From Cristatella mucedo (lineage: Eukaryota; Bryozoa; Phylactolaemata; Cristatellidae): a stretch of DNA of 64,000 nucleotides. The stretch is from contig WPIO01000017.1 of the NCBI GenBank assembly GCA_009760855.2, positions 6,603,501-6,667,500 on the forward strand, written 5' to 3'. A program made the translations under genes and the position numbers. Under the pieces are notes generated by a model that saw only the letters and a list, made by a program, of their open reading frames with translations, did not search any database and had not been told where the DNA came from. Positions 1-64,000 of this stretch are shown one piece after another. The stretch's first letter is position 1; each line of letters begins with the position of its first letter.

Positions 1-675
1 GTCGGTCGGTCGGTGGCCCTAGTGGCTCATAGTGACTTGGCTCCTGGTAGCCATCGAGCTGCTAAAATATGCTTGGTAGCCGTCGACATCATAGGTTTCT
101 AAGCAGCACCCCACCTAGGTTCCTGCCATGCCAATAGCCAATGGAAATAAAGGAATGGTGCTGGATGGCTGCTCGGCAGAGGCACCAATATGCTTCTGAT
201 CTTACCTTTGCTTTGCAGCAGGCCGGCCTCCCAGTATCTGCATGAAATGTTCTGGCAGTACCAGAACACCAACCGGCACTCCAGAGCATAATGGGGTGGC
301 TGATCATTTATTAGAAACAATGGCCAGGAAATCTACCTGGGATCGATGGGCTGCACAGCAAGTCAGGTCGCTAGAGCAGCAGAGCTGTGAGCATGTCATG
401 CATGCAATGCCACTGCTGCTCCTCCCAGAGGGACCAGCTGTGAGCGACTGGCTCAATATATGGCTGCACAAAATTAACAGCTCACCTGATCCTATTTTAC
501 CAAGATCATCTGCTGTGCTCTAAAAGAATTGCCTTTACAGCAAGCACTACACGGTTGTAAAACGTGTGTGTATATCGTTGGATGCTATCGAAAAAGGCTG
601 CACTACCAACCCTGGTTCTTAGCCTAGATGTAAGCAGATTGTACTTTGCGACCTTGGTCGTGGGTTCGAGTACAG
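1..675. other. Unassigned sequence with short GTCG repeat at the edge
   Basis: The window opens with about four units of a GTCG tetranucleotide. The rest of this stretch has only short reading frames (longest about 93 codons, plus strand 242-523). None shows a recognisable domain. I see no gene or element here. Confidence 0.3.
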
Positions 676-2250
676 CAGAAAACTATCGATCACCAAGTCC
701 TTCTTGAGCGTCTCTCAGCTCGCCTGGGCAATACTGGCACTGCTCTGCAATGGTTCAGCTTCTACCTCAGTGGAAGACTCCAGAGAATAGATGTGAATAG
801 ACAAAGATCATCCGAGGATCCCCTTAAATATGGTGTATCTTAGGGCTCCGTACTAAGTCGAGATCTTTTATCACGGTTTATATGCAATGCAATGTAATGT
901 ATCTCAGTCTGTAACTCCACAAAGTCGCAAAGGCAATGTGGGTATTACGAGTTTTGTATAGCTCATTCACAGCCTTAGCAGCTTTGGGTATGCATTTCGT
1001 AGTCAACAGACTTCATCTAACAAAACAAACAGAAAGTGGGAAGCATAGCAGAGTCAGGAGAACAGTTGAGGTAGTGAGTAGCATGGAAGTAGCAGCTCGG
1101 TACCACTGAAAAGAATTAACCATAGTGAGCAGCAGGATAGTATTTGTCGTTGTGCAAGAATCATGGAAGCGAGTTCCACAGTTTAGGACCTGCAGAGCTA
1201 AAGCTTGTTTTGCCAACGGTCTTCAACTTCCCCCTCTTGCTAATGCAATAGCCACCAAAATCTAGGCTTTCAAGTTCATGCTGATGACACTCAGTGGCAC
1301 GTTTGCTTTGATCGCTCCCAGCCCGTCGTAGCAAGCTGTATTCCCCAAACTCCCGTGCTGCTTGTATTGATAACATCAGCACATAGATGGCAGCACATTT
1401 TCTTAAATTGAATGATGATAAAACCAATTTAATAGTGATGGGCAAACCAAGCGTGACTCATAAATAGGAAAGGCTGATGCTCAAAATCGGCTCTGTCGGC
1501 ATATCTTCTGTTGAACCTGCACGAAATCTAGGTGGCTTGCTCCAAAGTGACCATTCGTTAGACGACCATGTCACCTCTATATTAAAGTCTGCCAACTTTC
1601 AGTTGCATAACATTGCTAAAAGTCGGGCTTTCTTAGACAGGGACACAGATTCCAAATTGGTCCATGCGTTTGTAACGTCCCATTTTGACGTGTGTAACTC
1701 TCTGCTTGCTGGCCTACCTACATTAGCAATCAGACAATTACAGCTGATGAAAAACTGTGCAACTGGGCTTGCCTGTCGTAACCGTCAGAGTTACCACATC
1801 ACATCACTTCTTGTCGACCTGCAGTGGCTATCACAAAAGCAACGAACCGACTTTAAGGTTTTGTCGCTCACTTTTAGGTGCCTTCAATCTTTGGCTCCAG
1901 CCTACCTGTAATATCTACTTCCCAACCAGGCCAAGCATAGTATCACCTGCTTTTCGGAATCTAACTACTTAACTATACCTCCTATAAACCTCAAATCCTT
2001 TGAAGACCGTGCCATTAGTCCGTACGCTTCCAAAGCCTAAAACTCCCTCCTGACCAGCCTCAGGTCATCTCCTGACTTGTGCAAATTGAAGAAACTAAAA
2101 CCGCATCTACTTATGACAGCATTCAATGGGTCCCTGTGATTCAACCTTAATGTGCTATGTGTGCTGACACTGTGCATTCTACCACTAACCACAATTGCAT
2201 GCTGCCCCTGTGCATGTCACCCCTAACCATGTTACTAATAACAATACAAT
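676..2250 (+). mobile_element. LINE-A (L2/CR1-type) reverse transcriptase copy, interrupted by LINE-B
   Basis: The left piece (about 676-883) encodes an RT segment running DHQVLLERLSARLGNTGTAL to KYGVS..GSVL. The right piece (about 1225-2250) resumes at PLANAIATK, passes an ADDTQ catalytic motif near 1280, then a 144-codon open segment at 1477-1911 (QSDHSLDDHVTS, FDVCNSLLAGLP). It ends in the conserved 3' untranslated segment near 2230. The gap between the pieces is filled by a LINE-B fragment in the opposite orientation, and no LINE-A codons appear to be lost. Frames are broken by stops and shifts, so the copy is dead. The last ~130 bp of the LINE-A tail is missing; an inverted LINE-A tail abuts it. 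Confidence 0.8.
884..1224 (-). mobile_element. LINE-B 3' fragment nested in LINE-A
   Basis: Plus-strand sequence begins with ATGCAATGCAATGTAATG followed by the LINE-B 3' signature TATCTC.GTCTGTAACTCC. It ends at the conserved GCCAACGGTCTT block. It interrupts the LINE-A RT between its VYM and PLANAIA segments. 5'-truncated and non-functional. Confidence 0.75.
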
Positions 2251-3362
2251 TGATCAAGCGCCCTCAGAGGACTCAATCTCTTTCTAGGCACTGTACATTT
2301 GCTGCAAAGGAAAACGCGATTGAATGCCTAGTAATATCATGATTGATAAACAACATTAATAACAGGGGTGACATGCATAGGGTCAGCATGCAATGTAATG
2401 TAATGTATCTCTGTCTGTAACTCCACAAAGTCATACAGACCATGTGGGTGTTATGCAGGAGAGTTTTTGTATAGCGCACTCACAGCCTAAGCGGCTTTCG
2501 GTACGCATTCGGATGCCAACAGACATCGTCTCACGCAACAAAGAGAAAGTGGGAAACATAGCAGAGTCAGGAGAGCAGTTGAAGAAGTGAGTAGCATGGA
2601 AGTAGCAGCTCAGGGTTGCTGAAAAGAATGAGCCATAGTCGGCAGTAGTAGAGTAGTTGTCGTTGGGTAAGAATTGTGGAATCGAGTTCCACAGCCTAGG
2701 ACCTGCAGAGCAAAAGCTTCCGTCCCCAACGGTCCTTAAGCAGAAGAATGGAACAGCTAATTTATTGTCCAGACAGGACATGGGGGCACGAACCGGCTGA
2801 AACTGATGCAGCAGTTCAGCTAGGTATGAAAGAGCCAAGCCATGGCAGGCTTTGTGGGTCAGTGTAAGAACTTTGCAAATGTGGTTGGTAGCCGCATGCA
2901 CAGTGTCAGCATGCATAAGCACATCAAGGACGAATCACGGGGATCCACTAAATGCTGTACCAAATAGGTGGCTTTTGAGGTTCTTTTTAAATGTGGTCAA
3001 GTTAGGTGATGTCGTGATACAAGTCAGGAGTGATTTCCAGGCTTTGGAACCATATGAACTAAATGCACCGTCTCCGAGGTTTGTAGGACGTATTGGTGAA
3101 CTGTTAGATTCCGACAAGCGGGTGGTACGATGCTTGGCATGTTTGGGGGAGTAGGTCTCAGAGATAGGTTGGAGCGAAAGTATGAAGTGACCTAAGAGTG
3201 AGCGACAAAACTTTGAAGTCGATTTGTTGCTCGACTGGGAGGCAGTACAGGTCAGCGAGAAGTGATGTGATATGGTAACCGTGATGGTTGCGACAGGCAA
3301 GCCTAGCTGCAGAGATTTGCACCAGCTGTAATCGCCTGATTGCACATGCCGGTAGGCTAGCA
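2251..3362 (-). mobile_element. LINE-A copy, 3' end at left, interrupted by LINE-B
   Basis: Read on the minus strand, the tail (GATCAAGCGCCCTCAGAGG to TTGCTGCAAAGG) occupies 2251-2393. The copy resumes at about 2877 with GGTTGGTAGCCGCATGCACAGTG and continues through the RT C-terminal region to 3362 (minus reading frame 2935-3363: CKSLQLGLPVATITV, SESNSSPIRPTNL). The intervening 2394-2876 is a LINE-B insertion. The 5' end is truncated at 3362, where another LINE-A tail in plus orientation begins. Confidence 0.78.
2394..2876 (-). mobile_element. LINE-B fragment nested in LINE-A
   Basis: Starts on the plus strand with TGTAATGTAATGTATCTCTG and contains the LINE-B C-terminal RT coding block on the minus strand (LAELLHQFQPVRAP, SFCSAGPRLWNSIPQFLPN). 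The flanking GCAA on both sides (AGCATGCAA before, TTTGCAAATG after) may be a short target duplication. The outer LINE-A sequence reads through continuously when this block is removed. Confidence 0.75.
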
Positions 3363-3512
3363 AGCATGCTAATGTTGTTTATTGAGCACGCTACTAACCA
3401 ACTACTACTAACCATTCAATCGTGCTTCCTTTGCAGCAATTGTAAAGTGCCTAGAAAGAGTTCTCTGAAGGTACTTTATCAAATTTATTACTATTATTAT
3501 TATTATAGCTAA
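3363..3512 (+). mobile_element. LINE-A 3' tail fragment
   Basis: Contains GTTTATTGAGCACGCTACTA, then TTTGCAGCAATTGTAAAGTG, then the CCTAGAAAGAG..TTCTCTGAAGGTACTTTATC stem segment, and ends in (ATT)n. Only the last ~150 bp of the element is present. Confidence 0.75.
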
Positions 3513-5019
3513 TCTTGATTTCTGTTTCAACCACGAGTGCTGCTAAGGTTCCTTCTGGTGGCCGCTTTATTAATGATGCTGCTATATAAGCTAACTTATA
3601 GTTTAACTTTACCAGGGGCCCAACTTGCACCAAAAAGACTAAATAGGAGCCTACACAGCATAAAAAGTTGTAAGAAACGAAGCAGATGATAATAATAATT
3701 CACGTAGTGGCATTAAGAGAGGGCAAGCTGGTGGCACCAACAGCTATCTTTGAGTAACAGCAAACGTTCCCACTAGTTGGGCATACTACTAACAAAGTCA
3801 CCATCGTTGACCGAACAAAGGAAACGGGTAGAAGCAGGTCTTAGAGTAACCAACAAAACGACCGGTTTGCCAGGTTGACCGATGTCGGCCACCCGGAAGT
3901 TTCCATCGGACCTCTTGCAGCTGCCCTCACTAAATATGGTCATGGATCTCAGGGAAGAATTTTAGGGAAGGATCCAGTGCATGCGCTGGACAGAAAAGAA
4001 TCGGAAGCTGCTGCAGGCGCTGCCGTGCAGTCGTTGGGTAGTCAGTGGAACGGATCAGAGCGACTAGACAAGCCGTATTGTCATGCTGGTTCGTCAAAGC
4101 TCGACAAGCCTGAAGTTCGAGTAACCGATGCAGAAAGCAGTTCTGGCCGGATCCAAGTTTCAGCCTGTGATACAACTGATAAAGCTCGAACTCGAAGAGA
4201 AGTTGATTTATCAAAACCTTCCTTTCTAGCGACAGAGCAAGATTACAGCCTTGCAATCGACGTTACGGTGACGAGCCTGAAACCGATTACCTCATCCATA
4301 ACCTGGCAGCCTCGAGGTCTTCATGCTGTTCAGTCTTTTCCCACCATTGAATCTCAATTCTGGCTAATGGTTAGAATCACCGGCTAATATACAGCATTTA
4401 CGAGACGACCAGCCATGGCCAGGCAGGCTTGCAAGCCAACGTGCAGTATTCAGCAAGCTCTAGCTAGGCAGCCAGATGGCTAGCTATCCTCCCCTTATCG
4501 AAAGCTTGCCAGTGGGCTTTCCAACGTAAAGCAGGCAGCCATGGCTTGTCGGCGACAAACAGAAGCTATCTTAATTGGCTTGCTGACATTTAGTACACAA
4601 GCTGTGGCAGTATACAGGCTCCAAGGTGTCTCCCCATTGATTGGGCTGAGACCCCTTCCTAGTGCAACACTCGCAAATGGACGCCAGGCGGTTGATGGAG
4701 GAAGGCTAATGGATGAACGCAGCCCAGGGCACTGACAGACAGACAAGAGCCACCGGATTGGCACGACCAGTGCAGCTAGCAATCTGAAACTGCTGCCTAC
4801 CAAGCTAGCGACTCTCTCGGTGAAATTCGTAACCAATTAACTGGCTCGGCACACTCACTAGGTCAGCTGCAGAAGTTACAAATGACCCCTATATCAAGTC
4901 CGCCGGCATCCTACTGCATGTGCCTCGACTGCAACCGGTGGCTCAAGGTCAATGACCAGCAACATTGTGGCCGGCTAGATGCATTCGCCTAGGCAGACCT
5001 GCAAGCGAATAAGCCAGGT
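3513..5019. other. Stretch without recognised gene
   Basis: Contains a 170-codon plus-strand open frame (3875-4387) and shorter ones. None resembles a known family and no splice or repeat signature stands out. It lies downstream of the minus-strand nucleoredoxin-like exon, so part may be that gene's intron. I could not find the next exon here by looking for the GIPTLV-type segment expected in the family. Confidence 0.3.
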
Positions 5020-5112
5020 TTACTCAGCACTCGACTGCCTAATGTGACCGCGAAGTTCAATCCTCCACCAGACTCGCCACTCGGCAGCTGCGAAGCAACT
5101 CGTGCAACCCAC

Positions 5113-5415
5113 CTGGGCATCGCGGTTCTTGAAGTCGAGGGCGAGCCACGGCATTCCTTCGAAATAAGAGTTGAATCTGGCCTCATCCTGGTCCGAGCTC
5201 ACGAAAATGATGTCAAAGTTCTGGCCAGCGGCAGTGGCTTTGAAGGTCGTGTACCATTTGGCGAGCTCAGGAGTGAAACCACGGCAGGGCGGACACCAGT
5301 GAGCTGAGAAGTACAGACCGACGATCCGCCCTGGACCAAACAGCGAGTCCGCGTCCACTTTCGCTTTCGCCTTGTTGATTATGTGGTCGCCGACAGTAGC
5401 TCTGACGGAATCCAT
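5113..5415 (-). CDS. Nucleoredoxin/tryparedoxin-like protein, first coding exon (partial gene)
   Basis: Begins with ATG at 5415 and encodes 101 residues before a canonical donor (CCCAG|GTGGGT) at 5112. The exon ends in phase 0 after Gln101. Residues 31-45 (IVGLYFSAHWCPPCRG) hold the beta strand and the redox-active WCPPC (40-44) typical of nucleoredoxins, tryparedoxins and thioredoxin-like TlpA-type folds. FDIIFVSSDQDE (67-78) and the following MPWLALDF segment are the next conserved blocks of this family. The protein would be a thiol-disulfide oxidoreductase, probably cytosolic because no signal peptide is visible. Reading through the donor adds about 30 residues unlike the family before a stop, supporting an intron. 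The exon carrying the cis-Pro/GIPTL segment is not visible to the left. The frame is intact, so this may be a live gene. Family assignment is by motif; the exact orthologue is not determined. Confidence 0.78.
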
Positions 5416-5880
5416 AGCTAGAGAGGCAGGCTACAGAGCAAAGACCGACGGAGTCCAAACGGGCTACCGTTACCAGGTGGTGATAATCGGCCGGTCGTCT
5501 GGGCTACGGCTCGCCGACGCCGAACCGTGCCGTAACCCTGGGAACATTTAACCTCTTGCTGCAACACGTCACACATCGCTAACAAAAAATGAGTGATATA
5601 TATTCAAAGGTATTTATTTGTTTTAAATTTTTCGTGCAGAGGTCTGAGCCACAGCACCTTATCGAAGACAACGCTGAGCAATCAGGTGACAGAGCTGCTG
5701 ACCGGTGGGCGTGCCGAGTTTACACCAACCCAGCGCCTACCGGTACGTCTAAAAGAGCGGCGAGTAGTACATATTTCCGGATGGAGGCTTTTTCGACACT
5801 TACAGAAGCATCCTAAAATGTATTTCATTGTTTATTTGACAGCTAGTGAGCTACGTTGTGAGTAAGTGAGCGATTGAGCT
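5416..5880. other. Region upstream of the nucleoredoxin-like exon
   Basis: This lies 5' of the minus-strand ATG and should contain its 5' UTR or promoter. No clear TATA element is visible at a convincing distance. It has short uninformative reading frames only. Confidence 0.3.
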
Positions 5881-6012
5881 ACGTTTGTTTATCAAGCACG
5901 ATATTACTCACGATTCAATCTCGCTTCCCTTTGCAGCAAATGTAAAGCGCCTAGGAAGAGATTAAGTTATCTGAGGGCACTTTATCAAGTGCATTATTAT
6001 TATTATATTAAT
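5881..6012 (+). mobile_element. LINE-A 3' tail fragment
   Basis: Shows TTTGTTTATCAAGCACGATA, TTTGCAGCAAATGTAAAGCG, CCTAGGAAGAGATTAAGTTA and GAGGGCACTTTATCAAGTGC, followed by (ATT)n. No coding part is attached. Confidence 0.78.
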
Positions 6013-6837
6013 ATTATTTCTGTTAATTCAAGTTTGTGTTTCTATGTATGCATGATTCGATCATAGACACTGTGCACGCCGGCACACTGCCAGTGCAGGC
6101 AGACCATAAGTGTCCTAAACCACCCCAGGGTCAAATAGCTGGTGGCTGTGGACTAGGGACAGGTCGGTGGTCAGCTGTGGTCTGACGACTGTGGTTTATC
6201 CACAGGCTGGCTTTTTCCTCCCGCCAACTCACGGGATGAGTTGTGGTTGGTAGGGAGTGGGAAGGAGGGAGGAGGGAACGCCAACCGGGTAGAGGGGAGT
6301 CGAATGGGAGTAGGGGCCGAAGGGACCCGTGCTCTCCGTGTGTTGTATTTACACGGTAGCCGATGAAAAATGTTAAGAATGGTTAGTTTATTTGAAGTTT
6401 GCATATTAAAAGATAAACTAATTATAAATGCATTCACAAATTTTGGTGGTTGTGAGATGAATAGAACATGGTCAATAAAATTGTTATTTAAGACCTTTTT
6501 AAACCGGAAGTATCATCGAGCTCAACAAAATGTTGGTGGTGGTCATCGGCTGACTCTCTGCTGTGCGAATAAAAGCTATATTAATTGCACTAGGAGCATT
6601 GTTTTCGTGAGATGTGGTTGACTCGACACAACTAGGCCGAAAACATCGAGCTCGTTTCGATGAAACAGCAGCGTGCTAAATCAGCCGGATCACGGCTGAT
6701 ATTTATTTTTATTGGTTGCTAAATTACAATGGCTGGGAGCCGATCCTGCAATAATCGATGGCCCAGGCATGATAAAAAGGAGAAGCCGCGTAGTTAGCAG
6801 TCAGCTGTGATTCCGGAGTTGGCCAGAGCATTTGAGC
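6013..6837. other. Stretch without recognised gene
   Basis: Short frames only (up to 88 codons). No repeat family or domain recognised. Confidence 0.25.
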
Positions 6838-6915
6838 TCTTAATTATATTAATGCACTCGATAAAGCGCCCTCTGAGAACTTAATCACTTTCTAGGCGCT
6901 TTACATTTGCTGCAA
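6838..6915 (-). mobile_element. LINE-A 3' tail fragment
   Basis: The plus strand reads AATGCACTCGATAAAGCGCC, CTCTGAGAACTTAATCACTT, TCTAGGCGCTTTACATTTGC, TGCAAAGGG. This is the reverse complement of the LINE-A end. Confidence 0.75.
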
Positions 6916-6989
6916 AGGGATTTGACCACGGAGCCATCGGTGTACGTCATGGTCTCTATTTAACGCCTGCAAAAACAAGCTGCTGTTCG

Positions 6990-7305
6990 CAGTTTGAAAT
7001 TCCCGAAGCGGCAGGTACGCGATACCACACAGAGCACCGAAGCAAGCTCAATGACGTTTACGACACTGACGCCGGCGCAGGCCAGTATTCGACTGCCCTG
7101 CTAGGTGTCCTCGACGTAACTCCCAGGCCTCTGCCGCCCGTACTTACATATCACTGCCATAAATCACAAGAGCCCATAAACCAACGGTAGTATCATAATC
7201 TCTGCTGACCTATAAATAACTGCATAAATGCTATTGCCCCTTAAAATACTAACAGGTCAATATTGCCTCAAACCCCTTGATCTAGATAAAATCGGGCAGC
7301 AAAAA
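6990..7305 (-). repeat. LTR-like dispersed repeat, copy 1
   Basis: About 310 bp resembles the block at 63665-63970 in the same orientation. Shared segments include AAGCGGCAGGTACG, GATACCAC.CAGA.CACCGAAG, GCC.GCAGGCCAGT-like text, CTGCCGCCCGT, CATAAAT..CAA.AGCCCATAA and GATAAAATCGGGC. On the minus strand the order TATA-like box, then a GTAAACG polyadenylation-like site, then GGTATCGCGTACC resembles the promoter and R/U5 part of a retrotransposon LTR. In this copy both the TATA and AATAAA elements are degraded. No internal retroelement genes were recognised beside it. Confidence 0.5.
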
Positions 7306-8443
7306 CTCAGGGCACCATAACAGCGAAGTAATAATATATGTGGTCCTTATCTGAATTCTCATTTAGAACGAGGCTAGGTAACGAGGCTAGCTTTGGCACA
7401 TCGCCGAGCCATACCTCTTTCAAGCGCATCACCAGTCTTCAATGCCACCGCGCAGGGCTTCCTGGAATTTTCCCTAAAGCCTACCGCTGTCCTTTAGTTG
7501 TCAGCCGTCGTCACCGGGACTGCAACTGGTGCCGAGTCGTGCGTCACCTGTGAGACAGAGGTCTCGAGCCTCATCTTTTTATACAACTGCCTCGAAAGTC
7601 AACGGCACCGAGGCGCAGTTCGCCTCGCAGGACCGTGTAGCTTCTGTGGCTTGAGCTGCATCATACCCAAACGGCACGTCGAAACCCAACGGTGCGCGGC
7701 TGCCAGTCACCTCAAAGTTGTAGCACCGAACTGGCCTGACGCAGTTTTAGGGCGAAAACGAATTGCTCAGCAGGAAACACCTCTATCATAGAGCCTCGAA
7801 CAAGATGGTGCAGCCATCGTAGTAGGACAATGAGGTAATTGATAATGGCTGGCATGTCAAACCTAGAGTCCCAGCTAGCAATTTAAGAATACAGCAACGC
7901 TTGCCCAAGGTCGCTGTCGCCGACATTCGCTCTAGAGTTGACAGCGACCCGCGAGGTTTCGCAAAGTAAGGTGCCAGTACACCGGACGGTATCCGCGACT
8001 GCGGCGGCCCACAAAACGGCCCGCCCGCCGACGACGGCCGTCCGCATGAAGGCAGCAGCGGTCGAGTTCAGCGATACTGCAAGCCCTGCTATGCTGGTCT
8101 CAGCTGACTACGACGTCGGTTCGAGCTGCTACTACGACACCGGTCTGCACTGCGACTACGATGCCGGTAGGAAGCCAGTTAGTGCTGCCGGAGCTGCTAT
8201 GTTGACAAGACGAGCCGGCGATGTATAAGCAACCAAGGCAACGGAGACTGCCGAAACACGTTCGGCAAAGGGAGGAGGCACGAACCCATTCCCTGGTTGT
8301 GGAGAAGGCCGATGTCTGCCACAGCGGTGGCTTAAAGCTGGTGGCCTACTCATCCAGCTAGTCACCAAAGGCCGTGGTTTGGTGTGCCTCCTACGAGTAA
8401 TTGTCACGTAGCCTCTAAAAGCAACCGATGCTCAGTCGGCCAC
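7306..8443. other. Stretch without recognised gene
   Basis: Moderately GC-rich sequence with open frames up to 97 codons on both strands and no recognisable domain. It may be decayed retroelement interior, given the LTR-like blocks on both sides, but no gag, protease or RT motif is visible. Confidence 0.3.
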
Positions 8444-8639
8444 TGTTGGGAAGAGAGGATGTTGGGTCCGCCTGGCTTATCCACCCACCGAGCTATTCCG
8501 GTCGAGACAGCGGATCCACTTGCAGCAGTTGCTTCCCGGCCCTGGTGCTGGCCGTGCGGCCCGGTTCCCCGTTTCCGCAATAAACGGCATCTGTTTGAGC
8601 CGTCTTGATCTGTGCGCGACTGCCCGCACAAATATAACA
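8444..8639 (+). repeat. Candidate solo LTR
   Basis: The 196-bp block begins TGTTGGGAAG and ends AATATAACA, giving inverted TGTT/AACA termini as in LTRs. It contains CGCAATAAACGG, a polyadenylation-type signal about 55 bp before the end. The flanking 5-mers (GCCAC and TCGTG) do not match and no primer-binding site follows, so it is a weak call. Confidence 0.3.
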
Positions 8640-8745
8640 TCGTGATATCAATAGAAGTGGCTGGTTCTTAACTTGTGACGAGGGGACGCAGAGATCTTTG
8701 AGTTTATTGGTATTGGCTGGCTTGTCAACCCCATTGTCACGGTTA

Positions 8746-9945
8746 GTTAATAATAATAATAATGCACTTGATAAAGCGCCCTCAGAGAACTGAATCTCTT
8801 CCTAGGCGCTTTAAATTCGCTGCAAAGGGAAATGCAATTGAATGGTGACTAAATCATGCTTGATAAACAACATGAATAACATGGTAAGGGGTGACATGCA
8901 CAGGGTCAGCATGCAAACGTGGGAAGTAGCAGCATGCACAGTGTCAGCACGCATAGGCACATCAAGGACGAATTACAGGGACCCACTAAATGCTGTCCTA
9001 GATATGTTTGTTTTTAAGTTCTTTTTAAATGTGGTCAAGTCAGGGGATGTTCTGACGCAAGACCGGAAGGAGTTCCAGGCTTTGGGAGCATACGAATTAA
9101 ATGCACGGCCTCCAAAGGATTTGAAGTTTGAACGAGGTATTGGTAGACTGTTGGATTCAGAAAAGCGGGTGTTACGATGCTTGGCCTGGTGAGGGATTAG
9201 ATCTGAGAGATAGACTCTAGCCAAAGAGGGAAGTGACCTAAAATTAAGCGACAAAACCTTGAAGTCAATCCGTTGCTTGACTGGTAGCCAGTTCAGGTCG
9301 GCGAGAAGTGGTGTGATGTGGCAACTGTGACCCTCACGACAGACAAGCCTAGCTGTGGAATTTTGCACCAGCTGCAATCGCCTGATTGCACATGCTGGTA
9401 GGCCAGCAAGCAGTGAGCTACAGAAGTCAATACGGGATGTCGCAAATACATGGAACAACTTATACATGGTATCATTATCTAAACATGCCCGAATTTTAGC
9501 AATGTTATGTAGCTGAAAGTAGGCAGACTTGATTGTGGAGCTGATGTGGTCGTCTAACGAGAGGTCACTTTGGAACATGACACCTAGATTTCGAGCTGAT
9601 TTAACAGGAGACATGCTGCCAGAGCCAATTGGGAGTATCAGCCTTTCCAATTTCTGAATCACACTGGGTGTGTCCATAACTAGTAAATGAGTTTTATCAT
9701 CGTTTAGTTTTAGAAAATTTGCTGCCATCCATGTGTGGATGTCATCAATACATGCAGCTTGTGAGTCGTGAGAATTCGAGGTGCTCGAAGGCTGGGAGGG
9801 GTCAAAGCAAAGGTACAACTGGGTGTCGTCTGCATAGAAGTGAAAGTCTAGATTGTGCTTGGCATTCACATCAGCAAGAGGGAGAGTATAAACCGTGAAA
9901 AGAACCGGACCTAGCACGGAGCCCTGAGGTACCCCATATTTCAGA
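8746..9945 (-). mobile_element. LINE-A copy with best-preserved RT C-terminal half
   Basis: On the minus strand it runs from the RT PQG motif (about 9924-9929) to the (TTA)n tail at 8746. A 315-codon uninterrupted frame (9917-8973) encodes the YADD catalytic box (residues 28-31, about 9825-9836). After it come the DKTHLLVM palm segment, QSDLSLDDHIS, IRRLQLVQNSTARLVC, the WLPVKQRIDFKVL thumb segment and the AWNSF..C..SPDLTTFKKNLK C-terminus that typifies L2/CR1-clade elements. About 225 bp of 3' UTR follows, ending in the LINE-A stem and AT-rich tail. The element is 5'-truncated at 9945. RT from this half alone would not be active. Confidence 0.88.
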
Positions 9946-9974
9946 GGTTACTAGGATGATGTTTGTCCATTCAA

Positions 9975-10085
9975 GTATAAATAAAAAAATAAATATATAT
10001 ATATATATTTTTATAGGTGTTTGTGTGTGTGTATGTGTGTGTGTGTGTGTGTGCATACACACACACACTCACACACACTCACGCA
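9975..10085. repeat. TA / GT / AC compound microsatellite
   Basis: A short TA run is followed by a GT run and directly by an AC run (GTGTGTGCATACACACAC centre near 10053), so the two dinucleotide tracts form an inverted pair. Confidence 0.85.
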
Positions 10086-10768
10086 CGGGCCTGGTGGTTT
10101 GTCCACCGAAGCTGGCCTGGACATACTGCCGGCGATAGCTGCTAGAAATCGGGCACAGCCCATGACGGTTACAACTTCCGCCTATGCCGCTCGGAGGTAG
10201 AAAGACATTTTGTCATGCACTGAGCCACCGCCCGCCGATGCAGCATGCAATCACAACACGAGGTAACCTGGTCCTGCGCCGCCCAATCAGAGTTCGTCCG
10301 GCCACCGTTCGAACCTGTAAGTCGGTGGGCCTGCCATTCGTCCACTGTCCGGCTCTTAAACCGGTCCTGATAGCAAACAACGGCGTCGAACATTGTTGGC
10401 GTCACTGCACCGTTCGGCGGCAGCAAGGATGATCTGATGGTGCCGGTCCGAAACAATACCGGTAAGTATGTAGCCATCGCCAGGTCTTTCCTGACCGCTT
10501 GCTATCGGTTGGCAGTGCGGTGGCCCTTCATGTTCAGGGCTTTCGGCAGCTGGCGGCCAAGCAACGAAGCCTGCCTGGCTGACCGCCAATAGAGAAGGAC
10601 GTTGAGGCGGCTCTGCGTCTCTGACACCAATACACCGGCTCGAAAGACATCTGGTCCCTGTTCCTGAACCGAGAGAGATCCGGGTAGCACCCGCGACCCC
10701 GGCAGGGCAGGACACCGCCGGCTAATGTTTATATACGTGTTAAAAGTATTTCAATAAATTTATATTTG
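10086..10768. other. Stretch without recognised gene
   Basis: Holds a 102-codon minus frame (10169-10477) and a 119-codon minus frame (10356-10715). A CCDC..H....QC cluster in the first loosely recalls a retroelement zinc knuckle, but the spacing is wrong. Nothing firm can be said. Confidence 0.25.
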
Positions 10769-10902
10769 CCGAGCTGGTTTTGTCTAGCGGTTAAGGTGCT
10801 CGCCCCAACCGAGGTCTGGCTGAGGTCGTGGGCTCGAGCCACGAGGCATATGTGAAGCGCCTGAATAGAGATTAAGTTCTCTTGAGGCGCTATACAAATC
10901 AG
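10769..10902 (+). mobile_element. SINE-A copy (tRNA-derived head, LINE-A-like tail)
   Basis: The head TTTTGTCTAGCGGTTAAGG with GTGCTCGCC matches a pol III A box and D-arm. GGTCGTGGGCTCGAGCC resembles a B box/T-arm. The body then passes into TGTGAAGCGCCTGAATAGAG, ATTAAGTTCTCTTGAGGCGC and TATACAAAT. This repeats the LINE-A 3' stem. A TA microsatellite follows (10903-10945). Confidence 0.8.
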
Positions 10903-10946
10903 TTATATATATATATGTTTATTTATATATATATATATATATATAC
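10903..10946. repeat. TA microsatellite after SINE-A
   Basis: Two TA runs separated by GTTTATT. Confidence 0.85.
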
Positions 10947-11719
10947 ATGCGTATAAGTGCCCGTCGTGGGAGTATCGGCTGCCTAGCTGTACAATAGCTG
11001 TGCAAAGCTACTTCAGAAAAGCAAATGAAGCCACATTCAAAAGTCAGGTAGATTTATTTTAAAGGTAGAGCAAAGAAGTGTGAAGCATCCATACTACGTC
11101 ACCACCTGGACTGAGCTAGAAAGCTCTGTCAGCGACGGACCGACGGATAGAAAGTGTGAAACTATTGGATGGTATCTCGCTGTCTAGCTAGAAGACAGCT
11201 TGATACAAGATCCTCGACAGCAGTTTCTAGCTATCGCTGCTTGAATAGCAGAGAAAACGTGCTGAGCGCCGCTAGCAGGATCTCTGATCGTATTCATCGA
11301 ATTCTAGGTCCTCCGAGGGAATTTGAGTCCCTCTGGATCTTCCACTACATGCTGCCGACCTAAAGCCAAGGATATGCTGGCTTGGAAACACAGGCAACTA
11401 CTTAAATGTGGTAAACGCGAGGAAATTCTAGAATATCTAGTCATATTAGGTAGTATTCATAAGGCAAGAAATATTCACGAGGCAAAACAGCAGAAATAGG
11501 GTTCAGGCTGAAATTAAAATTGGCCATAGAGCGAACGCTGTAATTCAAGAGGAGTGGCAGTTACCAAAAAGCTGTATCCACTCTTTGATTTCTCAACATC
11601 TTCCCGCACATTCAACTCCGCTAGTCTCCCTTGCAAGATGCGTTACTGATATTCTCACTTGGATTGCAGCAAACATTTTCGAGTGGAATGCGAATGAAGC
11701 ATGAGATTCCTTTCTATTT
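10947..11719. other. Stretch without recognised gene
   Basis: No domain recognised. The right part (from about 11470) may be more of the LINE EN-RT linker fragment that is clear from 11720. Confidence 0.25.
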
Positions 11720-12115
11720 ATCTAAAACATCATAGAGGCACCGTTAGAAGCGTATGCTTGAATGCCGCTTCAAGAAGTCTGGGTCTGAGACCAATCTAGG
11801 CAGTTTCAAATCCTTCCTCTATGTCCACACACAAAAGCTGAGAAACGATAGCTCATCTATCCTACCATTTCATTTGTCACTCAAAAAGTGACGTCCTCCC
11901 AGCTACACGAAAAATAAATTTACGAGCCAGTGAATAGTTTGCTTGACAAGTATCAGCAGTCTCACTGCCCAGTTATCAACTGGAAGGCTGATAGGTATTA
12001 CACCTTCATCTTCGTTGAAAAAATACTGCACATTCGTACCTCCATAAAGCAAAGTGCTGCGACAAAACCTGTGAACTCCTTTGAGAAATGTTCAGAGGTT
12101 TGTCGAAACAAAGGG
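11720..12115 (+). mobile_element. LINE endonuclease-RT linker fragment
   Basis: Encodes RMLECRFKKSGSETNLGSFK and, after frame breaks, FVEKILHIRTS. These parallel RRLECRFKKSGYDADLVNFK and FTENILHIRAS in the long LINE-B copy (minus strand, about 45430-45720). It is therefore a piece of the region between the endonuclease and RT domains. Heavily decayed. Confidence 0.65.
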
Positions 12116-12117
12116 AA

Positions 12118-12292
12118 TATCTTTCCTAACATCACCCTTAACAATGTTATTTATGTTGTTTTATCGTGCATGATATTACTTACCATTCAATCACGTTTCC
12201 AGTTGCAGCAAATTTAAAGCACCTGGAAAGACAATGAGTTCTCTGAGGGTGCTTTATCAAGTGCATCACTATTATTATTATCACTATCTTAA
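12118..12292 (+). mobile_element. LINE-A 3' tail fragment
   Basis: TATTACTTACCATTCAATC, TTGCAGCAAATTTAAAGCAC, CTGGAAAGACAATGAGTTCT, GAGGGTGCTTTATCAAGTGC, then (ATT)n. Confidence 0.75.
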
Positions 12293-12447
12293 TCAAAAAG
12301 AATAAAAAGAGTCGTCTTCTGAAGATCCAATACTATAATCTCGCTGGTATGTAATGCCTAATTAACTAAGTCCAGTGATAATTTAGGTTTTTGGTACCAC
12401 TCTGTAGAAATGTACCCTAGAGTAGGCGGACCCACTGACATTCGATA

Positions 12448-12881
12448 TGTCGGGCTGGGCGTTGCCTTGCCCCGGAAGGGAAAAGTCTGGGGTCAGCTCC
12501 CAGAGTTCCGAGGACGGGAACTGGGTACAACGTGCTCGCTCTCTTTCGGCGGAAGCTCTCGACGGTGTTGGATGTCCGCTCCGTCTACCACAGAGTACTC
12601 AGCTAGCCGGGTCTTGGACGGCGTATGCTTGTACTGGTGAGACGGAGTCCTGCGACGGTGCCACTGTGGAAGCCGACTGAGCACTAACACGTTTGTTCGC
12701 GCTTGCGGCGTCATCCCGTGCCCCTGTAGTTTACCTTGTACAGGAACTTCCTCTGTAGGCTTGTTTAGTGCCCTCCTTTGTATAGCGCATGCGTGTGTAT
12801 TATATAAAGTGTTGTGTACCCGATTGATCACGCGTGAACCACTGTTACCGAAGGGCCCGGCGTAACGACCCAGAACGGACA
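12448..12881 (+). repeat. Candidate solo LTR (weak)
   Basis: The 434-bp block starts TGTCGGGCTGGG and ends CAGAACGGACA, giving inverted TGTC/GACA termini. Near its right part is TTATATAAAGTGTTGTGTAC, which resembles the TATA/polyadenylation part of LTRs. The flanks do not give a clean target duplication, and no internal element is attached. Confidence 0.3.
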
Positions 12882-13073
12882 TAGATAGTAGCGAGCCATA
12901 GTGGGAGTTAGTAATAAGTTGTTACAAAGTGTTTCAATTCGGTCATAATTGGTCCAACACTTCGAAAGCTTGCATTTGATTCAGAGGTCCTAGCAAACTC
13001 ACATCAGTGAACCAAATCTCCATTCATGGTTTTTTGTCAAAGATTGCGAAAAAGACTAGCTAAGTAGTAATAA

Positions 13074-13478
13074 TACCTCGTACAAACCTTAAATCCTTTG
13101 GAGACCGTGCATTTAGCTCGTATGCTCCCACAGCCTGGAACTCCCTCCCGACCTGCATCAGAACATCCCCTGACCTGACCACATTTAAAAGAAACTTAAA
13201 AACATACCTATTTAGGACAGCATTTAGTGGGTCCTTGTGATTCGTCCTCGATGTGCTTATGCGTGCTGACACTGTTCATGCTGCCACTAACCACATTTGC
13301 ATGCTGACCCAGTGCATGTAACCCCTAACCATATTATTCATTTTGTTTGTTTTTCAAGCATGATTTTACTTACTATTCTATTGTGTATCACTTTGCAGCA
13401 AATGTAAAGCGCCTAGAAAGAGATTAAGTTCTCTGAGGGCGCTTTATCAAGTGCAATATTATTATTATTATTATTAAG
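13074..13478 (+). mobile_element. LINE-A 3' end
   Basis: Encodes the last RT residues (KSFGDRAFSSYAPTAWNS-like, followed by SPDLTTFKRNLK) and then the complete 3' UTR: TGCTTATGCGTGCTGACACT, CCCCTAACCATATTATTC, GTAAAGCGCCTAGAAAGAG, GAGGGCGCTTTATCAAGTGC and (ATT)n. This is the cleanest plus-strand example of the tail. Confidence 0.85.
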
Positions 13479-13704
13479 AATTAGCGAAGCCACTTGTAGA
13501 TCATTTTGAACAGAATAAGTTGTCGGAAAAATTTCAGTGGGAATTCAAGTGACACCACTCCACCATAGCTGCTGCCCCCATTGAGACAAACGATATCTTA
13601 GCAGAAAAGGTTGTGGTTACGTCACTATCCTGGTCCTGTTTGATGTATCAGCTGCGTTTGACTGTTTTGATCTAGTATGCGATAATGGACCACCCATCTG
13701 TTAA

Positions 13705-14112
13705 CGGATGCCGAGCAACATTCCTACTCAGACGCTCAAGGCCTGCCATGGCTTCGCTCCATTATACTTGTCTGAGCTAATGCACCAGGATCAGCCTCCT
13801 CGTATCTTCAGGTCTCCTGTGGTCAATAAATTGGTAATTCCATTACATATGCATGAAGACCACGTACAACAGAAGCTCATGGTCTGCAGGTTCTATGCTG
13901 TGGAGCTTGCGTCCACAATCCTCAGGAAACAACATCTACCCTCCAGCTGACGATATCAGATCATCTTTTCCAGCCGTCGTGAGCTGCTACTTCTGTGTAT
14001 AAGCCACAAACTCAACTGCCCTCCTTAATCAGCTATGCCACCCAGTTTCTCTTCGCTTTGTGAGATTAAGTTTATTAGCTATAAAATGATGAAGAAAGCC
14101 GCTTAGGCTTTG
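13705..14112 (+). mobile_element. LINE-B RT C-terminal fragment
   Basis: The open segment at 13708-13950 encodes KACHGFAPLYLSELMHQDQP, parallel to KACHGLAPSYLAELLHQFQP in other LINE-B copies. Further downstream it matches AGCCGCTTAGGCT, after which it stops without the TTACA-type tail. Confidence 0.7.
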
Positions 14113-14216
14113 ACCGATTAGTACTTGTGCCTTCGTGGAGCTACCGATGGATATTCATTACATTTTTGTGTATCCTGCACTGGCTTCACATCAAGCGTCG
14201 CGTCAACTTTTTAACG

Positions 14217-14437
14217 TAATGTAATGTAATGTATCTCCGTCTGTAACTTCCCAAAGTGACACAGACTATGTGGGTGTTACGCAGAAGAGTTTTGTATAGT
14301 GAAATCGCAGCCTAAGCGGCTTTCGGTACGCATTTGGTTGCCAACAGACATCATCTCACGCAACGATGAGAAAGTAAGAAGAATAGCTGAGTAAGGAGAG
14401 CAGTTGAGGTAGCGAGTAACATGGAAGTGGCAACTCT
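14217..14437 (-). mobile_element. LINE-B 3' fragment
   Basis: Plus-strand start AACGTAATGTAATGTAATG, TATCTCCGTCTGTAACTTC, and later AAGCGGCTTTCGGTACGCAT and GCGAGTAACATGGAAGTGG. The copy stops where a SINE-B begins. Confidence 0.78.
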
Positions 14438-14605
14438 GATGACTCGCTAGGTAAGGCGGTTGCTTTTCACAACCTCGGTCCTGAGGTCTGGGGAAGGTTT
14501 AAATCCTGCGATGGGCGATCCTTTATTACCACTGCAAGCGGTGGTGATAGTAAAGGTTCTTTGTCACTATACAAAAGAGGCTGTTAAATTAGCTAATATT
14601 ATTTT
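14438..14605 (+). mobile_element. SINE-B copy
   Basis: The tRNA-like head (CTCGCTAGGTAAGGCGGTTG ... GGTTTAAATCCTGCGATGGG) is followed by CGATCCTTTATTACCACTGC, AAGCGGTGGTGATAG and GAGGCTGTTAAATTAGCTAA. The same body occurs in four other places in the window. Confidence 0.72.
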
Positions 14606-14877
14606 CGGGGCCATTGAATGGATGTGCTATAGCCGGCTACTTTAAGTTCCAAGCACTCAAATTATAGTTCCTCTATTTTTTTGCTTCCACCGACCTATCG
14701 GATTAACTTGTATTATGGCTGCAAATAATACCGCATGGTCTTCTAACTCAAGACATATAGCTGGGCTTCTAATGCACCAAGAATCCTTTGCATACCATGC
14801 CTTCCGTTCCTAATCTTCAAACATCCAAAACTCTAAAATCCCCGACATGACAGCACCAAGAAAGGCTCTGGAGAATT

Positions 14878-15560
14878 TATTAATAATAATAATAATAATA
14901 TTAATGCACTTGATAAAGCACCCTCAGAGAACTTAATCTCTCTCTAGGCACTTTACATTTGCCGCAAAGTAAGATGCAATTGAATGGTAAGTAAAATCAT
15001 GCTTGAAAAACAAACAAAATGAATAATATGGTTAGGGGTGACATGCACAGGGTCACCATGCAAATGTGGTTAGTGGCAGCATGCAGTGTCAGCACGCATA
15101 AGCACGTGAAAGACGAATCACAGGGACCCACTAAATGCTGTCCTAAATAGGTGTTTTTAGGTTCCTTTTAAATGTGGTCAGGTCAGGGGATGTTCTGACG
15201 CAGGTTGGGAGGGAGTTCCAGGCTTTGGGAGCATACGAGCTAAATGCACGGTCTCCAAAGGATTTAAGGTTTGTATGAGGTATTTCTAGACTGTTGGATT
15301 CCGAGAAGCGGGTGGTAACATTGCTTGGCCTGATGGGGGAGTATGTCGGAGAGATAGGCTGGAGCCATAGAATGACGGGACCTAAAAGTGAGCGACAAAA
15401 ACCTTGAAGTCAATCCGTTGCTTGACTGGTAGCCAGTGCAGGTCGGCGAGAAGTGGTGCATTGTGGCAACTGCGACGCTCACGACAGACAAGCCTAGCTG
15501 CCGAGTTTTGCACCAGCTGCAATCGCCCGATCGCACATGCCGGTAGGCCAGCGAGCACGC
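14878..15560 (-). mobile_element. LINE-A copy, left arm of an inverted pair
   Basis: Starts with (TAA)n and the reverse complement of the LINE-A tail, and includes the C-terminal RT coding segment on the minus strand (CKTRQLGLSVVSVAVATMHH, SRFLSLTFRSRHSMAPAYLS). The 5' end is truncated about 45 bp before an oppositely oriented LINE-A copy. Confidence 0.82.
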
Positions 15561-15606
15561 AATACAGACCTTCAAGAGACTTGAAAGCAACGCATCAAAA
15601 ATGAAT

Positions 15607-16235
15607 CAAAACTCTGCAGTCAGGCTTGTCTGTCGTGAGCAGTTGCAACATCACACCACTTTTCGCCGACCTGCACTGGCTCCCAGTCAAGCAACGGATC
15701 GACTTCAAGGTTTTCTCCCCTACTTTTAGGTCCCTTCCTTCTTTGACTCAGCCGGCCAATCAGATCTACTCCCCCACCAGGCTAAGCATCGTGCCGTCCA
15801 CTTTTCGGAATATAACTGTTAACCTAGTCTTCATACAAATCTTAAATCCTTTAGAGGTCGTGCCAGTAGGTCGTACGCTCCATAAGTCTGGAACTCATCC
15901 CCCCACCGACTTCCGTCTCGACATCCCCTGACTTGACCATATTTAAGAAGAAATTTAAAACGCACCTATTTATGACAGCATTTAGCAGAACCAGTGACTC
16001 ATTCATTATGTGCTTATTAGTGCTGACAATGTGCATGCTGCGACTAAACATACTTGCATCCTGACCGTGTACACGTCACCCCTAACCATTTTGGTCTTGT
16101 TGTTTATTGAGCATGCTACCACTAACAATTCTATCGTGCTTTGCAGCAAATATAAAGTACCTAGAGAGAGATTAAGTTCTCCGAGGGAGCTATATCAAAT
16201 GCATTACCATTATTATTATCATTATTATTAATATA
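15607..16235 (+). mobile_element. LINE-A copy, right arm of an inverted pair
   Basis: Begins within the RT at AAAACTCTGCAGTCAGGC and encodes LFADLHWLPVKQRIDFKVFS. It runs through the C-terminus and 3' UTR to TAAAGTACCTAGAGAGAG and (ATT)n at 16235. It has many substitutions relative to the other copies. Confidence 0.82.
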
Positions 16236-16579
16236 ATCAGTACCCATGCGAGTGTCACTGGTGCATTGCGAAGCGAAACTATTACGGCGAAAAACTCTAT
16301 TGAGTTTGGTGGTGCTGATTTAGCGCAAAGATTGATTCGCATACCGCCCATCTGTTAACATAAAATATGAAATGCCTTTTGTCTGCTACAACGGTAGAAA
16401 TGGCCGCGAAAAATTCTATTGTATTTTGCCAAAAGTTATACACCGGAAATATTCAGATGGGTTTGATTTTTGTATAAAAGTTCACTTGGCGCGAGAACTT
16501 GGGGCAACACATAGGGCAAACGAAATTACGAGATAAAATGGCTTTCAGCTGGGTTATTAAGAAGGCCCAGGAGACTATT
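16236..16579. other. Stretch without recognised gene
   Basis: Two similar 20-mers (GGCGAAAAACTCTATTGAGT and CGCGAAAAATTCTATTGTAT) lie about 120 bp apart. Nothing else is recognised. Confidence 0.25.
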
Positions 16580-17400
16580 TCAGGTTGCTACTCGCCAGAA
16601 GATGTAAATTGTCACGTGGTAATGCTCCTGACTGGCAAAGTACAAAAACGCACGAGTTATTTTACTCTACGTGGATTGAATATGAAAATATGAAAAATCA
16701 ACTCCGACGGGCTTAAGAAATCGCAAATTTGAGTACTGGTTGGATACATCAGTTTGCGGATGTGTTCAACATGAGACAGCGGCCACTGGCGGATATCGAT
16801 AGCATGAACCACCATTATTGCCACTTCAGAGATTTTTTCTGCGCAAAAATAATAACTGCGATCTTAGCTAAGGGCACCATAAGGCCACCCAAAGAAGGCT
16901 AGTTAAGCCAACGTCCTTGCAACACCAATCTTAAAGATTTCATCTGGGTTTACCACAATATCCGCCACAGCTGCAGCCAGAGTGCCATGCCAGCAAACTG
17001 GCAAGCCGGCCCAGATAGCATGCCTCTGTACCATTGTCATTACACATTGCCTCATTACCTCATTATTGCTCATTGCCCGAGATGGTTGCAGCAGTTTCTA
17101 TAAATTTTTTAAGCATTACTCAGTTAAACTTAGCAGTTTGTGATCCAGAAGGAAATGCAACCTTCAACTGCGAGTCCAACTTCACCGGTATGTACGCCAC
17201 TCACCTGCCAGCTTGCGTCCAATACTGCCGTCGTCGTTATCCGCCACCAGTAGGTGGGGGTTTTTCCATTCGTCATTCTCTTCGGTGCGTCGCTCTCGTG
17301 CGGGCCCCCACAAGAATACTTCCGTTCAAGCATATTTACAGTGCTTAGAAAGAGATTTAATTATCTAAGGGCACTATAAGTCAACCTCATCATTATCATG
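16580..17400 (+). repeat. Unclassified retroposon-like repeat, tandem copy 1
   Basis: Shares a series of collinear segments with 17440-18225. Examples are GAGTTATTTTACTCTACGTGG, GAGATTTTTTCTGCGCAAAAA, GTTTGTGATCCAGAAGGAAA and the terminal TACAGTGCTTAGAAAGAGAT. The last segment resembles the LINE-A/SINE-A 3' stem and is followed by a CATCATTATCAT tail. No protein is recognisable. Confidence 0.55.
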
Positions 17401-17439
17401 ATATTACTTATTTCCCGAGTACTGTAAAGGATTTTTAAA

Positions 17440-18225
17440 TTAGCCTCTTTAGTTTAGCAAATAGTCTTGTAATGCGACCTGTTTGCATCTGAGTTCTCGT
17501 GGTGTAGCTAACGAAATGAGGAGAGACAACAGGTAAGTGCTGGAAAACAAGTGCTCGTACTTTGATTCTGCGTGGAGTAAAATGGAGCGGCTGGTGCCTG
17601 ATAATATGGATGCTATTAAAAGCGCGAACCCCCATTCCAGCTACTTCAGGAATTTTTCCTACGCATAAATAAAAACTCTTACAAATGCTGTGATAGGGCC
17701 ATGATAACATAGAAGTTAGGGTTCTTGCTCCTAATGACTGGGGTCGTGGGCTCGAATCCTGAAGTGGGCGATCATTTAATGCCAGCTGCAAGCGGTGGTG
17801 GTAGCTATTAAGGGTCTTCAGCAACTATGCAAATGAGGATGCTAAATCAGCTAAAAAAAATGAGCTACAAAAAGTATTCGGCTGCCGGATACTGCGAATT
17901 ACACGAACGCCCAAGCAACCTCGGGGTTTAAGAATACCAATTTGACTACATATTTCCCCACAATTGTAGCCAGTGCTTGCTGACTGTAATCTGTACAGCC
18001 GGCCGAGCAAGTTCCCTTAAGGTACAGTGATTACCTCAGCAGTCTGAACAAGTTTTGAGAACTTCTTTAACAGTGCTTAAACAGGTACCAAATTTGTATT
18101 TTGTGATCGGGAATGAAATGCAATCTTATTGCAAGATATTGCTTCTTCTCCATCATGTTTAAAGTGCTTGAAAGGACAAAGTTTTCTTATGGTGCAATAC
18201 AAATATCACCTTCTTGTTATTATAT
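17440..18225 (+). repeat. Unclassified retroposon-like repeat, tandem copy 2 (with SINE-B insertion)
   Basis: Collinear and diverged relative to 16580-17400: GATTCTGCGTGGAGTAAAA, AGGAATTTTTCCTACGCATAA, TTTGTGATCGGGAATGAAAT and TTAAAGTGCTTGAAAGGAC, then a TTATTATA tail. A SINE-B at 17712-17856 splits it and is absent from copy 1. Confidence 0.55.
17712..17856 (+). mobile_element. SINE-B copy
   Basis: GGGGTCGTGGGCTCGAATCC (T-arm/B box), GGGCGATCATTTAATGCC, GCTGCAAGCGGTGGTGGTAG, AAGGGTCTTCAGCAACTATG and GCTAAATCAGCTAAAAAAAA. Confidence 0.72.
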
Positions 18226-18255
18226 TACTGAATTGCTGTGGATAAAACTTTTTGG

Positions 18256-18325
18256 TCCAGGAGGTACAGTGCTCGCCTTTAAAGGCTGAGGTCATTGGTT
18301 CGACGATTACAGCAAATATAAATAA
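18256..18325 (+). mobile_element. SINE-A head fragment
   Basis: TTGGTCCAGGAGGTACAGTG and CTCGCC (A box/D-arm), then GGCTGAGGTCATTGGTTCGA (B box). The tail is missing or replaced. Confidence 0.6.
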
Positions 18326-18329
18326 CCTA

Positions 18330-18455
18330 TAATAAAATTCATTTATACCCCACCATATGATAACTTAATATCTATACAGACGCTTAACGTATGCCACGGG
18401 GCTCGAGCCCACGACTTCGGGTATTAAAGAAGACAGCAAGTCCTTTGGACCCTAA
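18330..18455 (-). mobile_element. SINE-A copy
   Basis: The reverse complement reads GGTCCAAAGGACTTGCTG, then AAGTCGTGGGCTCGAGCCCC and GTGGCATACGTTAAGCGTC, then AGATATTAAGTTATCATATG and TATAAATGAATTTTATTATA. This is the SINE-A body with the LINE-A-like tail. It is opposite in orientation to the adjacent SINE-A head. Confidence 0.68.
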
Positions 18456-18489
18456 TCCCACTGTCCTGCTACGTTGTATTGATCTGCTG

Positions 18490-18885
18490 CTGCTATGCAT
18501 AACTAACATAATTAATATGTCATTAGCCTCAGGTCATATCCCAGCACCTTTCAAAAAGCTGTAGCTAGGCCACTTCTCAAGAAAGCTACACACGACCAAG
18601 ATAACTTGAGCAACTACCGCCCAGTCTCCCTTCTACCATTCCCATCAAAGACCTGGAACGGGTCGTGGCCGACCGGCTGAAATTATATATTGAAACTTAA
18701 ACACTTTGCTAGCAAGTTCCAGTCTGGCTTTACAGATAATCACTCCACAGAATCAGAATTGCTGAGTTTGTACAACGACCTACTTAGTAATGAAGACACA
18801 GGTAGATTATCTCTGCTTTTTTTGCTCTATCTTGCTGCTGCTTTTCATACCATCAATCACCAAGTCCTTCTTGAGTCTGTGTGAG
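18490..18885 (+). mobile_element. LINE RT N-terminal fragment
   Basis: Encodes, with frame breaks, PLLKKATHDQDNLSNYRPVS, then FASKFQSGFTDNHSTESELL and DHQVLLE-type text. These are RT fingers/palm motifs of L2/CR1 elements (NYRPVSLL, FQSGFxxxHSTE). It joins directly to a LINE-A fragment in the opposite orientation. Confidence 0.78.
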
Positions 18886-19150
18886 ATGTGGCAACTGTGA
18901 CGCTCACGACAGACAAGTCTAGCTGCCGAGTTTTGCACCAGCTGCAATCGCCTGATCGCACATGCTGGTAGGCCAGTAAGCAGTGAGTTGCAGTAGTCAA
19001 GATGGGATGTCACGAATGCATGGACCAACTTAGATGTGGTATCTTTATCTAAACAAGCCCAAATTTTAGCAATGATATGAAGCTGAAAATAGGCGGATTT
19101 GACTGTGGAGCTGATATGGTCGTCTAACGAGAGGTCGCTTTGGAAGTAGT
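18886..19150 (-). mobile_element. LINE-A RT middle fragment, inverted
   Basis: The minus-strand frame encodes FQSDLSLDDHISSTVKSAYF and AIRRLQLVQNSAARLVC. Neither the tail nor the 5' part is attached, so both ends are internal to the element. Confidence 0.75.
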
Positions 19151-22100
19151 TTTTAAGTAGATTTATATGACGCATATACGAATCTGCACATTTCAAATTC
19201 GGTCATTACCCTTTACCACGTGACTGCCTTTACATCCAAGCGAGTGCCATAGAAGTTATTGGATTAGAGCTTATTAGGCGCAGCCAACAAATGTGGCACC
19301 TATGAGGGCTGACCCGTGACTCGACCGGGGCGTAGTTCGTGGTTATGGCCTTCTCTTTAAATCAGCCCGCAAAACTCTGTAATCTACCACAGCATTTTGA
19401 AATCTGATCTTTTATTAGCGTGAAGCTACGGGCTGCTCGGAAGTCTCTTCCAGTTCGGTCGCTTAAAAATAAGCATAAGAAATAAACATAAGTCAATAAA
19501 TAAATAATAATATAATAATAATAATAATACATAAACATAATAAGCACTCCATTTATCCATTTGATATTTGGCATTTCTCCCGCTGCTTACTAATGGCAGC
19601 TGATCGGCAGGGCTATTTGCTCTCCGAAAAAATGAAGATGTGAATTTATTCAAATTCAAATATACAATTCAACCTTCTTTAAAATAGTAACACGATTTCC
19701 ACCGCTTGAAACTGACAGCGGACGGACGTGTGAAAATTGTTAGCCGCTCTAATGGCTCTTTTTAGCCCCCTTAAAAGCAAAAGGCTTAAGTTTCCGCATT
19801 GTACAAAGATGAAGGTGTAAAGGTGCAAACAATTCCTTGTGCTTGCCTTTGTTTCTCGCTGCATGATAGCGACTTAGGATTTTCAGGCTCTGCTGCAAGT
19901 GATTAATGCTGCTGGAGATTCGGCCGACCTTTGCTAGTAGCTTTGTGAGAATCGCCAAGAAGCGTCTCACCGAAGACAGGCTAAGTAGAGAGTCCGTTGC
20001 TTCGAACTCTCGTCCCTCTCGGGCACCCTGATATCTATGGTCCTGCAGCCTCTCGGGCAGCCTGATATATCTGGCTACGTATGGCCGCAGTGTTTTCAGT
20101 GGGCTAAAGCCGAGCAGGCATCGCTAGCACTAAGTGGCGCTGCGGTTCCGAGATAGAGCCGCAGGAGACGATATGGCTGAATGTTATCGCAACATTAATA
20201 ATCGTCTAGAGATTCATTATTATAACATCATAATCACGCCATAGCTGAATGTTATCCTCTGCGGTCGCCTCTGCAACGGTTTGTTCCCTTGGGTCGTCGC
20301 TATTTATCAGGCTCAAGGTCCGATGTAAAGGGCAGAATTTTCCAGAGATTACTTAGCCGGAGGGTTCTAGAAGCTTGTGGTTCCCCTCCTTCGAGACCAA
20401 CTAAGAGATGAAGAACCGACGGGCGTCACCAATTTTAGACCATCTGACCATGTTCTGGGGACGCGACTGTGAAGTTGCGCGTCGGCGATCCACTGCCGCC
20501 GGGTGATGCCTGCTTTGGCCCCCCTCGTGGCAATTCAGGAGCAGCTTTTAAAAGAAAAAGCTATATAGGCCTCATCTGGAAATCGGCTCAGATTAAGCTA
20601 AACGGAAGAGCACCAGCTAGAAGGTATATTCAGTCAGCGTCTCCAGAAATTCTTTAAAGCATTTCCGCTATGTCCGAATCTCAGCTCGGCGAAGGAGCTG
20701 CACCAGCTGGTGCCTCCATTGACGGCCGATGCAGTGAGAGATCGACAGAGTGCCATTCGACGTCAACCCGAAGCCGCGCCGTGAACGCTCCCGTCGTCCG
20801 GCGCGAGGCGCGAGGTCTCATTGCAAAAGAAGCCGGTAGCCTCCCTCTTAACATCAGCACTGCCGTCCGAGACTACCGTTCAGCAGTCATTATTCCAACG
20901 TTAAAGCTCCAAGTTTTAGCTAATGCATTATTTCGCGGGGAATTGTTTTCGCGTGCTAAATAGTCGTATCTTATCCGCCGTGAAATGAAGAATGACCAGA
21001 ACTCACGTGCGGTGGCTGTTGAGCGTTTTTGCGCCTTTCGTGCTAAATACGGCAGAGTGTTTCCACCAGACGGTGCTATATAACAGTGGCTCCGGCGGCG
21101 GCGGCAGCTCTTGTGGGAGTCACACGCAGACACAGCTTTACTACTCTCAACGCGTACATACATGAGAGCTCGGTCAATCGCAGCAGACGACACGAAATAT
21201 AACATGCATTAGTGGCCTGACAGCTGCGTCATTGGCTTAACTATTGGCCACGGGTGAGCCATGTACATTAGTGTCGAGGCGTATCGCTAAGTTCTACTTC
21301 AGTTACGCGCACACAAGAGGCGTAACGCGAGATATGCGAGCTAGGACAATTTCAAAGTAGGTAGGAGCTCCGCGAAATAAAGATGCGAAACTTGAGCCCG
21401 CGAAAACGCCGAAGCGCCTCTGAGGCGCCGACTTCCAAGCGCGGAACTGCGTGGCTCTACAGCGTTGTTGGCGTGGCGCTGAGATGCCTGCCTGAGGTCA
21501 TGCTTAGTCAAAGTGAAGCTTGAAGGCCGAGTGCAGTGTTTTAGGAGTTTAGCTTCATCCTGCTTCTCACTCATTCGCATTGTCCAAGTATTGCCGTGCT
21601 GTGCTCATTCTATGCCCTAATTACGTGCTAAGCGGTTAGCGCAGGCGCGGCACCAGCAGCGAAATCAAAAAGACGAGTCGTACAAAGCGACTCCGATGAG
21701 ATTCAGGTGAAACGTTCAGAGTAACCGGAAGTTTTCACGGCCGCCGCGGCCGTCAATAGATAAGATGGATGCTCTTTATTTTTTTTGTTCATCGGCGGCA
21801 CTCGAATCTCTCAATTGTATTGATAGCGTTTGCTTACGAATGCCATACGCGTTGCATGTATCGTTAGACCGTTTGATTCTGAAAAAGCTATCTGAAAGCA
21901 TGCAGAGTGAAGCTTAATTCATTGCCATCGTACGATGGAGTCTCAGGAGATCCGCAACACAATGAGCTCGTCAAAGAATTGAAGAATCGCTGGAGATTGA
22001 TTTTGCCGTCGTAGAGCTAGAGCAGACGCTCTGGTGCATCGTATACCAGTTGAAGGCAGAGATCAGGTGGCAGTTGAAGGTCCCTCATTTGGATATTAGG

Positions 22101-22189
22101 CCAAGGAGACGATTTCACTTTCGTTTCAGTGTCACGCGTCTTCTGCCTGCAAAATAAAATGTTAGGAATACCACAGAACCTCATAGAAT
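19151..22189. other. 3-kb stretch without recognised gene
   Basis: Contains several short frames (up to 110 codons, minus 20873-21205) with no recognisable domain. Small direct repeats occur near 20010-20080 (CTCTCGGGCA.CCTGATAT) and 20165-20260 (GCTGAATGTTATC). A short GC palindrome (ACGGCCGC/GCGGCCGT) lies near 21740. Confidence 0.3.
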
Positions 22190-22402
22190 AATTGCGCGGT
22201 ACGAGAGAGTGGTTCCTGTATTACGCTTAACGCCAAAGCGCCTTTCCGTGCGCACGCGGCAGCTGACTGATCTCATATCACGCTGCAAAGAGAAAGTGAG
22301 AAGCATAGCTGACTTATTGCAGCAGTTGACGAACTCGTTAACATGGAAGCAGTAGCTTAGTGTGGCTGGAAAGAGCGTGCTGCAGTCGGCAGCAGGAGAG
22401 GA

Positions 22403-22574
22403 CAGTTGACTCCACGTATAAGAATATTTGATGTAGGAATACTCCAATTATAAGAAAAGCAGTTTTGCGTCTCAGATTTACTCTAGTTATGGTATCACTC
22501 AGCTATAGAGAATACTCCGCCTATAAGAATGCCCATTTGCGGGCCAAGCGTTTTCTTATAAGCGGAGTTGGCTG
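22403..22574. mobile_element. Pogo/Tigger-like MITE (172 bp)
   Basis: Imperfect terminal inverted repeats begin CAGTTGACTCCACGTATAAG at the left; the reverse complement of the right end begins CAGCCAACTCCGCTTATAAG. Internal copies of ACTCC....ATAAGAA occur near 22440 and 22505. CAG...CTG termini and a TATAAGAA subterminal block are typical of pogo-type elements. The flanking TA duplication is degraded (GA / TT). No coding capacity. Confidence 0.6.
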
Positions 22575-22614
22575 TTTATGCCGTTGCTTAACAATTGCGA
22601 AAGTAAATTCCACA

Positions 22615-22622
22615 GTCTACGA
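22615..22622. repeat. Left target-site duplication of the hAT element
   Basis: GTCTACGA here and GTCTAGGA at 25022-25029 match at 7 of 8 positions. The 8-bp length is characteristic of hAT insertion. Confidence 0.75.
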
Positions 22623-22827
22623 CAGGCGTAGGCAAACCTTTTGACTCGCGGGCCACAATGGTTTTTAAAAATTTGACAGAGGGGCCGGGCCAGAATATGA
22701 GAATGGTGTGCTTGTGTAAACTAATACAAATTAAATGTGGAAACCATTACGTGAAAAGATTTGGCCTTTAACAGGCAGCAAAACACCATTGTGCTTAGTT
22801 TATTGTAAACATTGTTTAACAAATTTA

Positions 22828-24767
22828 TTAATTTAATAACTTAGTAATACACTCCCAATCAGTTTCAGTGGAAACAGTGCTGTTGGTCTCTTTATTTGCA
22901 AGTGCATCAATTCCCGGCGTTATATTAGTTTTGGCCACTCTCAAGATAGATCCGAGGTTTTGGTCAGTTAAGTGGGATCTGTGACGGGGTTTGTTGATGT
23001 TCATGACGCTGAATCTCTGTTCACACACATAGGTTGAGCCAAACAACGTCAGCATCTTTTGTGCCATCCTCTGGAGGTTTAAAATTTGGCTTCTTTAAGT
23101 GAAGCATAAAAGTCGTTCAGTTTAAGAGAGTTGAATTTCTCCTTCAATACAGAGTAAGACTGAAGATCTGTCATTTCCTCCTGTGGTGCTGTTTCAACGT
23201 CTTGTGTCAGGGGACAGGAGACCAGCTGAAGTGACTTTTCAATATTTTCAAAGTCACATAAATGACGGAAGAATTCTCCGTGCAGGTCTTCCAGTGATTT
23301 TCTGTACTTTTGCGCGTTTCGGGTGGCCTCTTTCTGCATGGTATTGTGGGGAAATGAGTGAAGATTTGTTTGAAATTTGTCTGGAGAAAAGAGTCAGCTT
23401 GAATGTGAAGGCCCTAACATTTGTTTACATGTCGTGCACAAATTGATCTTTCCCCTGTAGCTTGGTGTTCAGCTCATTCATGTGCGAAAGTATGTCCACA
23501 GCAAACGCAAAGTCACAAAGCCAGTTCTTGTCACTTAGCTCGGGAAATTCGTCGGATCTCCCCATTAACTCCAAAAATGCAGTAATCTCCTCCTTCAGCT
23601 CCCACACTCTTTGAAAGACTTTGCCCAAACTTAGCCAATGCACGCGAGAGTGGTAAATTAAGTCCTGGTGAACTACATCGGTTTCTTCCAGGAACGCAAT
23701 AAACTGACGATGTTGAAGTGCCCTTGCTCGTATAAAGTTAACGTTTTACGACTGGATTCACGACATGATTTAGCTGCAATATAGACTTAAACAGGACTTC
23801 CTGATGAATAATGCAGTGAAGGAAAATAAAATACTGATCAGGATTTTTCTCTTATACTTTTTCCTGCAGTCTTTTAGCAGCCCAACGTTTTTCACAGGGG
23901 GTAAGGAGGCCAGTAGTGGGAGCTATCCACCAAAATGCCCGCTAATAGTGCGAGTTGTCCCCCCAAAGCACATTTAGAATGATCGTACAAAGACCAACGA
24001 AATGAATGGTATGAAAATTGGCGCACAGAACACTGGTAACATAAGCTATTGTTTGATGTGATATAGCTGCCGTTTTGACCTTCTGATGACCTGTAAAAGT
24101 CCAAGGTCACGTAAAGCAGTGCAGCTCAGCCATACACGGCTTTACCATCAAACCACCCAGATTTACTATCAGTCATTGTAGAATTATGGAAAACCGCTCA
24201 AAAGATGCAAGATACTTGACTCCATGCTAACTCAATCACCCAATAATATACAACAATTTGACATCTCAAACTGTTGACTGTCATCACGACCACAGCCCAG
24301 GGACATGTTGTGACAGGCACATTATGTGCATAAACATCCATCATGGGTAGATGCACAGGGGGGAACGTGGAGACAGGTGAGCCCCACCTAAATTCCAAAT
24401 TTCACACAGATTGGCCAAGTATCGACCAAGTTGTACAATTGATGAGGGACCAAGTACCACTGCTGTGACAGCACTCAGAGAAGCGAACTTAAGCTGCCAA
24501 AGCATGTAGGTGACGAAAAACAAGATTTTTACTATATTTGCCGCCATAAAACATGGAAAAACATACTTACGAGCATGTCTTTAGAATTTCACGTTGATTG
24601 GGTTACTATTAGCCCTACTGTGACATTTTTACGACATGTGAGTGAAAGGATGACAAAAACAGACGTACAGGTGTTGATCGGACTTCAGTGAAAAAATATT
24701 TTGTTGTCCACTCTTTATTGAACACTCGGCATTCACTGTGTACTTTTCTTTTCTTCGGTCCACTCAT
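22828..24767 (-). pseudogene. hAT transposase pseudogene (GTF2IRD2/ZBED-like)
   Basis: The start at 24767 encodes MSGPKKRKVHSECRVFNKEW and TTKYFF, the N-terminus seen in GTF2IRD2/FAM200-type hAT proteins just before the BED zinc finger; the finger itself is not recognisable. From 23705 leftward the C-terminal half follows in broken frames: LSLGKVFQRVWELKEEITAF, SDKNWLCDFAFAVDILSHMN and ELNTKLQGKDQFVH. Further on come TRNAQKYRKSLEDLHGEFF and finally the hAT dimerisation motif MLTLFGSTYVCEQRFSVMN with the RHRSHLTDQNL end. Stops and frameshifts separate these blocks, and the middle of the catalytic core is absent. It therefore cannot encode a working transposase. Confidence 0.8.
23880..24640. 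other. Unidentified block replacing the middle of the hAT transposase
   Basis: It has no similarity that I can see to transposase. Its ends are weakly inverted (CACAGGGGGTAAGG at the left; CACAGTAGGGCTAA on the minus strand at the right). It may therefore be another small element inserted inside the hAT, or filler left by an internal deletion. Confidence 0.35.
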
Positions 24768-25740
24768 TTTTACTGAAGGGGTAAAAGTACAAATTGACAA
24801 AATGAAGTAGAGAGTGACCATAATGCATCACATTCAATGGTCAATGCCTTCGGGGTTCACCATCTGCTGGGGAAAGATAGGAGTTACAGCTAGGTACAAT
24901 AATTGAAGTTTTTTTATAATAAAATTTAATTTAATAATATAACGTGGACGAGTTCGGCAGGCTGGGTTGAAAAGCCCAACGGGCCGTATAAAGCCCGCGG
25001 GCCGTAGTTTGCCCATGTCTGGTCTAGGATATGCAGAGTAACGCAATGACTTGTATTGCCAACAGTCTTTAAGCTAATTTTTCGAATAGCTTATTTACTG
25101 TCGATAGCAGACCTGAGTGCCCTAAGAAGCTGGAACTGGTGCTGCAGCTCAGCTAGGTATGAACAAGCCAAGCCGTGGCGAGATGTGTGTGAGAGAATTT
25201 ATTCTAGGTATCCGTTAATCGACAGGATGCCTTTGCAGCTCCTTCAGCAAAAGAGATAGATGACGGAACCTCTGCGATTTGTTGAATAGCCTTGCAGCCA
25301 TATTCATCACTAGGTACATAGATTTAATGGCTTTTTTCGTTAGCCGAGCCAAAAGGAATCACATTAGTCCAGTCTAAAAAGAACCGGGGAGCTAGTCTGA
25401 ATTATATCAAGCCATCGCGGTTGATGGCCCCTAATCTTTGGCAGGGATCGAACGAAACGGCTAGCCGTGAAAGTGCTCTTCCTAATGAAGATTGCAAACT
25501 TTAGCTTTTGTTAGAGAAGACACCTTATTTTCAAGCACGCGACGATGATCACGCTACACTATCGGCACTTGCAAAGCAAAGTCTCGTTGTCCACTCGTAG
25601 TTTGGTTTTATCATTGTTAATTTATGAGAAATGAATCGCCATCCAGGACCAGTAACGGGTACACTAACCAGTAGACTGACACTTAGTGCGGGGTAAATTG
25701 TTTTAACATTGGCCATGAGCAAATCGGAGCCCATTGAAAA

Positions 25741-26861
25741 CAGAAAACTTAAAACGAGGAGTAGCGTATCTATAGAAGCACGGAATGAATATCAGTGACA
25801 TTTTTAATCGTCGTATGCACTAACCTCTTTTAGATAAATGCTTTTTAAGAGTTTTATTGAGGCTTCCACCGCACAGTCAGTCACTAGCGAGTGTCTTCTA
25901 TGAGAAAAAGTCCGAGTAAGAAGAGAAGTTTCTTTGGGCTTCGCCTGCAGGCGCACGCAGTCTGCATGCGGGTATTTCAGGAGGTACTTTATTTTTTGTT
26001 CTAAATATTGTATTATATCATATTAGTACTATATTTGCAAAGGGTATTTCACACGCCACACTGAGCCCGGCAGGATCATTCCGAGATTCACGACCACGCA
26101 GCCTCTAGCGCGGCGCTAGAGCACATGCCTGGCGCCCACGTGCACAAGGACCCGTCAGTCACGCCGTAATTTAGTTTAGCAACTTTCTCCCAGAAAACCA
26201 ATCCCTGGAGCTTGTAATTTAGCTCAATGGGCGAAGGCAATCGAAGAGTCTGCGATGAGCGATTGCTGCCTCTGCCCTCAGAGAGAGAGAGAGAGAGAGA
26301 GAGAGGGACTAGAGTAAAGTTCAAGGCTAGACTACAAAGCTACCTAAATGCTATTGCGGCAGGAAAACTACGGTGGCGATCATCAGCGCCTGAAGCGGCA
26401 TAATACGCCTTGCCCACTGCAGGTCTAGAACACACGACCAGGGTCGTACAATGCGGGGGCGCCATATCAGTGGGCTACGACCTGAGGGGCGACGGTTGTA
26501 AACACGATGAAGCAATGCAGCCAGTTGGAGTGAAAGGCTTGAGAGACCTTTCCGAAAAACTAGCTGCGAACGGCGGTGCCATAAGTGTGAGTGTCGGCGG
26601 CGCTTTGTAACTGCGCCTGGGTGACGCGCCGACGCCGCCGAGCGTTCGCAATTCCGGCAGCGCCGGTACGATAGCTCGATAAGCTTGCAGCTCCGCAAGC
26701 TAACCATATAGCCACGCCCCGATCGCCGAAGGCTGGACGTGTGGCGAAGCATCGTCTGTCACCCAGAAGAACGGCAGCGGCCGATGCCGCCGCCTGTGGG
26801 AAGGCGACGGCCTCGGCCGTCAAGCGCCCGCTCATCTTCGATAACACCGACAGCTAGCCAT
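25741..26861. other. Stretch without recognised gene; GA microsatellite at 26280-26305
   Basis: Contains a short GA run and a small palindrome (CTCTAGCGC/GCGCTAGAG near 26103). The right part (26560-26850) is GC-rich with overlapping open frames on both strands that have no recognisable domains. Confidence 0.3.
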
Positions 26862-27592
26862 CACGTGCAATCCCTATCTAAGATAAGAAGCTGTCCTCCA
26901 TGGTTACGTGCAAAACATTTAACTAGCTCCTTCGTTCTGTCTCGGCTTGATTATTGTAATTTAATTTTAGCTGGGCTACCAAAGAAAGCAACTAGGCCAC
27001 TGCAGCTGACTATGAAAATGGCTGCAAGGCTAGTCTTCAAGTCCCAGAGTTTTGAGCACGTGGCTCCTTTGCTAAAAGAGCTAGGATAACTACCGGTTGA
27101 GCAAAGGATACAGAGCAAAGTTCTTACGCTGACCCACAAGGCCCGCCACGGCTTGGCTCCTTCGTACCTAGCTGAACTGCTGCATCAATTTCAGCCTGTT
27201 CGCGCCCTCAGGTCCTGTGTGGACAATAAATTAGCTGTCCCATTCCTCCGCTTAAAGACAGTTGGCGCCAGAAGTTTTAGCTCTGCAGATCCTAGACTGT
27301 GGAACTCGCTTCCACAATTCTTATGCAACGACATCTACTCTCCAACTGCCGACTATGGCACATCTTTTTCAGCGGTCCTGAACTACTACTTCTATGCTAC
27401 TCACTACCTCAACTGCTCTCCTAACTCTGCTATGCTTCCCACTTTCTCTTTGTTGCGTGAGACGAAGTCTGTTGGCTACGGAATGCGTACCGAAAGCCGC
27501 TTAGGCTGTGAGTGCTTGTAAAAAAGCTCTCGTGCGTTACACCCACATAGACTTCGTGGCTTTGTGCAGTTATGGAGGTACATTACATTACA
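26862..27592 (+). mobile_element. LINE-B RT C-terminus and 3' end
   Basis: Encodes LDYCNLILAGLPKKATRPLQ, LLHQFQPVRALRSCVDNKLA and PRLWNSLPQFL, then the 3' UTR ending ACATTACATTACAATAAG. Frames are open over two blocks (26739-27089 and 27153-27521) separated by one stop near 27087, so this is a comparatively young copy. The 5' end is truncated. Confidence 0.85.
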
Positions 27593-28309
27593 ATAAGTTA
27601 CATTAACTTGAATGGAGAGTTCCAATTTGCCCTCGCTGAATTACAAATGAACCGTCAAGTCAGAGAACGCATGACCAGAGCACTAGCCACCGCAATTTCC
27701 CTCGCGAAGGAGGGGCGGTTCGAACTGGAAAGGCCGCAACGGCAGTTTAAAATCGCCTAATGTGAAAAGACCGTTACCGAGTGCTTACGGCTGCCGAGTA
27801 ATCAATTGCCGCATCAACTCGATAAAAGGCGCCTAGCATTCCAATCGAGGCTTGGTGTAAAGAACGCGAATGCGCGCTTTCATAGCTGCTGTCATCCAAA
27901 GAGCCAGCTATTGCAACGCATATGGCGGGCGACGCGTCGGCCGCGCCTCTCCCGCCCGCCGCGGCCGCCACTGCCGCAGCGATTCGCAAAGGATCGTGTG
28001 ATACGGCGCACTTTCCTTTACCGGTATCCGAGTCCGAGAAGTGAATGCATCTCGGAAAGTCCTTCGGAATCTGACGTCAGCAGCTCATCGTGCTCTCCGA
28101 TCGACGTCCTGGAGAATCAGAGGCGTCAGCTCTAGGTCGACCGAGTTGAATAACTCGAGAGCTAGCCGCCGAGCATGAGCCGCTCGGTAGAAGCTCGTGC
28201 GGCGTTCCTTGCTGTCGCCTTCGGACGCTCGTCCGAGGGCCAGCCAGCCAATCCTCTACTACTGCGGGAGCGATCCGATTTTTAGCGTTAACTTTATCAA
28301 TATCTGAGT
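27593..28309. other. Stretch without recognised gene
   Basis: GC-rich in the middle (27900-28150). A 109-codon plus frame (27806-28135) has no recognised domain. Confidence 0.25.
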
Positions 28310-28600
28310 CTCACTTTATTTTCCTCTAACTGGTAAAATGATTTTATTGTCATCCGATTTGAGAGTTGTAGCTGTCTCCAATCGCAGATTTCAGTAATAC
28401 ATAGAGCAAGGGAGCTGAGAGAGTTTGACTCATTGGAAGGTTCGGGAGTAATCAAAGCATAGGTAAAGCTGTGTGCTATCTGCATAGAAGTGAAAGCTTC
28501 GATCCTGCTTTGTGATCCCATAGACATGCTGGAGAACGTAATTTGTGAAAAGAAGCAGATTAAGCGCAGAGCTCTGAAGCACCCCGTACTTTGGTAGTTA
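28310..28600 (-). mobile_element. LINE-A RT fragment
   Basis: The minus strand reads HxYADSTQLYLCFDYSRTF-like text from TATCTGCATAGAAGTGAAAG, and the plus strand ends GAGCTCTGAAGCACCCCGTA (degraded GSVLQ...). This corresponds to the YADD to PQG part of LINE-A, much decayed. Confidence 0.6.
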
Positions 28601-28760
28601 GTCGAATCAGAAGTTAAGTCGAGTCATCAAGATGACTTTTATGTCATCTAGAACGAGTGTTTTATTCCAATATCTCCAGCAGCAGCAGTTCTAGTGGAGT
28701 CTCACGGGACAGCGTGGATGTGAGCGCTAAACGAGGCTCTTTCTGTATTTCTCTCAAATT

Positions 28761-28762
28761 GC

Positions 28763-28806
<44 letters not shown>
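28761..28806. repeat. AT / GT compound microsatellite
   Basis: An (AT)n run followed directly by a (GT)n run. Confidence 0.85.
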
Positions 28807-29399
28807 AACGGATATTTGTAGCCTGACGCACCACTGTGTCAATGGCGTCACTATAGGCCGGAGGTGAGGCATACATTAGCGACCGGGCGCTTCGCTAATT
28901 ACAACAGTAGGAAGGGGCGCACATGACACGAGGAATGAACAACCTCTTGCAAAAAAAATCAAAAATAGACCATACAAATCTGAAATAAAGGATGACATGG
29001 TACCTGCGGGTGATAGATTACTGCCCCCATTAGAAACTTGTTGCATGGCGCTTGTGGAGGTATGCACTTTCCCGCGATTCACTCAAGTTCAGGACAGTGA
29101 TAATGTGCAATTTGCTGAGGTCCTATTAAGTGCGGCTCCGCCATTGTCTGAAATAATCAGAATATCTGCCCGGTCGTTTAAATTTGGCGGCGCCAGCAGC
29201 CAAATGAGCTCAGAGGTGCTCAATGCTTTGAACATTGCAAGTGCTGCGCCGATGCCAATCGAATGACACGGTGCACGCACAATTCTCGCCAACACGGCAA
29301 CGAGCAATGAGAACAGTACGCGACGGTTCCTATGAGTCCTCGGCAATTACTCGACACGCCAGACCAAACGTTACGAACGCCCTGTCCCCGCGAGTGTAT

Positions 29400-30010
29400 C
29401 AAGTTGCTTGGCCGCGAACGCGCAGAGCCTATCGTACGACGCCAGCGAGCGCGCGCCACTGCCCTGGCGAGCTTACCTCTGGACGCCGGCCTTTTGAGGC
29501 TCTGAGCCTGCTCGTCACGCTCTCCGGCTCGTCACGCTTGCCGAGCCTCTGCGCCTCACTACTCTTTAGGAAGACGGCCCTCTTCGTCTGCGCGAGCTGC
29601 GGCGAAGGCCGGCTTACGCTGCGCGCTCTCGCGTGCGCGCTCTCGCGAGGTCGCTGAAGCAGGTCCGCGAGGCCGTCGCTGCGTAGGCAGCGTACGCTAA
29701 GATATTCGCGGCTCGTCGCCACCTGCGCCGGCTCAGCCGCCGCCGAGCCGCCCTCGGGAGCGCCGCCGAGCGGGCTCGAACGAGGTTCACCGTCGCCAGC
29801 GCGACCGCTCGCAGCTCCGCAGCAGGGGTCACGCGCATGCCGCGACCGCGCCGCCGCGGCGCGCGCTCTGGCAGCGCGCGGGAGCAGCCGGCGCGCGGCG
29901 GCGGAGGCGGTCGGCTGTGCGAACTTCGCTCCGGTGGCTGGCTCTGAGCGGGCGATCACTCGCTCGCCAGCCGATACCCAGCCGCTGCCAATCGGCGGCG
30001 ATCGCTCATG
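29400..30010. other. GC- and CpG-rich island 1
   Basis: Dense in CG dinucleotides, with long overlapping frames on both strands (for example minus 29429-29959, 176 codons). The translations are Ala/Arg-rich and look like compositional artefacts. It could be an unmethylated promoter island or a GC-rich 5' exon. No start context or splice site decides it. Confidence 0.35.
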
Positions 30011-30985
30011 GATGCGGAACGTTCAGCTAACGCTAGCCTTTGCTCAGGTTGACAAATGAACGCTCGTCAAAGACTTAGCGCTGCCCGGCTGCTCGCCGGC
30101 GTAAAAACCCCGCCGCCGTGCCGTTGCCGAAGGTTTGCCGGATGTAGAAAGCCAGCCATCCAGTCAGTCCCTTCTTTAAAGATGGCTAGACGTCACGCCT
30201 CTTCGGCTAGCGGCCGACACGGGCAGAAATCCAAGTTTAGACTCCTTGAAAAATATCTCGGTGCACCCATTGCTGCTCTCTAACCCGACCGAGCGTGTGG
30301 TTTTTATTCAGACCTATGCATTTGCGCTTGCATAATCGGCGAGAAAATCCATCAGCAGTGCGCACGTTTGTTGATGAAAAACCTTCCAACTTTAGTTCGC
30401 GATATTGGCCGCTAACAAACGGAATAACTGGCCTCCCCGAAAAAAAAGTATCTTCATTGTAACTCAGCAAACCCGAGAAATTGCCTATTCTTGCAAGATG
30501 CGCATAGTCTGGAGTACACGTGAGTCTCTGTGGAAAAAAAAGTCTGATGACTTGAGCTGCCCATACGTGAAACTGCGACAAAAGGACCCGTGAAAGAAAG
30601 CAGTTGGGAGGAATGCCTTGCCTGTCCGGTAAGTGCAGAGCCGAAGCTGTAGAATTGAGATTTTGGCCGACATTCATGCAAAATTGTGCACACCACCATG
30701 CAGGTTTCGCGATGTGACGCGTACAATTGAACTCTGAATAAAGCCAGAGTATGGACAGCAGCGACTCTGCATAAAGCAGGCATGACTGCGAAGAGCAGCT
30801 TAGCCGGAAAGCAATGCGTTTCAAATGTCAAACTTTTCCCGGCGCTCTTCGCCTCGACTTGAGAGAAGCGGGAGCGACCGCAAGCGACGGTCCAGGAAAT
30901 CAGGATTGAGCGTAGCAGCAGCAGCAGCAGCAGCATCAGCAGGCGTTCCGCGAGCACAAGAGCTCAGCATCGATCCGTCACCTCT
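30011..30985. other. Stretch with a 195-codon minus frame of unknown nature
   Basis: The minus frame at 30237-30824 has no recognisable domain and no convincing splice sites. A CAG-type trinucleotide run lies at about 30905-30935. Confidence 0.25.
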
Positions 30986-30989
30986 ATCC

Positions 30990-31141
30990 GCGTTGCGCTT
31001 GCTGTCATTGAGCATGCGACCGCTCACCATTCGAGCGTGCTTCCTTTGCGGCAAATGCAGTGAGCGTGTTTAGAAAGAGATTGAGTTATCAGAGGGCGCT
31101 GTAACGCACGTATGATTATTATTATCGCTATTACTATTATC
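30990..31141 (+). mobile_element. LINE-A 3' tail fragment
   Basis: CATTGAGCATGCGACCGCTC, TTTGCGGCAAATGCAGTGAG, TTTAGAAAGAGATTGAGTTA, CAGAGGGCGCTGTAACGC and an (ATT)-like tail. Diverged. Confidence 0.65.
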
Positions 31142-32047
31142 GAAGGGAATCGATGTCGGGCTCGCATTTCATCCGCAGCTTGAGAGTGCTGCCCGTCTGT
31201 CGTCGCTGACAGCTTGTCTTCGACGGCGCTGCTTTTCGTGGCTGCTCAAATGATACATAGCGGGCTCGCTAATTTAGCTTTTATTGTCCACTCGCTGCAT
31301 CGGCAGAGACTTGATATGTTTTATTTTATTATAATCCATCCTGTAATCTTCTCGGGTGTCTGAAGAGAAGCGGTATTTTACGCTAGGAAAGTAGTGCTGA
31401 GACCGACAGCAGTTAGTCATCAATCTGAACGCTTAGGCTAAACCACTTTCCTCGCTTTTTTTCTTAAATATTAAAGCGACGATGCATCAGATCTACCAGA
31501 TTCTGACTGCCGAAGTGTCACTCACGCTTCTTGAATTATACCGGCTGGGAACTGCTTGTGTGATAATCTATGGTTAGGCACTACGAAGTCTGGAGTCATG
31601 CATTATTCAGTCAATACAGGTTCAGGAATTGAACATGCAGCGGTTGCGCTCTAGACCTAGAGTCAGGCACTTAAAATGTGCTCTGGACACTGTATGATAG
31701 CGGTAGGCCGTGGCTGGTTATGAAAGTGTGTAACCATCCGTCGTTGCATTACCGACTTCTCTACATCATGGATGTGGACTTACTATCTATAGGTACTGGT
31801 GCTCACGTATTCCGCAACTGTCGGCATCCCCACGTGCACTGTTGCTTCACCTACCAGTCGTTCGCTCACTTTAGAGCGTCAGCTGATTAATTTAATTTTA
31901 GTTAATTTAATTTAATTCATATTTGTAATATTTGTCGTGCTTCAGCTGGAACTTGTATCTTGACGAGCGCAGCATTTGCGGCCCGGTTCTGTACGCACAT
32001 GATAAATAAAGTAAACCCTAGCTAATTAAACAGCCTCCTTTGAATAG
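31142..32047. other. Stretch without recognised gene
   Basis: Only short frames. A TTAATTTAATTT low-complexity patch lies near 31890-31920. Confidence 0.25.
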
Positions 32048-32190
32048 CGACAGACGAGCCTTAACGGCGATCGCCACTGCCGCTTGCGGTGGCTATAAAG
32101 GAACGCCCACAGCAGGAACCGAACAAACGACCTCGGGACCAAGGTCGAGAAAACTAACCGCCTTACCTAGCGTGCCGTCGCGGCTCACGT
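32048..32190 (-). mobile_element. SINE-B copy
   Basis: The reverse complement reads GGCACGCTAGGTAAGGCGGT, GAGGTCGTTTGTTCGGTTCC, CTTTATAGCCACCGCAAGCG, AAGGCTCGTCTGTCGCTATT and GAGGCTGTTTAATTAGCTAG. Confidence 0.7.
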
Positions 32191-32399
32191 GGAAGCCACT
32201 GCAACCGAATTGTAACGATATTGCACATCCATTTTCGGCCAAACGCATTTTGTTTCATTGCATTGTCGTTCTAAGCGTCTTTGGGTGCGCTCATACCTAG
32301 TTCGCAGTAGGGCATTCAATCGCGGCGACTTTCTCACCGAATCTTGAGAACGACGACAATTGACATTTCTAAGAATGGCGCCAGCTGGACGGGCACGAG

Positions 32400-32802
32400 C
32401 GATCGAGCCCTCGTTTACCTTGGCGTTTCGACGGCGGAATGCGCATTAGATTCGGCGCGGACGCGGTTGCCGTGCAGCCGCGTCCGCGCGCGCGGCAGCG
32501 GCTGCTGCTCGCGCGCGCCCCCGCGGTCGCCGTGACCTCGGATGCGAGATCGCCGCGCCGTCCTGGCAACGGTCATCGCTGCGGGGCCTACGCATGCGTC
32601 CCGCCACTGAGCTGACAGCCGCGCAGCCGACCGCACGGTGCGAGAGACGCTCCGTGGCGCGCGCTGCCCGCCTCTCAGCCGCCGATTCCGCTTGCGAGTC
32701 GCACGCGCCGCCGGCGCACGCGCTCGTGCGTCCAGTCTGCCGACGAGCAACTTCGCTCGCTGCTGTCACGGATGTCGCTCGAGGTGAGCCGCCGCCTCCG
32801 CA

Positions 32803-32846
<44 letters not shown>

Positions 32847-34010
32847 GCGACTTCCGCTCGCTCCGTCGTCCAGCAGGCAGCGCGCGGTGCGGCGAGCTGA
32901 AGCCGACGCTAGGGGAAGGCAAAGGCAGCCGCAGCAGCACAGCAGCCGCCGCCGCCGCCGATCGCAGCCTCCGTCCGTACATTGAATCCGCGGTACGGGC
33001 GAGCGCTTTAGGGGTGGAGGAGGAGGGCGTGGCTCCGACGAGCTGAGACCCCGGCGCTGCGGAGGAGGACCGCTCTTAGCTCTGGGCGAGCTAACCGGGC
33101 GAGGGCGGCGTACGGCGTCGATGCCTCGCAGCCGGTGCGGCTCGCCGGATGCAGCCCTGACGGGCAGCAGCCGCGTATTGACCCTTCACGGCTGTCGCGG
33201 TCGTGCGAGCGTCGACGCAATGGCTGTTTGCGTCGACGATGCTAGGTCCGCGCTTCGGCGCCGTACCGTCGCGCCGGTTGTCAAAAAATAACTCGCGGGA
33301 CTGCGATCGGCGGCCGTGGCGCCGTTCGAAGTCCGTTTAGTGACCTGGCGAGACGCTGACGCTGACCCGCTTTACCCTGCACCTGGCCATCTGCGCGGAT
33401 GCCGCCGGCGGCCGACGCTTCGACGAGCGCTCGGCTCGCTGAGAGCACGCTGCGTGGCGCGCATGCAAATGCTCGCTCCGGTAGCGACGGCGGTTAACCG
33501 CAAAGGTCGCCACCGTCTCCATCGTTGCCGCCGCCGCCGCCGTCGCCGTCTACGCCGTCGCCGTCGCGCCTTAGTTCGCCGCCGGCGCCCGCGCTCGCGC
33601 GGAGGTGACGCCGCCGCCGCCGCAACCGCCGCCTCCAGCAGTGCGCCGGCCACCGACGTGCTGCACAGTGTGGCGCTCGAGTTTCGTCGGACCTCTCCTT
33701 AGCGACGTTAGCGATACCAGGCGCAATCGGCGCGACGGTTTCGCTTCGCTGATCAGCACCCGGCGCCGCAGCCAGCTACTCGCAGGCACCTATGTGGCGC
33801 AGGGTGCCAGCGAGACGACGCGCATGCGCGCCGCGTTTCCTTCGCCATTCGACCATCCAGCTGCTCAGCGACTCTCGGCGATTTCCTCTTAACAACCGAC
33901 GGTCCGCTGGACGAGCCTTCGCCTTGCCACCGCCGCACGACCGGTGGCGTCGGAATACCGCGTTTCGTCATTAGCCTGCGGCACGAAGTAATACCGGCAT
34001 GTAAACGCAG
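32400..34010. other. GC- and CpG-rich island 2 with CCG microsatellite
   Basis: Very GC-rich with CG dinucleotides throughout. A (CCG)n run lies at about 32800-32850, with further GCC/CGC triplet runs near 32945 and 33525-33620. Open frames of 100-180 codons on both strands are Ala/Pro/Arg/Gly homopolymer-like and overlap each other. I infer a promoter-type island or 5' exon of an unseen gene, not a protein. Confidence 0.4.
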
Positions 34011-34488
34011 ACGCGCCGTTGACAACCGACGTAGTCTAGCAGCAGTAGATTGGTTTAGCATTCCTGAACGAGGTCCTGAAATGCGAGCGCGAAGAACCGA
34101 CTAAAGCCATCTAGTCCCGGTGGCCATTGTCTCTGGACTCGTGCTGTCTTTGTTTATGATTATCCGCGCCATTACGCTCGGCTTCACAAAATCCTCGAGG
34201 AGTGGCCGCAGCTTCTGTCGCTGTACGTTCATTCGTTCGAGTAATAAGAGGGTTTTCTACAATGCCAGGCAGGCGCAATACAGTTACGCTGCACGACTGC
34301 CCAAAACGGAGGCGCGTGCGGCTGGCATGTAGGCGTGTGCGATCATCGCCGTCACAATTCTGAATGACTCCTCCCCCCCCCGCCTGGTCAGGAATTGAAT
34401 TCACCAGCTTCTGCGTTGTATCTTCTGCCGTAGGGAATTTCCCATAGTCTATTTTTATCGTAAAGGTCGGCTACGGGTGTAAGCAGAA

Positions 34489-34600
34489 CAACGTGTCGCA
34501 ATCGGCCCATTGTCGTTTTATGGGGTTCAAATCAGGCTACAGGCTGGGCCACTGCATAAGCACCGAGCCGGGCATAGTCGAAAAAGTACTGAGCTCAAGT
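34489..34600 (-). pseudogene. Tc1/mariner transposase fragment
   Basis: On the minus strand the text MQWPSL*PDLNPIKRQWA contains the WPSxSPDLNPIE-type block around the second catalytic Asp of Tc1/mariner DDE transposases, with a stop inside it. Flanking residues upstream (STMPGSVL) fit the segment between the two catalytic aspartates. Only about 110 bp is recognisable; no terminal repeats were found. Confidence 0.72.
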
Positions 34601-34681
34601 TACTGTTGGTCGTGCATGCACTTTGGATCTTAAACCTCAAATACACTCAAATACACTGCTCAGAGCAAGTTACATTTGATA

Positions 34682-34752
34682 GCGACCGTAAGCACTTGGT
34701 AGCAAGGCAACGACCGTAAGCACTTGGTAACAAGGCAGCGACCGTAAGCACA
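34682..34752. repeat. 28-bp tandem repeat, 2.5 units
   Basis: CGACCGTAAGCACTTGGTA occurs twice at 28-bp spacing and CGACCGTAAGCAC a third time. A CTCAAATACA doublet precedes it near 34636-34658. Confidence 0.8.
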
Positions 34753-34914
34753 CTGCCATGCCATGTGGCCGGTGAAGTACTTTTTTGGTCCCGCTTGCAG
34801 TGGTGGCGCGAAATCATTGCCCCCTGACACCCACGCTGCCTGGACGCCAAAAGACAGGGTGCGCCCGCCCTGCTAGTGCTGACGGTGGGAAGCTAACTCT
34901 AAACGCGAGGTAGC

Positions 34915-35540
34915 TGATCGAGAGAGACAGAGACAGACAGAGAGAGATAGAGAGAGACAGAGACAGAAGGAGACAGACGGAGACAGACGGCGACAGACGG
35001 CGACAAACGGCGACAGACGGCGACAGACGGCGACAGACGGCGAAAAATGGCGACAGACGGCGACAGACGGCGTCAAACGGAGACACTCAGAGACAGGTGG
35101 AGACACTCGGAGACAGGCGGAGACACTCGCAGACACTCGGAGACAGGCGGAGACACTCGGAAACAGGCGGAGACAGACGGAGACAGACGGAGACAGACGG
35201 AGACAGACGGAGACAGACGGAGACAGACGGAGACAGACGGAGACAGACGGAGACAGACGGAGACAGACGGAGACAGACGGAGACAGACGGAGACAGACGG
35301 AGACAGACGGAGACAGACGGAGACAGACGGAGACAGACGGAGACAGACGGAGACAGACGGAGACAGACGGAGACAGACGGAGACAGACGGAGACAGACGG
35401 AGACAGACGGAGACAGACGGAGACAGACGGAGACAGACAGAGACAGACAGAGACAGACGGAGACAGACAGAGACAGACAGAGACAGACAGAGACAGACAG
35501 AGACAGACAGAGACAGACACAGAGGATACAGAGAGGAGAG
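34915..35540. repeat. 10-bp minisatellite (AGACAGACGG)n
   Basis: Zones run from left to right. First is a GACAGAGA mixture, then CGACAGACGG units (about 34981-35080), then alternating AGACACTCGG/AGACAGGCGG units (35081-35170). Next come 26 consecutive identical AGACAGACGG units (35171-35430), then AGACAGACAG units to about 35520 and a GA run to 35557. The unit has no stop codon in any frame of either strand, so long frames here (for example plus 35047-35574) are artefacts. Confidence 0.95.
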
Positions 35541-35559
35541 AGAGAGAGAGAGAGAGAGC

Positions 35560-36370
35560 CTGATCGGCTTGTAATTTGGCTGCTTATCTCTACGTTAGAT
35601 TAACGTCGTGGCCGTCGCGCATTGGTCAGTAGCCATATGCCAGGCTCAGACCACATGCTGGGCGATACTCAGGTTCACTCGTCGGTCACATCTTTAAGAA
35701 AAAGCTTTCGGGACGTCTTAGAGTACTCTTTTTGAAAGGCGGGTGGAGGGTTATCTCTCCTCACTGTGAAGTTAGCCTATATCGTGGTCAGAGCCCACAG
35801 CTGTCTATCTGTCTATTGCCATGTATGTAGGGGATGGACATCTGAGAATCGACAGCCCTTCGGTGTAAGTTCGTTCTGCTGTATTCTAAGTAATCTTGTG
35901 TGCGGCTATGGTCCCCCTGCGCCAATCAAAATGGGTAATGTGGACCAGTCTGACATTGAGATTCTGTATCGAGGCTTGAAATAGCCAGGTCAGGCCAGGT
36001 ACACTACTGCTAATGGTGCAACTAGTCGGTGGGCAGTCGATGGTCGCCAAGCAATATGATCAAGACAAGTTGATCAAATAAAAGGTAAAAACGCTTGATT
36101 TTGACAATGGAAGTACTTTCAGACCCGACCTCTGTCGGTAAGTTGGGCCTAATAGTATATTTAGCTCATATAAAAAAGTAATACTGCGAGTCACTCTAAC
36201 GGGTGTGAACAGGTGGCAGTCACTTGACCGGTAATAAAGAGATACTAGGCTCGATTCCCTGTAGGTTAAGTCCTAAGTTCTTCTGCAGGTGATCGCCGGG
36301 CTCTGCGTTGACAAATTTTTGAAACGCAAGTACCCGTCCATTTGTAGTCACCTCAAAATACTTTCTATTA
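35560..36370. other. Stretch without recognised gene
   Basis: Short frames only. A weak tRNA-like phrase (GGCTCGATTCCCTG near 36250) is not enough to call a SINE. Confidence 0.25.
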
Positions 36371-37224
36371 AATAATAATAATAATAATAATATTGCACTT
36401 GATAAAGCGCTCTCAGAGAACTTAATCTCTTTCTAGGCGCTTTACATTTGCTGCAAAGTGATACGCAATAGAATAGTAAGTAAAATCATGCTTGAAAAAC
36501 AAACGAAATGAATAACATGGTTAGGGGTTACATGCACTGGGTCAGCATGCAAATGTGGTTAGTGGCAGCATGAACAGTGTCAGCACGCATAAGCACATCG
36601 AGGACGAATCACAAGGACCCACTAAATGCTGTCCTAAATAGGTATGTTTTTAAGTTTCTTTTAAATGTGGTCAGGTCAGGGGATGTTCTGATGCAGGTCG
36701 GAGGGAGTTCCAGGCTGTGGGAGCATACGAGCTAAATGCACGGTCTCCAAAGGATTTAAGGTTTGTACGAGGTATTTCTAGACTGTTGGATTCCGAAAAG
36801 CGAGTGGTACGATGCTTTGCCTGATGGGGTAGTATCTCTGAAAGATAGGCTGGAGCCATAGAATGAAGAGACCTAAAAGTGAGCGACAAAACCTTGAAGT
36901 CAATCCGTTGCTTGACTGGTAACCAGTGCAGGTCGGCGAGAAGTGGAGTAATGTGGCAACTGCGACGCTCACGACAGACAAGCCTAGCTGCAGAGTTTTG
37001 CACCAGCTGCAATCGCCTGATCGCACATGCTGGTAGGCCAGTAAGCAGTGAGTTGCAGAAGTCGAGACGAGATGTCACGAATGCATGGACCAACTTGGAC
37101 GTGGTATCCTTATCTAAACAAGCCGTAATTTTAGCAATGTTATGAAGCTGAAAATAGGCTGATTTGACTGTGGAGCTGATGTGGTCGTCTAACGAGAGGT
37201 CGCTTTGGAATATGACACCTAGAC
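36371..37224 (-). mobile_element. LINE-A copy, 3' 850 bp
   Basis: Begins with (TAA)n and the reverse-complemented tail. The minus frame at 36671-37267 is open for 198 codons: IFQSDLSLDDHISSTVKSAY, FCNSLLTGLPACAIRRLQLV, LHWLPVKQRIDFKVLSLTF and FSSYAPTAWNSLRPASEHP. The sequence is very close to the copies at 8.7 and 14.9 kb. The 5' end is truncated after GACACCTAG. Confidence 0.88.
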
Positions 37225-37850
37225 AAGTGCTGAAAGTCTTTACTTTGGCTTGATCGCATGCATGCACGATGTCTCTTCGCGGTAGCTTGTGCTTGAAATA
37301 CTAGATAGCAGTCCAACAAAACCGGCACTTAACTTCATTGGGCTCCGGTTTATGTCGTAAACGAGGCCTCGCCTCTGTCGTCATCTTGGCCGTGACTTTC
37401 GTAGCAACACAAGCTTGTGTCAAATTTTGGCTTTCCAAGAAAACACCGCGTGTAGTTAGGGAGTCGCTTACTAGCAATGTCTGTCGGCAAGTGGCAGCAC
37501 ATTAATGCAGCACGTTGAAACGTGACGGAGAAACGGGAGCAGCGCCAGAAAATAAGTAACGCGGCCGCCGAGCTCATCAGCGGCGCTTGGTCACTTGGCG
37601 ATTTCAGCAGAAGCAAGCAACGGCTCCGAGTTGCATCGCATCATTTTGACTACAAAGTAGCAGCATTAGTGGGGCAGCAGTCCTAGCCGTTTGTTCATTA
37701 ACATACATCACGCGTTAACGAGCTGGCATCACCTGGAGTTTGCATCTTATTATTGAGATTTTGAATATTGAGCTCAGCTGCCACCACAATTGGGCTTGGC
37801 TTGCCTTGCCTTCGGTCCGATCGGGCATGTCCCGGCCAAACACGAAGGGT
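37225..37850. other. Stretch without recognised gene
   Basis: No domain or repeat recognised before the CT microsatellite. Confidence 0.25.
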
Positions 37851-38012
<162 letters not shown>

Positions 38013-39204
38013 GCATCTCGGACTGACACGAGAAGGTCTTCGAGCACTCGACGCCAGAGGGGCTTCGAGTAATCTTCAGAAGACTCTCCGCCAGCCGCAG
38101 CGCATTGCGATTAGTCATTATTGACGCCTGTTGCTACGGGCAGAGAAATACTCGGGAGATGAGTCGACTTAACGAGGCGCTTGGGACTTTTAAATAGGAA
38201 ACAGCTCACGCGTGAGCCTTTACGGGGATTATCTTACAAAGTCTATCAGAACTAAGGAGTTGTGAAGTTTCAATTTCCCCAATGCCGACTCTTAATGCAC
38301 TCGGGACTAATGCAAGGGATCGACGCACCGCGGATCGACGCATCTGATCTGCCCGCAGCTCTGCCAGACGCGTGCAACTTGTCAGCCATCTCGTTAGTCT
38401 CGGTTGGTGCCGATACAAATGCGAAGCGTAAGTGTGAAGCTAGCCACACTCTTAGGCAGCTCGGCACGCAGCAGCTCTGCCAGCAGCCTAGTTACTCCGG
38501 TCATCACATCCAGCTACAAGCTCTAGGCCAGGTAAGCAATGGCGTTTCTTTCTCGTGCTATTACGATGAAAAAGTGGCCATTCGCTTGGACCATCTTAGC
38601 GGCCACTTGCCGCTATAACTCGGAGCCCACCTTTCAAAAAGAAAATTCAGTATCGAATCCTTACTGAGATTTCTTAACACTGTTTGATAGTTGAGATCTT
38701 TTTCTGTACTCATTGTTCTTGAGTTTACTCTGGAAATCGCAATCCTGTCAATAGGGCGCTCTGAGGAATGGAACCGCATCTTTAACCCCACAAATTAGAT
38801 TTTCTATCACTAAAACCACGGGGCTACTTATTCGCGACCAGGTTGTTCTAGAGAAGCTGTGTGCATTTACTATGACCGAGACACGGTCGACTCCTAGTGG
38901 GTCTAGTGGCTGCGCATCTGAGACCACGCCGCCCGGGTTCTGATCCGATTCTTTCAGCGCGTGCAATCTGACTAGGCCAATGGCTGGGTCGTTGTCGATG
39001 TTCGCTAATGCTTCGGCTATACAACCTGCAGCTTTGTGCATAGGCCACGGCTTCAGTCAGTTGCAATCAGATTCCCATTAAAGACTGTCTCTCGCAATTT
39101 CGATGAACCTCCCTCCCTGTAGCTAGTTAATCTTGTTTTTGGAGGGTTTTCGGGATTCCTCGCCAAAACATTCCTGAGTGACAGGCCGCCATTGATGGCT
39201 GGAT
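38013..39204. other. Stretch without recognised gene
   Basis: A 118-codon plus frame (38262-38618) contains GGCCAG|GTAAGCA near 38530, a good donor-like site, but no recognisable protein. It could be an exon of an unknown gene; evidence is thin. Confidence 0.25.
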
Positions 39205-39500
39205 ACTTCAGCATTCACGTTGACTACCATAGTAACAGTCAGATCCGTTCATACATTGACTTTCAGGAGAGTCTGGGCTTCGTCCAACGAGTTAGTCACG
39301 CGACTTGTAGCCGGAGGCCACGATCTGGATCTCGCGATCACTAATGATGCCCATCCCACTGACCTCGTTATGTGCCCTCGTGTCGTATCCGAACATTGCC
39401 GATTCTCAATTGCTGCTCCTCTTCCGCCGTGTGCGCAGGCTAGCACCGTGTTTTCCAAGCGAGACAAATTGAAACGCATTCATGCTGAGAAAATCTTTTG
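39205..39500 (+). mobile_element. LINE endonuclease C-terminal fragment
   Basis: Encodes LVAGGHDLDLAITNDAHPTD and LVMCPRVVSEHCRFS. This matches THVGGHILYLVIPKDVFPTD and WDHCSVSF of the LINE-B endonuclease at about 46 kb. The TH..GH.LDL.IT...SDH pattern is typical of the APE-type endonuclease end. Confidence 0.75.
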
Positions 39501-40321
39501 AAATCTTTTTTTCAACACAGGTCTTCTCGATCTGCATCCAGAAACGGACGACATCAGTGGCCCGCTACTCTCATCGGTGCAGTAAACTTGAAACTTTAGA
39601 GTGCTTTCGACGAGCGCACTTCTTCGAGTTTCTTCTTCTTCTTCTTTGAGTTCAAGCCATCTGTATGCCGTTTTCAGCCCACAGTCTGCCCACACCCTGT
39701 CTGCTCCGAGCCACCTTTCGAGCGATCCGCTCTTTTGAATGCGCGGACTCTCGACTCGATTGCAGTAACGATCGAGCGCGGCCAGGCCAGGCCAGGCCAG
39801 GCAATCCGAGAGCGCCCCATTCAGGAGCAACTAGAGCACACGTGCGCGCAGATCGAGTGATGCATTAGATATGAGATATTTAATTGCGTGATGCGGTATT
39901 CACTTCACTTGATGCTCACTTTGCCTGCATGAGGTATTTACTCGTCCAATGGAGCCTCTACTACGAGGCGCCCTGGGTTGACGTTCTTCATCCCTCTTTT
40001 CTTTACAGTTCTCGCCAGAATCTTCCACCAAACCTAGCTCCGCTCCGCTATTCCCACTGCTTTTTAGAAGCGAGTCAAAAATAAGTTGTACCCACCTTTC
40101 TTCCATTCCCCGACATTCTCCCTTCGACCGACTACGTCGACAGCCAAGCTCCCTAGGCGCCTTCAATTTTCAGGCCAAGTGCTGACCCCTAGCGGCTCGC
40201 AGCTTTTGTGAGCGTCCGAAGCTGTTGATCAAGGAAAACTAAATTGCGACATTCCTCTTTCCTTTATCAACGTGGAAATATCCTGGATCTGAAATATTCA
40301 CAGCTCTTAAATTAGTAAATA
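39501..40321. other. Stretch without recognised gene
   Basis: Has a small GGCCA repeat near 39780-39800 and short frames only. Confidence 0.25.
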
Positions 40322-40500
40322 AAGCTGTCTCAGTCTGTAGTTCTACAAAGGTATAAGGACTAAGCGGGCGCCATTGATGGAGAGGGCTCTATAGCGCACT
40401 CAGAGCCTGAGCGGCTCTTGGCGCACATGCGCAAGGCCAACGAACTCCGTCCCACGCAGCAAAGAAAAAGTGAGAAGCGTGGCTGAGTCAGGAGGGTTGC
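40322..40500 (-). mobile_element. LINE-B 3' UTR fragment
   Basis: CTGTCTCAGTCTGTAGTTCT, TATAGCGCACTCAGAGCCTG, AGCGGCTCTTGGCGCACATG and AAGAAAAAGTGAGAAGCGTG parallel the LINE-B 3' region in reverse orientation. Confidence 0.68.
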
Positions 40501-40568
40501 CAAGAAGCGACACTTCACACTCGTTTCGAACACGTGACGAGTTTCTATAAGCAGCCTTGTGGCCATTT

Positions 40569-40613
<45 letters not shown>

Positions 40614-43509
40614 TGGGAGGCCGTCTGCTGCAGGTCCGGATGCCGAAAAAGAAGTTCGCCGCACCCCCCCCCCCCCGCGGGGCGCGATTCAGCAACCTAA
40701 CGCCGCACGGGTCTGGGTTGCTTGGCGCGACTGGGCTGCCTCGACTTTATAAGACAGACTTTCAACGCCTTCCACTGTCAAAAAACATCGTTGAGTCCCC
40801 CATCGGCGTCGAAGGCCCTGCGAACCTTTCACGCGGCTACCAGGCTTCCGGGATACGCTGGCAGGCTGGTACGGCTGCGGTTTCGGAAGCCCTATCGGGC
40901 GAAGCACATTCGGCGCAGCGATTCAGCGTGTTCCTCCGCTAACACAATCGACCGCGCCTTTCCTCGGGCGGGGCTAAACGCTCAAGTGCGCGCATTCTGA
41001 GCTCGCGCTTCGCGTCAGTTTCCAGACGCGCTGTCGTTACTCTATCGGGGAAATTCGTACTGCTAGAGATGCTACCACGTGGGCAAAGTCTATTCAGGCA
41101 AATAGAAAAGAAGAGCGCGCTTCTGGCGCGAAACTGAAAACTCGTCAAGTTGCTGCGAGCGTAGCTTTTCTGCTGACGAACTCCGGCCGGGCCCGACTTC
41201 TGATCGGAACATCGGGCTCTTCCCAAAGTGGGAAGCAGCGCGTTTTCCAAAGGGGCTTAACGGCCTCGGTCTGGGCGGTGTGCCTTCGGCGTACTGATTC
41301 GGGCTGTTTCTGCAGCGCAATGCCACCGATGTTTTTAGATAGATTTAAGCACGCTTATGAGATAGGCAGCTTTTGGAGTACAACAAAGGGCTCTAACAAT
41401 GGCGGTAAGGTCTCTTTCAGTATTGCGCCCAAAACGGCTCTCGGACGCCCTCATTGGGTGCAGATATTCAGACTTTCCCAAAGTGAGTTACAACCATTTT
41501 TTCAGAGGAGTCGAAAAGCCTGTGTTATCGGTGTTTCTTGGGCAGAAAAATCCGAGTATAATTTCCGCAAAGCTACCAATTAATGGTCACCATTTCTATA
41601 AAGAAATCTAGCAAATTTTCACGGAGGATAGGCTAACGTGGCCTTCTGGGTGGCGCACCCTTGACGCAGTCTCACGGTCTGCCTCTAGAGGCGGCCACAA
41701 AGGCATTTCGTCGGTGCCCCGTCGGAGCTTAATTTCAAAATTGGTCAATTGGGATGACGTTTAGCTTAAGGAAATGCTACAAAAATCAATTTTCAAATCA
41801 GTTCAATAGACTGATAGAAAGTGGCGACCTAAAAACCCTGGACATTTGCCTAGTGATTTAAATATGTAGATGGTTCGCCTTTGGTCGTTCTGGCGTGGAG
41901 CTGCAACGGATCGAATGAGCTGTATCTGTTGAGCCTTAGGCTCGAACAAAGTCCGCCAGCTCTTCCGGTTGACCACAGCAAATCCACGAAGTAACTGTTA
42001 GGCTTTAAAATTTAGTGAATACAATTACTGAATATAAATAATTTCATTGTGGTTATAGAAGCTTTTCGGCCTTAAAAACTCAGAATTTTTCTGGAGGAAG
42101 AGGCAGCAGCCATTTTCCTTCAGATGGGACTAGCTGGGCTGCTAGCGTTGCTATCCTCTAGCATGCACGTTCTGGTTCGGTTTCCTAGGGTATAGCCATT
42201 TTTCAAGAAGTTTATACTCTATAGGATTACTGCATAGGTTATTTCCTATCTGGATGCGTTTTAAGAGACCAGCAGATTTCGAAGAGAGGTCCTTTACCTT
42301 TCGTGCTAATCCACTCAAAGTCGAGGATTAGCATTCCCGTGCCAATGTACTGGCTGCACCCTTGCATGCACACACTCTGTACTGGGGAACTCCAAGTTCT
42401 AAGACAACCTTCGATGTTAGACACCTTGAGCTCACGGTCCACTCTAGAACTTTCGTTGTTCCCGTAGCTGGAAAAAGTGAAGTGCCTTGATTGGTTGGCT
42501 AACCTTTGGCAACTTCCCCGGCATTAAAGTGAAATGTAACACATACTATAGAATAATTTAAGCTGTTTACTGGCCTATTAATTGCTTTTAGTACAATCAG
42601 TTCACGATAGGCACGTGCCCATCTGCTTACGCGCAGTTAAATAACAATCGTTATTAGTCATACCTCGTTCAACCCAGCCATTAAAAATATATCTCAGCGG
42701 TATAATGTTCGCTAATGTGATAGCCGGCGAATGATTATTGTAAGTTTCAAAAATAGAGATAATACACTTTTTATATGATCTGTTGGATGAGAGTCTTTCC
42801 AATATTTCCAAAATATCGTGGGCTCTTCTGAATAGATATTGATTCTGCACGTATTCAACCGCGTGAGCACCTTCAATGCAGGGTTTGCACCCTGAAAAGT
42901 ATGAGCACGCACCAAGATACATTCCCAGTAGGATGACCGGAATGGTCATACCTTGACAAATTCCTTTGTACTTACGTATCGAAATAATGAAGATTCAGGC
43001 ATATGACTAGTTTTCAATAGCTCGTGACGCCATCGTATTGTATCATGCTGGTCAGTACGATTTTGTTGCGACTAAAAGTCATCATGGTGGCGTCTGCCGT
43101 TTTATTTTTTATTTTTTGGGCAAAAATTTTAAACTAGATATTTCTCACCCTCGTCAATGCATGCCTTCCTAATTTAAGAATATCTTAGGAGACCAATAAT
43201 TTTTAGACGAAGTTATACTGCATAATAATTTTCAGGTCGCAGAACCTAAATAGCCAGCTTTAGTTAGAAAACGGAGCTCGCAATCTAACTAAGTGAGAAA
43301 TGGGAAAATATGCTTATGGATGTTTCAATAATCAATGAGAATTGTACTAATTAGCTGATTTAAACTGCAATCACAGCTAATTTTCATATTCCTCTGAGGT
43401 ATTTGCATTTAAGTCTTGGGCTACGTCAAAGTAATTTTTGTAAAGCTACGCTATCACTGTGGGTACAGTAAATATCTATGCCAGTATTACCTATTTTGAA
43501 CAACTTGAA
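40501..43509. other. 3-kb stretch without recognised gene; GA microsatellite at 40571-40611
   Basis: Left part is GC-rich with an uninterrupted GA run and a C12 run near 40665. From about 41.6 kb it becomes AT-rich. A 115-codon minus frame at 42602-42949 starts with a hydrophobic, signal-peptide-like stretch (IPVILLGMYLGACSYFSG), but nothing else supports a gene. Confidence 0.3.
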
Positions 43510-43625
43510 ATCTCGTCTTAATAATAATAATTATTATTACTATAATAGATTTGCATAGCACAATTATAGAAGTGAATCTCTTTGAAGGCACTTTACATAC
43601 GATGTAAACGAAACATGATCAAACG
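43510..43625 (-). mobile_element. LINE-A 3' tail fragment (diverged)
   Basis: (TAA)n, then ATTTGCATAGCACAATTATA, GTGAATCTCTTTGAAGGCAC, TTTACATACGATGTAAACGA and AACATGATCAAACGG. Confidence 0.55.
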
Positions 43626-43627
43626 GT

Positions 43628-46600
43628 TAATGTAACGTATCTCCGTCTGAAACTTCACTTTTTTACGTAAGAGAGGTTTGTACAGCTCACTCACAGCCTA
43701 AGCCGCTTTCGATGCGCATTTGGTAGCCAGCAGACTTCATCTCAGAAAACAAAGAGAAAGTGGGAAGCATAGCAGAGTCAGGTGAGCAGTTGAGGTAGTG
43801 AGTAGCATGGAAGTAGCAGCTCAAAACCACTGAAAAGGATGAGCCATAGTCGGCAGCAGGAGAGTAGCTGTCGTTGTTTAAGAATAGTGGAAGCGAGTTT
43901 CGCAGTCTGGGACCTGCCGAGCTAAAGCTTCTGTTGCCAAAGATCTATAAGCGGAGGAATGTAACAGTTAATTTATTATCCATACAGGACCTGTGGGCAC
44001 GATGAGGCTGAACTTGGTGCAACAGTTCAGCCAGGTATCGAGGAGCCAAGCCATGGTTGGGCTTGTGGGTCAGCATAAGAACTTTCCTCTGTATCCGTTC
44101 ATCAACCGATAGCCATCCTAGATCTTTTTGCAAAGGAGATACCTGGTCAAACCTCTGGGTCTTGAAAACTAGCCTTGTAGCCACAGTCATAGCCAGCTGC
44201 AGTGGCCTAGTTGCTTTCTTTGGTAGCCCAGCCAAAAGGGAATTACAATAATCAAGCTGAGATAGAACTAAAGAGCTAGCTAAGTTTTTTGCAAGCCATT
44301 GTGGAAGGCAACTCCTAATCTTAGATATGGATCGGAAGTGCTGGCAAGCTGTAGAAGCAGTCCTCTGAATGAAGCTTTTATAATTTACGCAGCTCTCGAA
44401 AACGACACCTAAATTTCGAGCACGTGGTGATGGTTCCGAAATAGCATCACCTATTAGAAGAACAACGCCTTCTAATGCAGGCAAATGCTTAGGGTGTCCT
44501 ATAAGCAGTAGTTATTTTTTATTGTCATTTAGTTTCAAGAAATTTTCAGATGTCCAGGATCGAGTGTCGAAAAGGCAAGCATTCAGTATATCAGTTGCTG
44601 CAACAGATTCCGACTGTTTGAATGACCAATAGAGCTGAGTATGATCAGCATAAAATTGATATCCTCTTCCATGATCCTTGATCACTTTCCTCAGATGTTG
44701 AGCATAAACGGATAATAGAAAATGCCCGAGGAAGGACCCTCAAGGGACTCCACATGTGATCCGTCTCATTTGTGAGACCTGACCCCCACACGACACGGAT
44801 CGAACACGATCAGATAAGTGCGATTTAAACCTCTAATGCCTTGTCTACCAGACCAATAATTTTCTCAATCTTTCAAGTAGGACATCGTGATCCATGGTTT
44901 TGAAAATCTAGCAGAGCTAGGCTAATTACATTCCCGTCATCGTTGTCATATAGAATGTCATTGTTAACACGGAGGAGAGCAGTTTCAGTGGAGTGCTCTC
45001 ACTAGAACCCCGAGCGAAATGTTTCTGACATTTATTCTTTTCAATATGTGTAACTAGCTGCTTAGCGACAATTTTTTAAAGAATGTTTGACATAAAAGGA
45101 AGAAGGGAAACTGGGCGATAGTTTGCAAGGACTTTGCATTTAATCCAGGATTTTTAAGTATCGATTCCAACGATTTCCGATTTGAAGGACTTGGATACGA
45201 CTCCTTTTTCCATGCAAGCATTAACAAATCTCGGTTATGGCACGGCTGAGCTTGTCTGCCAGTAAAAACGACAGAGATGATGGTATAGAATTTTCAGGAG
45301 ACGAGCTCTTTTGACTAGACCTTATTATGGTAGCCACATCACATGCGGAAACCTTGAGAAAACCTTTTAAAGAAGGTTACAGGTTGTGATTCCACAATTG
45401 ATTTACTCGCAGGTGGCTTTTCGGATGCACGAATGTGTAAAATGTTTTCAGTAAAGAAAACCTTTGCTGAAAACCTATGCTGAAAACCTTTCGGCTGAGC
45501 CATTAATTTCTGGGGAGTCACACCTCTCAGCATTGGCCAGTAAATTGCTTACTGTCTTATAAATCTGTTTTGAGTCCGCCTAGCAGAAATTCAGTTTTCG
45601 AGCGAAAAAAGAAGCCATGGCTCTCTTGAGCTTCCGGGTGTAAACTTGAATAAAGTTTTTGAAATTGACTAGATCTGCATCATACCCTGATTTTTTAAAA
45701 CGACATTCAAGCCTGCGCTGAACACGGTGCAACCTTTGAAGTTTTTTTGTAATTTGAAAGGAATCTCCATGAGTCTGTACACGGATAGAATGAGCGGGAG
45801 CATACCTGTCAAGAGAGTTTCATGTTCACTGCATCAGTGAGGCTATCGAGGCTGTCGGTCGAGTGTGGGTGCAGATCAAAAAGACCTGCATCACAAACCG
45901 ATTTCAAAAATGTTTCTATGTCAATCTTTTGTAAATTACGTCACTGGACAAGCTCGACATTACCCTGTACCTGCAAGGGAGCAGGAACAGTAAATGAGAC
46001 TGAACAATGGTCCCAGAGGGTCAGCGGCCACACCACAAGGTCAGTGGGGAAGACATCCTTAGGGATCACGAGATATAGAATATGGCCACCGACATGGGTG
46101 GCAAGATTAAAGTGTTGGACGAAAACCAAAATTCTACAGACAGTCAAGAAGTGAGCGGACCTTGCCATTGATAGGGTTGTCAACGCAAATACTGAAGTCT
46201 CCAGCGATCAGTAACCGCCTGTCGCACACAAATATTTTAGCGAGGAACTCCGAAAACTTCTCTATAAGCATGTTTAGACAGCCAGAAGGAGGCCATTATA
46301 TCACAAGAGTGAAAGGCACTGTCTTTGATGAGGACCTGATTGAAACTGATTCAAACAATGGTCCATCCGAAACACTGCACATCTTATAGCCAAACGATTC
46401 ACGAACAACAATTGCAACCACGCCACTAACCTTGTCAGAACACATAGACTGACAGAATAAGAACCCGGGTGGGGTGGTCTGAGATATACAGCTACTGGAA
46501 CAAGGCGTCATCCAAGTTTCGGTAAGCACAAATGCATCTAGCTTCTCCTGGACCACCTGGTCGTGGGTAAATAACCCATTTGTTTTTGCGAACGGACATT

Positions 46601-46640
46601 TAGCGGACGGAGTTAAAGAGGCCGTCCAACAACTGTGCGA
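43628..46640 (-). mobile_element. LINE-B, longest copy (endonuclease + linker + RT remnants)
   Basis: On the minus strand from right to left, the endonuclease N-terminus (46296-46706) shows LFTHDQVVQEKLDAFVLTET and WMTP. The endonuclease C-terminus (about 45941-46183) shows FVQHFNLATHVGGHILYLVI. The linker shows RRLECRFKKSGYDADL and FTENILHIRAS. The RT C-terminal half (about 43945-44484) shows ARNLGVVFESCVNYKSFIQR, CLPQWLAKNLASSLVLSQLD, YCNSLLAGLPKKATRPLQLA and LLHQVQPHRAHRSC. The RT YADD equivalent near 44640-44650 is mutated (YADH). The 3' end begins with AATGTAACGTATCTCCGTC. Multiple stops and shifts make it dead. Confidence 0.85.
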
Positions 46641-46654
46641 CGCCGATAGTGGTA

Positions 46655-47890
46655 ACATGCACACAAGTGTCAATAACAAGCAAAACATGCTTAAGGTGAC
46701 ATGCATGGTATCAACAAGTAAATTTGGTTAGTGGCAGCATGAAAAGTATCAGCACGCATAAGCACATAAATATCAAATCACAATGACCAACCAAATGCTG
46801 TCGAAAACTTGTGCGTTGTTATCTTCTTTTAACGTGTTTCGCGACCGGGATGTCGTGACGTCAGTCAGGAGTGAGCTCCAGGCTTCGGGAGCATACGAAC
46901 TAATGGCACGGTCTCCGTAGGATTTGAGGTTCGCACGAGGTGTATATGTATGATTTGATTGGGAAAGAGGTTGGCATGATGCCTAGCCTAGTGGGGATAG
47001 TTCTGATAGGTAGGCTGAAGTCAGAGGATGAAGTCAGAGAATGAAGAATGACTAAACGTGAGTGACCAAACTTTGAAGTCGATATGCTGCTTGACTAGGA
47101 GACAGCGCATGTCAGCTAGAAGTGGTGTGATGAGGCAACTGCGACGCTCATGACAGGAGAGCCTATCTGCAGAGTTTTTCACTAACTGTAAGTGCCTGAT
47201 TACACATGCCGGTAGACCAGCAAGTAGTGAGTTTTAGAAGTCGATACGGGATGTGGCAAATGCATGGGTCAATATGGATATAGTATCGCAGTCTAAGCAA
47301 ACCCGAATTTACCAATGATGTGTAATGTAATTTATCTCTGTCTGTAACTCCACAAAGTCACAAAGACAATGTGGGTGCTATTCAGGGGAATTTTGAAAAG
47401 CGCACTCACAGTCTAAGCTGCTTTCGGTACGCATCCTGTAGCCAATAGATTTGTAGCTGTACGGAGGCAGACTTGACTGTAGAACTAAATGTGCTCGCAA
47501 TAGTGAAAGGTCACTCTGGAACATAACGCCTTGATTTTGTGCAGATGCAACGGTAAATGTGTAGGCAGAGCCAATTTCGAGAGTTTGACTTTCAAATTTC
47601 TGATTCACGTTTGGTTCGCCAATAGCTATAAGTTGGTTTTATTGTCATTTATGTGGAGAAAGTTTGCTGCCATCCATGTTCGAATATCAGTATTGCATGG
47701 TGCAAGGGAGTTGAGAGAATTCGACGTGCAGGAGGGTTGGGAGAGATCAAAGCAATGATGCACGGAGTGTAATGTGCATGAAATTTAAAGCCTAGATTGT
47801 ATTTGGCGATCACTTGGGCAAGAGGGAGAGTATACACTTTGAAGAAAGGCAAACCAAGCACAGAGCGCGGAGGTACCCCATACTTCAATT
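46655..47890 (-). mobile_element. LINE-A copy interrupted by LINE-B
   Basis: The left piece (46655-47321) runs from the 3' UTR (AAGGTGACATGCATGG, GTGGCAGCATGAAAAGTATC) to the RT segment ending ACCCGAATTTACCAATG. The right piece (47451-47890) resumes with GTAGCTGTACGGAGGCAGAC and reaches the YADD/PQG region (GEPxxVL; plus strand CGGAGGTACCCCATACTTCA). Removing the LINE-B block restores the LINE-A order. Decayed reading frames. Confidence 0.78.
47322..47450 (-). mobile_element. Short LINE-B 3' fragment nested in LINE-A
   Basis: TGTAATGTAATTTATCTCTG, TCTGTAACTCCACAAAGTCA, AAGCGCACTCACAGTCTAAG and TTTCGGTACGCATCCTGTAG. Only ~130 bp of the 3' UTR is present. Confidence 0.75.
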
Positions 47891-49280
47891 TTTCCTCGAA
47901 TTATCTCAAACTATGGTTAGTCTCGTTAAATTTCACTATGAGCTCTTTCACGTTTACTTAATACAAGTCTAAATAAGGGTGTTTGAAGCTTGGCAGTTTT
48001 AATTTACAATCGCAAGCGTGCCATGCTTGAGCGTGCTTGTTATTAACATTAACCAACCTGCGTGAACATTTCTATCCGTGATTGTATTGAGACCATTGTA
48101 GTTCGAGATGTATCGAAGAATTTTAGTTCCAGAGGGTATATGACGCTTATTAAATGCAATATATAGTTTAGCCAATAATTCTTTGATGCTCTATTGCCCT
48201 TGGGGGAAGAGAAAATTGAACATTTTTTCACTCTTGGAAATAATCTCTCGAAAATTGAAGATGGGCTACAAAAAAGATATGTCTCACAAAGTTTCACGCA
48301 CATTCGTGCTTCCTCTGTGTATAGGTGTATAATGTATTTTGGCTCACTCGGACTTTAAAATTCCAGTCATCCTCAAATTTTCAATTAAGGATGGGGGCGT
48401 TTAAAGCGGACTAGGAGGCACTCACAGAATTCTGAAATGTAATTGCTAATTGTGCTGAGAGGAAGCGAAAGACCATTCATGCTTCGACTTCTTTCTTTTT
48501 GGATGTACAGGTAGTATCCAGCATACTAAATGATCAGAACGCCTCGCGGGATCATGTTTTAAAAGTAGGGAATTCCTAAAAATTGCATATTAAAAACTTA
48601 AACATAATTATTTCCTATAGCTCAGTAATGTAACTTATTCGCTATTCATCTGCTTTACTTATGCCTCAAGGATCGCGCCTAAAACTTTGTGAGTTAAAGC
48701 CGTACACCTTACTGGATCATGACTGTTGCTAAAGAACAGTATCTTGCAATGGCAACATGCAAGACTTGTCGAGAACGTACTTCTCTTGCAAGAGATAAAG
48801 ACAATATACCAAGTTATCGAGAGTTTTCAAGCATTGTTAATATTGCTAAATTTTTCATAAAAAGCTGAAGTTTTGCTAATGACTCTATCTTCGGGGTTAT
48901 CTTTGAGAAATTTCTACATTAAAACTAAAATTATCCTTCACCGGAGACTCAGGGTAATTCTTAGTGAGCGTCCAAAAATCAGCCTAATGATTATTTATTT
49001 TAATTATTTGAAAATATGTATACCCGCATATTGATAAATAGTTTATTTGTAAGTTATAACCGGTGTGTAATTTTTACCTTGCTAAAACTTCTCTATTATT
49101 TTTGGAAAACGTATAAAAAGAAATTCGAATGCGGAAGTTTTCCCCGTAAAGGCTTTAGATAGCGCAGTGAAAAGATAAAAGCTTTCTACCTCATGCGAAT
49201 AGACGCTTGCCTTTATTAAAACAATGCGCACTATTTCCATAACATATTATTTTATGGTTTACGCTCTTTTTTGTCCAATT
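47891..49280. other. AT-rich stretch without recognised gene
   Basis: No domain, repeat family or splice signal stands out. Frames are short. Confidence 0.3.
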
Positions 49281-49311
49281 ATCAATATTAATGAAAATAA
49301 TAACATGTTTA

Positions 49312-50110
49312 CAGTCGTCACTCGTTTATAGCGGTTAATCATTTCCAGACCCTACCACAATAAGTGAATTTCTGCGACATGCTCACGACCCTCCAACAAA
49401 ATTAGACCGCACTGGACATGAAATAACAGCCCTTTAGTAACCATTGCACTCGTATTACCCAATACATTAGACAAAGTAAGTGAAAATAAGACAGGGTAGA
49501 GGTTAAAATATAATCTATTATTATTGTTTATTATTGTCCATATTATTGTCCACCTTATATTTACAAAGTTCCTCACAAACACTTGGTTCGGGAGGTCGGG
49601 TTTTAAGAAAAAAATCATTTTTTGAGCTTGACACACTACTTCCGGTTTAAGTACGTCTAACAAAATAAGTTTATTTACAATGTTCCAGTCATCTGTCAGC
49701 CACCACAACTTGGGATTGCATTTGTAACTGGTTTGTCTTTTAACAGGAAAATTTCAAAAAACTGAAAATTGTTGACCATTTTGCACAAATTTCCCCTTAA
49801 TTACACTAGGACAGCCAATCAGTGAACCACACACTCTGATTTGCTTGGTTTCATCACACCCTAAATTTTAGAAATGAAAATTATCCCACACACAAGGAGT
49901 GGTCGAGCGGTTGCACCTTGCGTTAAAGGATTTGCGGGGGTGCTCGAACACATGGCCTACAGTCCATACATACAGTAATTTTAATTGTAAATTTAATAGA
50001 GAGGTTATAGTTGCCTCACTATCTTGATCTAATTTTTACTAAATATATTTGAAAAATCAGAATGAAGTGAAGCCACGATAGTCGAAGCGAAAAGTGGGGA
50101 CGGACGAGTA
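49312..50110. mobile_element. Tigger/pogo-like DNA transposon remnant (799 bp)
   Basis: The left end CAGTCGTCACTCGTTTATAG continues into CGGTTAATCATTTCCAGACC and AATAAGTGAATTTCTGCGAC, a signature of Tigger-type termini. The right end reads GAAGCCACGATAGTCGAAGC ... GGGGACGGACGAGTA. TA dinucleotides flank both ends (49310-49311 and 50111-50112). The outer flanks both resemble the LINE-A tail. No transposase was recognised inside, so it is a non-autonomous or eroded copy. Confidence 0.72.
49893..49968 (+). other. Degenerate tRNA-like segment inside the Tigger element
   Basis: GGAGTGGTCGAGCGGTTGCA matches a pol III A box exactly (TGGTCGAGCGG), and GGGTGCTCGAACAC is B-box-like. The arms do not pair into a credible cloverleaf. 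It is likely a SINE head or tRNA pseudogene. Confidence 0.35.
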
Positions 50111-50565
50111 TACATAGCCCCCTCAGAGAAGTTTGTCTCTTTCTGACCACTCTCCAGATGCTAAAGAGGAAGCATGATCAAATAGTTAGAGTATAACGAT
50201 TAATGTCAGTAACGTAGTTAGAGGTGACATGAACAGGGTCAGCATGCAAATATGATTGGTGGCAGCATGCAGTGTCAGCAATCATAAGTATCCATAGAAC
50301 AAATCACACTGACTCACTAATGCTGTGATAAACAGATGCGCTTTTAGCATCCTATTAAGTATCGTCAATTCGGGGAATGCGTTGAGATCAGTCAGGAGTG
50401 AGTTCATGGCTTTGGGAGCATACGAAGTAAAGACAAGGTCTCCAGAGGATTTGGGTTTTTACGATGTGTAACTAACCAATTTGATTCCGAACAGTGAGTG
50501 ACACGACACCTAGCCTGGTGGGAAAGCAGTTCTGGTAGGTGGGCTGGGGTCGAGAATGCAGACAA

Positions 50566-50920
50566 AAAAAATAACAAAAACAATACAATTGATAAAGCAC
50601 TCTCAGAGAACTCAATCTCTTTCTAGACGTTTTATATTTGCTGCAAAGGAAACACCCAATCGGATGATGAGTGGTAAACAACAAGAATAACATGGTTAGG
50701 GGTGACATGCACAGGATCAGCATGCAAGTGTGGTTAGTGGCAGCATGCAACAGTGTCAGCACGCATAAGCACATAAAAAACGAATCACCGGGACCCACTA
50801 AATGCTGTTCATAAATAGTCGAGTTAGGTAACTAAAAGTGAGTATACAAGCGCCTAGAAAGAGATTGAGTTTCTGAGGGCACTTTCTTAAGTGCATTAGT
50901 ATTATTATTATTACTATTAA
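50566..50920 (-). mobile_element. LINE-A 3' fragment plus opposite tail, inserted in LINE-A
   Basis: 50566-50835 is a minus-strand LINE-A 3' end (GATAAAGCACTCTCAGAGAA, TTTCTAGACGTTTTATATTT, GGACCCACTAAATGCTG). 50845-50920 is a plus-strand LINE-A tail (CAAGCGCCTAGAAAGAGATT, GAGGGCACTTTCTTAAGTGC, (ATT)n). The host LINE-A resumes at 50921 with CCTTGAAGTGCTTCTTGACT. Confidence 0.68.
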
Positions 50921-52216
50921 ACCTTGAAGTGCTTCTTGACTGGGAGCCAGTGCAGGTCAGCGAAAAGTAGTGTGCTGTGGCAAGTGAGACGCTCACGACA
51001 CGACGGACATGCCAAGCTGCAGAGGTTGCACCAACTGTAAGCGCCTGACTACATATGCCGATAAACCAGCAAGCACTTAGTTGCAGAAGTCTAGACGGAA
51101 TATGAAAAATGCACGAGCCATATTGGACGTAGTATTCCTGTCTAAGAAAGCCAGAATTTGAGAAATTTTATGTACCTGAAAGATGGCTGACTAGACTGTG
51201 GAGCTGATTCGGTCGCCTAGTGAAGCGTCACTTTGGAACGGGACGCACAGAGTTCAGGCAATCGCGATAAGAGATATTCTGGCAGAGCCGATTGCGAGTA
51301 TTAAGCTTTCTACTTTCTTAGATGCAATATGATTTTATTTCATTACTAATTTGGCTTTATCTCCTTTCAATTTGAGAAGTCTGCTGCCATCTATGTGCGG
51401 ATTTCAGCTATACACGCAACAAGGGAGTTGAGAGAATTTGACGTTCGGGATTTGAAGGCGTGGATGGCTGGGATGGATCAAAGCAAAGGTTAAACTGAGT
51501 GTTATCTGCATAGACACGAAAGCCTGGATTTTGCTTGATGATCTCATCGTCAAGCGGTAGATTATAAATTATAAAAACAATACGTTCAAGCACAAAGCCA
51601 TGAGGTACTACCAACTTAAATGCTTCAACGGATGACCTTTTTCCGTTTTTCCTCAATATTCTAGAGTGTCCAACAAAAATAGGAACTGAACTCTTGCAGT
51701 GCAGTGCCAGTAATGGCCGGGCGAGATGCGAGGCGCTCAAGAAGTACTTTGAGAACCATAGTTTCAAGCACTCCCGACAGATCAAGCAAATCAAGCAGAG
51801 AAATTTTACCTAATCATGCATCCCTCAGAAAATCATTGCACACCCGACGCACTGCTGACTCTGTGGAGTGTTTAGCTCTAGACTGTACTAGAATTTACTT
51901 TTTAGGTTTGAAACTTAATGCAATACTCCAGCCGGTCTGCCACAACTCGCTTCAGTGTCTTCTATATGAATGGTAGAAGGGAAACTGTACTGAAGTTCTC
52001 TTGGTCGAGTGCTGCTTTCTTAATTAGTAGCCCCAATTACAGCCTTTTTTAAAAGGTGCAGGGACGTGACCCGAGGCTAAGGAAATATTTATTACGTCAT
52101 TTATGCATGGCATCACAAATCTAGGCATCGTAGAGTATGAAAGTGGGAATGTTGTGTAGAGGGCTAGAAGTTTTCTTTTACTGGTACATTAATTTCAGGA
52201 TGATGCCACTCATTGT

Positions 52217-52677
52217 TTCGTACCTAGCTGAACTGCTGCATCAGTTTCAGCCTGTTCGCGCCCTGAGGTCCTGTGTGGACAATAAATTAGCTGTCCCATT
52301 CCTCTGCTTAAAGACAGTTGGCGACAGAAGCTTTAGCTCTGCAGGTCCTAGACTGTGGAACTCGCTTCCACAATTCTTACGCAACGACAACTACTCTCCA
52401 ACTGCCGACTATGGCGCATCTTTTTCAGCGGTCCTGAACTGCTACTTCTATGCTACTCACTACCTCAACTGTTCTCCTGACTCTGCTGTGCTTCCCACTT
52501 TCTCTTTTTTGCGTGAGACGAAGTCTGTTGGCTACCGAATGCGTACCGAAAGCCGCTTAGGCTGTGAGTGGGCTATACAAAACTCTCCTGCGTAACACCC
52601 ACACGGTCTTTATGACTTTGTGGAGTTACAGACGGAGATACATTACATTACATTACTTTACATTACATTACATTACA
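52217..52677 (+). mobile_element. LINE-B 3' end with TTACA-type tail
   Basis: An open segment encodes YLAELLHQFQPVRALRSCVD, SFSSAGPRLWNSLPQFLRND and SVGYRMRTESRLGCEWAIQN. The 3' UTR then leads to repeated TTACA units interrupted once by CTTTACAT. The open frame and pure tail make this one of the least decayed copies. Confidence 0.87.
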
Positions 52678-52950
52678 TACATTGTCACCTCGAATGCAAA
52701 CATTAAGGCGCTGCACGGAATTTGGGTAAATGAGTGATGTGGGTATGCCGTTAATGGGGGACCTGAGTCCAAAAGCAGTGCTGCTACCTTAGGGATGTAC
52801 TCATTGATCTTGTCTCTCTTGCTGACAAAGAAGCTAGAGAAGCGATGAGCTAGATCATTACAATGATCACTTGGTAAGGAGCTAAACTGGCAGCTGTTAA
52901 GGAAATGAGAGATCATAGGCAACATAATTTTTGGAATGTGCATCTGCGAT
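52678..52950 (-). mobile_element. LINE endonuclease-RT linker fragment
   Basis: The minus frame encodes SLPSDHCNDLAHRFSSFFVS and KRDKINEYIPKVA. This is the LA..F..FF..KI..I segment found between endonuclease and RT of L2/CR1 LINEs. No other part of the element is attached. Confidence 0.68.
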
Positions 52951-53751
52951 TCAACATGTTATAATTAAGCTTAAAATTGGCTTGTGCTAGGATCTATTGG
53001 TACGATCAACACTAGTCTTCGTTTGCCTGTCGATGGACCGTCAGGCCCTGGCTTTGTGTATGATTTCTTAAGCTTGACAGCTAAGTTGAAGTGATTGACA
53101 CGCTTAACAGGTATCAAGCGGGCGGCTACAGCAAATGCTGTGGATACCAAGCAAGAGGGGCATCCGGCCACCGCGCCGGCTTTGTATCGTCACGGTAAAT
53201 GCCCAATTAGCGTCACTGGCAAAAGCAACCACAACACAGAGTGCATTTGAATGACAATAGTAATCTTCGGTAACTAGAGCCCAATTCGCGTGCGCTGAAC
53301 ATTTGCGATGGTCCTATAACAAGAGGTCTGGCAGCGTCCGAAGCATGAACGCTATTCTATTAAGGGTTCGTACTACGAATTTTGTTTTATCTTGCACGTT
53401 TACGCGAAAATATATAGGGCATGCATAGATACAGGTATAAACCTGTAAGCCTATACAGCGCAGATACTTATACGTGTAACCCAACTCGAAACGCTTGTTC
53501 CAGATCTAAAAATGAAGGAATTAGTCAAGCATAGCCCGACATCCAAATGCGGACGCCGGGACCATTTAACCATGACTGCCGCAGAGAAGATAGAACAGCT
53601 CTTAAATAGGACACAAAGCATTTTAAAACTGCAAAATAGAACATGGTTTCTCAGTAGTTTTGAAATGTAAACGTTCCGTTTCTAAGGTCTCATATTCCAT
53701 CAATTTCTTGCAATTTGCTGCGTAAGAGTTCTCTTAACTTTCTGTTTCTCT

Positions 53752-53799
<48 letters not shown>

Positions 53800-54067
53800 C
53801 TATACGTGCATATATTTTATTTACCTTGTATATATACAGGTTTATTACATAGAGGAAATATATATGCACATAATAAGGTTTAATATAGCGGAAATTAGTT
53901 TGGCTTGCTAACATATGCATAGTTAGCAAGCGAAATAAATTTCCGGATTCTCTAATCCGGAAAGGCGGCGAAAAAGAGTTGAATTAAGAAGAATGAAGTT
54001 CAAAATCTAGCAAAACTACTATAATGTAATCTGTATACACATTCTGGCTCTAGGAAATCAGACAGTA
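52951..54067. other. Stretch without recognised gene; TA microsatellite and hairpins
   Basis: A (TA)n run of about 42 bp lies at 53755-53797. Two perfect hairpins lie at 53903-53931 and 53940-53963. No gene recognised. Confidence 0.4.
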
Positions 54068-54240
54068 ATAAAAATAATAATAATAAGACACTTGATATAG
54101 CGTCCTCAGAGAAATCAATCTCTTTCTAGGCATACGCACATATGCTGCAAAGGAAGCACGATCGAACGGTTAGTGGTAGCATGCTCGTAAAGCAACAAGA
54201 ATAACATGGTTAGGTGTGACATGCGCAGTGTCGGCATGCA
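54068..54240 (-). mobile_element. LINE-A 3' tail fragment
   Basis: (TAA)n, CTTGATATAGCGTCCTCAGA, CTTTCTAGGCATACGCACAT, ATGCTGCAAAGGAAGCACGA and ACATGGTTAGGTGTGACATG. Confidence 0.75.
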
Positions 54241-55467
54241 GTTCGGGCTTCTATTTACTGCCAAACATGAGAGTGCAGACAGACAGGCGGCCCTGGTTGC
54301 GCGTGTTTATGCCACAGCTGACCTCGATGCCTAGTCGAAGATGGCGGTTGCAAAGCGATGCTTGATGAGCAAACTGTCTCACTAAGAAGCCTCGGTTGTG
54401 GGTGACGACGTGAGAGTGGGAAGTTTCATTTCTTCAGTTTACTTAGTTGAATGACATGCTAATGATTTCTTCTTGTTTTACGGTTCATTGAGTTTTTTTA
54501 CGCGCAGAACTGCTTCAGGAACATGAAATGACCCACAAAACGAAAATACTTCACATATTTTTTTAAGGCTTCCATAACTTTGGAAGTCTTGAAAAGTTGT
54601 TGGAGGGGTATCTCATTTTCAGCATCATTGAAACTGCTGCTTCACGGTAATCTTTCAATGCTTAAAAAATCTGAATATGCTGCCGCACTTGTTTATAGCC
54701 TCAAAAGTTCAACGGTTTCTCTTCCCCTGCGGCTGTTTTGTCGCAACTTTCCGAACAGCGCTCCGCAGCGCCGACCGTCGAAGCGAAGCGACTGCGTGTA
54801 GAAGCTGCTCACGCCTCCGCAAGTCGTAGCAGCAACGAGTTGTACAGACAAGCTGTCATAAAAGGAAAAAAAATGTCACAAGCATCATGGCCGCCGTCAA
54901 GTTTGATCTCTCGCCAGTAGCAGGCACTGAGTAAAGTACAGGTGAGCGGGCTAAGCACGTCGGAAATAAACTAGCTACCAAGGGCAACGGGAAAGCTGGC
55001 CGATGATCCTTTTATGTGTCTGTAGGAATCCTAGTTCCTGCGCATCTCGGGGCTTTGTGCAGCGTTCCGCTTCTGACGAACGGGTTCCAGGGCGCCTTTT
55101 TTCTTCAGGCTGTATTGCGTAAATTTTCGAAACAACTGCTTGGTGAGGAAGCCAGCGCCCATTAAAAGCAAAAGCGATACCTTGAAAACCCCCGATGATG
55201 AATGGCTATATTCTCACTCACACGGAGGCTCTGCTGACCTTACTTTGCAGTGGCATGAAAGGATTATTTTTCGATTGCTCTCATCACGAAAAGCAGCACC
55301 GCGGGCGTCACGTGACCTTTGCCAGAACCGCTCGGTCGCGTGATACGTCGTCTGGCACAGCCTCTTAGAGCGAACGTAATACATCCAAGCGAAATATCGT
55401 TCGTGCAGCGGCTACCTAGACCCCTGCGAACATTAAACTAGTCTAGTAATCTGTGGTATTCAGAATT
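54241..55467. other. Stretch without recognised gene
   Basis: Frames up to 73 codons and no domain or repeat recognised. Confidence 0.25.
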
Positions 55468-55606
55468 GGTGAGTCTTGGTCCAGCGGTTAAGGTGCTCGC
55501 CGTGACCAAAGTCTGGCTGAGGTCGTGGGCTCGAGCCCCGAGGCATGTGTGAAGCACCTGATTAGTGATAAAGCTCTCTTGGGGCGCTACACAAATGAAT
55601 TATATT
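55468..55606 (+). mobile_element. SINE-A copy (first of a tandem pair)
   Basis: TTGGTCCAGCGGTTAAGG (A box), GAGGTCGTGGGCTCGAGCCC (B box), then GTGAAGCACCTGATTAGTGA, AAGCTCTCTTGGGGCGCTAC and ACAAATGAATTATAT. Confidence 0.82.
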
Positions 55607-55608
55607 TT

Positions 55609-55755
55609 TCCGAGCTGGTTTGGTCCAGTGGTTAAGGTGCTCGCCCCCGACCAAGGTCTGGCTGAGGTCGTGGGCTCGAGCCCGGAGGCATATGTGAAGC
55701 GCCTGAGTAGAGATTAAGTTCTCGTGGGGCGCTATACAAATGAATTTTATTTATT
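55609..55755 (+). mobile_element. SINE-A copy (second of a tandem pair)
   Basis: CCGAGCTGGTTTGGTCCAGT, GGTTAAGGTGCTCGCC, GGTCGTGGGCTCGAGCCC, GTGAAGCGCCTGAGTAGAGA, TTAAGTTCTCGTGGGGCGCT and ATACAAATGAATTTTATTTA. Best-preserved SINE-A; the T-arm pairs well. Confidence 0.85.
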
Positions 55756-56094
55756 TATTTATCTATATAGAACTTGCTTCGCAGCTCCGTAATAGTGTAC
55801 ATCTCCCACGTCTGCAAGCCGAACGCGTTATTCTACTTCCGCTGACCATTTCAGCAACTGAGAGCAGCTTTCGCTAATTAATATGAAAAAGATGGTAGGA
55901 ATAATGCCACTGATTCCTATAGCTGTGGCTACCAGTACCGAAGGACGGCAGGGTGCACACCTTTTTTTCTGTCTGGCGCTGCGATACCGTGTATCTGCAC
56001 CGCCGCATATACATGCCTATTAAGCACTAAATGAATCCAGCTGACGACTCGGCTTTGTATCTGCAATGCGGATCCGCTGTTCCAACACGCGTGC

Positions 56095-56157
56095 GAGAAA
56101 CTACGCTCTCGGAGCCTTGCTCGGGCCTTGCTCGGCGCTCCGAGAGCGTAGTTTCTC
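56095..56157. repeat. Perfect 21-bp inverted repeat upstream of the receptor exon
   Basis: Arms at 56095-56115 and 56137-56157 are exact reverse complements (the left arm starts GAGAAACTACG and ends CTCGGAGC). They are separated by a 21-bp spacer that holds a doubled CCTTGCTCGG. A stable hairpin or cruciform is predicted. It lies about 240 bp before the 7TM coding sequence. Confidence 0.9.
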
Positions 56158-56398
56158 ACATGCGGCCGTCCAGCCGCCAGTCTCCGTTTCCGTTCGCTCG
56201 CACCATGCCAAAATGGTGAGCGCCATTTTTCTGCTTTACTGTCCGCTCTGCTGCAGCCATTTTCTTTCAGGACGCTGGTCAGCGCGCGCTCTTCTCGTCT
56301 GCCGCTGCAGGAAGCTCGTCGAGCAGCGACCGGGCGATTCGCCGCTCTGCTGTGCAGCTTTCTCTGCTGCTGCTGGGGCCTGCCGGGCGGCGTCCTAG

Positions 56399-57418
56399 GG
56401 ACGGCGGCGGCCTGCGGCGACGGCGCGATCGGCGGCGGCGCCGCCGCCTTCGTCGTGCTGGACAGCTACGTCGAGACGCCGGAGGCGCCGTTCGCCGCCG
56501 CGCTCGTGCTCGTCGTGCTCGCCTGCTTCGGCATCCTGCTCGTCGTCGCCGTCGAGCTGTGCGTCATGTACAGCCTGTCGCGCTCCGCCGCCGCGGCCTC
56601 CGCCGCGGCGGAGCCGTCGGCGCCGCCGCCGCGGCGACCGCGTCGGCGCTCGCACTGGCTCGGGCAGCTGCTGCTCGCCGCGCTGGCGCTCAGCTACCTG
56701 ACGCTGTTCGCTTTCGCCGTTCGACCGTCGGCGGCGTCGTGCGCCGTGCAGCGCTTCGCGGTCGGCGCGTGCTACGCGCTCGTCTTCGCCGCGCTCCTCG
56801 TCAAGGCGTTGCTGCTGCTCGCCCGGCACCGCTCCGAGACGGCGGGCGCCGCGGGCGGCCTGCTGACGCTCGCTCAGCAGGTGCTCGTCGTCCTGCTGCT
56901 CTGGCTCATCCAGCTCGTCGCCGACGCTGAGTGGCTCGCGCTGTCCGCCGCCGCCGGCGGCGGCGGCTCGTCGCTCCAGCCCGCACGGCTCGCGGCGCTC
57001 AACGCCAGCGCCGCCGCGGCCGGCGGCCCGGGCCGCGGGAGCGGCGGAGCAGGCGGCGTCGGCGCCGCCGGTGCCGCGGTGGTGTCGCGGACCTATTGCC
57101 GCTGCGCGGGCTGGTACTTTTCGAGCGCCTTCTACGACCAGCTCGGCTCGCTCGCCTACGTCGCCCTGCAGCTGGCCGCGCTGCTCGCGCTCTCTGCGAG
57201 AGCCTACAGAGTTCGCGGCAACCACGGCGAGGGCAAGTGGATCGCCGTGGCCGCCGTCGCATGCGCCGCAGTCTGGCTGACTTGGATCGCCGTCGGCTGC
57301 GCACTCGTCAGGGACAAGGACGAGGCCGTCCCGTTCGGCCTGTGGGCCACCGCCACGGTCGTGCTGACGATCGTCTACGTGCCCAAGCTGCACTGGCTGG
57401 CTCGAGCAGAGCGCAAAG
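56399..57418 (+). CDS. Class C G-protein-coupled receptor, 7TM exon (GPRC5/boss-like)
   Basis: A single open frame encodes a complete seven-helix bundle. Numbering from codon 56455, TM1 is 13-41, TM2 68-89, TM3 about 97-122, TM4 136-156, TM5 230-250, TM6 261-284 and TM7 295-315. Class C hallmarks are Cys96 at the top of TM3, CAVQRFAVG...LLVK in TM3, Cys215/Cys217 in the second extracellular loop for the conserved disulfide, the NHGEGKWIA..VWLTWI pattern of TM6, and VPK at the end of TM7. No large ligand-binding domain is attached. The second extracellular loop has an unusual Gly/Ala-rich insert (164-210) with one glycosylation sequon (Asn183). The exon ends at an AAAG|GTGAGC donor (phase 1). 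The start is uncertain: acceptor-like sites exist at 56270, 56310 and 56398, and no in-frame ATG is present, so upstream exons are expected. The 7TM class is firm; the GPRC5/boss subfamily is inference. Confidence 0.78.
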
Positions 57419-57476
57419 GTGAGCGGGCGTCGCGCGGCGCTCGCGAGCTCGCGGCCGCCACTTCCGAGTAATGTTA

Positions 57477-57917
57477 TGCAATGCAATGTATCTCCGTCTT
57501 CAACTCCACAAAGTCATAAAGACCATGTGGGTGTTACGCAGGAGAGTTTTGTATAACGCACTCACAGCTTAAGCGGCTTTCGGTACGCATTCGGTAGCCA
57601 ACAGACTTCGTCTCACGAAACAATGAGAAAGTGGGAACCATAGCGGAGTCAGGAGAGCAGTTGAGGTATTGAGTAGCATGGCAGTAGCAGCTCTGGACCG
57701 CTGAAAAGGATGAGCCATAGTCGACAGCAGGAGAGTAGTTGTCGTCGCGTAAGAAATTGTGGAAGCGAGTTCCACAGTCTAGGACCTGCAGAGCTCAAGC
57801 TTCTGTCGAAAACGGTCTTTAAGCAGGGGAATGGAACAGGTAATTTATTGTCCACACAGGACCTGAGAGTGCGAACAGGCTGAAACTGATGCAGCAGTTC
57901 AGCAAGGTACGAAGGAG
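57477..57917 (-). mobile_element. LINE-B fragment in the receptor intron
   Basis: Begins ATGCAATGTATCTCCGTC on the plus strand and runs to GGTACGAAGGAG. The minus frame at 57649-57948 is open over YLAELLHQFQPVRTLRSCVD and SLSSAGPRLWNSLPQFL. It lies 58 bp downstream of the receptor donor site, antisense to the gene. Confidence 0.85.
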
Positions 57918-58121
57918 TAGTCGAGTCGCCGCTCAAGCGCTCGCTCATTTGAGCGTGGCAGAGGTGAACGGAGGAGCGCGCTCGTCGAGGAGCGCTAGCC
58001 GAGGCCGAGCGGCGCCGGAGGGCCCGTCCTCTTGAGAGGACGGGCCCGCCGCCGTTCCTGCTCGTCGTGCGCGGGTTCCACTGCCAGTCGCCGCCACTGC
58101 GACTGCTCTTGTTTTTTTCAG

Positions 58122-58705
58122 AAACAATTGGCCTCGATGAGAGCCTCTCCGATCTGTCGTCGACCTCGACGCTGCCCGCCTACAGCCCGGACGGTGCCGT
58201 TTGGAAGTGCGAGGAGCCGCCCGCTCCTTCTCCGGCGGCCGCGCGGCTCTGGCTCCGCAGCTGCACGCCAACCCGTCGCGCCGACGAGAGCGCGCATCGA
58301 GCATACGGAGCGTGCCGACCGCGTGCCATCTACGAACAAGTACCCGTCGCCGCCACAACTGCCGCCGACGCGGGTTACTCGCTCGGCCTCGGCAGGCGCT
58401 CGGCGCCAGACCGACCCGGCCGGCGAAAGGCGAATGCTCGCCGAGAAACGGACTTCATCTCTGCGGACGACATCGTAGACCGCGCACACTACGGTGGAGA
58501 TCCTTGTAAGAACCTAGCTGTCACCGCGGACGATCACTGTGGTCTCAGCTACCGCTACTCGCTGCTCGCTGCGTCCACTCGGTGCGGGCCGGGCAGCGAG
58601 CGGTCCACTGGGGCGGGTAGCGGGGTCGTTCGTTGGCGTTATCACGGCGGGGCGCTTGGAGTGCTCGACGGAAAAGTCGTTCAAAAGCCTCGTCGAAATG
58701 AGTAG
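58122..58705 (+). CDS. Receptor cytoplasmic-tail exon (exon 2 of the class C GPCR)
   Basis: Preceded by the acceptor TTGTTTTTTTCAG. Joining at 57418/58122 keeps frame: the split codon is completed as Glu (G + AA) and the tail continues TIGLDESLSDLSSTSTLPAY. The Ser/Thr-rich acidic start, then Pro- and Arg-rich sequence, fits an intracellular C-terminal tail. The frame stays open to a stop at 58705. A donor-like site (CCTT|GTAAGA at 58505/58506) could instead end the exon there and splice to 58506-63093 in matching phase. The tail has no domain that I recognise. Confidence 0.6.
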
Positions 58706-58799
58706 CCTCGAACGAAACGATACGTTCAATTACACGGGCCACGTCTCTCCTAACACGCTCTAATTTGCCTGGAACAGCTTCTGCATAACTGTGCGACAA

Positions 58800-58827
58800 T
58801 GATGATAATAATAATAATAATAATAGG
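58800..58827. repeat. TAA microsatellite
   Basis: (ATA)n run without a recognisable LINE-A tail beside it. Confidence 0.8.
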
Positions 58828-59084
58828 TCATTTATACGTTTCGCAAAGATAATTGAACCTCTATCTAGGAACTGCACAGCTTCCTGCAACTTGGGCGTTT
58901 CAAACGTCAAATCTACATTCTCATTCTCTCAGTTGCTCCTCTCCTCTCACTCTCTTCGTTATCTCAGCACTTCTGAGAGGATAGTGCACTCGCTGCTGCC
59001 TTATTCGTCTGCGGACAAAGGCTTGCGACAAAGGCTTTTTCTCTGCGGATCCAAGACTCTGCAACTAATTGCCATGGCAATTAT

Positions 59085-59200
59085 AAAAAAATATTAGCTG
59101 ATTCAAAAGCCACATTTATAAAACGTCAGAAGACCCTTAGCGCCGATCGCCACAGCTTGCAGTGGGCGATCTTTCGATTCGCCCACTGCTCCCGGACTCG
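59085..59200 (-). mobile_element. SINE-B 3' fragment
   Basis: The reverse complement reads GAAAGATCGCCCACTGCAAG, CTGTGGCGATCGGCGCTAAG, GGTCTTCTGACGTTTTATAA and GAATCAGCTAATATTTTTTT. The tRNA-like head is missing or too diverged. Confidence 0.62.
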
Positions 59201-59688
59201 TCCTTTCTCTGCTGCAGATCCAGGAATCTCGATCTTCCTTTGCTCACTACACCCTGGCCAGTCCCTTGATATCCTTTCTAGTTCGCCGGCTCTTCTCCCT
59301 TGGTTCTAAAGGTTGAGTGAGACGGAAGCTATTCGCGCTATGCAAATTTCTTGTATAGGATAAAATGCGTACTAACTAAAGGTCGGCTGACTCAGCCACC
59401 TCGTTTATATGTGACAGAGTAGCCTTAAGGGCTGTAACCTTCTAGTAACTCAAGCCCTGGGCCTGTGAGGCTCGAGCACCTTAAGCCTGGGCTAATTTTC
59501 AAGCTGGCAAACAACTTATATATAATATTTATTTATTCATTATATATATATGTATATATATAAAGATGAGGGGAAGTTCGCGGGGTGTGTTAAAATGATG
59601 ACGTATTAATTCATTAAAAATTAATAATTTAGTAATTATTAATTAAAATAATTAATTTAACAGGGGGCACGAACGAAGTTTTTCCCAA

Positions 59689-59690
<2 letters not shown>
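59201..59690. other. Stretch without recognised gene
   Basis: AT-rich towards the right, with TATATA and TTAAT patches. No gene. Confidence 0.25.
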
Positions 59691-59733
<43 letters not shown>

Positions 59734-59832
59734 CGTGTGTGCGTGTTTGTGTCTCTGTGTGTGTGTGTTTGTTTGTGTGTGTGAGCGTGCGTGTACGTGT
59801 GCGCGTGCGTGTGGGCGTGCGCGTGCGTGTGT
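59691..59832. repeat. TA and TG/CG-rich compound microsatellite
   Basis: A (TA)n run at 59695-59731 is followed by a TG-rich tract with GCGTG variants to 59832, where a LINE-B begins. Confidence 0.85.
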
Positions 59833-60566
59833 AATGTAATGTACGTCCATCTGTAACTCCACAAAGCAATAAAGACTATGTGGGAGTTACGCAAGAGTGG
59901 TTTGTATAGCGCACTGACAGCCTGAGAGGCTTTCGGTACGAATTCGGCAGCCAACAGACTTCGTCTCAGGCAACAAAGAGAAAGTGGGAAGCATAGCAGA
60001 GTCAGGAGAGCAGTTGAGGTAGTGAGTAGCATGGAATTAGCAGCTCAGGACCGCTGAAAAGAATGAGCCATAGTCGGCAGCAGGAGAGTGTTTGTCGTTT
60101 CGTAAGAATCCTGGAAGCGAGTTCCACAGTATAGGACCTGCAGAGCTAAAGCTTCTGTCGCCAATGGTCTTTAAGCAGAGGAATGGGACAGCTAATTTAT
60201 TGTCCACACAGGACCTGAGGGCGTGAGCAGGCTGAAACTGATGCAGCAGTTCAGCTAGGTACGAAGGAGTCAATTCATGGTGGGCCTTGTGGGTCAGCGT
60301 AAGAACTTGGCTCTGTATCCGTTGCTCAACCGGTAGTTATCCTAGCTCTTTTAGCAAAGGAGCCACGTGCTCAAAACTCTGGGACTTGAAGACTAGCCTT
60401 GCAGCCATTTTCATAGTCAGCTGCAGTGGCCTAGTTGCTTTCTCTGGTAGCCCAACTAAAATTAAATTACAATAATCAAGCCGAGACAGAACGAAGGAGC
60501 TAGTTAAATGTTTTGCAAGCCACTGTAGAAGACAGCTCGTAATCTTGGATAGGGATCGGACGTGTA
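59833..60566 (-). mobile_element. LINE-B copy inserted in a TG-rich microsatellite
   Basis: Starts AATGTAATGTACGTCCATC on the plus strand. Minus frames 60037-60273 and 60337-60585 encode YLAELLHQFQPAHALRSCVD, PILWNSLPGFLRND, LPQWLAKHLTSSFVLS-like text and LPEKATRPLQLTMKMAARLV. TGCGTGTGT flanks it at 59824-59832 and 60567-60575, a possible 9-bp target duplication, though low complexity makes that uncertain. Confidence 0.83.
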
Positions 60567-60575
60567 TGCGTGTGT

Positions 60576-61054
60576 GCATACACATAACGCATGCTACCTA
60601 CTAGGAATCATTTTGCCTTGTCCATCTAAAAAACAATTCAGCCGAGCTGGATGAGGCAGAGCTTTTAGAAGATGCTGCCAACTGAGGCTACCAAATGGGG
60701 CGCCAGCGATCGCGAACGCGTTGTGAAGCCGCAAGCCCGGAAGCCAAGGTAACCCCGGTGTTGGAACGAGGCCACGGTGCTTATCCCTGTTCTCAGAACT
60801 ACGAACAAAGGAGTCTCCTTTGTACGGATGCGGCGTGCAGTGCCTATCTGCTCAAAACTTTTATTTGGATTAGAAGGAAATCAGTTGTATCAATTATTTC
60901 ATCTCAACACTTCCTTCTGTTTTATCAAGCCTTTGGCCGCTGACTGGCTGGCATTGTACGGTCGCAGCGTGCGGAGATCCACTCGCCGGTCTTTATTCTG
61001 TCGCCGGAGGTGAATGCGTAACCCAAAATGTGCAGCCGGCGTCTACGATTAGTA
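60576..61054. other. Stretch without recognised gene
   Basis: Short frames only (up to 82 codons). Confidence 0.25.
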
Positions 61055-61608
61055 AGAGAAGTAATAACACATTTGTTATAGCGCCCTCGGAGAACTCAAC
61101 GTCTTTCTAGGCACTTTACAAAGCTGTAAATGAAGAACGATCGATTAGTTAGCGGCAGCACGCTTAATGAACAACAAGCATTACATGGCTAGAGGTAACA
61201 TGCACGAGGGCAGAATGTAAATATGCTTGGTGGCACCAGGCAGTGTCAGCGCGCCTAAGTACATAAAGGTCGAATCACGTGAACCCAATAAATGCCGTGA
61301 TAGATAGACGCATTTTTACTTTCTTTTTAAGTGTGGTCAAGTCAGGGGATTTCGTGACGCAAGTCGGAAGTGAGTTCCAGTTTTGGGAGCATACGAACTA
61401 AAGGCACGGTCCCCAACGAAGGATTTGGGGTTTGTACGAGGCATAGGTAAACGATTAGATTTCGCAAAGCAGATGGTTCTGTGCTTAGTCTGGCAAGGTA
61501 GTGGATCTGATAGTTAGGTCAGAGCCAAAAAATGAAGCGACCTAAAAGTGAGCGATAAAACCTCGAAGTCGATCCGTTGCTCGACCGGTAGCCAGTGCAG
61601 GCCGGCTG
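61055..61608 (-). mobile_element. LINE-A copy, 3' 550 bp
   Basis: TTGTTATAGCGCCCTCGGAG, GTCTTTCTAGGCACTTTACA, ACATGGCTAGAGGTAACATG, CGAATCACGTGAACCC and CCTCGAAGTCGATCCGTTGC. The minus strand encodes LHWLPVEQRIDFEVLSLTFR and SLHF. It is truncated at 61608, where unrelated GC-rich DNA begins. Confidence 0.82.
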
Positions 61609-62631
61609 CGCGTGCTGGCGGGTGCAGAACAATTGGCGGCCCGACGGCCGCTGCGATCGGTTGAGAGGGTCCCCCCCACCTCTGCTCTGACCTCGGCAGC
61701 GCACACGCTCTGACCGCATGCCGTCGGCTCATTCCTCTGGGCTCCGCGAAAATCTCGATCGCCGTGGAGCCGTAGCCGAGCAGTGGCCGGGACCCGCGCG
61801 CACGATGCTGGCCGCTGGCGCTGCAGCGACGCCAACTGGCGCCAGTCTCGTCGCCGGCGCCGAAATTTTCGCCGCTGGCTGAGGATGGCCGCGGGGCGGC
61901 GGGAGGCGGCTGAAAGGGCCAGCGAGCGTCCGCGCCTAATTTATTCCCTCGAGCTCCGCGAGCCGGACCGCGATTTATGCGCATCTGCGGCCGGCCACGC
62001 TGACACTCGCATTAAGCGCTGTTTATTGCCCGAGGTTACGTGGCAGCGATAATATTTAACTAACCGCCGCCGACGCCCGGTGCGAGCCGATCTGCGCTTT
62101 CGGTTCGAGCTTTATTGCGGCTGTGCTACCCGTCGTCCTGCAACTAAAGCTTCTTTAAGGTAACATGTGACTTTCCAGCTTGGCTGCGGCTCCTGCAGCA
62201 GCCGCCGCCGCCGTGACCGTTTCGACACTTTTTTTTCTGGGGGAATACATATATTTAGCTGGCTCGCCCTTTTTCGCCTTGCTTCCCCTTATTGACGCTC
62301 CATCTTACTTCCCTACGTACGAGTTGCGTATGCTATGTTATGTGCGTACTGTACGAATAGCATAGCATATATAGCATATAGCATATAGCATAGCATGTAA
62401 AGAGAGTATGTGAACAAGACCTGCCGGCGATGTGCTACATGTGCAGAGAGCTTAGCAAATTGCCGCCGCTTTTTGAGCGTTACAAGCGCCAGAAGGGCGC
62501 ACACGCTTAGCGATATCGCTGGGCCTCCTCCGCTCTCCGCTTTCCTGGTTCGAGTCTGGCTGGACGCCGGATTTGCCGGCGAGCGATTTGCAGCGAATGA
62601 TAGCTCGGAGACTCAACTCCTCGGCGAGCCT
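61609..62631. other. GC-rich stretch without recognised gene
   Basis: CpG-rich left part (61610-62220) with long overlapping frames that look compositional. A cluster of ATAGCATA-type repeats lies at about 62355-62395. Confidence 0.3.
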
Positions 62632-62790
62632 CGATGGCACACTAGGTGAGGTCGTTGCTCCACGCAACCTCGGCCGCGAGGTCGTGGGTTCGAATTCCGC
62701 AGCGGGCTATCCTTTATTGCCGCTGCAAGTGATTACGATAGCCTCCAAGGCTCTTCTGCCGCTATCAAAGAGAGGCACCTGATATGTCAG
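62632..62790 (+). mobile_element. SINE-B copy
   Basis: ACACTAGGTGAGGTCGTTGC, GAGGTCGTGGGTTCGAATTC (B box), GGGCTATCCTTTATTGCCGC, TGCAAGTGATTACGATAG, AAGGCTCTTCTGCCGCTATC and GAGAGGCACCTGATATGTCA. The head keeps the best B box of the family. Confidence 0.75.
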
Positions 62791-63093
62791 TTCATACTCT
62801 CACTCAAATGTTGCAATTTTCATTTCACGCGCTGACTGCCGAAACTCTCGGTTGAGGATTTAAATAATGACGTTTCGTAACACAGTAGCTGCTTCCGCCG
62901 CCGCCGCCACCGCCACCGTCCATAACGACACCTTTGTTAGGTGTCCTACAAATCGAAGGGACGTGAGAGGCGGTCTGAACACTGGACGGGTAACGACGAA
63001 CAGGGAGCTTCTTTGGCAGCAGAACTCGGCGAATTGAAGCTCGCTGTTGGCCCTCTTTTTGCTTGTGCAATGCTGTGAGCGTCTTTTTTTCAG

Positions 63094-63348
63094 ACGCACC
63101 CGAACCTCCGGCATACGCTCGCACCTCTGGCATCCGACTGATCAACGCCAGTCCCGAGCGGCGTCGTGCCACGCCGCTGGACTGCCTGCACCGGAAGTAC
63201 ATTTGTCGGGCTCAAGGCCGTCGCGCAAAGCGGGTGACGAGGTCGCACATTCTTAGGCGCCAGACCGCCGTGCCACGCCGCCCGGCGTCGCTTCCGGGAG
63301 ATCTTCGCCGAGTCACCAGCCGTGGCCGTCACTACGTGTGCTCTTCTC
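63094..63348 (+). CDS. Candidate downstream exon of the receptor gene (tentative)
   Basis: A strong acceptor (GTCTTTTTTTCAG) precedes it, and a near-perfect donor (TCTC|GTGAGTAAG) ends it at 63348. If spliced from 58505, phase 1 matches phase 1 and the reading continues APEPPAYARTSGIRLINASP and ERRRATPLDCLHRKYIC, with no stop before the donor. The proline-rich, basic sequence could be receptor tail or part of another gene. Compositional chance cannot be excluded. Confidence 0.33.
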
Positions 63349-63664
63349 GTGAGTAAGCGCGAGCGAGCGAGCGGGCAGCTTCCTGACTTGGCGCGAGCCC
63401 CTTTCAATTCACAGTTCCGCATATTTGGCTCTCATTATTCAATCACGCAGCCAGCTCACCTGTACGACAGCAATCGGCGGCGGCGGCGGCTCCTTTCAAT
63501 CGGCCCTGCTTTTACTCGACTACCGCATCGCTTGCAATAACGACTATCTACTGCTAGAAAAATAAGCACGGAGCAAGCGCTTGAGAATTTTCGGCCTCCT
63601 AGAGAAGCAAAAAAACTTAGCAGAGAGCCACTTCGATTCTACCGTTGCTTTGAGCAAGCAACGC

Positions 63665-63970
63665 CACTTTTCAGTTTGGCATTCTCTAAGCGGCAGGTAC
63701 GAGATACCACGCAGAACACCGAAGCGGGCTCAAAGGCGTTTATTCACACGGATGCCGCAGCGGGCCAGTGCCCGTCTGCCACACCCGGCATCCTCGACCT
63801 GACTCCGGGGCCTTTGCCGCCCGTTACTTATATACCACGGCCATAAATTGCAATAGCCCATAATCCAACGACAGTGCCATAGTCTCAAAATAACCACACG
63901 CCCGACTTGGCTGAGGAGCCAAGTAAAACAACGGCGAGCTAAGATACAATCAGGCAAAGAGGCCTTGAGC
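63665..63970 (-). repeat. LTR-like dispersed repeat, copy 2
   Basis: Homologous in order and orientation to 6990-7305. The minus strand shows GTGGTATATAAGTAACGGGC (TATA box), then about 100 bp later GTGAATAAACGCCTTTGAGC (polyadenylation signal), then GTGTTCTGCGTGGTATCTCG. This order is that of LTR U3-R-U5. The window ends just past it, so any internal region further right is unseen. Confidence 0.55.
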
Positions 63971-64000
63971 GAGAAGTAGACACGATTTGACGTGGTGGAA

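Follow-up and report, generated by a model that had tools for sequence, protein, structure and literature searches.

Pairs of SINEs and LINEs are widespread, and CR1 and RTE LINEs predominate in a table published in 2013, whose protostome rows, in the part of the paper available, list a single pair, Gecko of the mosquito with I elements (PMC3747384). A moth pair, PxSE5/PxLINE1, was described later (PMC8010984, available sections). In the zebrafish L2 elements a 3' stem-loop is required for movement, binding is by the EN-RT intervening region, and specificity resides in the loop, according to the accessible text of PMC4176376. The same text treats UnaSINE1/UnaL2 of the eel and ZfL2-1 and ZfL2-2 of the zebrafish as stringent-type L2 systems with a required stem-loop, whereas the pair described here, SINE-A and LINE-A, is known from sequence alone. 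This pair was analyzed in one continuous stretch of 64,000 nucleotides (hereafter, the window), which is apparently animal DNA and is dense in LINE fragments.

SINE-A resembles the HAmo SINE of carp, the partner of HAmoL2, in having a tRNA head, a 3' tail in common with a LINE (an L2, over approximately 42 nt, in the carp), a stem-loop and short terminal repeats. The two differ in the loop (GGAUA in HAmo, UUAAGU in SINE-A), in the repeats (TAAATG in HAmo, ATT/ATTT in SINE-A and LINE-A), and in the likeness of the tail to the LINE, which is one base different in HAmo and matches in about two thirds of 60 columns in SINE-A; furthermore, HAmo has a family-specific middle region that SINE-A lacks (PMC2653535, in the portion available). 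MIR/L2 of mammals and SINE2-8_SP/L2-1_SP of the sea urchin likewise combine a tRNA SINE with an L2-type tail, and are likened to SINE-A here by their description in the available part of PMC3747384. Two arthropod pairs, PxSE5/PxLINE1 and Gecko/I, have a common 3' tail as SINE-A and LINE-A do; unlike SINE-A, PxSE5 is 5S-derived and Gecko is partnered by an I-clade LINE (PMC8010984 and PMC3747384, sections available). The chelicerate SINE Ruka of ixodid ticks, which is 176-195 bp long and tRNA-Ser-like, is set beside SINE-A by description only (PMC3160391, available text).

SINE-A and LINE-A copies in the window

Using sequence comparison, alignment and profile search, we identified six copies of SINE-A in the window (Table 1). 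All five copies named in a sequence-only reading of the same DNA were recovered, and the sixth, at 48600, is additional to them. The copies fall into a long and a short form, which differ by an insertion, GACCAAGGTC in one long copy and close variants of it in the other two, located about where the anticodon arm of a tRNA would be. These six short elements are dispersed over the 64 kb, and five of their tails run into AT-rich sequence or simple repeats. SINE-A is composed of a tRNA-like head and a tail without a central domain, because the local match to LINE-A begins at GCA, directly after the head. At 55473-55756 two copies are arranged head to tail, the second beginning inside the AT-rich tail of the first, and a similar AT-rich stretch lies just before the copy at 10768. 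Target-site duplications were found at no more than chance level in six SINE and six LINE tests, conducted on copies that are diverged and whose 5' ends are uncertain.

The LINE-A 3' ends comprise a first set of 15, two clear late finds, a diverged relative at 43540-43631 and a weak candidate at 18142-18215. LINE-A encodes a reverse transcriptase domain (RVT_1), with the motifs NYRPVSLLPF and SGFTDNHSTES, whose look we take to be that of L2/CR1 elements; on this appearance of the motifs and of the tail, LINE-A is probably of the L2/CR1 type. The conserved tail-binding motif of L2, whose place is between EN and RT (P-W ... R ... R .. E .. W, cTBR), sought in four versions and six frames, had no match in these truncated and decayed copies. 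A PDB search with the reverse transcriptase fragment of LINE-A returned nothing at E<=0.01, and NCBIfam gave a weak match to a group II intron reverse transcriptase (22.4 bits versus a cut-off of 300).

Several neighboring features were noted in the window. At 1229-2393 a LINE-A copy on the plus strand, without its tail, meets the 3' end of a minus-strand LINE-A near 2234, so that the two 3' regions face each other. A long open frame on the plus strand at 56152-57471 encodes a 7TM receptor domain of class C (7tm_3, E 6.4e-21) and is probably a host gene, and an open frame on the minus strand at 5020-5430 is thioredoxin-like (Thioredoxin_8, E 7.9e-19).

Table 1. SINE-A and LINE-A features, with positions counted from the first letter of the window
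Feature	Position	Strand	Basis
SINE-A long form, first of tandem pair	55473..55606	+	alignment, SINE profile
SINE-A long form, second of tandem pair, (ATTT)n at end	55613..55756	+	alignment, SINE profile
tRNA-like head of SINE-A, A-box-like TGGTCCAGTGG and B-box-like GGCTCGAGCC	55620..55687	+	box scan, comparison with human tRNAs
LINE-derived tail of SINE-A	55688..55745	+	LINE-A profile E 4.2e-7, local match from GCA
Stem-loop in SINE-A tail	55693..55738	+	MFE -20.9 kcal/mol, z -4.66
SINE-A long form	10768..10912	+	SINE profile; tail fold z -5.24
SINE-A short form, older, stem decayed	18331..18453	-	SINE profile; fold z -0.52
SINE-A short form, head only	18251..18303	+	SINE profile
SINE-A short form, full-length, most decayed, older; missed by the sequence-only reading	48600..48725	-	blastn E 6e-4 at 48632-48679; alignment
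LINE-A with 324-aa reverse transcriptase fragment (8973-9947) and 3' tail	8760..9947	-	RVT_1 E 4.1e-10
LINE-A 3' end, 98.8% identical to 36373-36776 (405 bp)	13072..13476	+	tail fold z -5.11
LINE-A 3' end	36373..37223	-	sequence comparison
LINE-A 3' end	14902..15557	-	sequence comparison
LINE-A 3' end, diverged group with GCTATA	15607..16206	+	alignment
LINE-A 3' end, diverged group with GCTATA	61065..61606	-	alignment
LINE-A tail	5884..6019	+	sequence comparison
LINE-A tail	6841..6921	-	sequence comparison
LINE-A tail, G-C to A-U double change in stem	12130..12287	+	alignment
LINE-A tail	2238..2394	-	sequence comparison
LINE-A tail	3328..3506	+	sequence comparison
LINE-A tail	30976..31145	+	sequence comparison
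LINE-A tail	50564..50734	-	sequence comparison
LINE-A tail fragment	50848..50921	+	sequence comparison
LINE-A tail	54064..54247	-	sequence comparison
LINE-A 3' end, late find	50114..50255	-	LINE-A profile E 8.8e-21
LINE-A tail, late find	17319..17378	+	LINE-A profile E 6.8e-10
Diverged LINE-A relative, diagnostic tail bases common with SINE-A	43540..43631	-	LINE-A profile E 3.3e-7
Possible second copy of the diverged relative, weak	18142..18215	+	E 0.49 with LINE-A profile, 0.0099 with SINE profile

Homology of the SINE-A tail to the LINE-A 3' end

The last 55-60 nt or so of SINE-A are homologous to the 3' end of LINE-A. The tail match reported in the sequence-only reading proved to be far above chance, both in profile searches run in either direction (E about 1e-7) and in a pattern search compared with shuffles. 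A profile built from all six SINE-A sequences, without any LINE, recovered 13 of the 15 LINE-A tails tested at E-values from 1.5e-7 to 0.091; the tail fragment at 50848 obtained E 4.1 and the tail at 3435 had no match. The E-values of the six SINE-A copies themselves are by construction, because all six were used to build the profile. With the same profile the reversed window gave no match at E<=10, and the best E-value in 20 windows shuffled in two-base blocks was 0.041, so that the LINE-A matches at 0.085 and 0.091 lie within chance. The reciprocal profile, built from the 15 LINE-A ends and no SINE, found the SINE-A tails at 10846 (E 1.9e-7), 55688 (4.2e-7), 55543 (0.016) and 18395 (0.068). 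These last two scores lie close to chance, because an unrelated stretch at 58847 also obtains 0.016, and the tail of the copy at 48600 went unrecognized (E 59); three of the five SINE-A tails thus stand at chance level with this profile. The head-only copy at 18251 is outside all tail counts.

The pattern GAGATTAAGTTCTCNNRRGGCGCT (24 bases, up to 3 mismatches), which was derived from the SINE-A and LINE-A sequences themselves, has 15 matches in the window, 3 in SINE-A and 12 in LINE-A, compared with a mean of 0.01 and a maximum of 1 in 100 shuffles. An earlier and longer tail pattern with fixed spacing had zero matches in the window. A chance or low-complexity likeness between two AT-rich 3' ends would account for the terminal repeats, which alone are uninformative, and would suit the SINE-A tails at 18330 and 48600, where the stems are decayed. 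Yet it would leave the excess of pattern matches and the low E-values in both profile directions without a cause, and the match itself sits in the GC-rich stem, outside the repeats. On these grounds and on the shuffled-window controls we rejected chance similarity, to which we assign a negligible probability.

LINE-B was also rejected as a donor of the tail. Its own tail ends in (ACATT)n, and a 3' profile of seven copies, which works well enough to find LINE-B in the window at E-values down to 6.3e-42, had no match at E<=1000 in five SINE-A copies. Two LINE-B copies with (ACATT)n ends are apparently inserted in or near a LINE-A 3' UTR, at 2393-2876 and at 43628-44352 beside 43540-43631. The LINE-B 3' ends (e.g. 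52540-52662 on the plus strand) carry GAAAGCCGCTTAGGCTGTGAGTGCGCTATACAAA or a similar sequence about 70-100 nt before the end, which by eye, and unfolded, looks like a stem-loop of the L2 type located at some distance from the terminus.

The common stem-loop

In the stem-loop of the second tandem copy, the lower stem pairs 55698-55704 with 55727-55733, the upper stem pairs 55710-55713 with 55720-55723 around the loop UUAAGU, and outer pairs join 55693-55696 with 55735-55738. Similar folds were obtained for SINE-A 10851-10903, SINE-A 55693-55745 and the single LINE-A tail that was folded, 13397-13455 (MFE -22.2, -20.9 and -26.3 kcal/mol; z -5.24, -4.66 and -5.11, respectively). In all three, a lower stem rich in GC, with 7 or more pairs, is followed by an internal loop and then by a 4- or 5-pair upper stem that closes UUAAGU. 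The lower stem AGCGCCU/GGGCGCU and the hairpin GAGAUUAAGUUCUC are identical in SINE-A 55693 and LINE-A 13397, and SINE-A 10851 has the same lower stem and hairpin except for one A in place of G in the 3' arm. Where these intact SINE-A tails differ from LINE-A 13397, they do so in the outer pairs, the internal loop and the stretch leading up to the repeats. The conservation of both stem halves, as claimed in the sequence-only reading, therefore holds for these two of the five SINE-A tails and partly for 55549 (z -2.08), but not for the decayed tails at 18340 and 48605 (z -0.52 and -0.60).

We aligned 22 tails (5 SINE and 17 LINE-like); this set, as well as the tree and the diagnostic columns described below, consists of tails other than the late-found 17319-17378 and 50114-50255. 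In the alignment 83.1% of cells pair, compared with 33-58% when the partner is slid and with 81.9% in shuffles, where the observed share was reached by 35 of 500. Covarying stems, for which a check had been proposed, exist in the form of 5 double-change pairs but are weak against the shuffle control (2.8 +/- 1.2, reached by 37 of 500), and slid structures give 2 to 6. The remaining three covariation measures were reached by 81 to 184 of 500 shuffles. In the LINE-A stem, for example, 12199 shows a double change from G-C to A-U and 3435 one from C-G to U-A. The changes seen most often in the stem, C-G to U-G in one pair (8 rows) and G-C to G-U in the next (6 rows), would be expected from the decay of CpG sites in dead copies. 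Selection on pairing is neither established nor refuted by the tail alignment, and covariation, tried as a proof of structure, was too weak to serve as one.

At gathering scores Rfam had no match in the window, and below them the matches at E<0.001 were to microRNA models and fell in a single run of simple repeats near 10020. Rfam has an entry for UnaL2, and this model had no match among the Rfam hits.

The tRNA-like head

The tRNA-like head assigned to SINE-A in the sequence-only reading is supported by alignment to tRNAs and by the A/B-box pattern. Each of the five heads compared (those of the copies other than 48600) aligns with some of a set of 11 human tRNAs, the best-scoring tRNA giving a z of 4.3-7.5 per head, and the isotype of the parent tRNA is ambiguous within this set. 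The strict A/B-box pattern is present in two of the six copies; the window has five matches in total, including these two, compared with 1.2 in shuffles, and as many were reached in 1 of 50. The SINE-A heads had no match to the Rfam tRNA model (RF00005, up to E 10) and no tRNA according to ARAGORN, and the three heads that were folded did not exceed shuffles in stability (z -0.85, 0.24 and -0.51). Divergent SINE heads often fail tRNA covariance models. The failed recognition lowers the claim of a tRNA-derived head while leaving room for such an origin.

A second family of short repeats with a tRNA-like head was observed in the window, with four copies aligned (14430-14640, 17700-17860 and 62640-62780 on the plus strand, and 31980-32180 on the minus strand). 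It has the head GAGGTCGTGGGTTCGAATCC or a similar one, a body with GCAAGCGG, and then CTAT.CAAA.GAGG. Two of its heads were touched by the SINE-A profile, and the LINE-A profile was without a match there.

Candidate LINE-A lineages as donors of the tail

The sequence-only reading had allowed that a different LINE might fit the SINE-A tails better. LINE-B does not match them and the main LINE-A tails are slightly ahead on raw identity, but the diagnostic bases favor diverged relatives of LINE-A. Over approximately 60 columns the best partners are SINE-A 10848 with LINE-A 13390 (40/59) and SINE-A 55690 with LINE-A 5928 (40/60), and the diverged 43615 is close behind (39/58 with 10848, 37/58 with 55690). 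The main LINE-A tails read GCGCTTTATCAAGTGCATT, and the best SINE-A tails GCGCTATACAAATGAATT or close to it.

The LINE tails were assigned to three groups, A1 (ten main tails), A2 (five diverged ones) and A3 (two, 43615 and 18146), by eye after the alignment and the tree had been seen. At 15 columns where the SINE-A consensus departs from main LINE-A, 7 of them around one indel, the SINE state occurs on average at shares of 0.03 (A1), 0.11 (A2) and 0.53 (A3). In a tree that rests on about 60 columns, with one SINE-A row visibly shifted, the five SINE-A tails group with 43615 and 18146 (local support 0.975). The tail at 43615 belongs to a relative of LINE-A, because the homologous region extends past the tail on its upstream side, into the UTR of the LINE (E 3.3e-7); the assignment of 18146 to the diverged LINE-A relatives (E 0.49) is doubtful.

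The exact pairing of the sequence-only reading, with the main LINE-A lineage of the window as donor and partner of SINE-A, is a serious candidate whose probability we place somewhat below even. The diagnostic columns and the tree speak against it, as do individual positions beyond the hairpin (GCTATA, the loss of one base before CAAAT, and T for G in the internal loop), all of which follow the diverged copies, whereas the apical hairpin and lower stem of SINE-A 55693 are those of main LINE-A 13397, the raw identities are highest with this lineage, and the SINE profile gives it E 1.5e-7 compared with 0.019 and 0.0099 for the diverged copies. Main LINE-A has also been active recently, with two copies 98.8% identical over 405 bp. 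Judging by the tail bases, we lean slightly toward a sister lineage with the GCTATACAAAT end as the donor rather than main LINE-A, although main LINE-A surpasses the diverged copies in both raw identity and profile score.

In its best copies SINE-A might also combine older tail bases from a sister LINE with a younger hairpin and lower stem from main LINE-A, as a result of a partner change over time. Such a change would be possible because the LINE protein, according to this explanation, reads the hairpin alone; we consider it rather unlikely.

Age and mobility

Among the matches listed in a self-comparison of the window, the three long-form SINE-A copies are 86-89% alike pairwise, and LINE-A pairs range from about 67% to 98.8% (13072-13476 versus 36373-36776). 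From this difference, some LINE-A movement would be more recent than these SINE-A copies. The comparison of insertion ages suggested in the sequence-only reading thus yields, within the window and with six SINE copies, a hint that LINE-A is partly younger than SINE-A.

The moderate likeness of the long-form copies, among which no very recent movement is seen, would also fit a tail that was acquired once by template switching and is now historical, the SINE having later moved otherwise, for example if its terminal simple repeats alone were recognized; the terminal repeats, (ATTT)n/(AT)n in SINE-A versus (ATT)n in LINE-A, point the same way. However, the two best copies keep the stem and loop while their flanks differ from the LINE, as if the hairpin were recognized, and we regard a purely historical tail as improbable.

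A probable two-part retroposon and its likely partner

We consider it highly likely that SINE-A is a two-part retroposon with a Pol III head and a tail from the LINE-A clade, moved by a LINE protein, where the homology is observed and the mobilization is argued by analogy. RNA polymerase III would transcribe SINE-A from its tRNA-like head, and the last 55-60 nt or so of the RNA would be copied from the 3' terminus of a LINE in the LINE-A clade, probably one of the L2/CR1 type. The LINE protein may then bind the stem-loop common to SINE-A and LINE-A, and target-primed reverse transcription would begin in the ATT-type repeats behind it. Recognition of the SINE-A RNA by the reverse transcriptase is suggested by the zebrafish and eel work, as presented in the available part of PMC4176376.

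Given the common hairpin, SINE-A very probably rides on the copying enzyme of a LINE, as many known short elements do, and with LINE-A it probably forms a standard stringent-type SINE/LINE pair of the L2/CR1 kind. No public relatives of SINE-A or LINE-A were found in viral_contigs or genome_contigs, where records of the nearest genome may be left out; peptide-pattern matches (4 stretches in viral_contigs and 104 in genome_contigs) yielded none that was confirmed, and none of six SINE/LINE strings was found in the literature searched.

The pair would be one more natural case of a SINE parasitizing a LINE via a folded RNA tail. Since the hairpin and lower stem are common to both elements in the best copies while the surrounding tail has drifted, it may serve as a natural experiment on the bases read by the LINE protein, and the hairpin GAGAUUAAGUUCUC on its AGCGCC stem provides a concrete sequence to seek in other genomes. 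If the host is an arthropod, this would also be an L2/CR1-type pair in a protostome, of a kind absent from the protostome rows of the 2013 table, in the part of PMC3747384 available.
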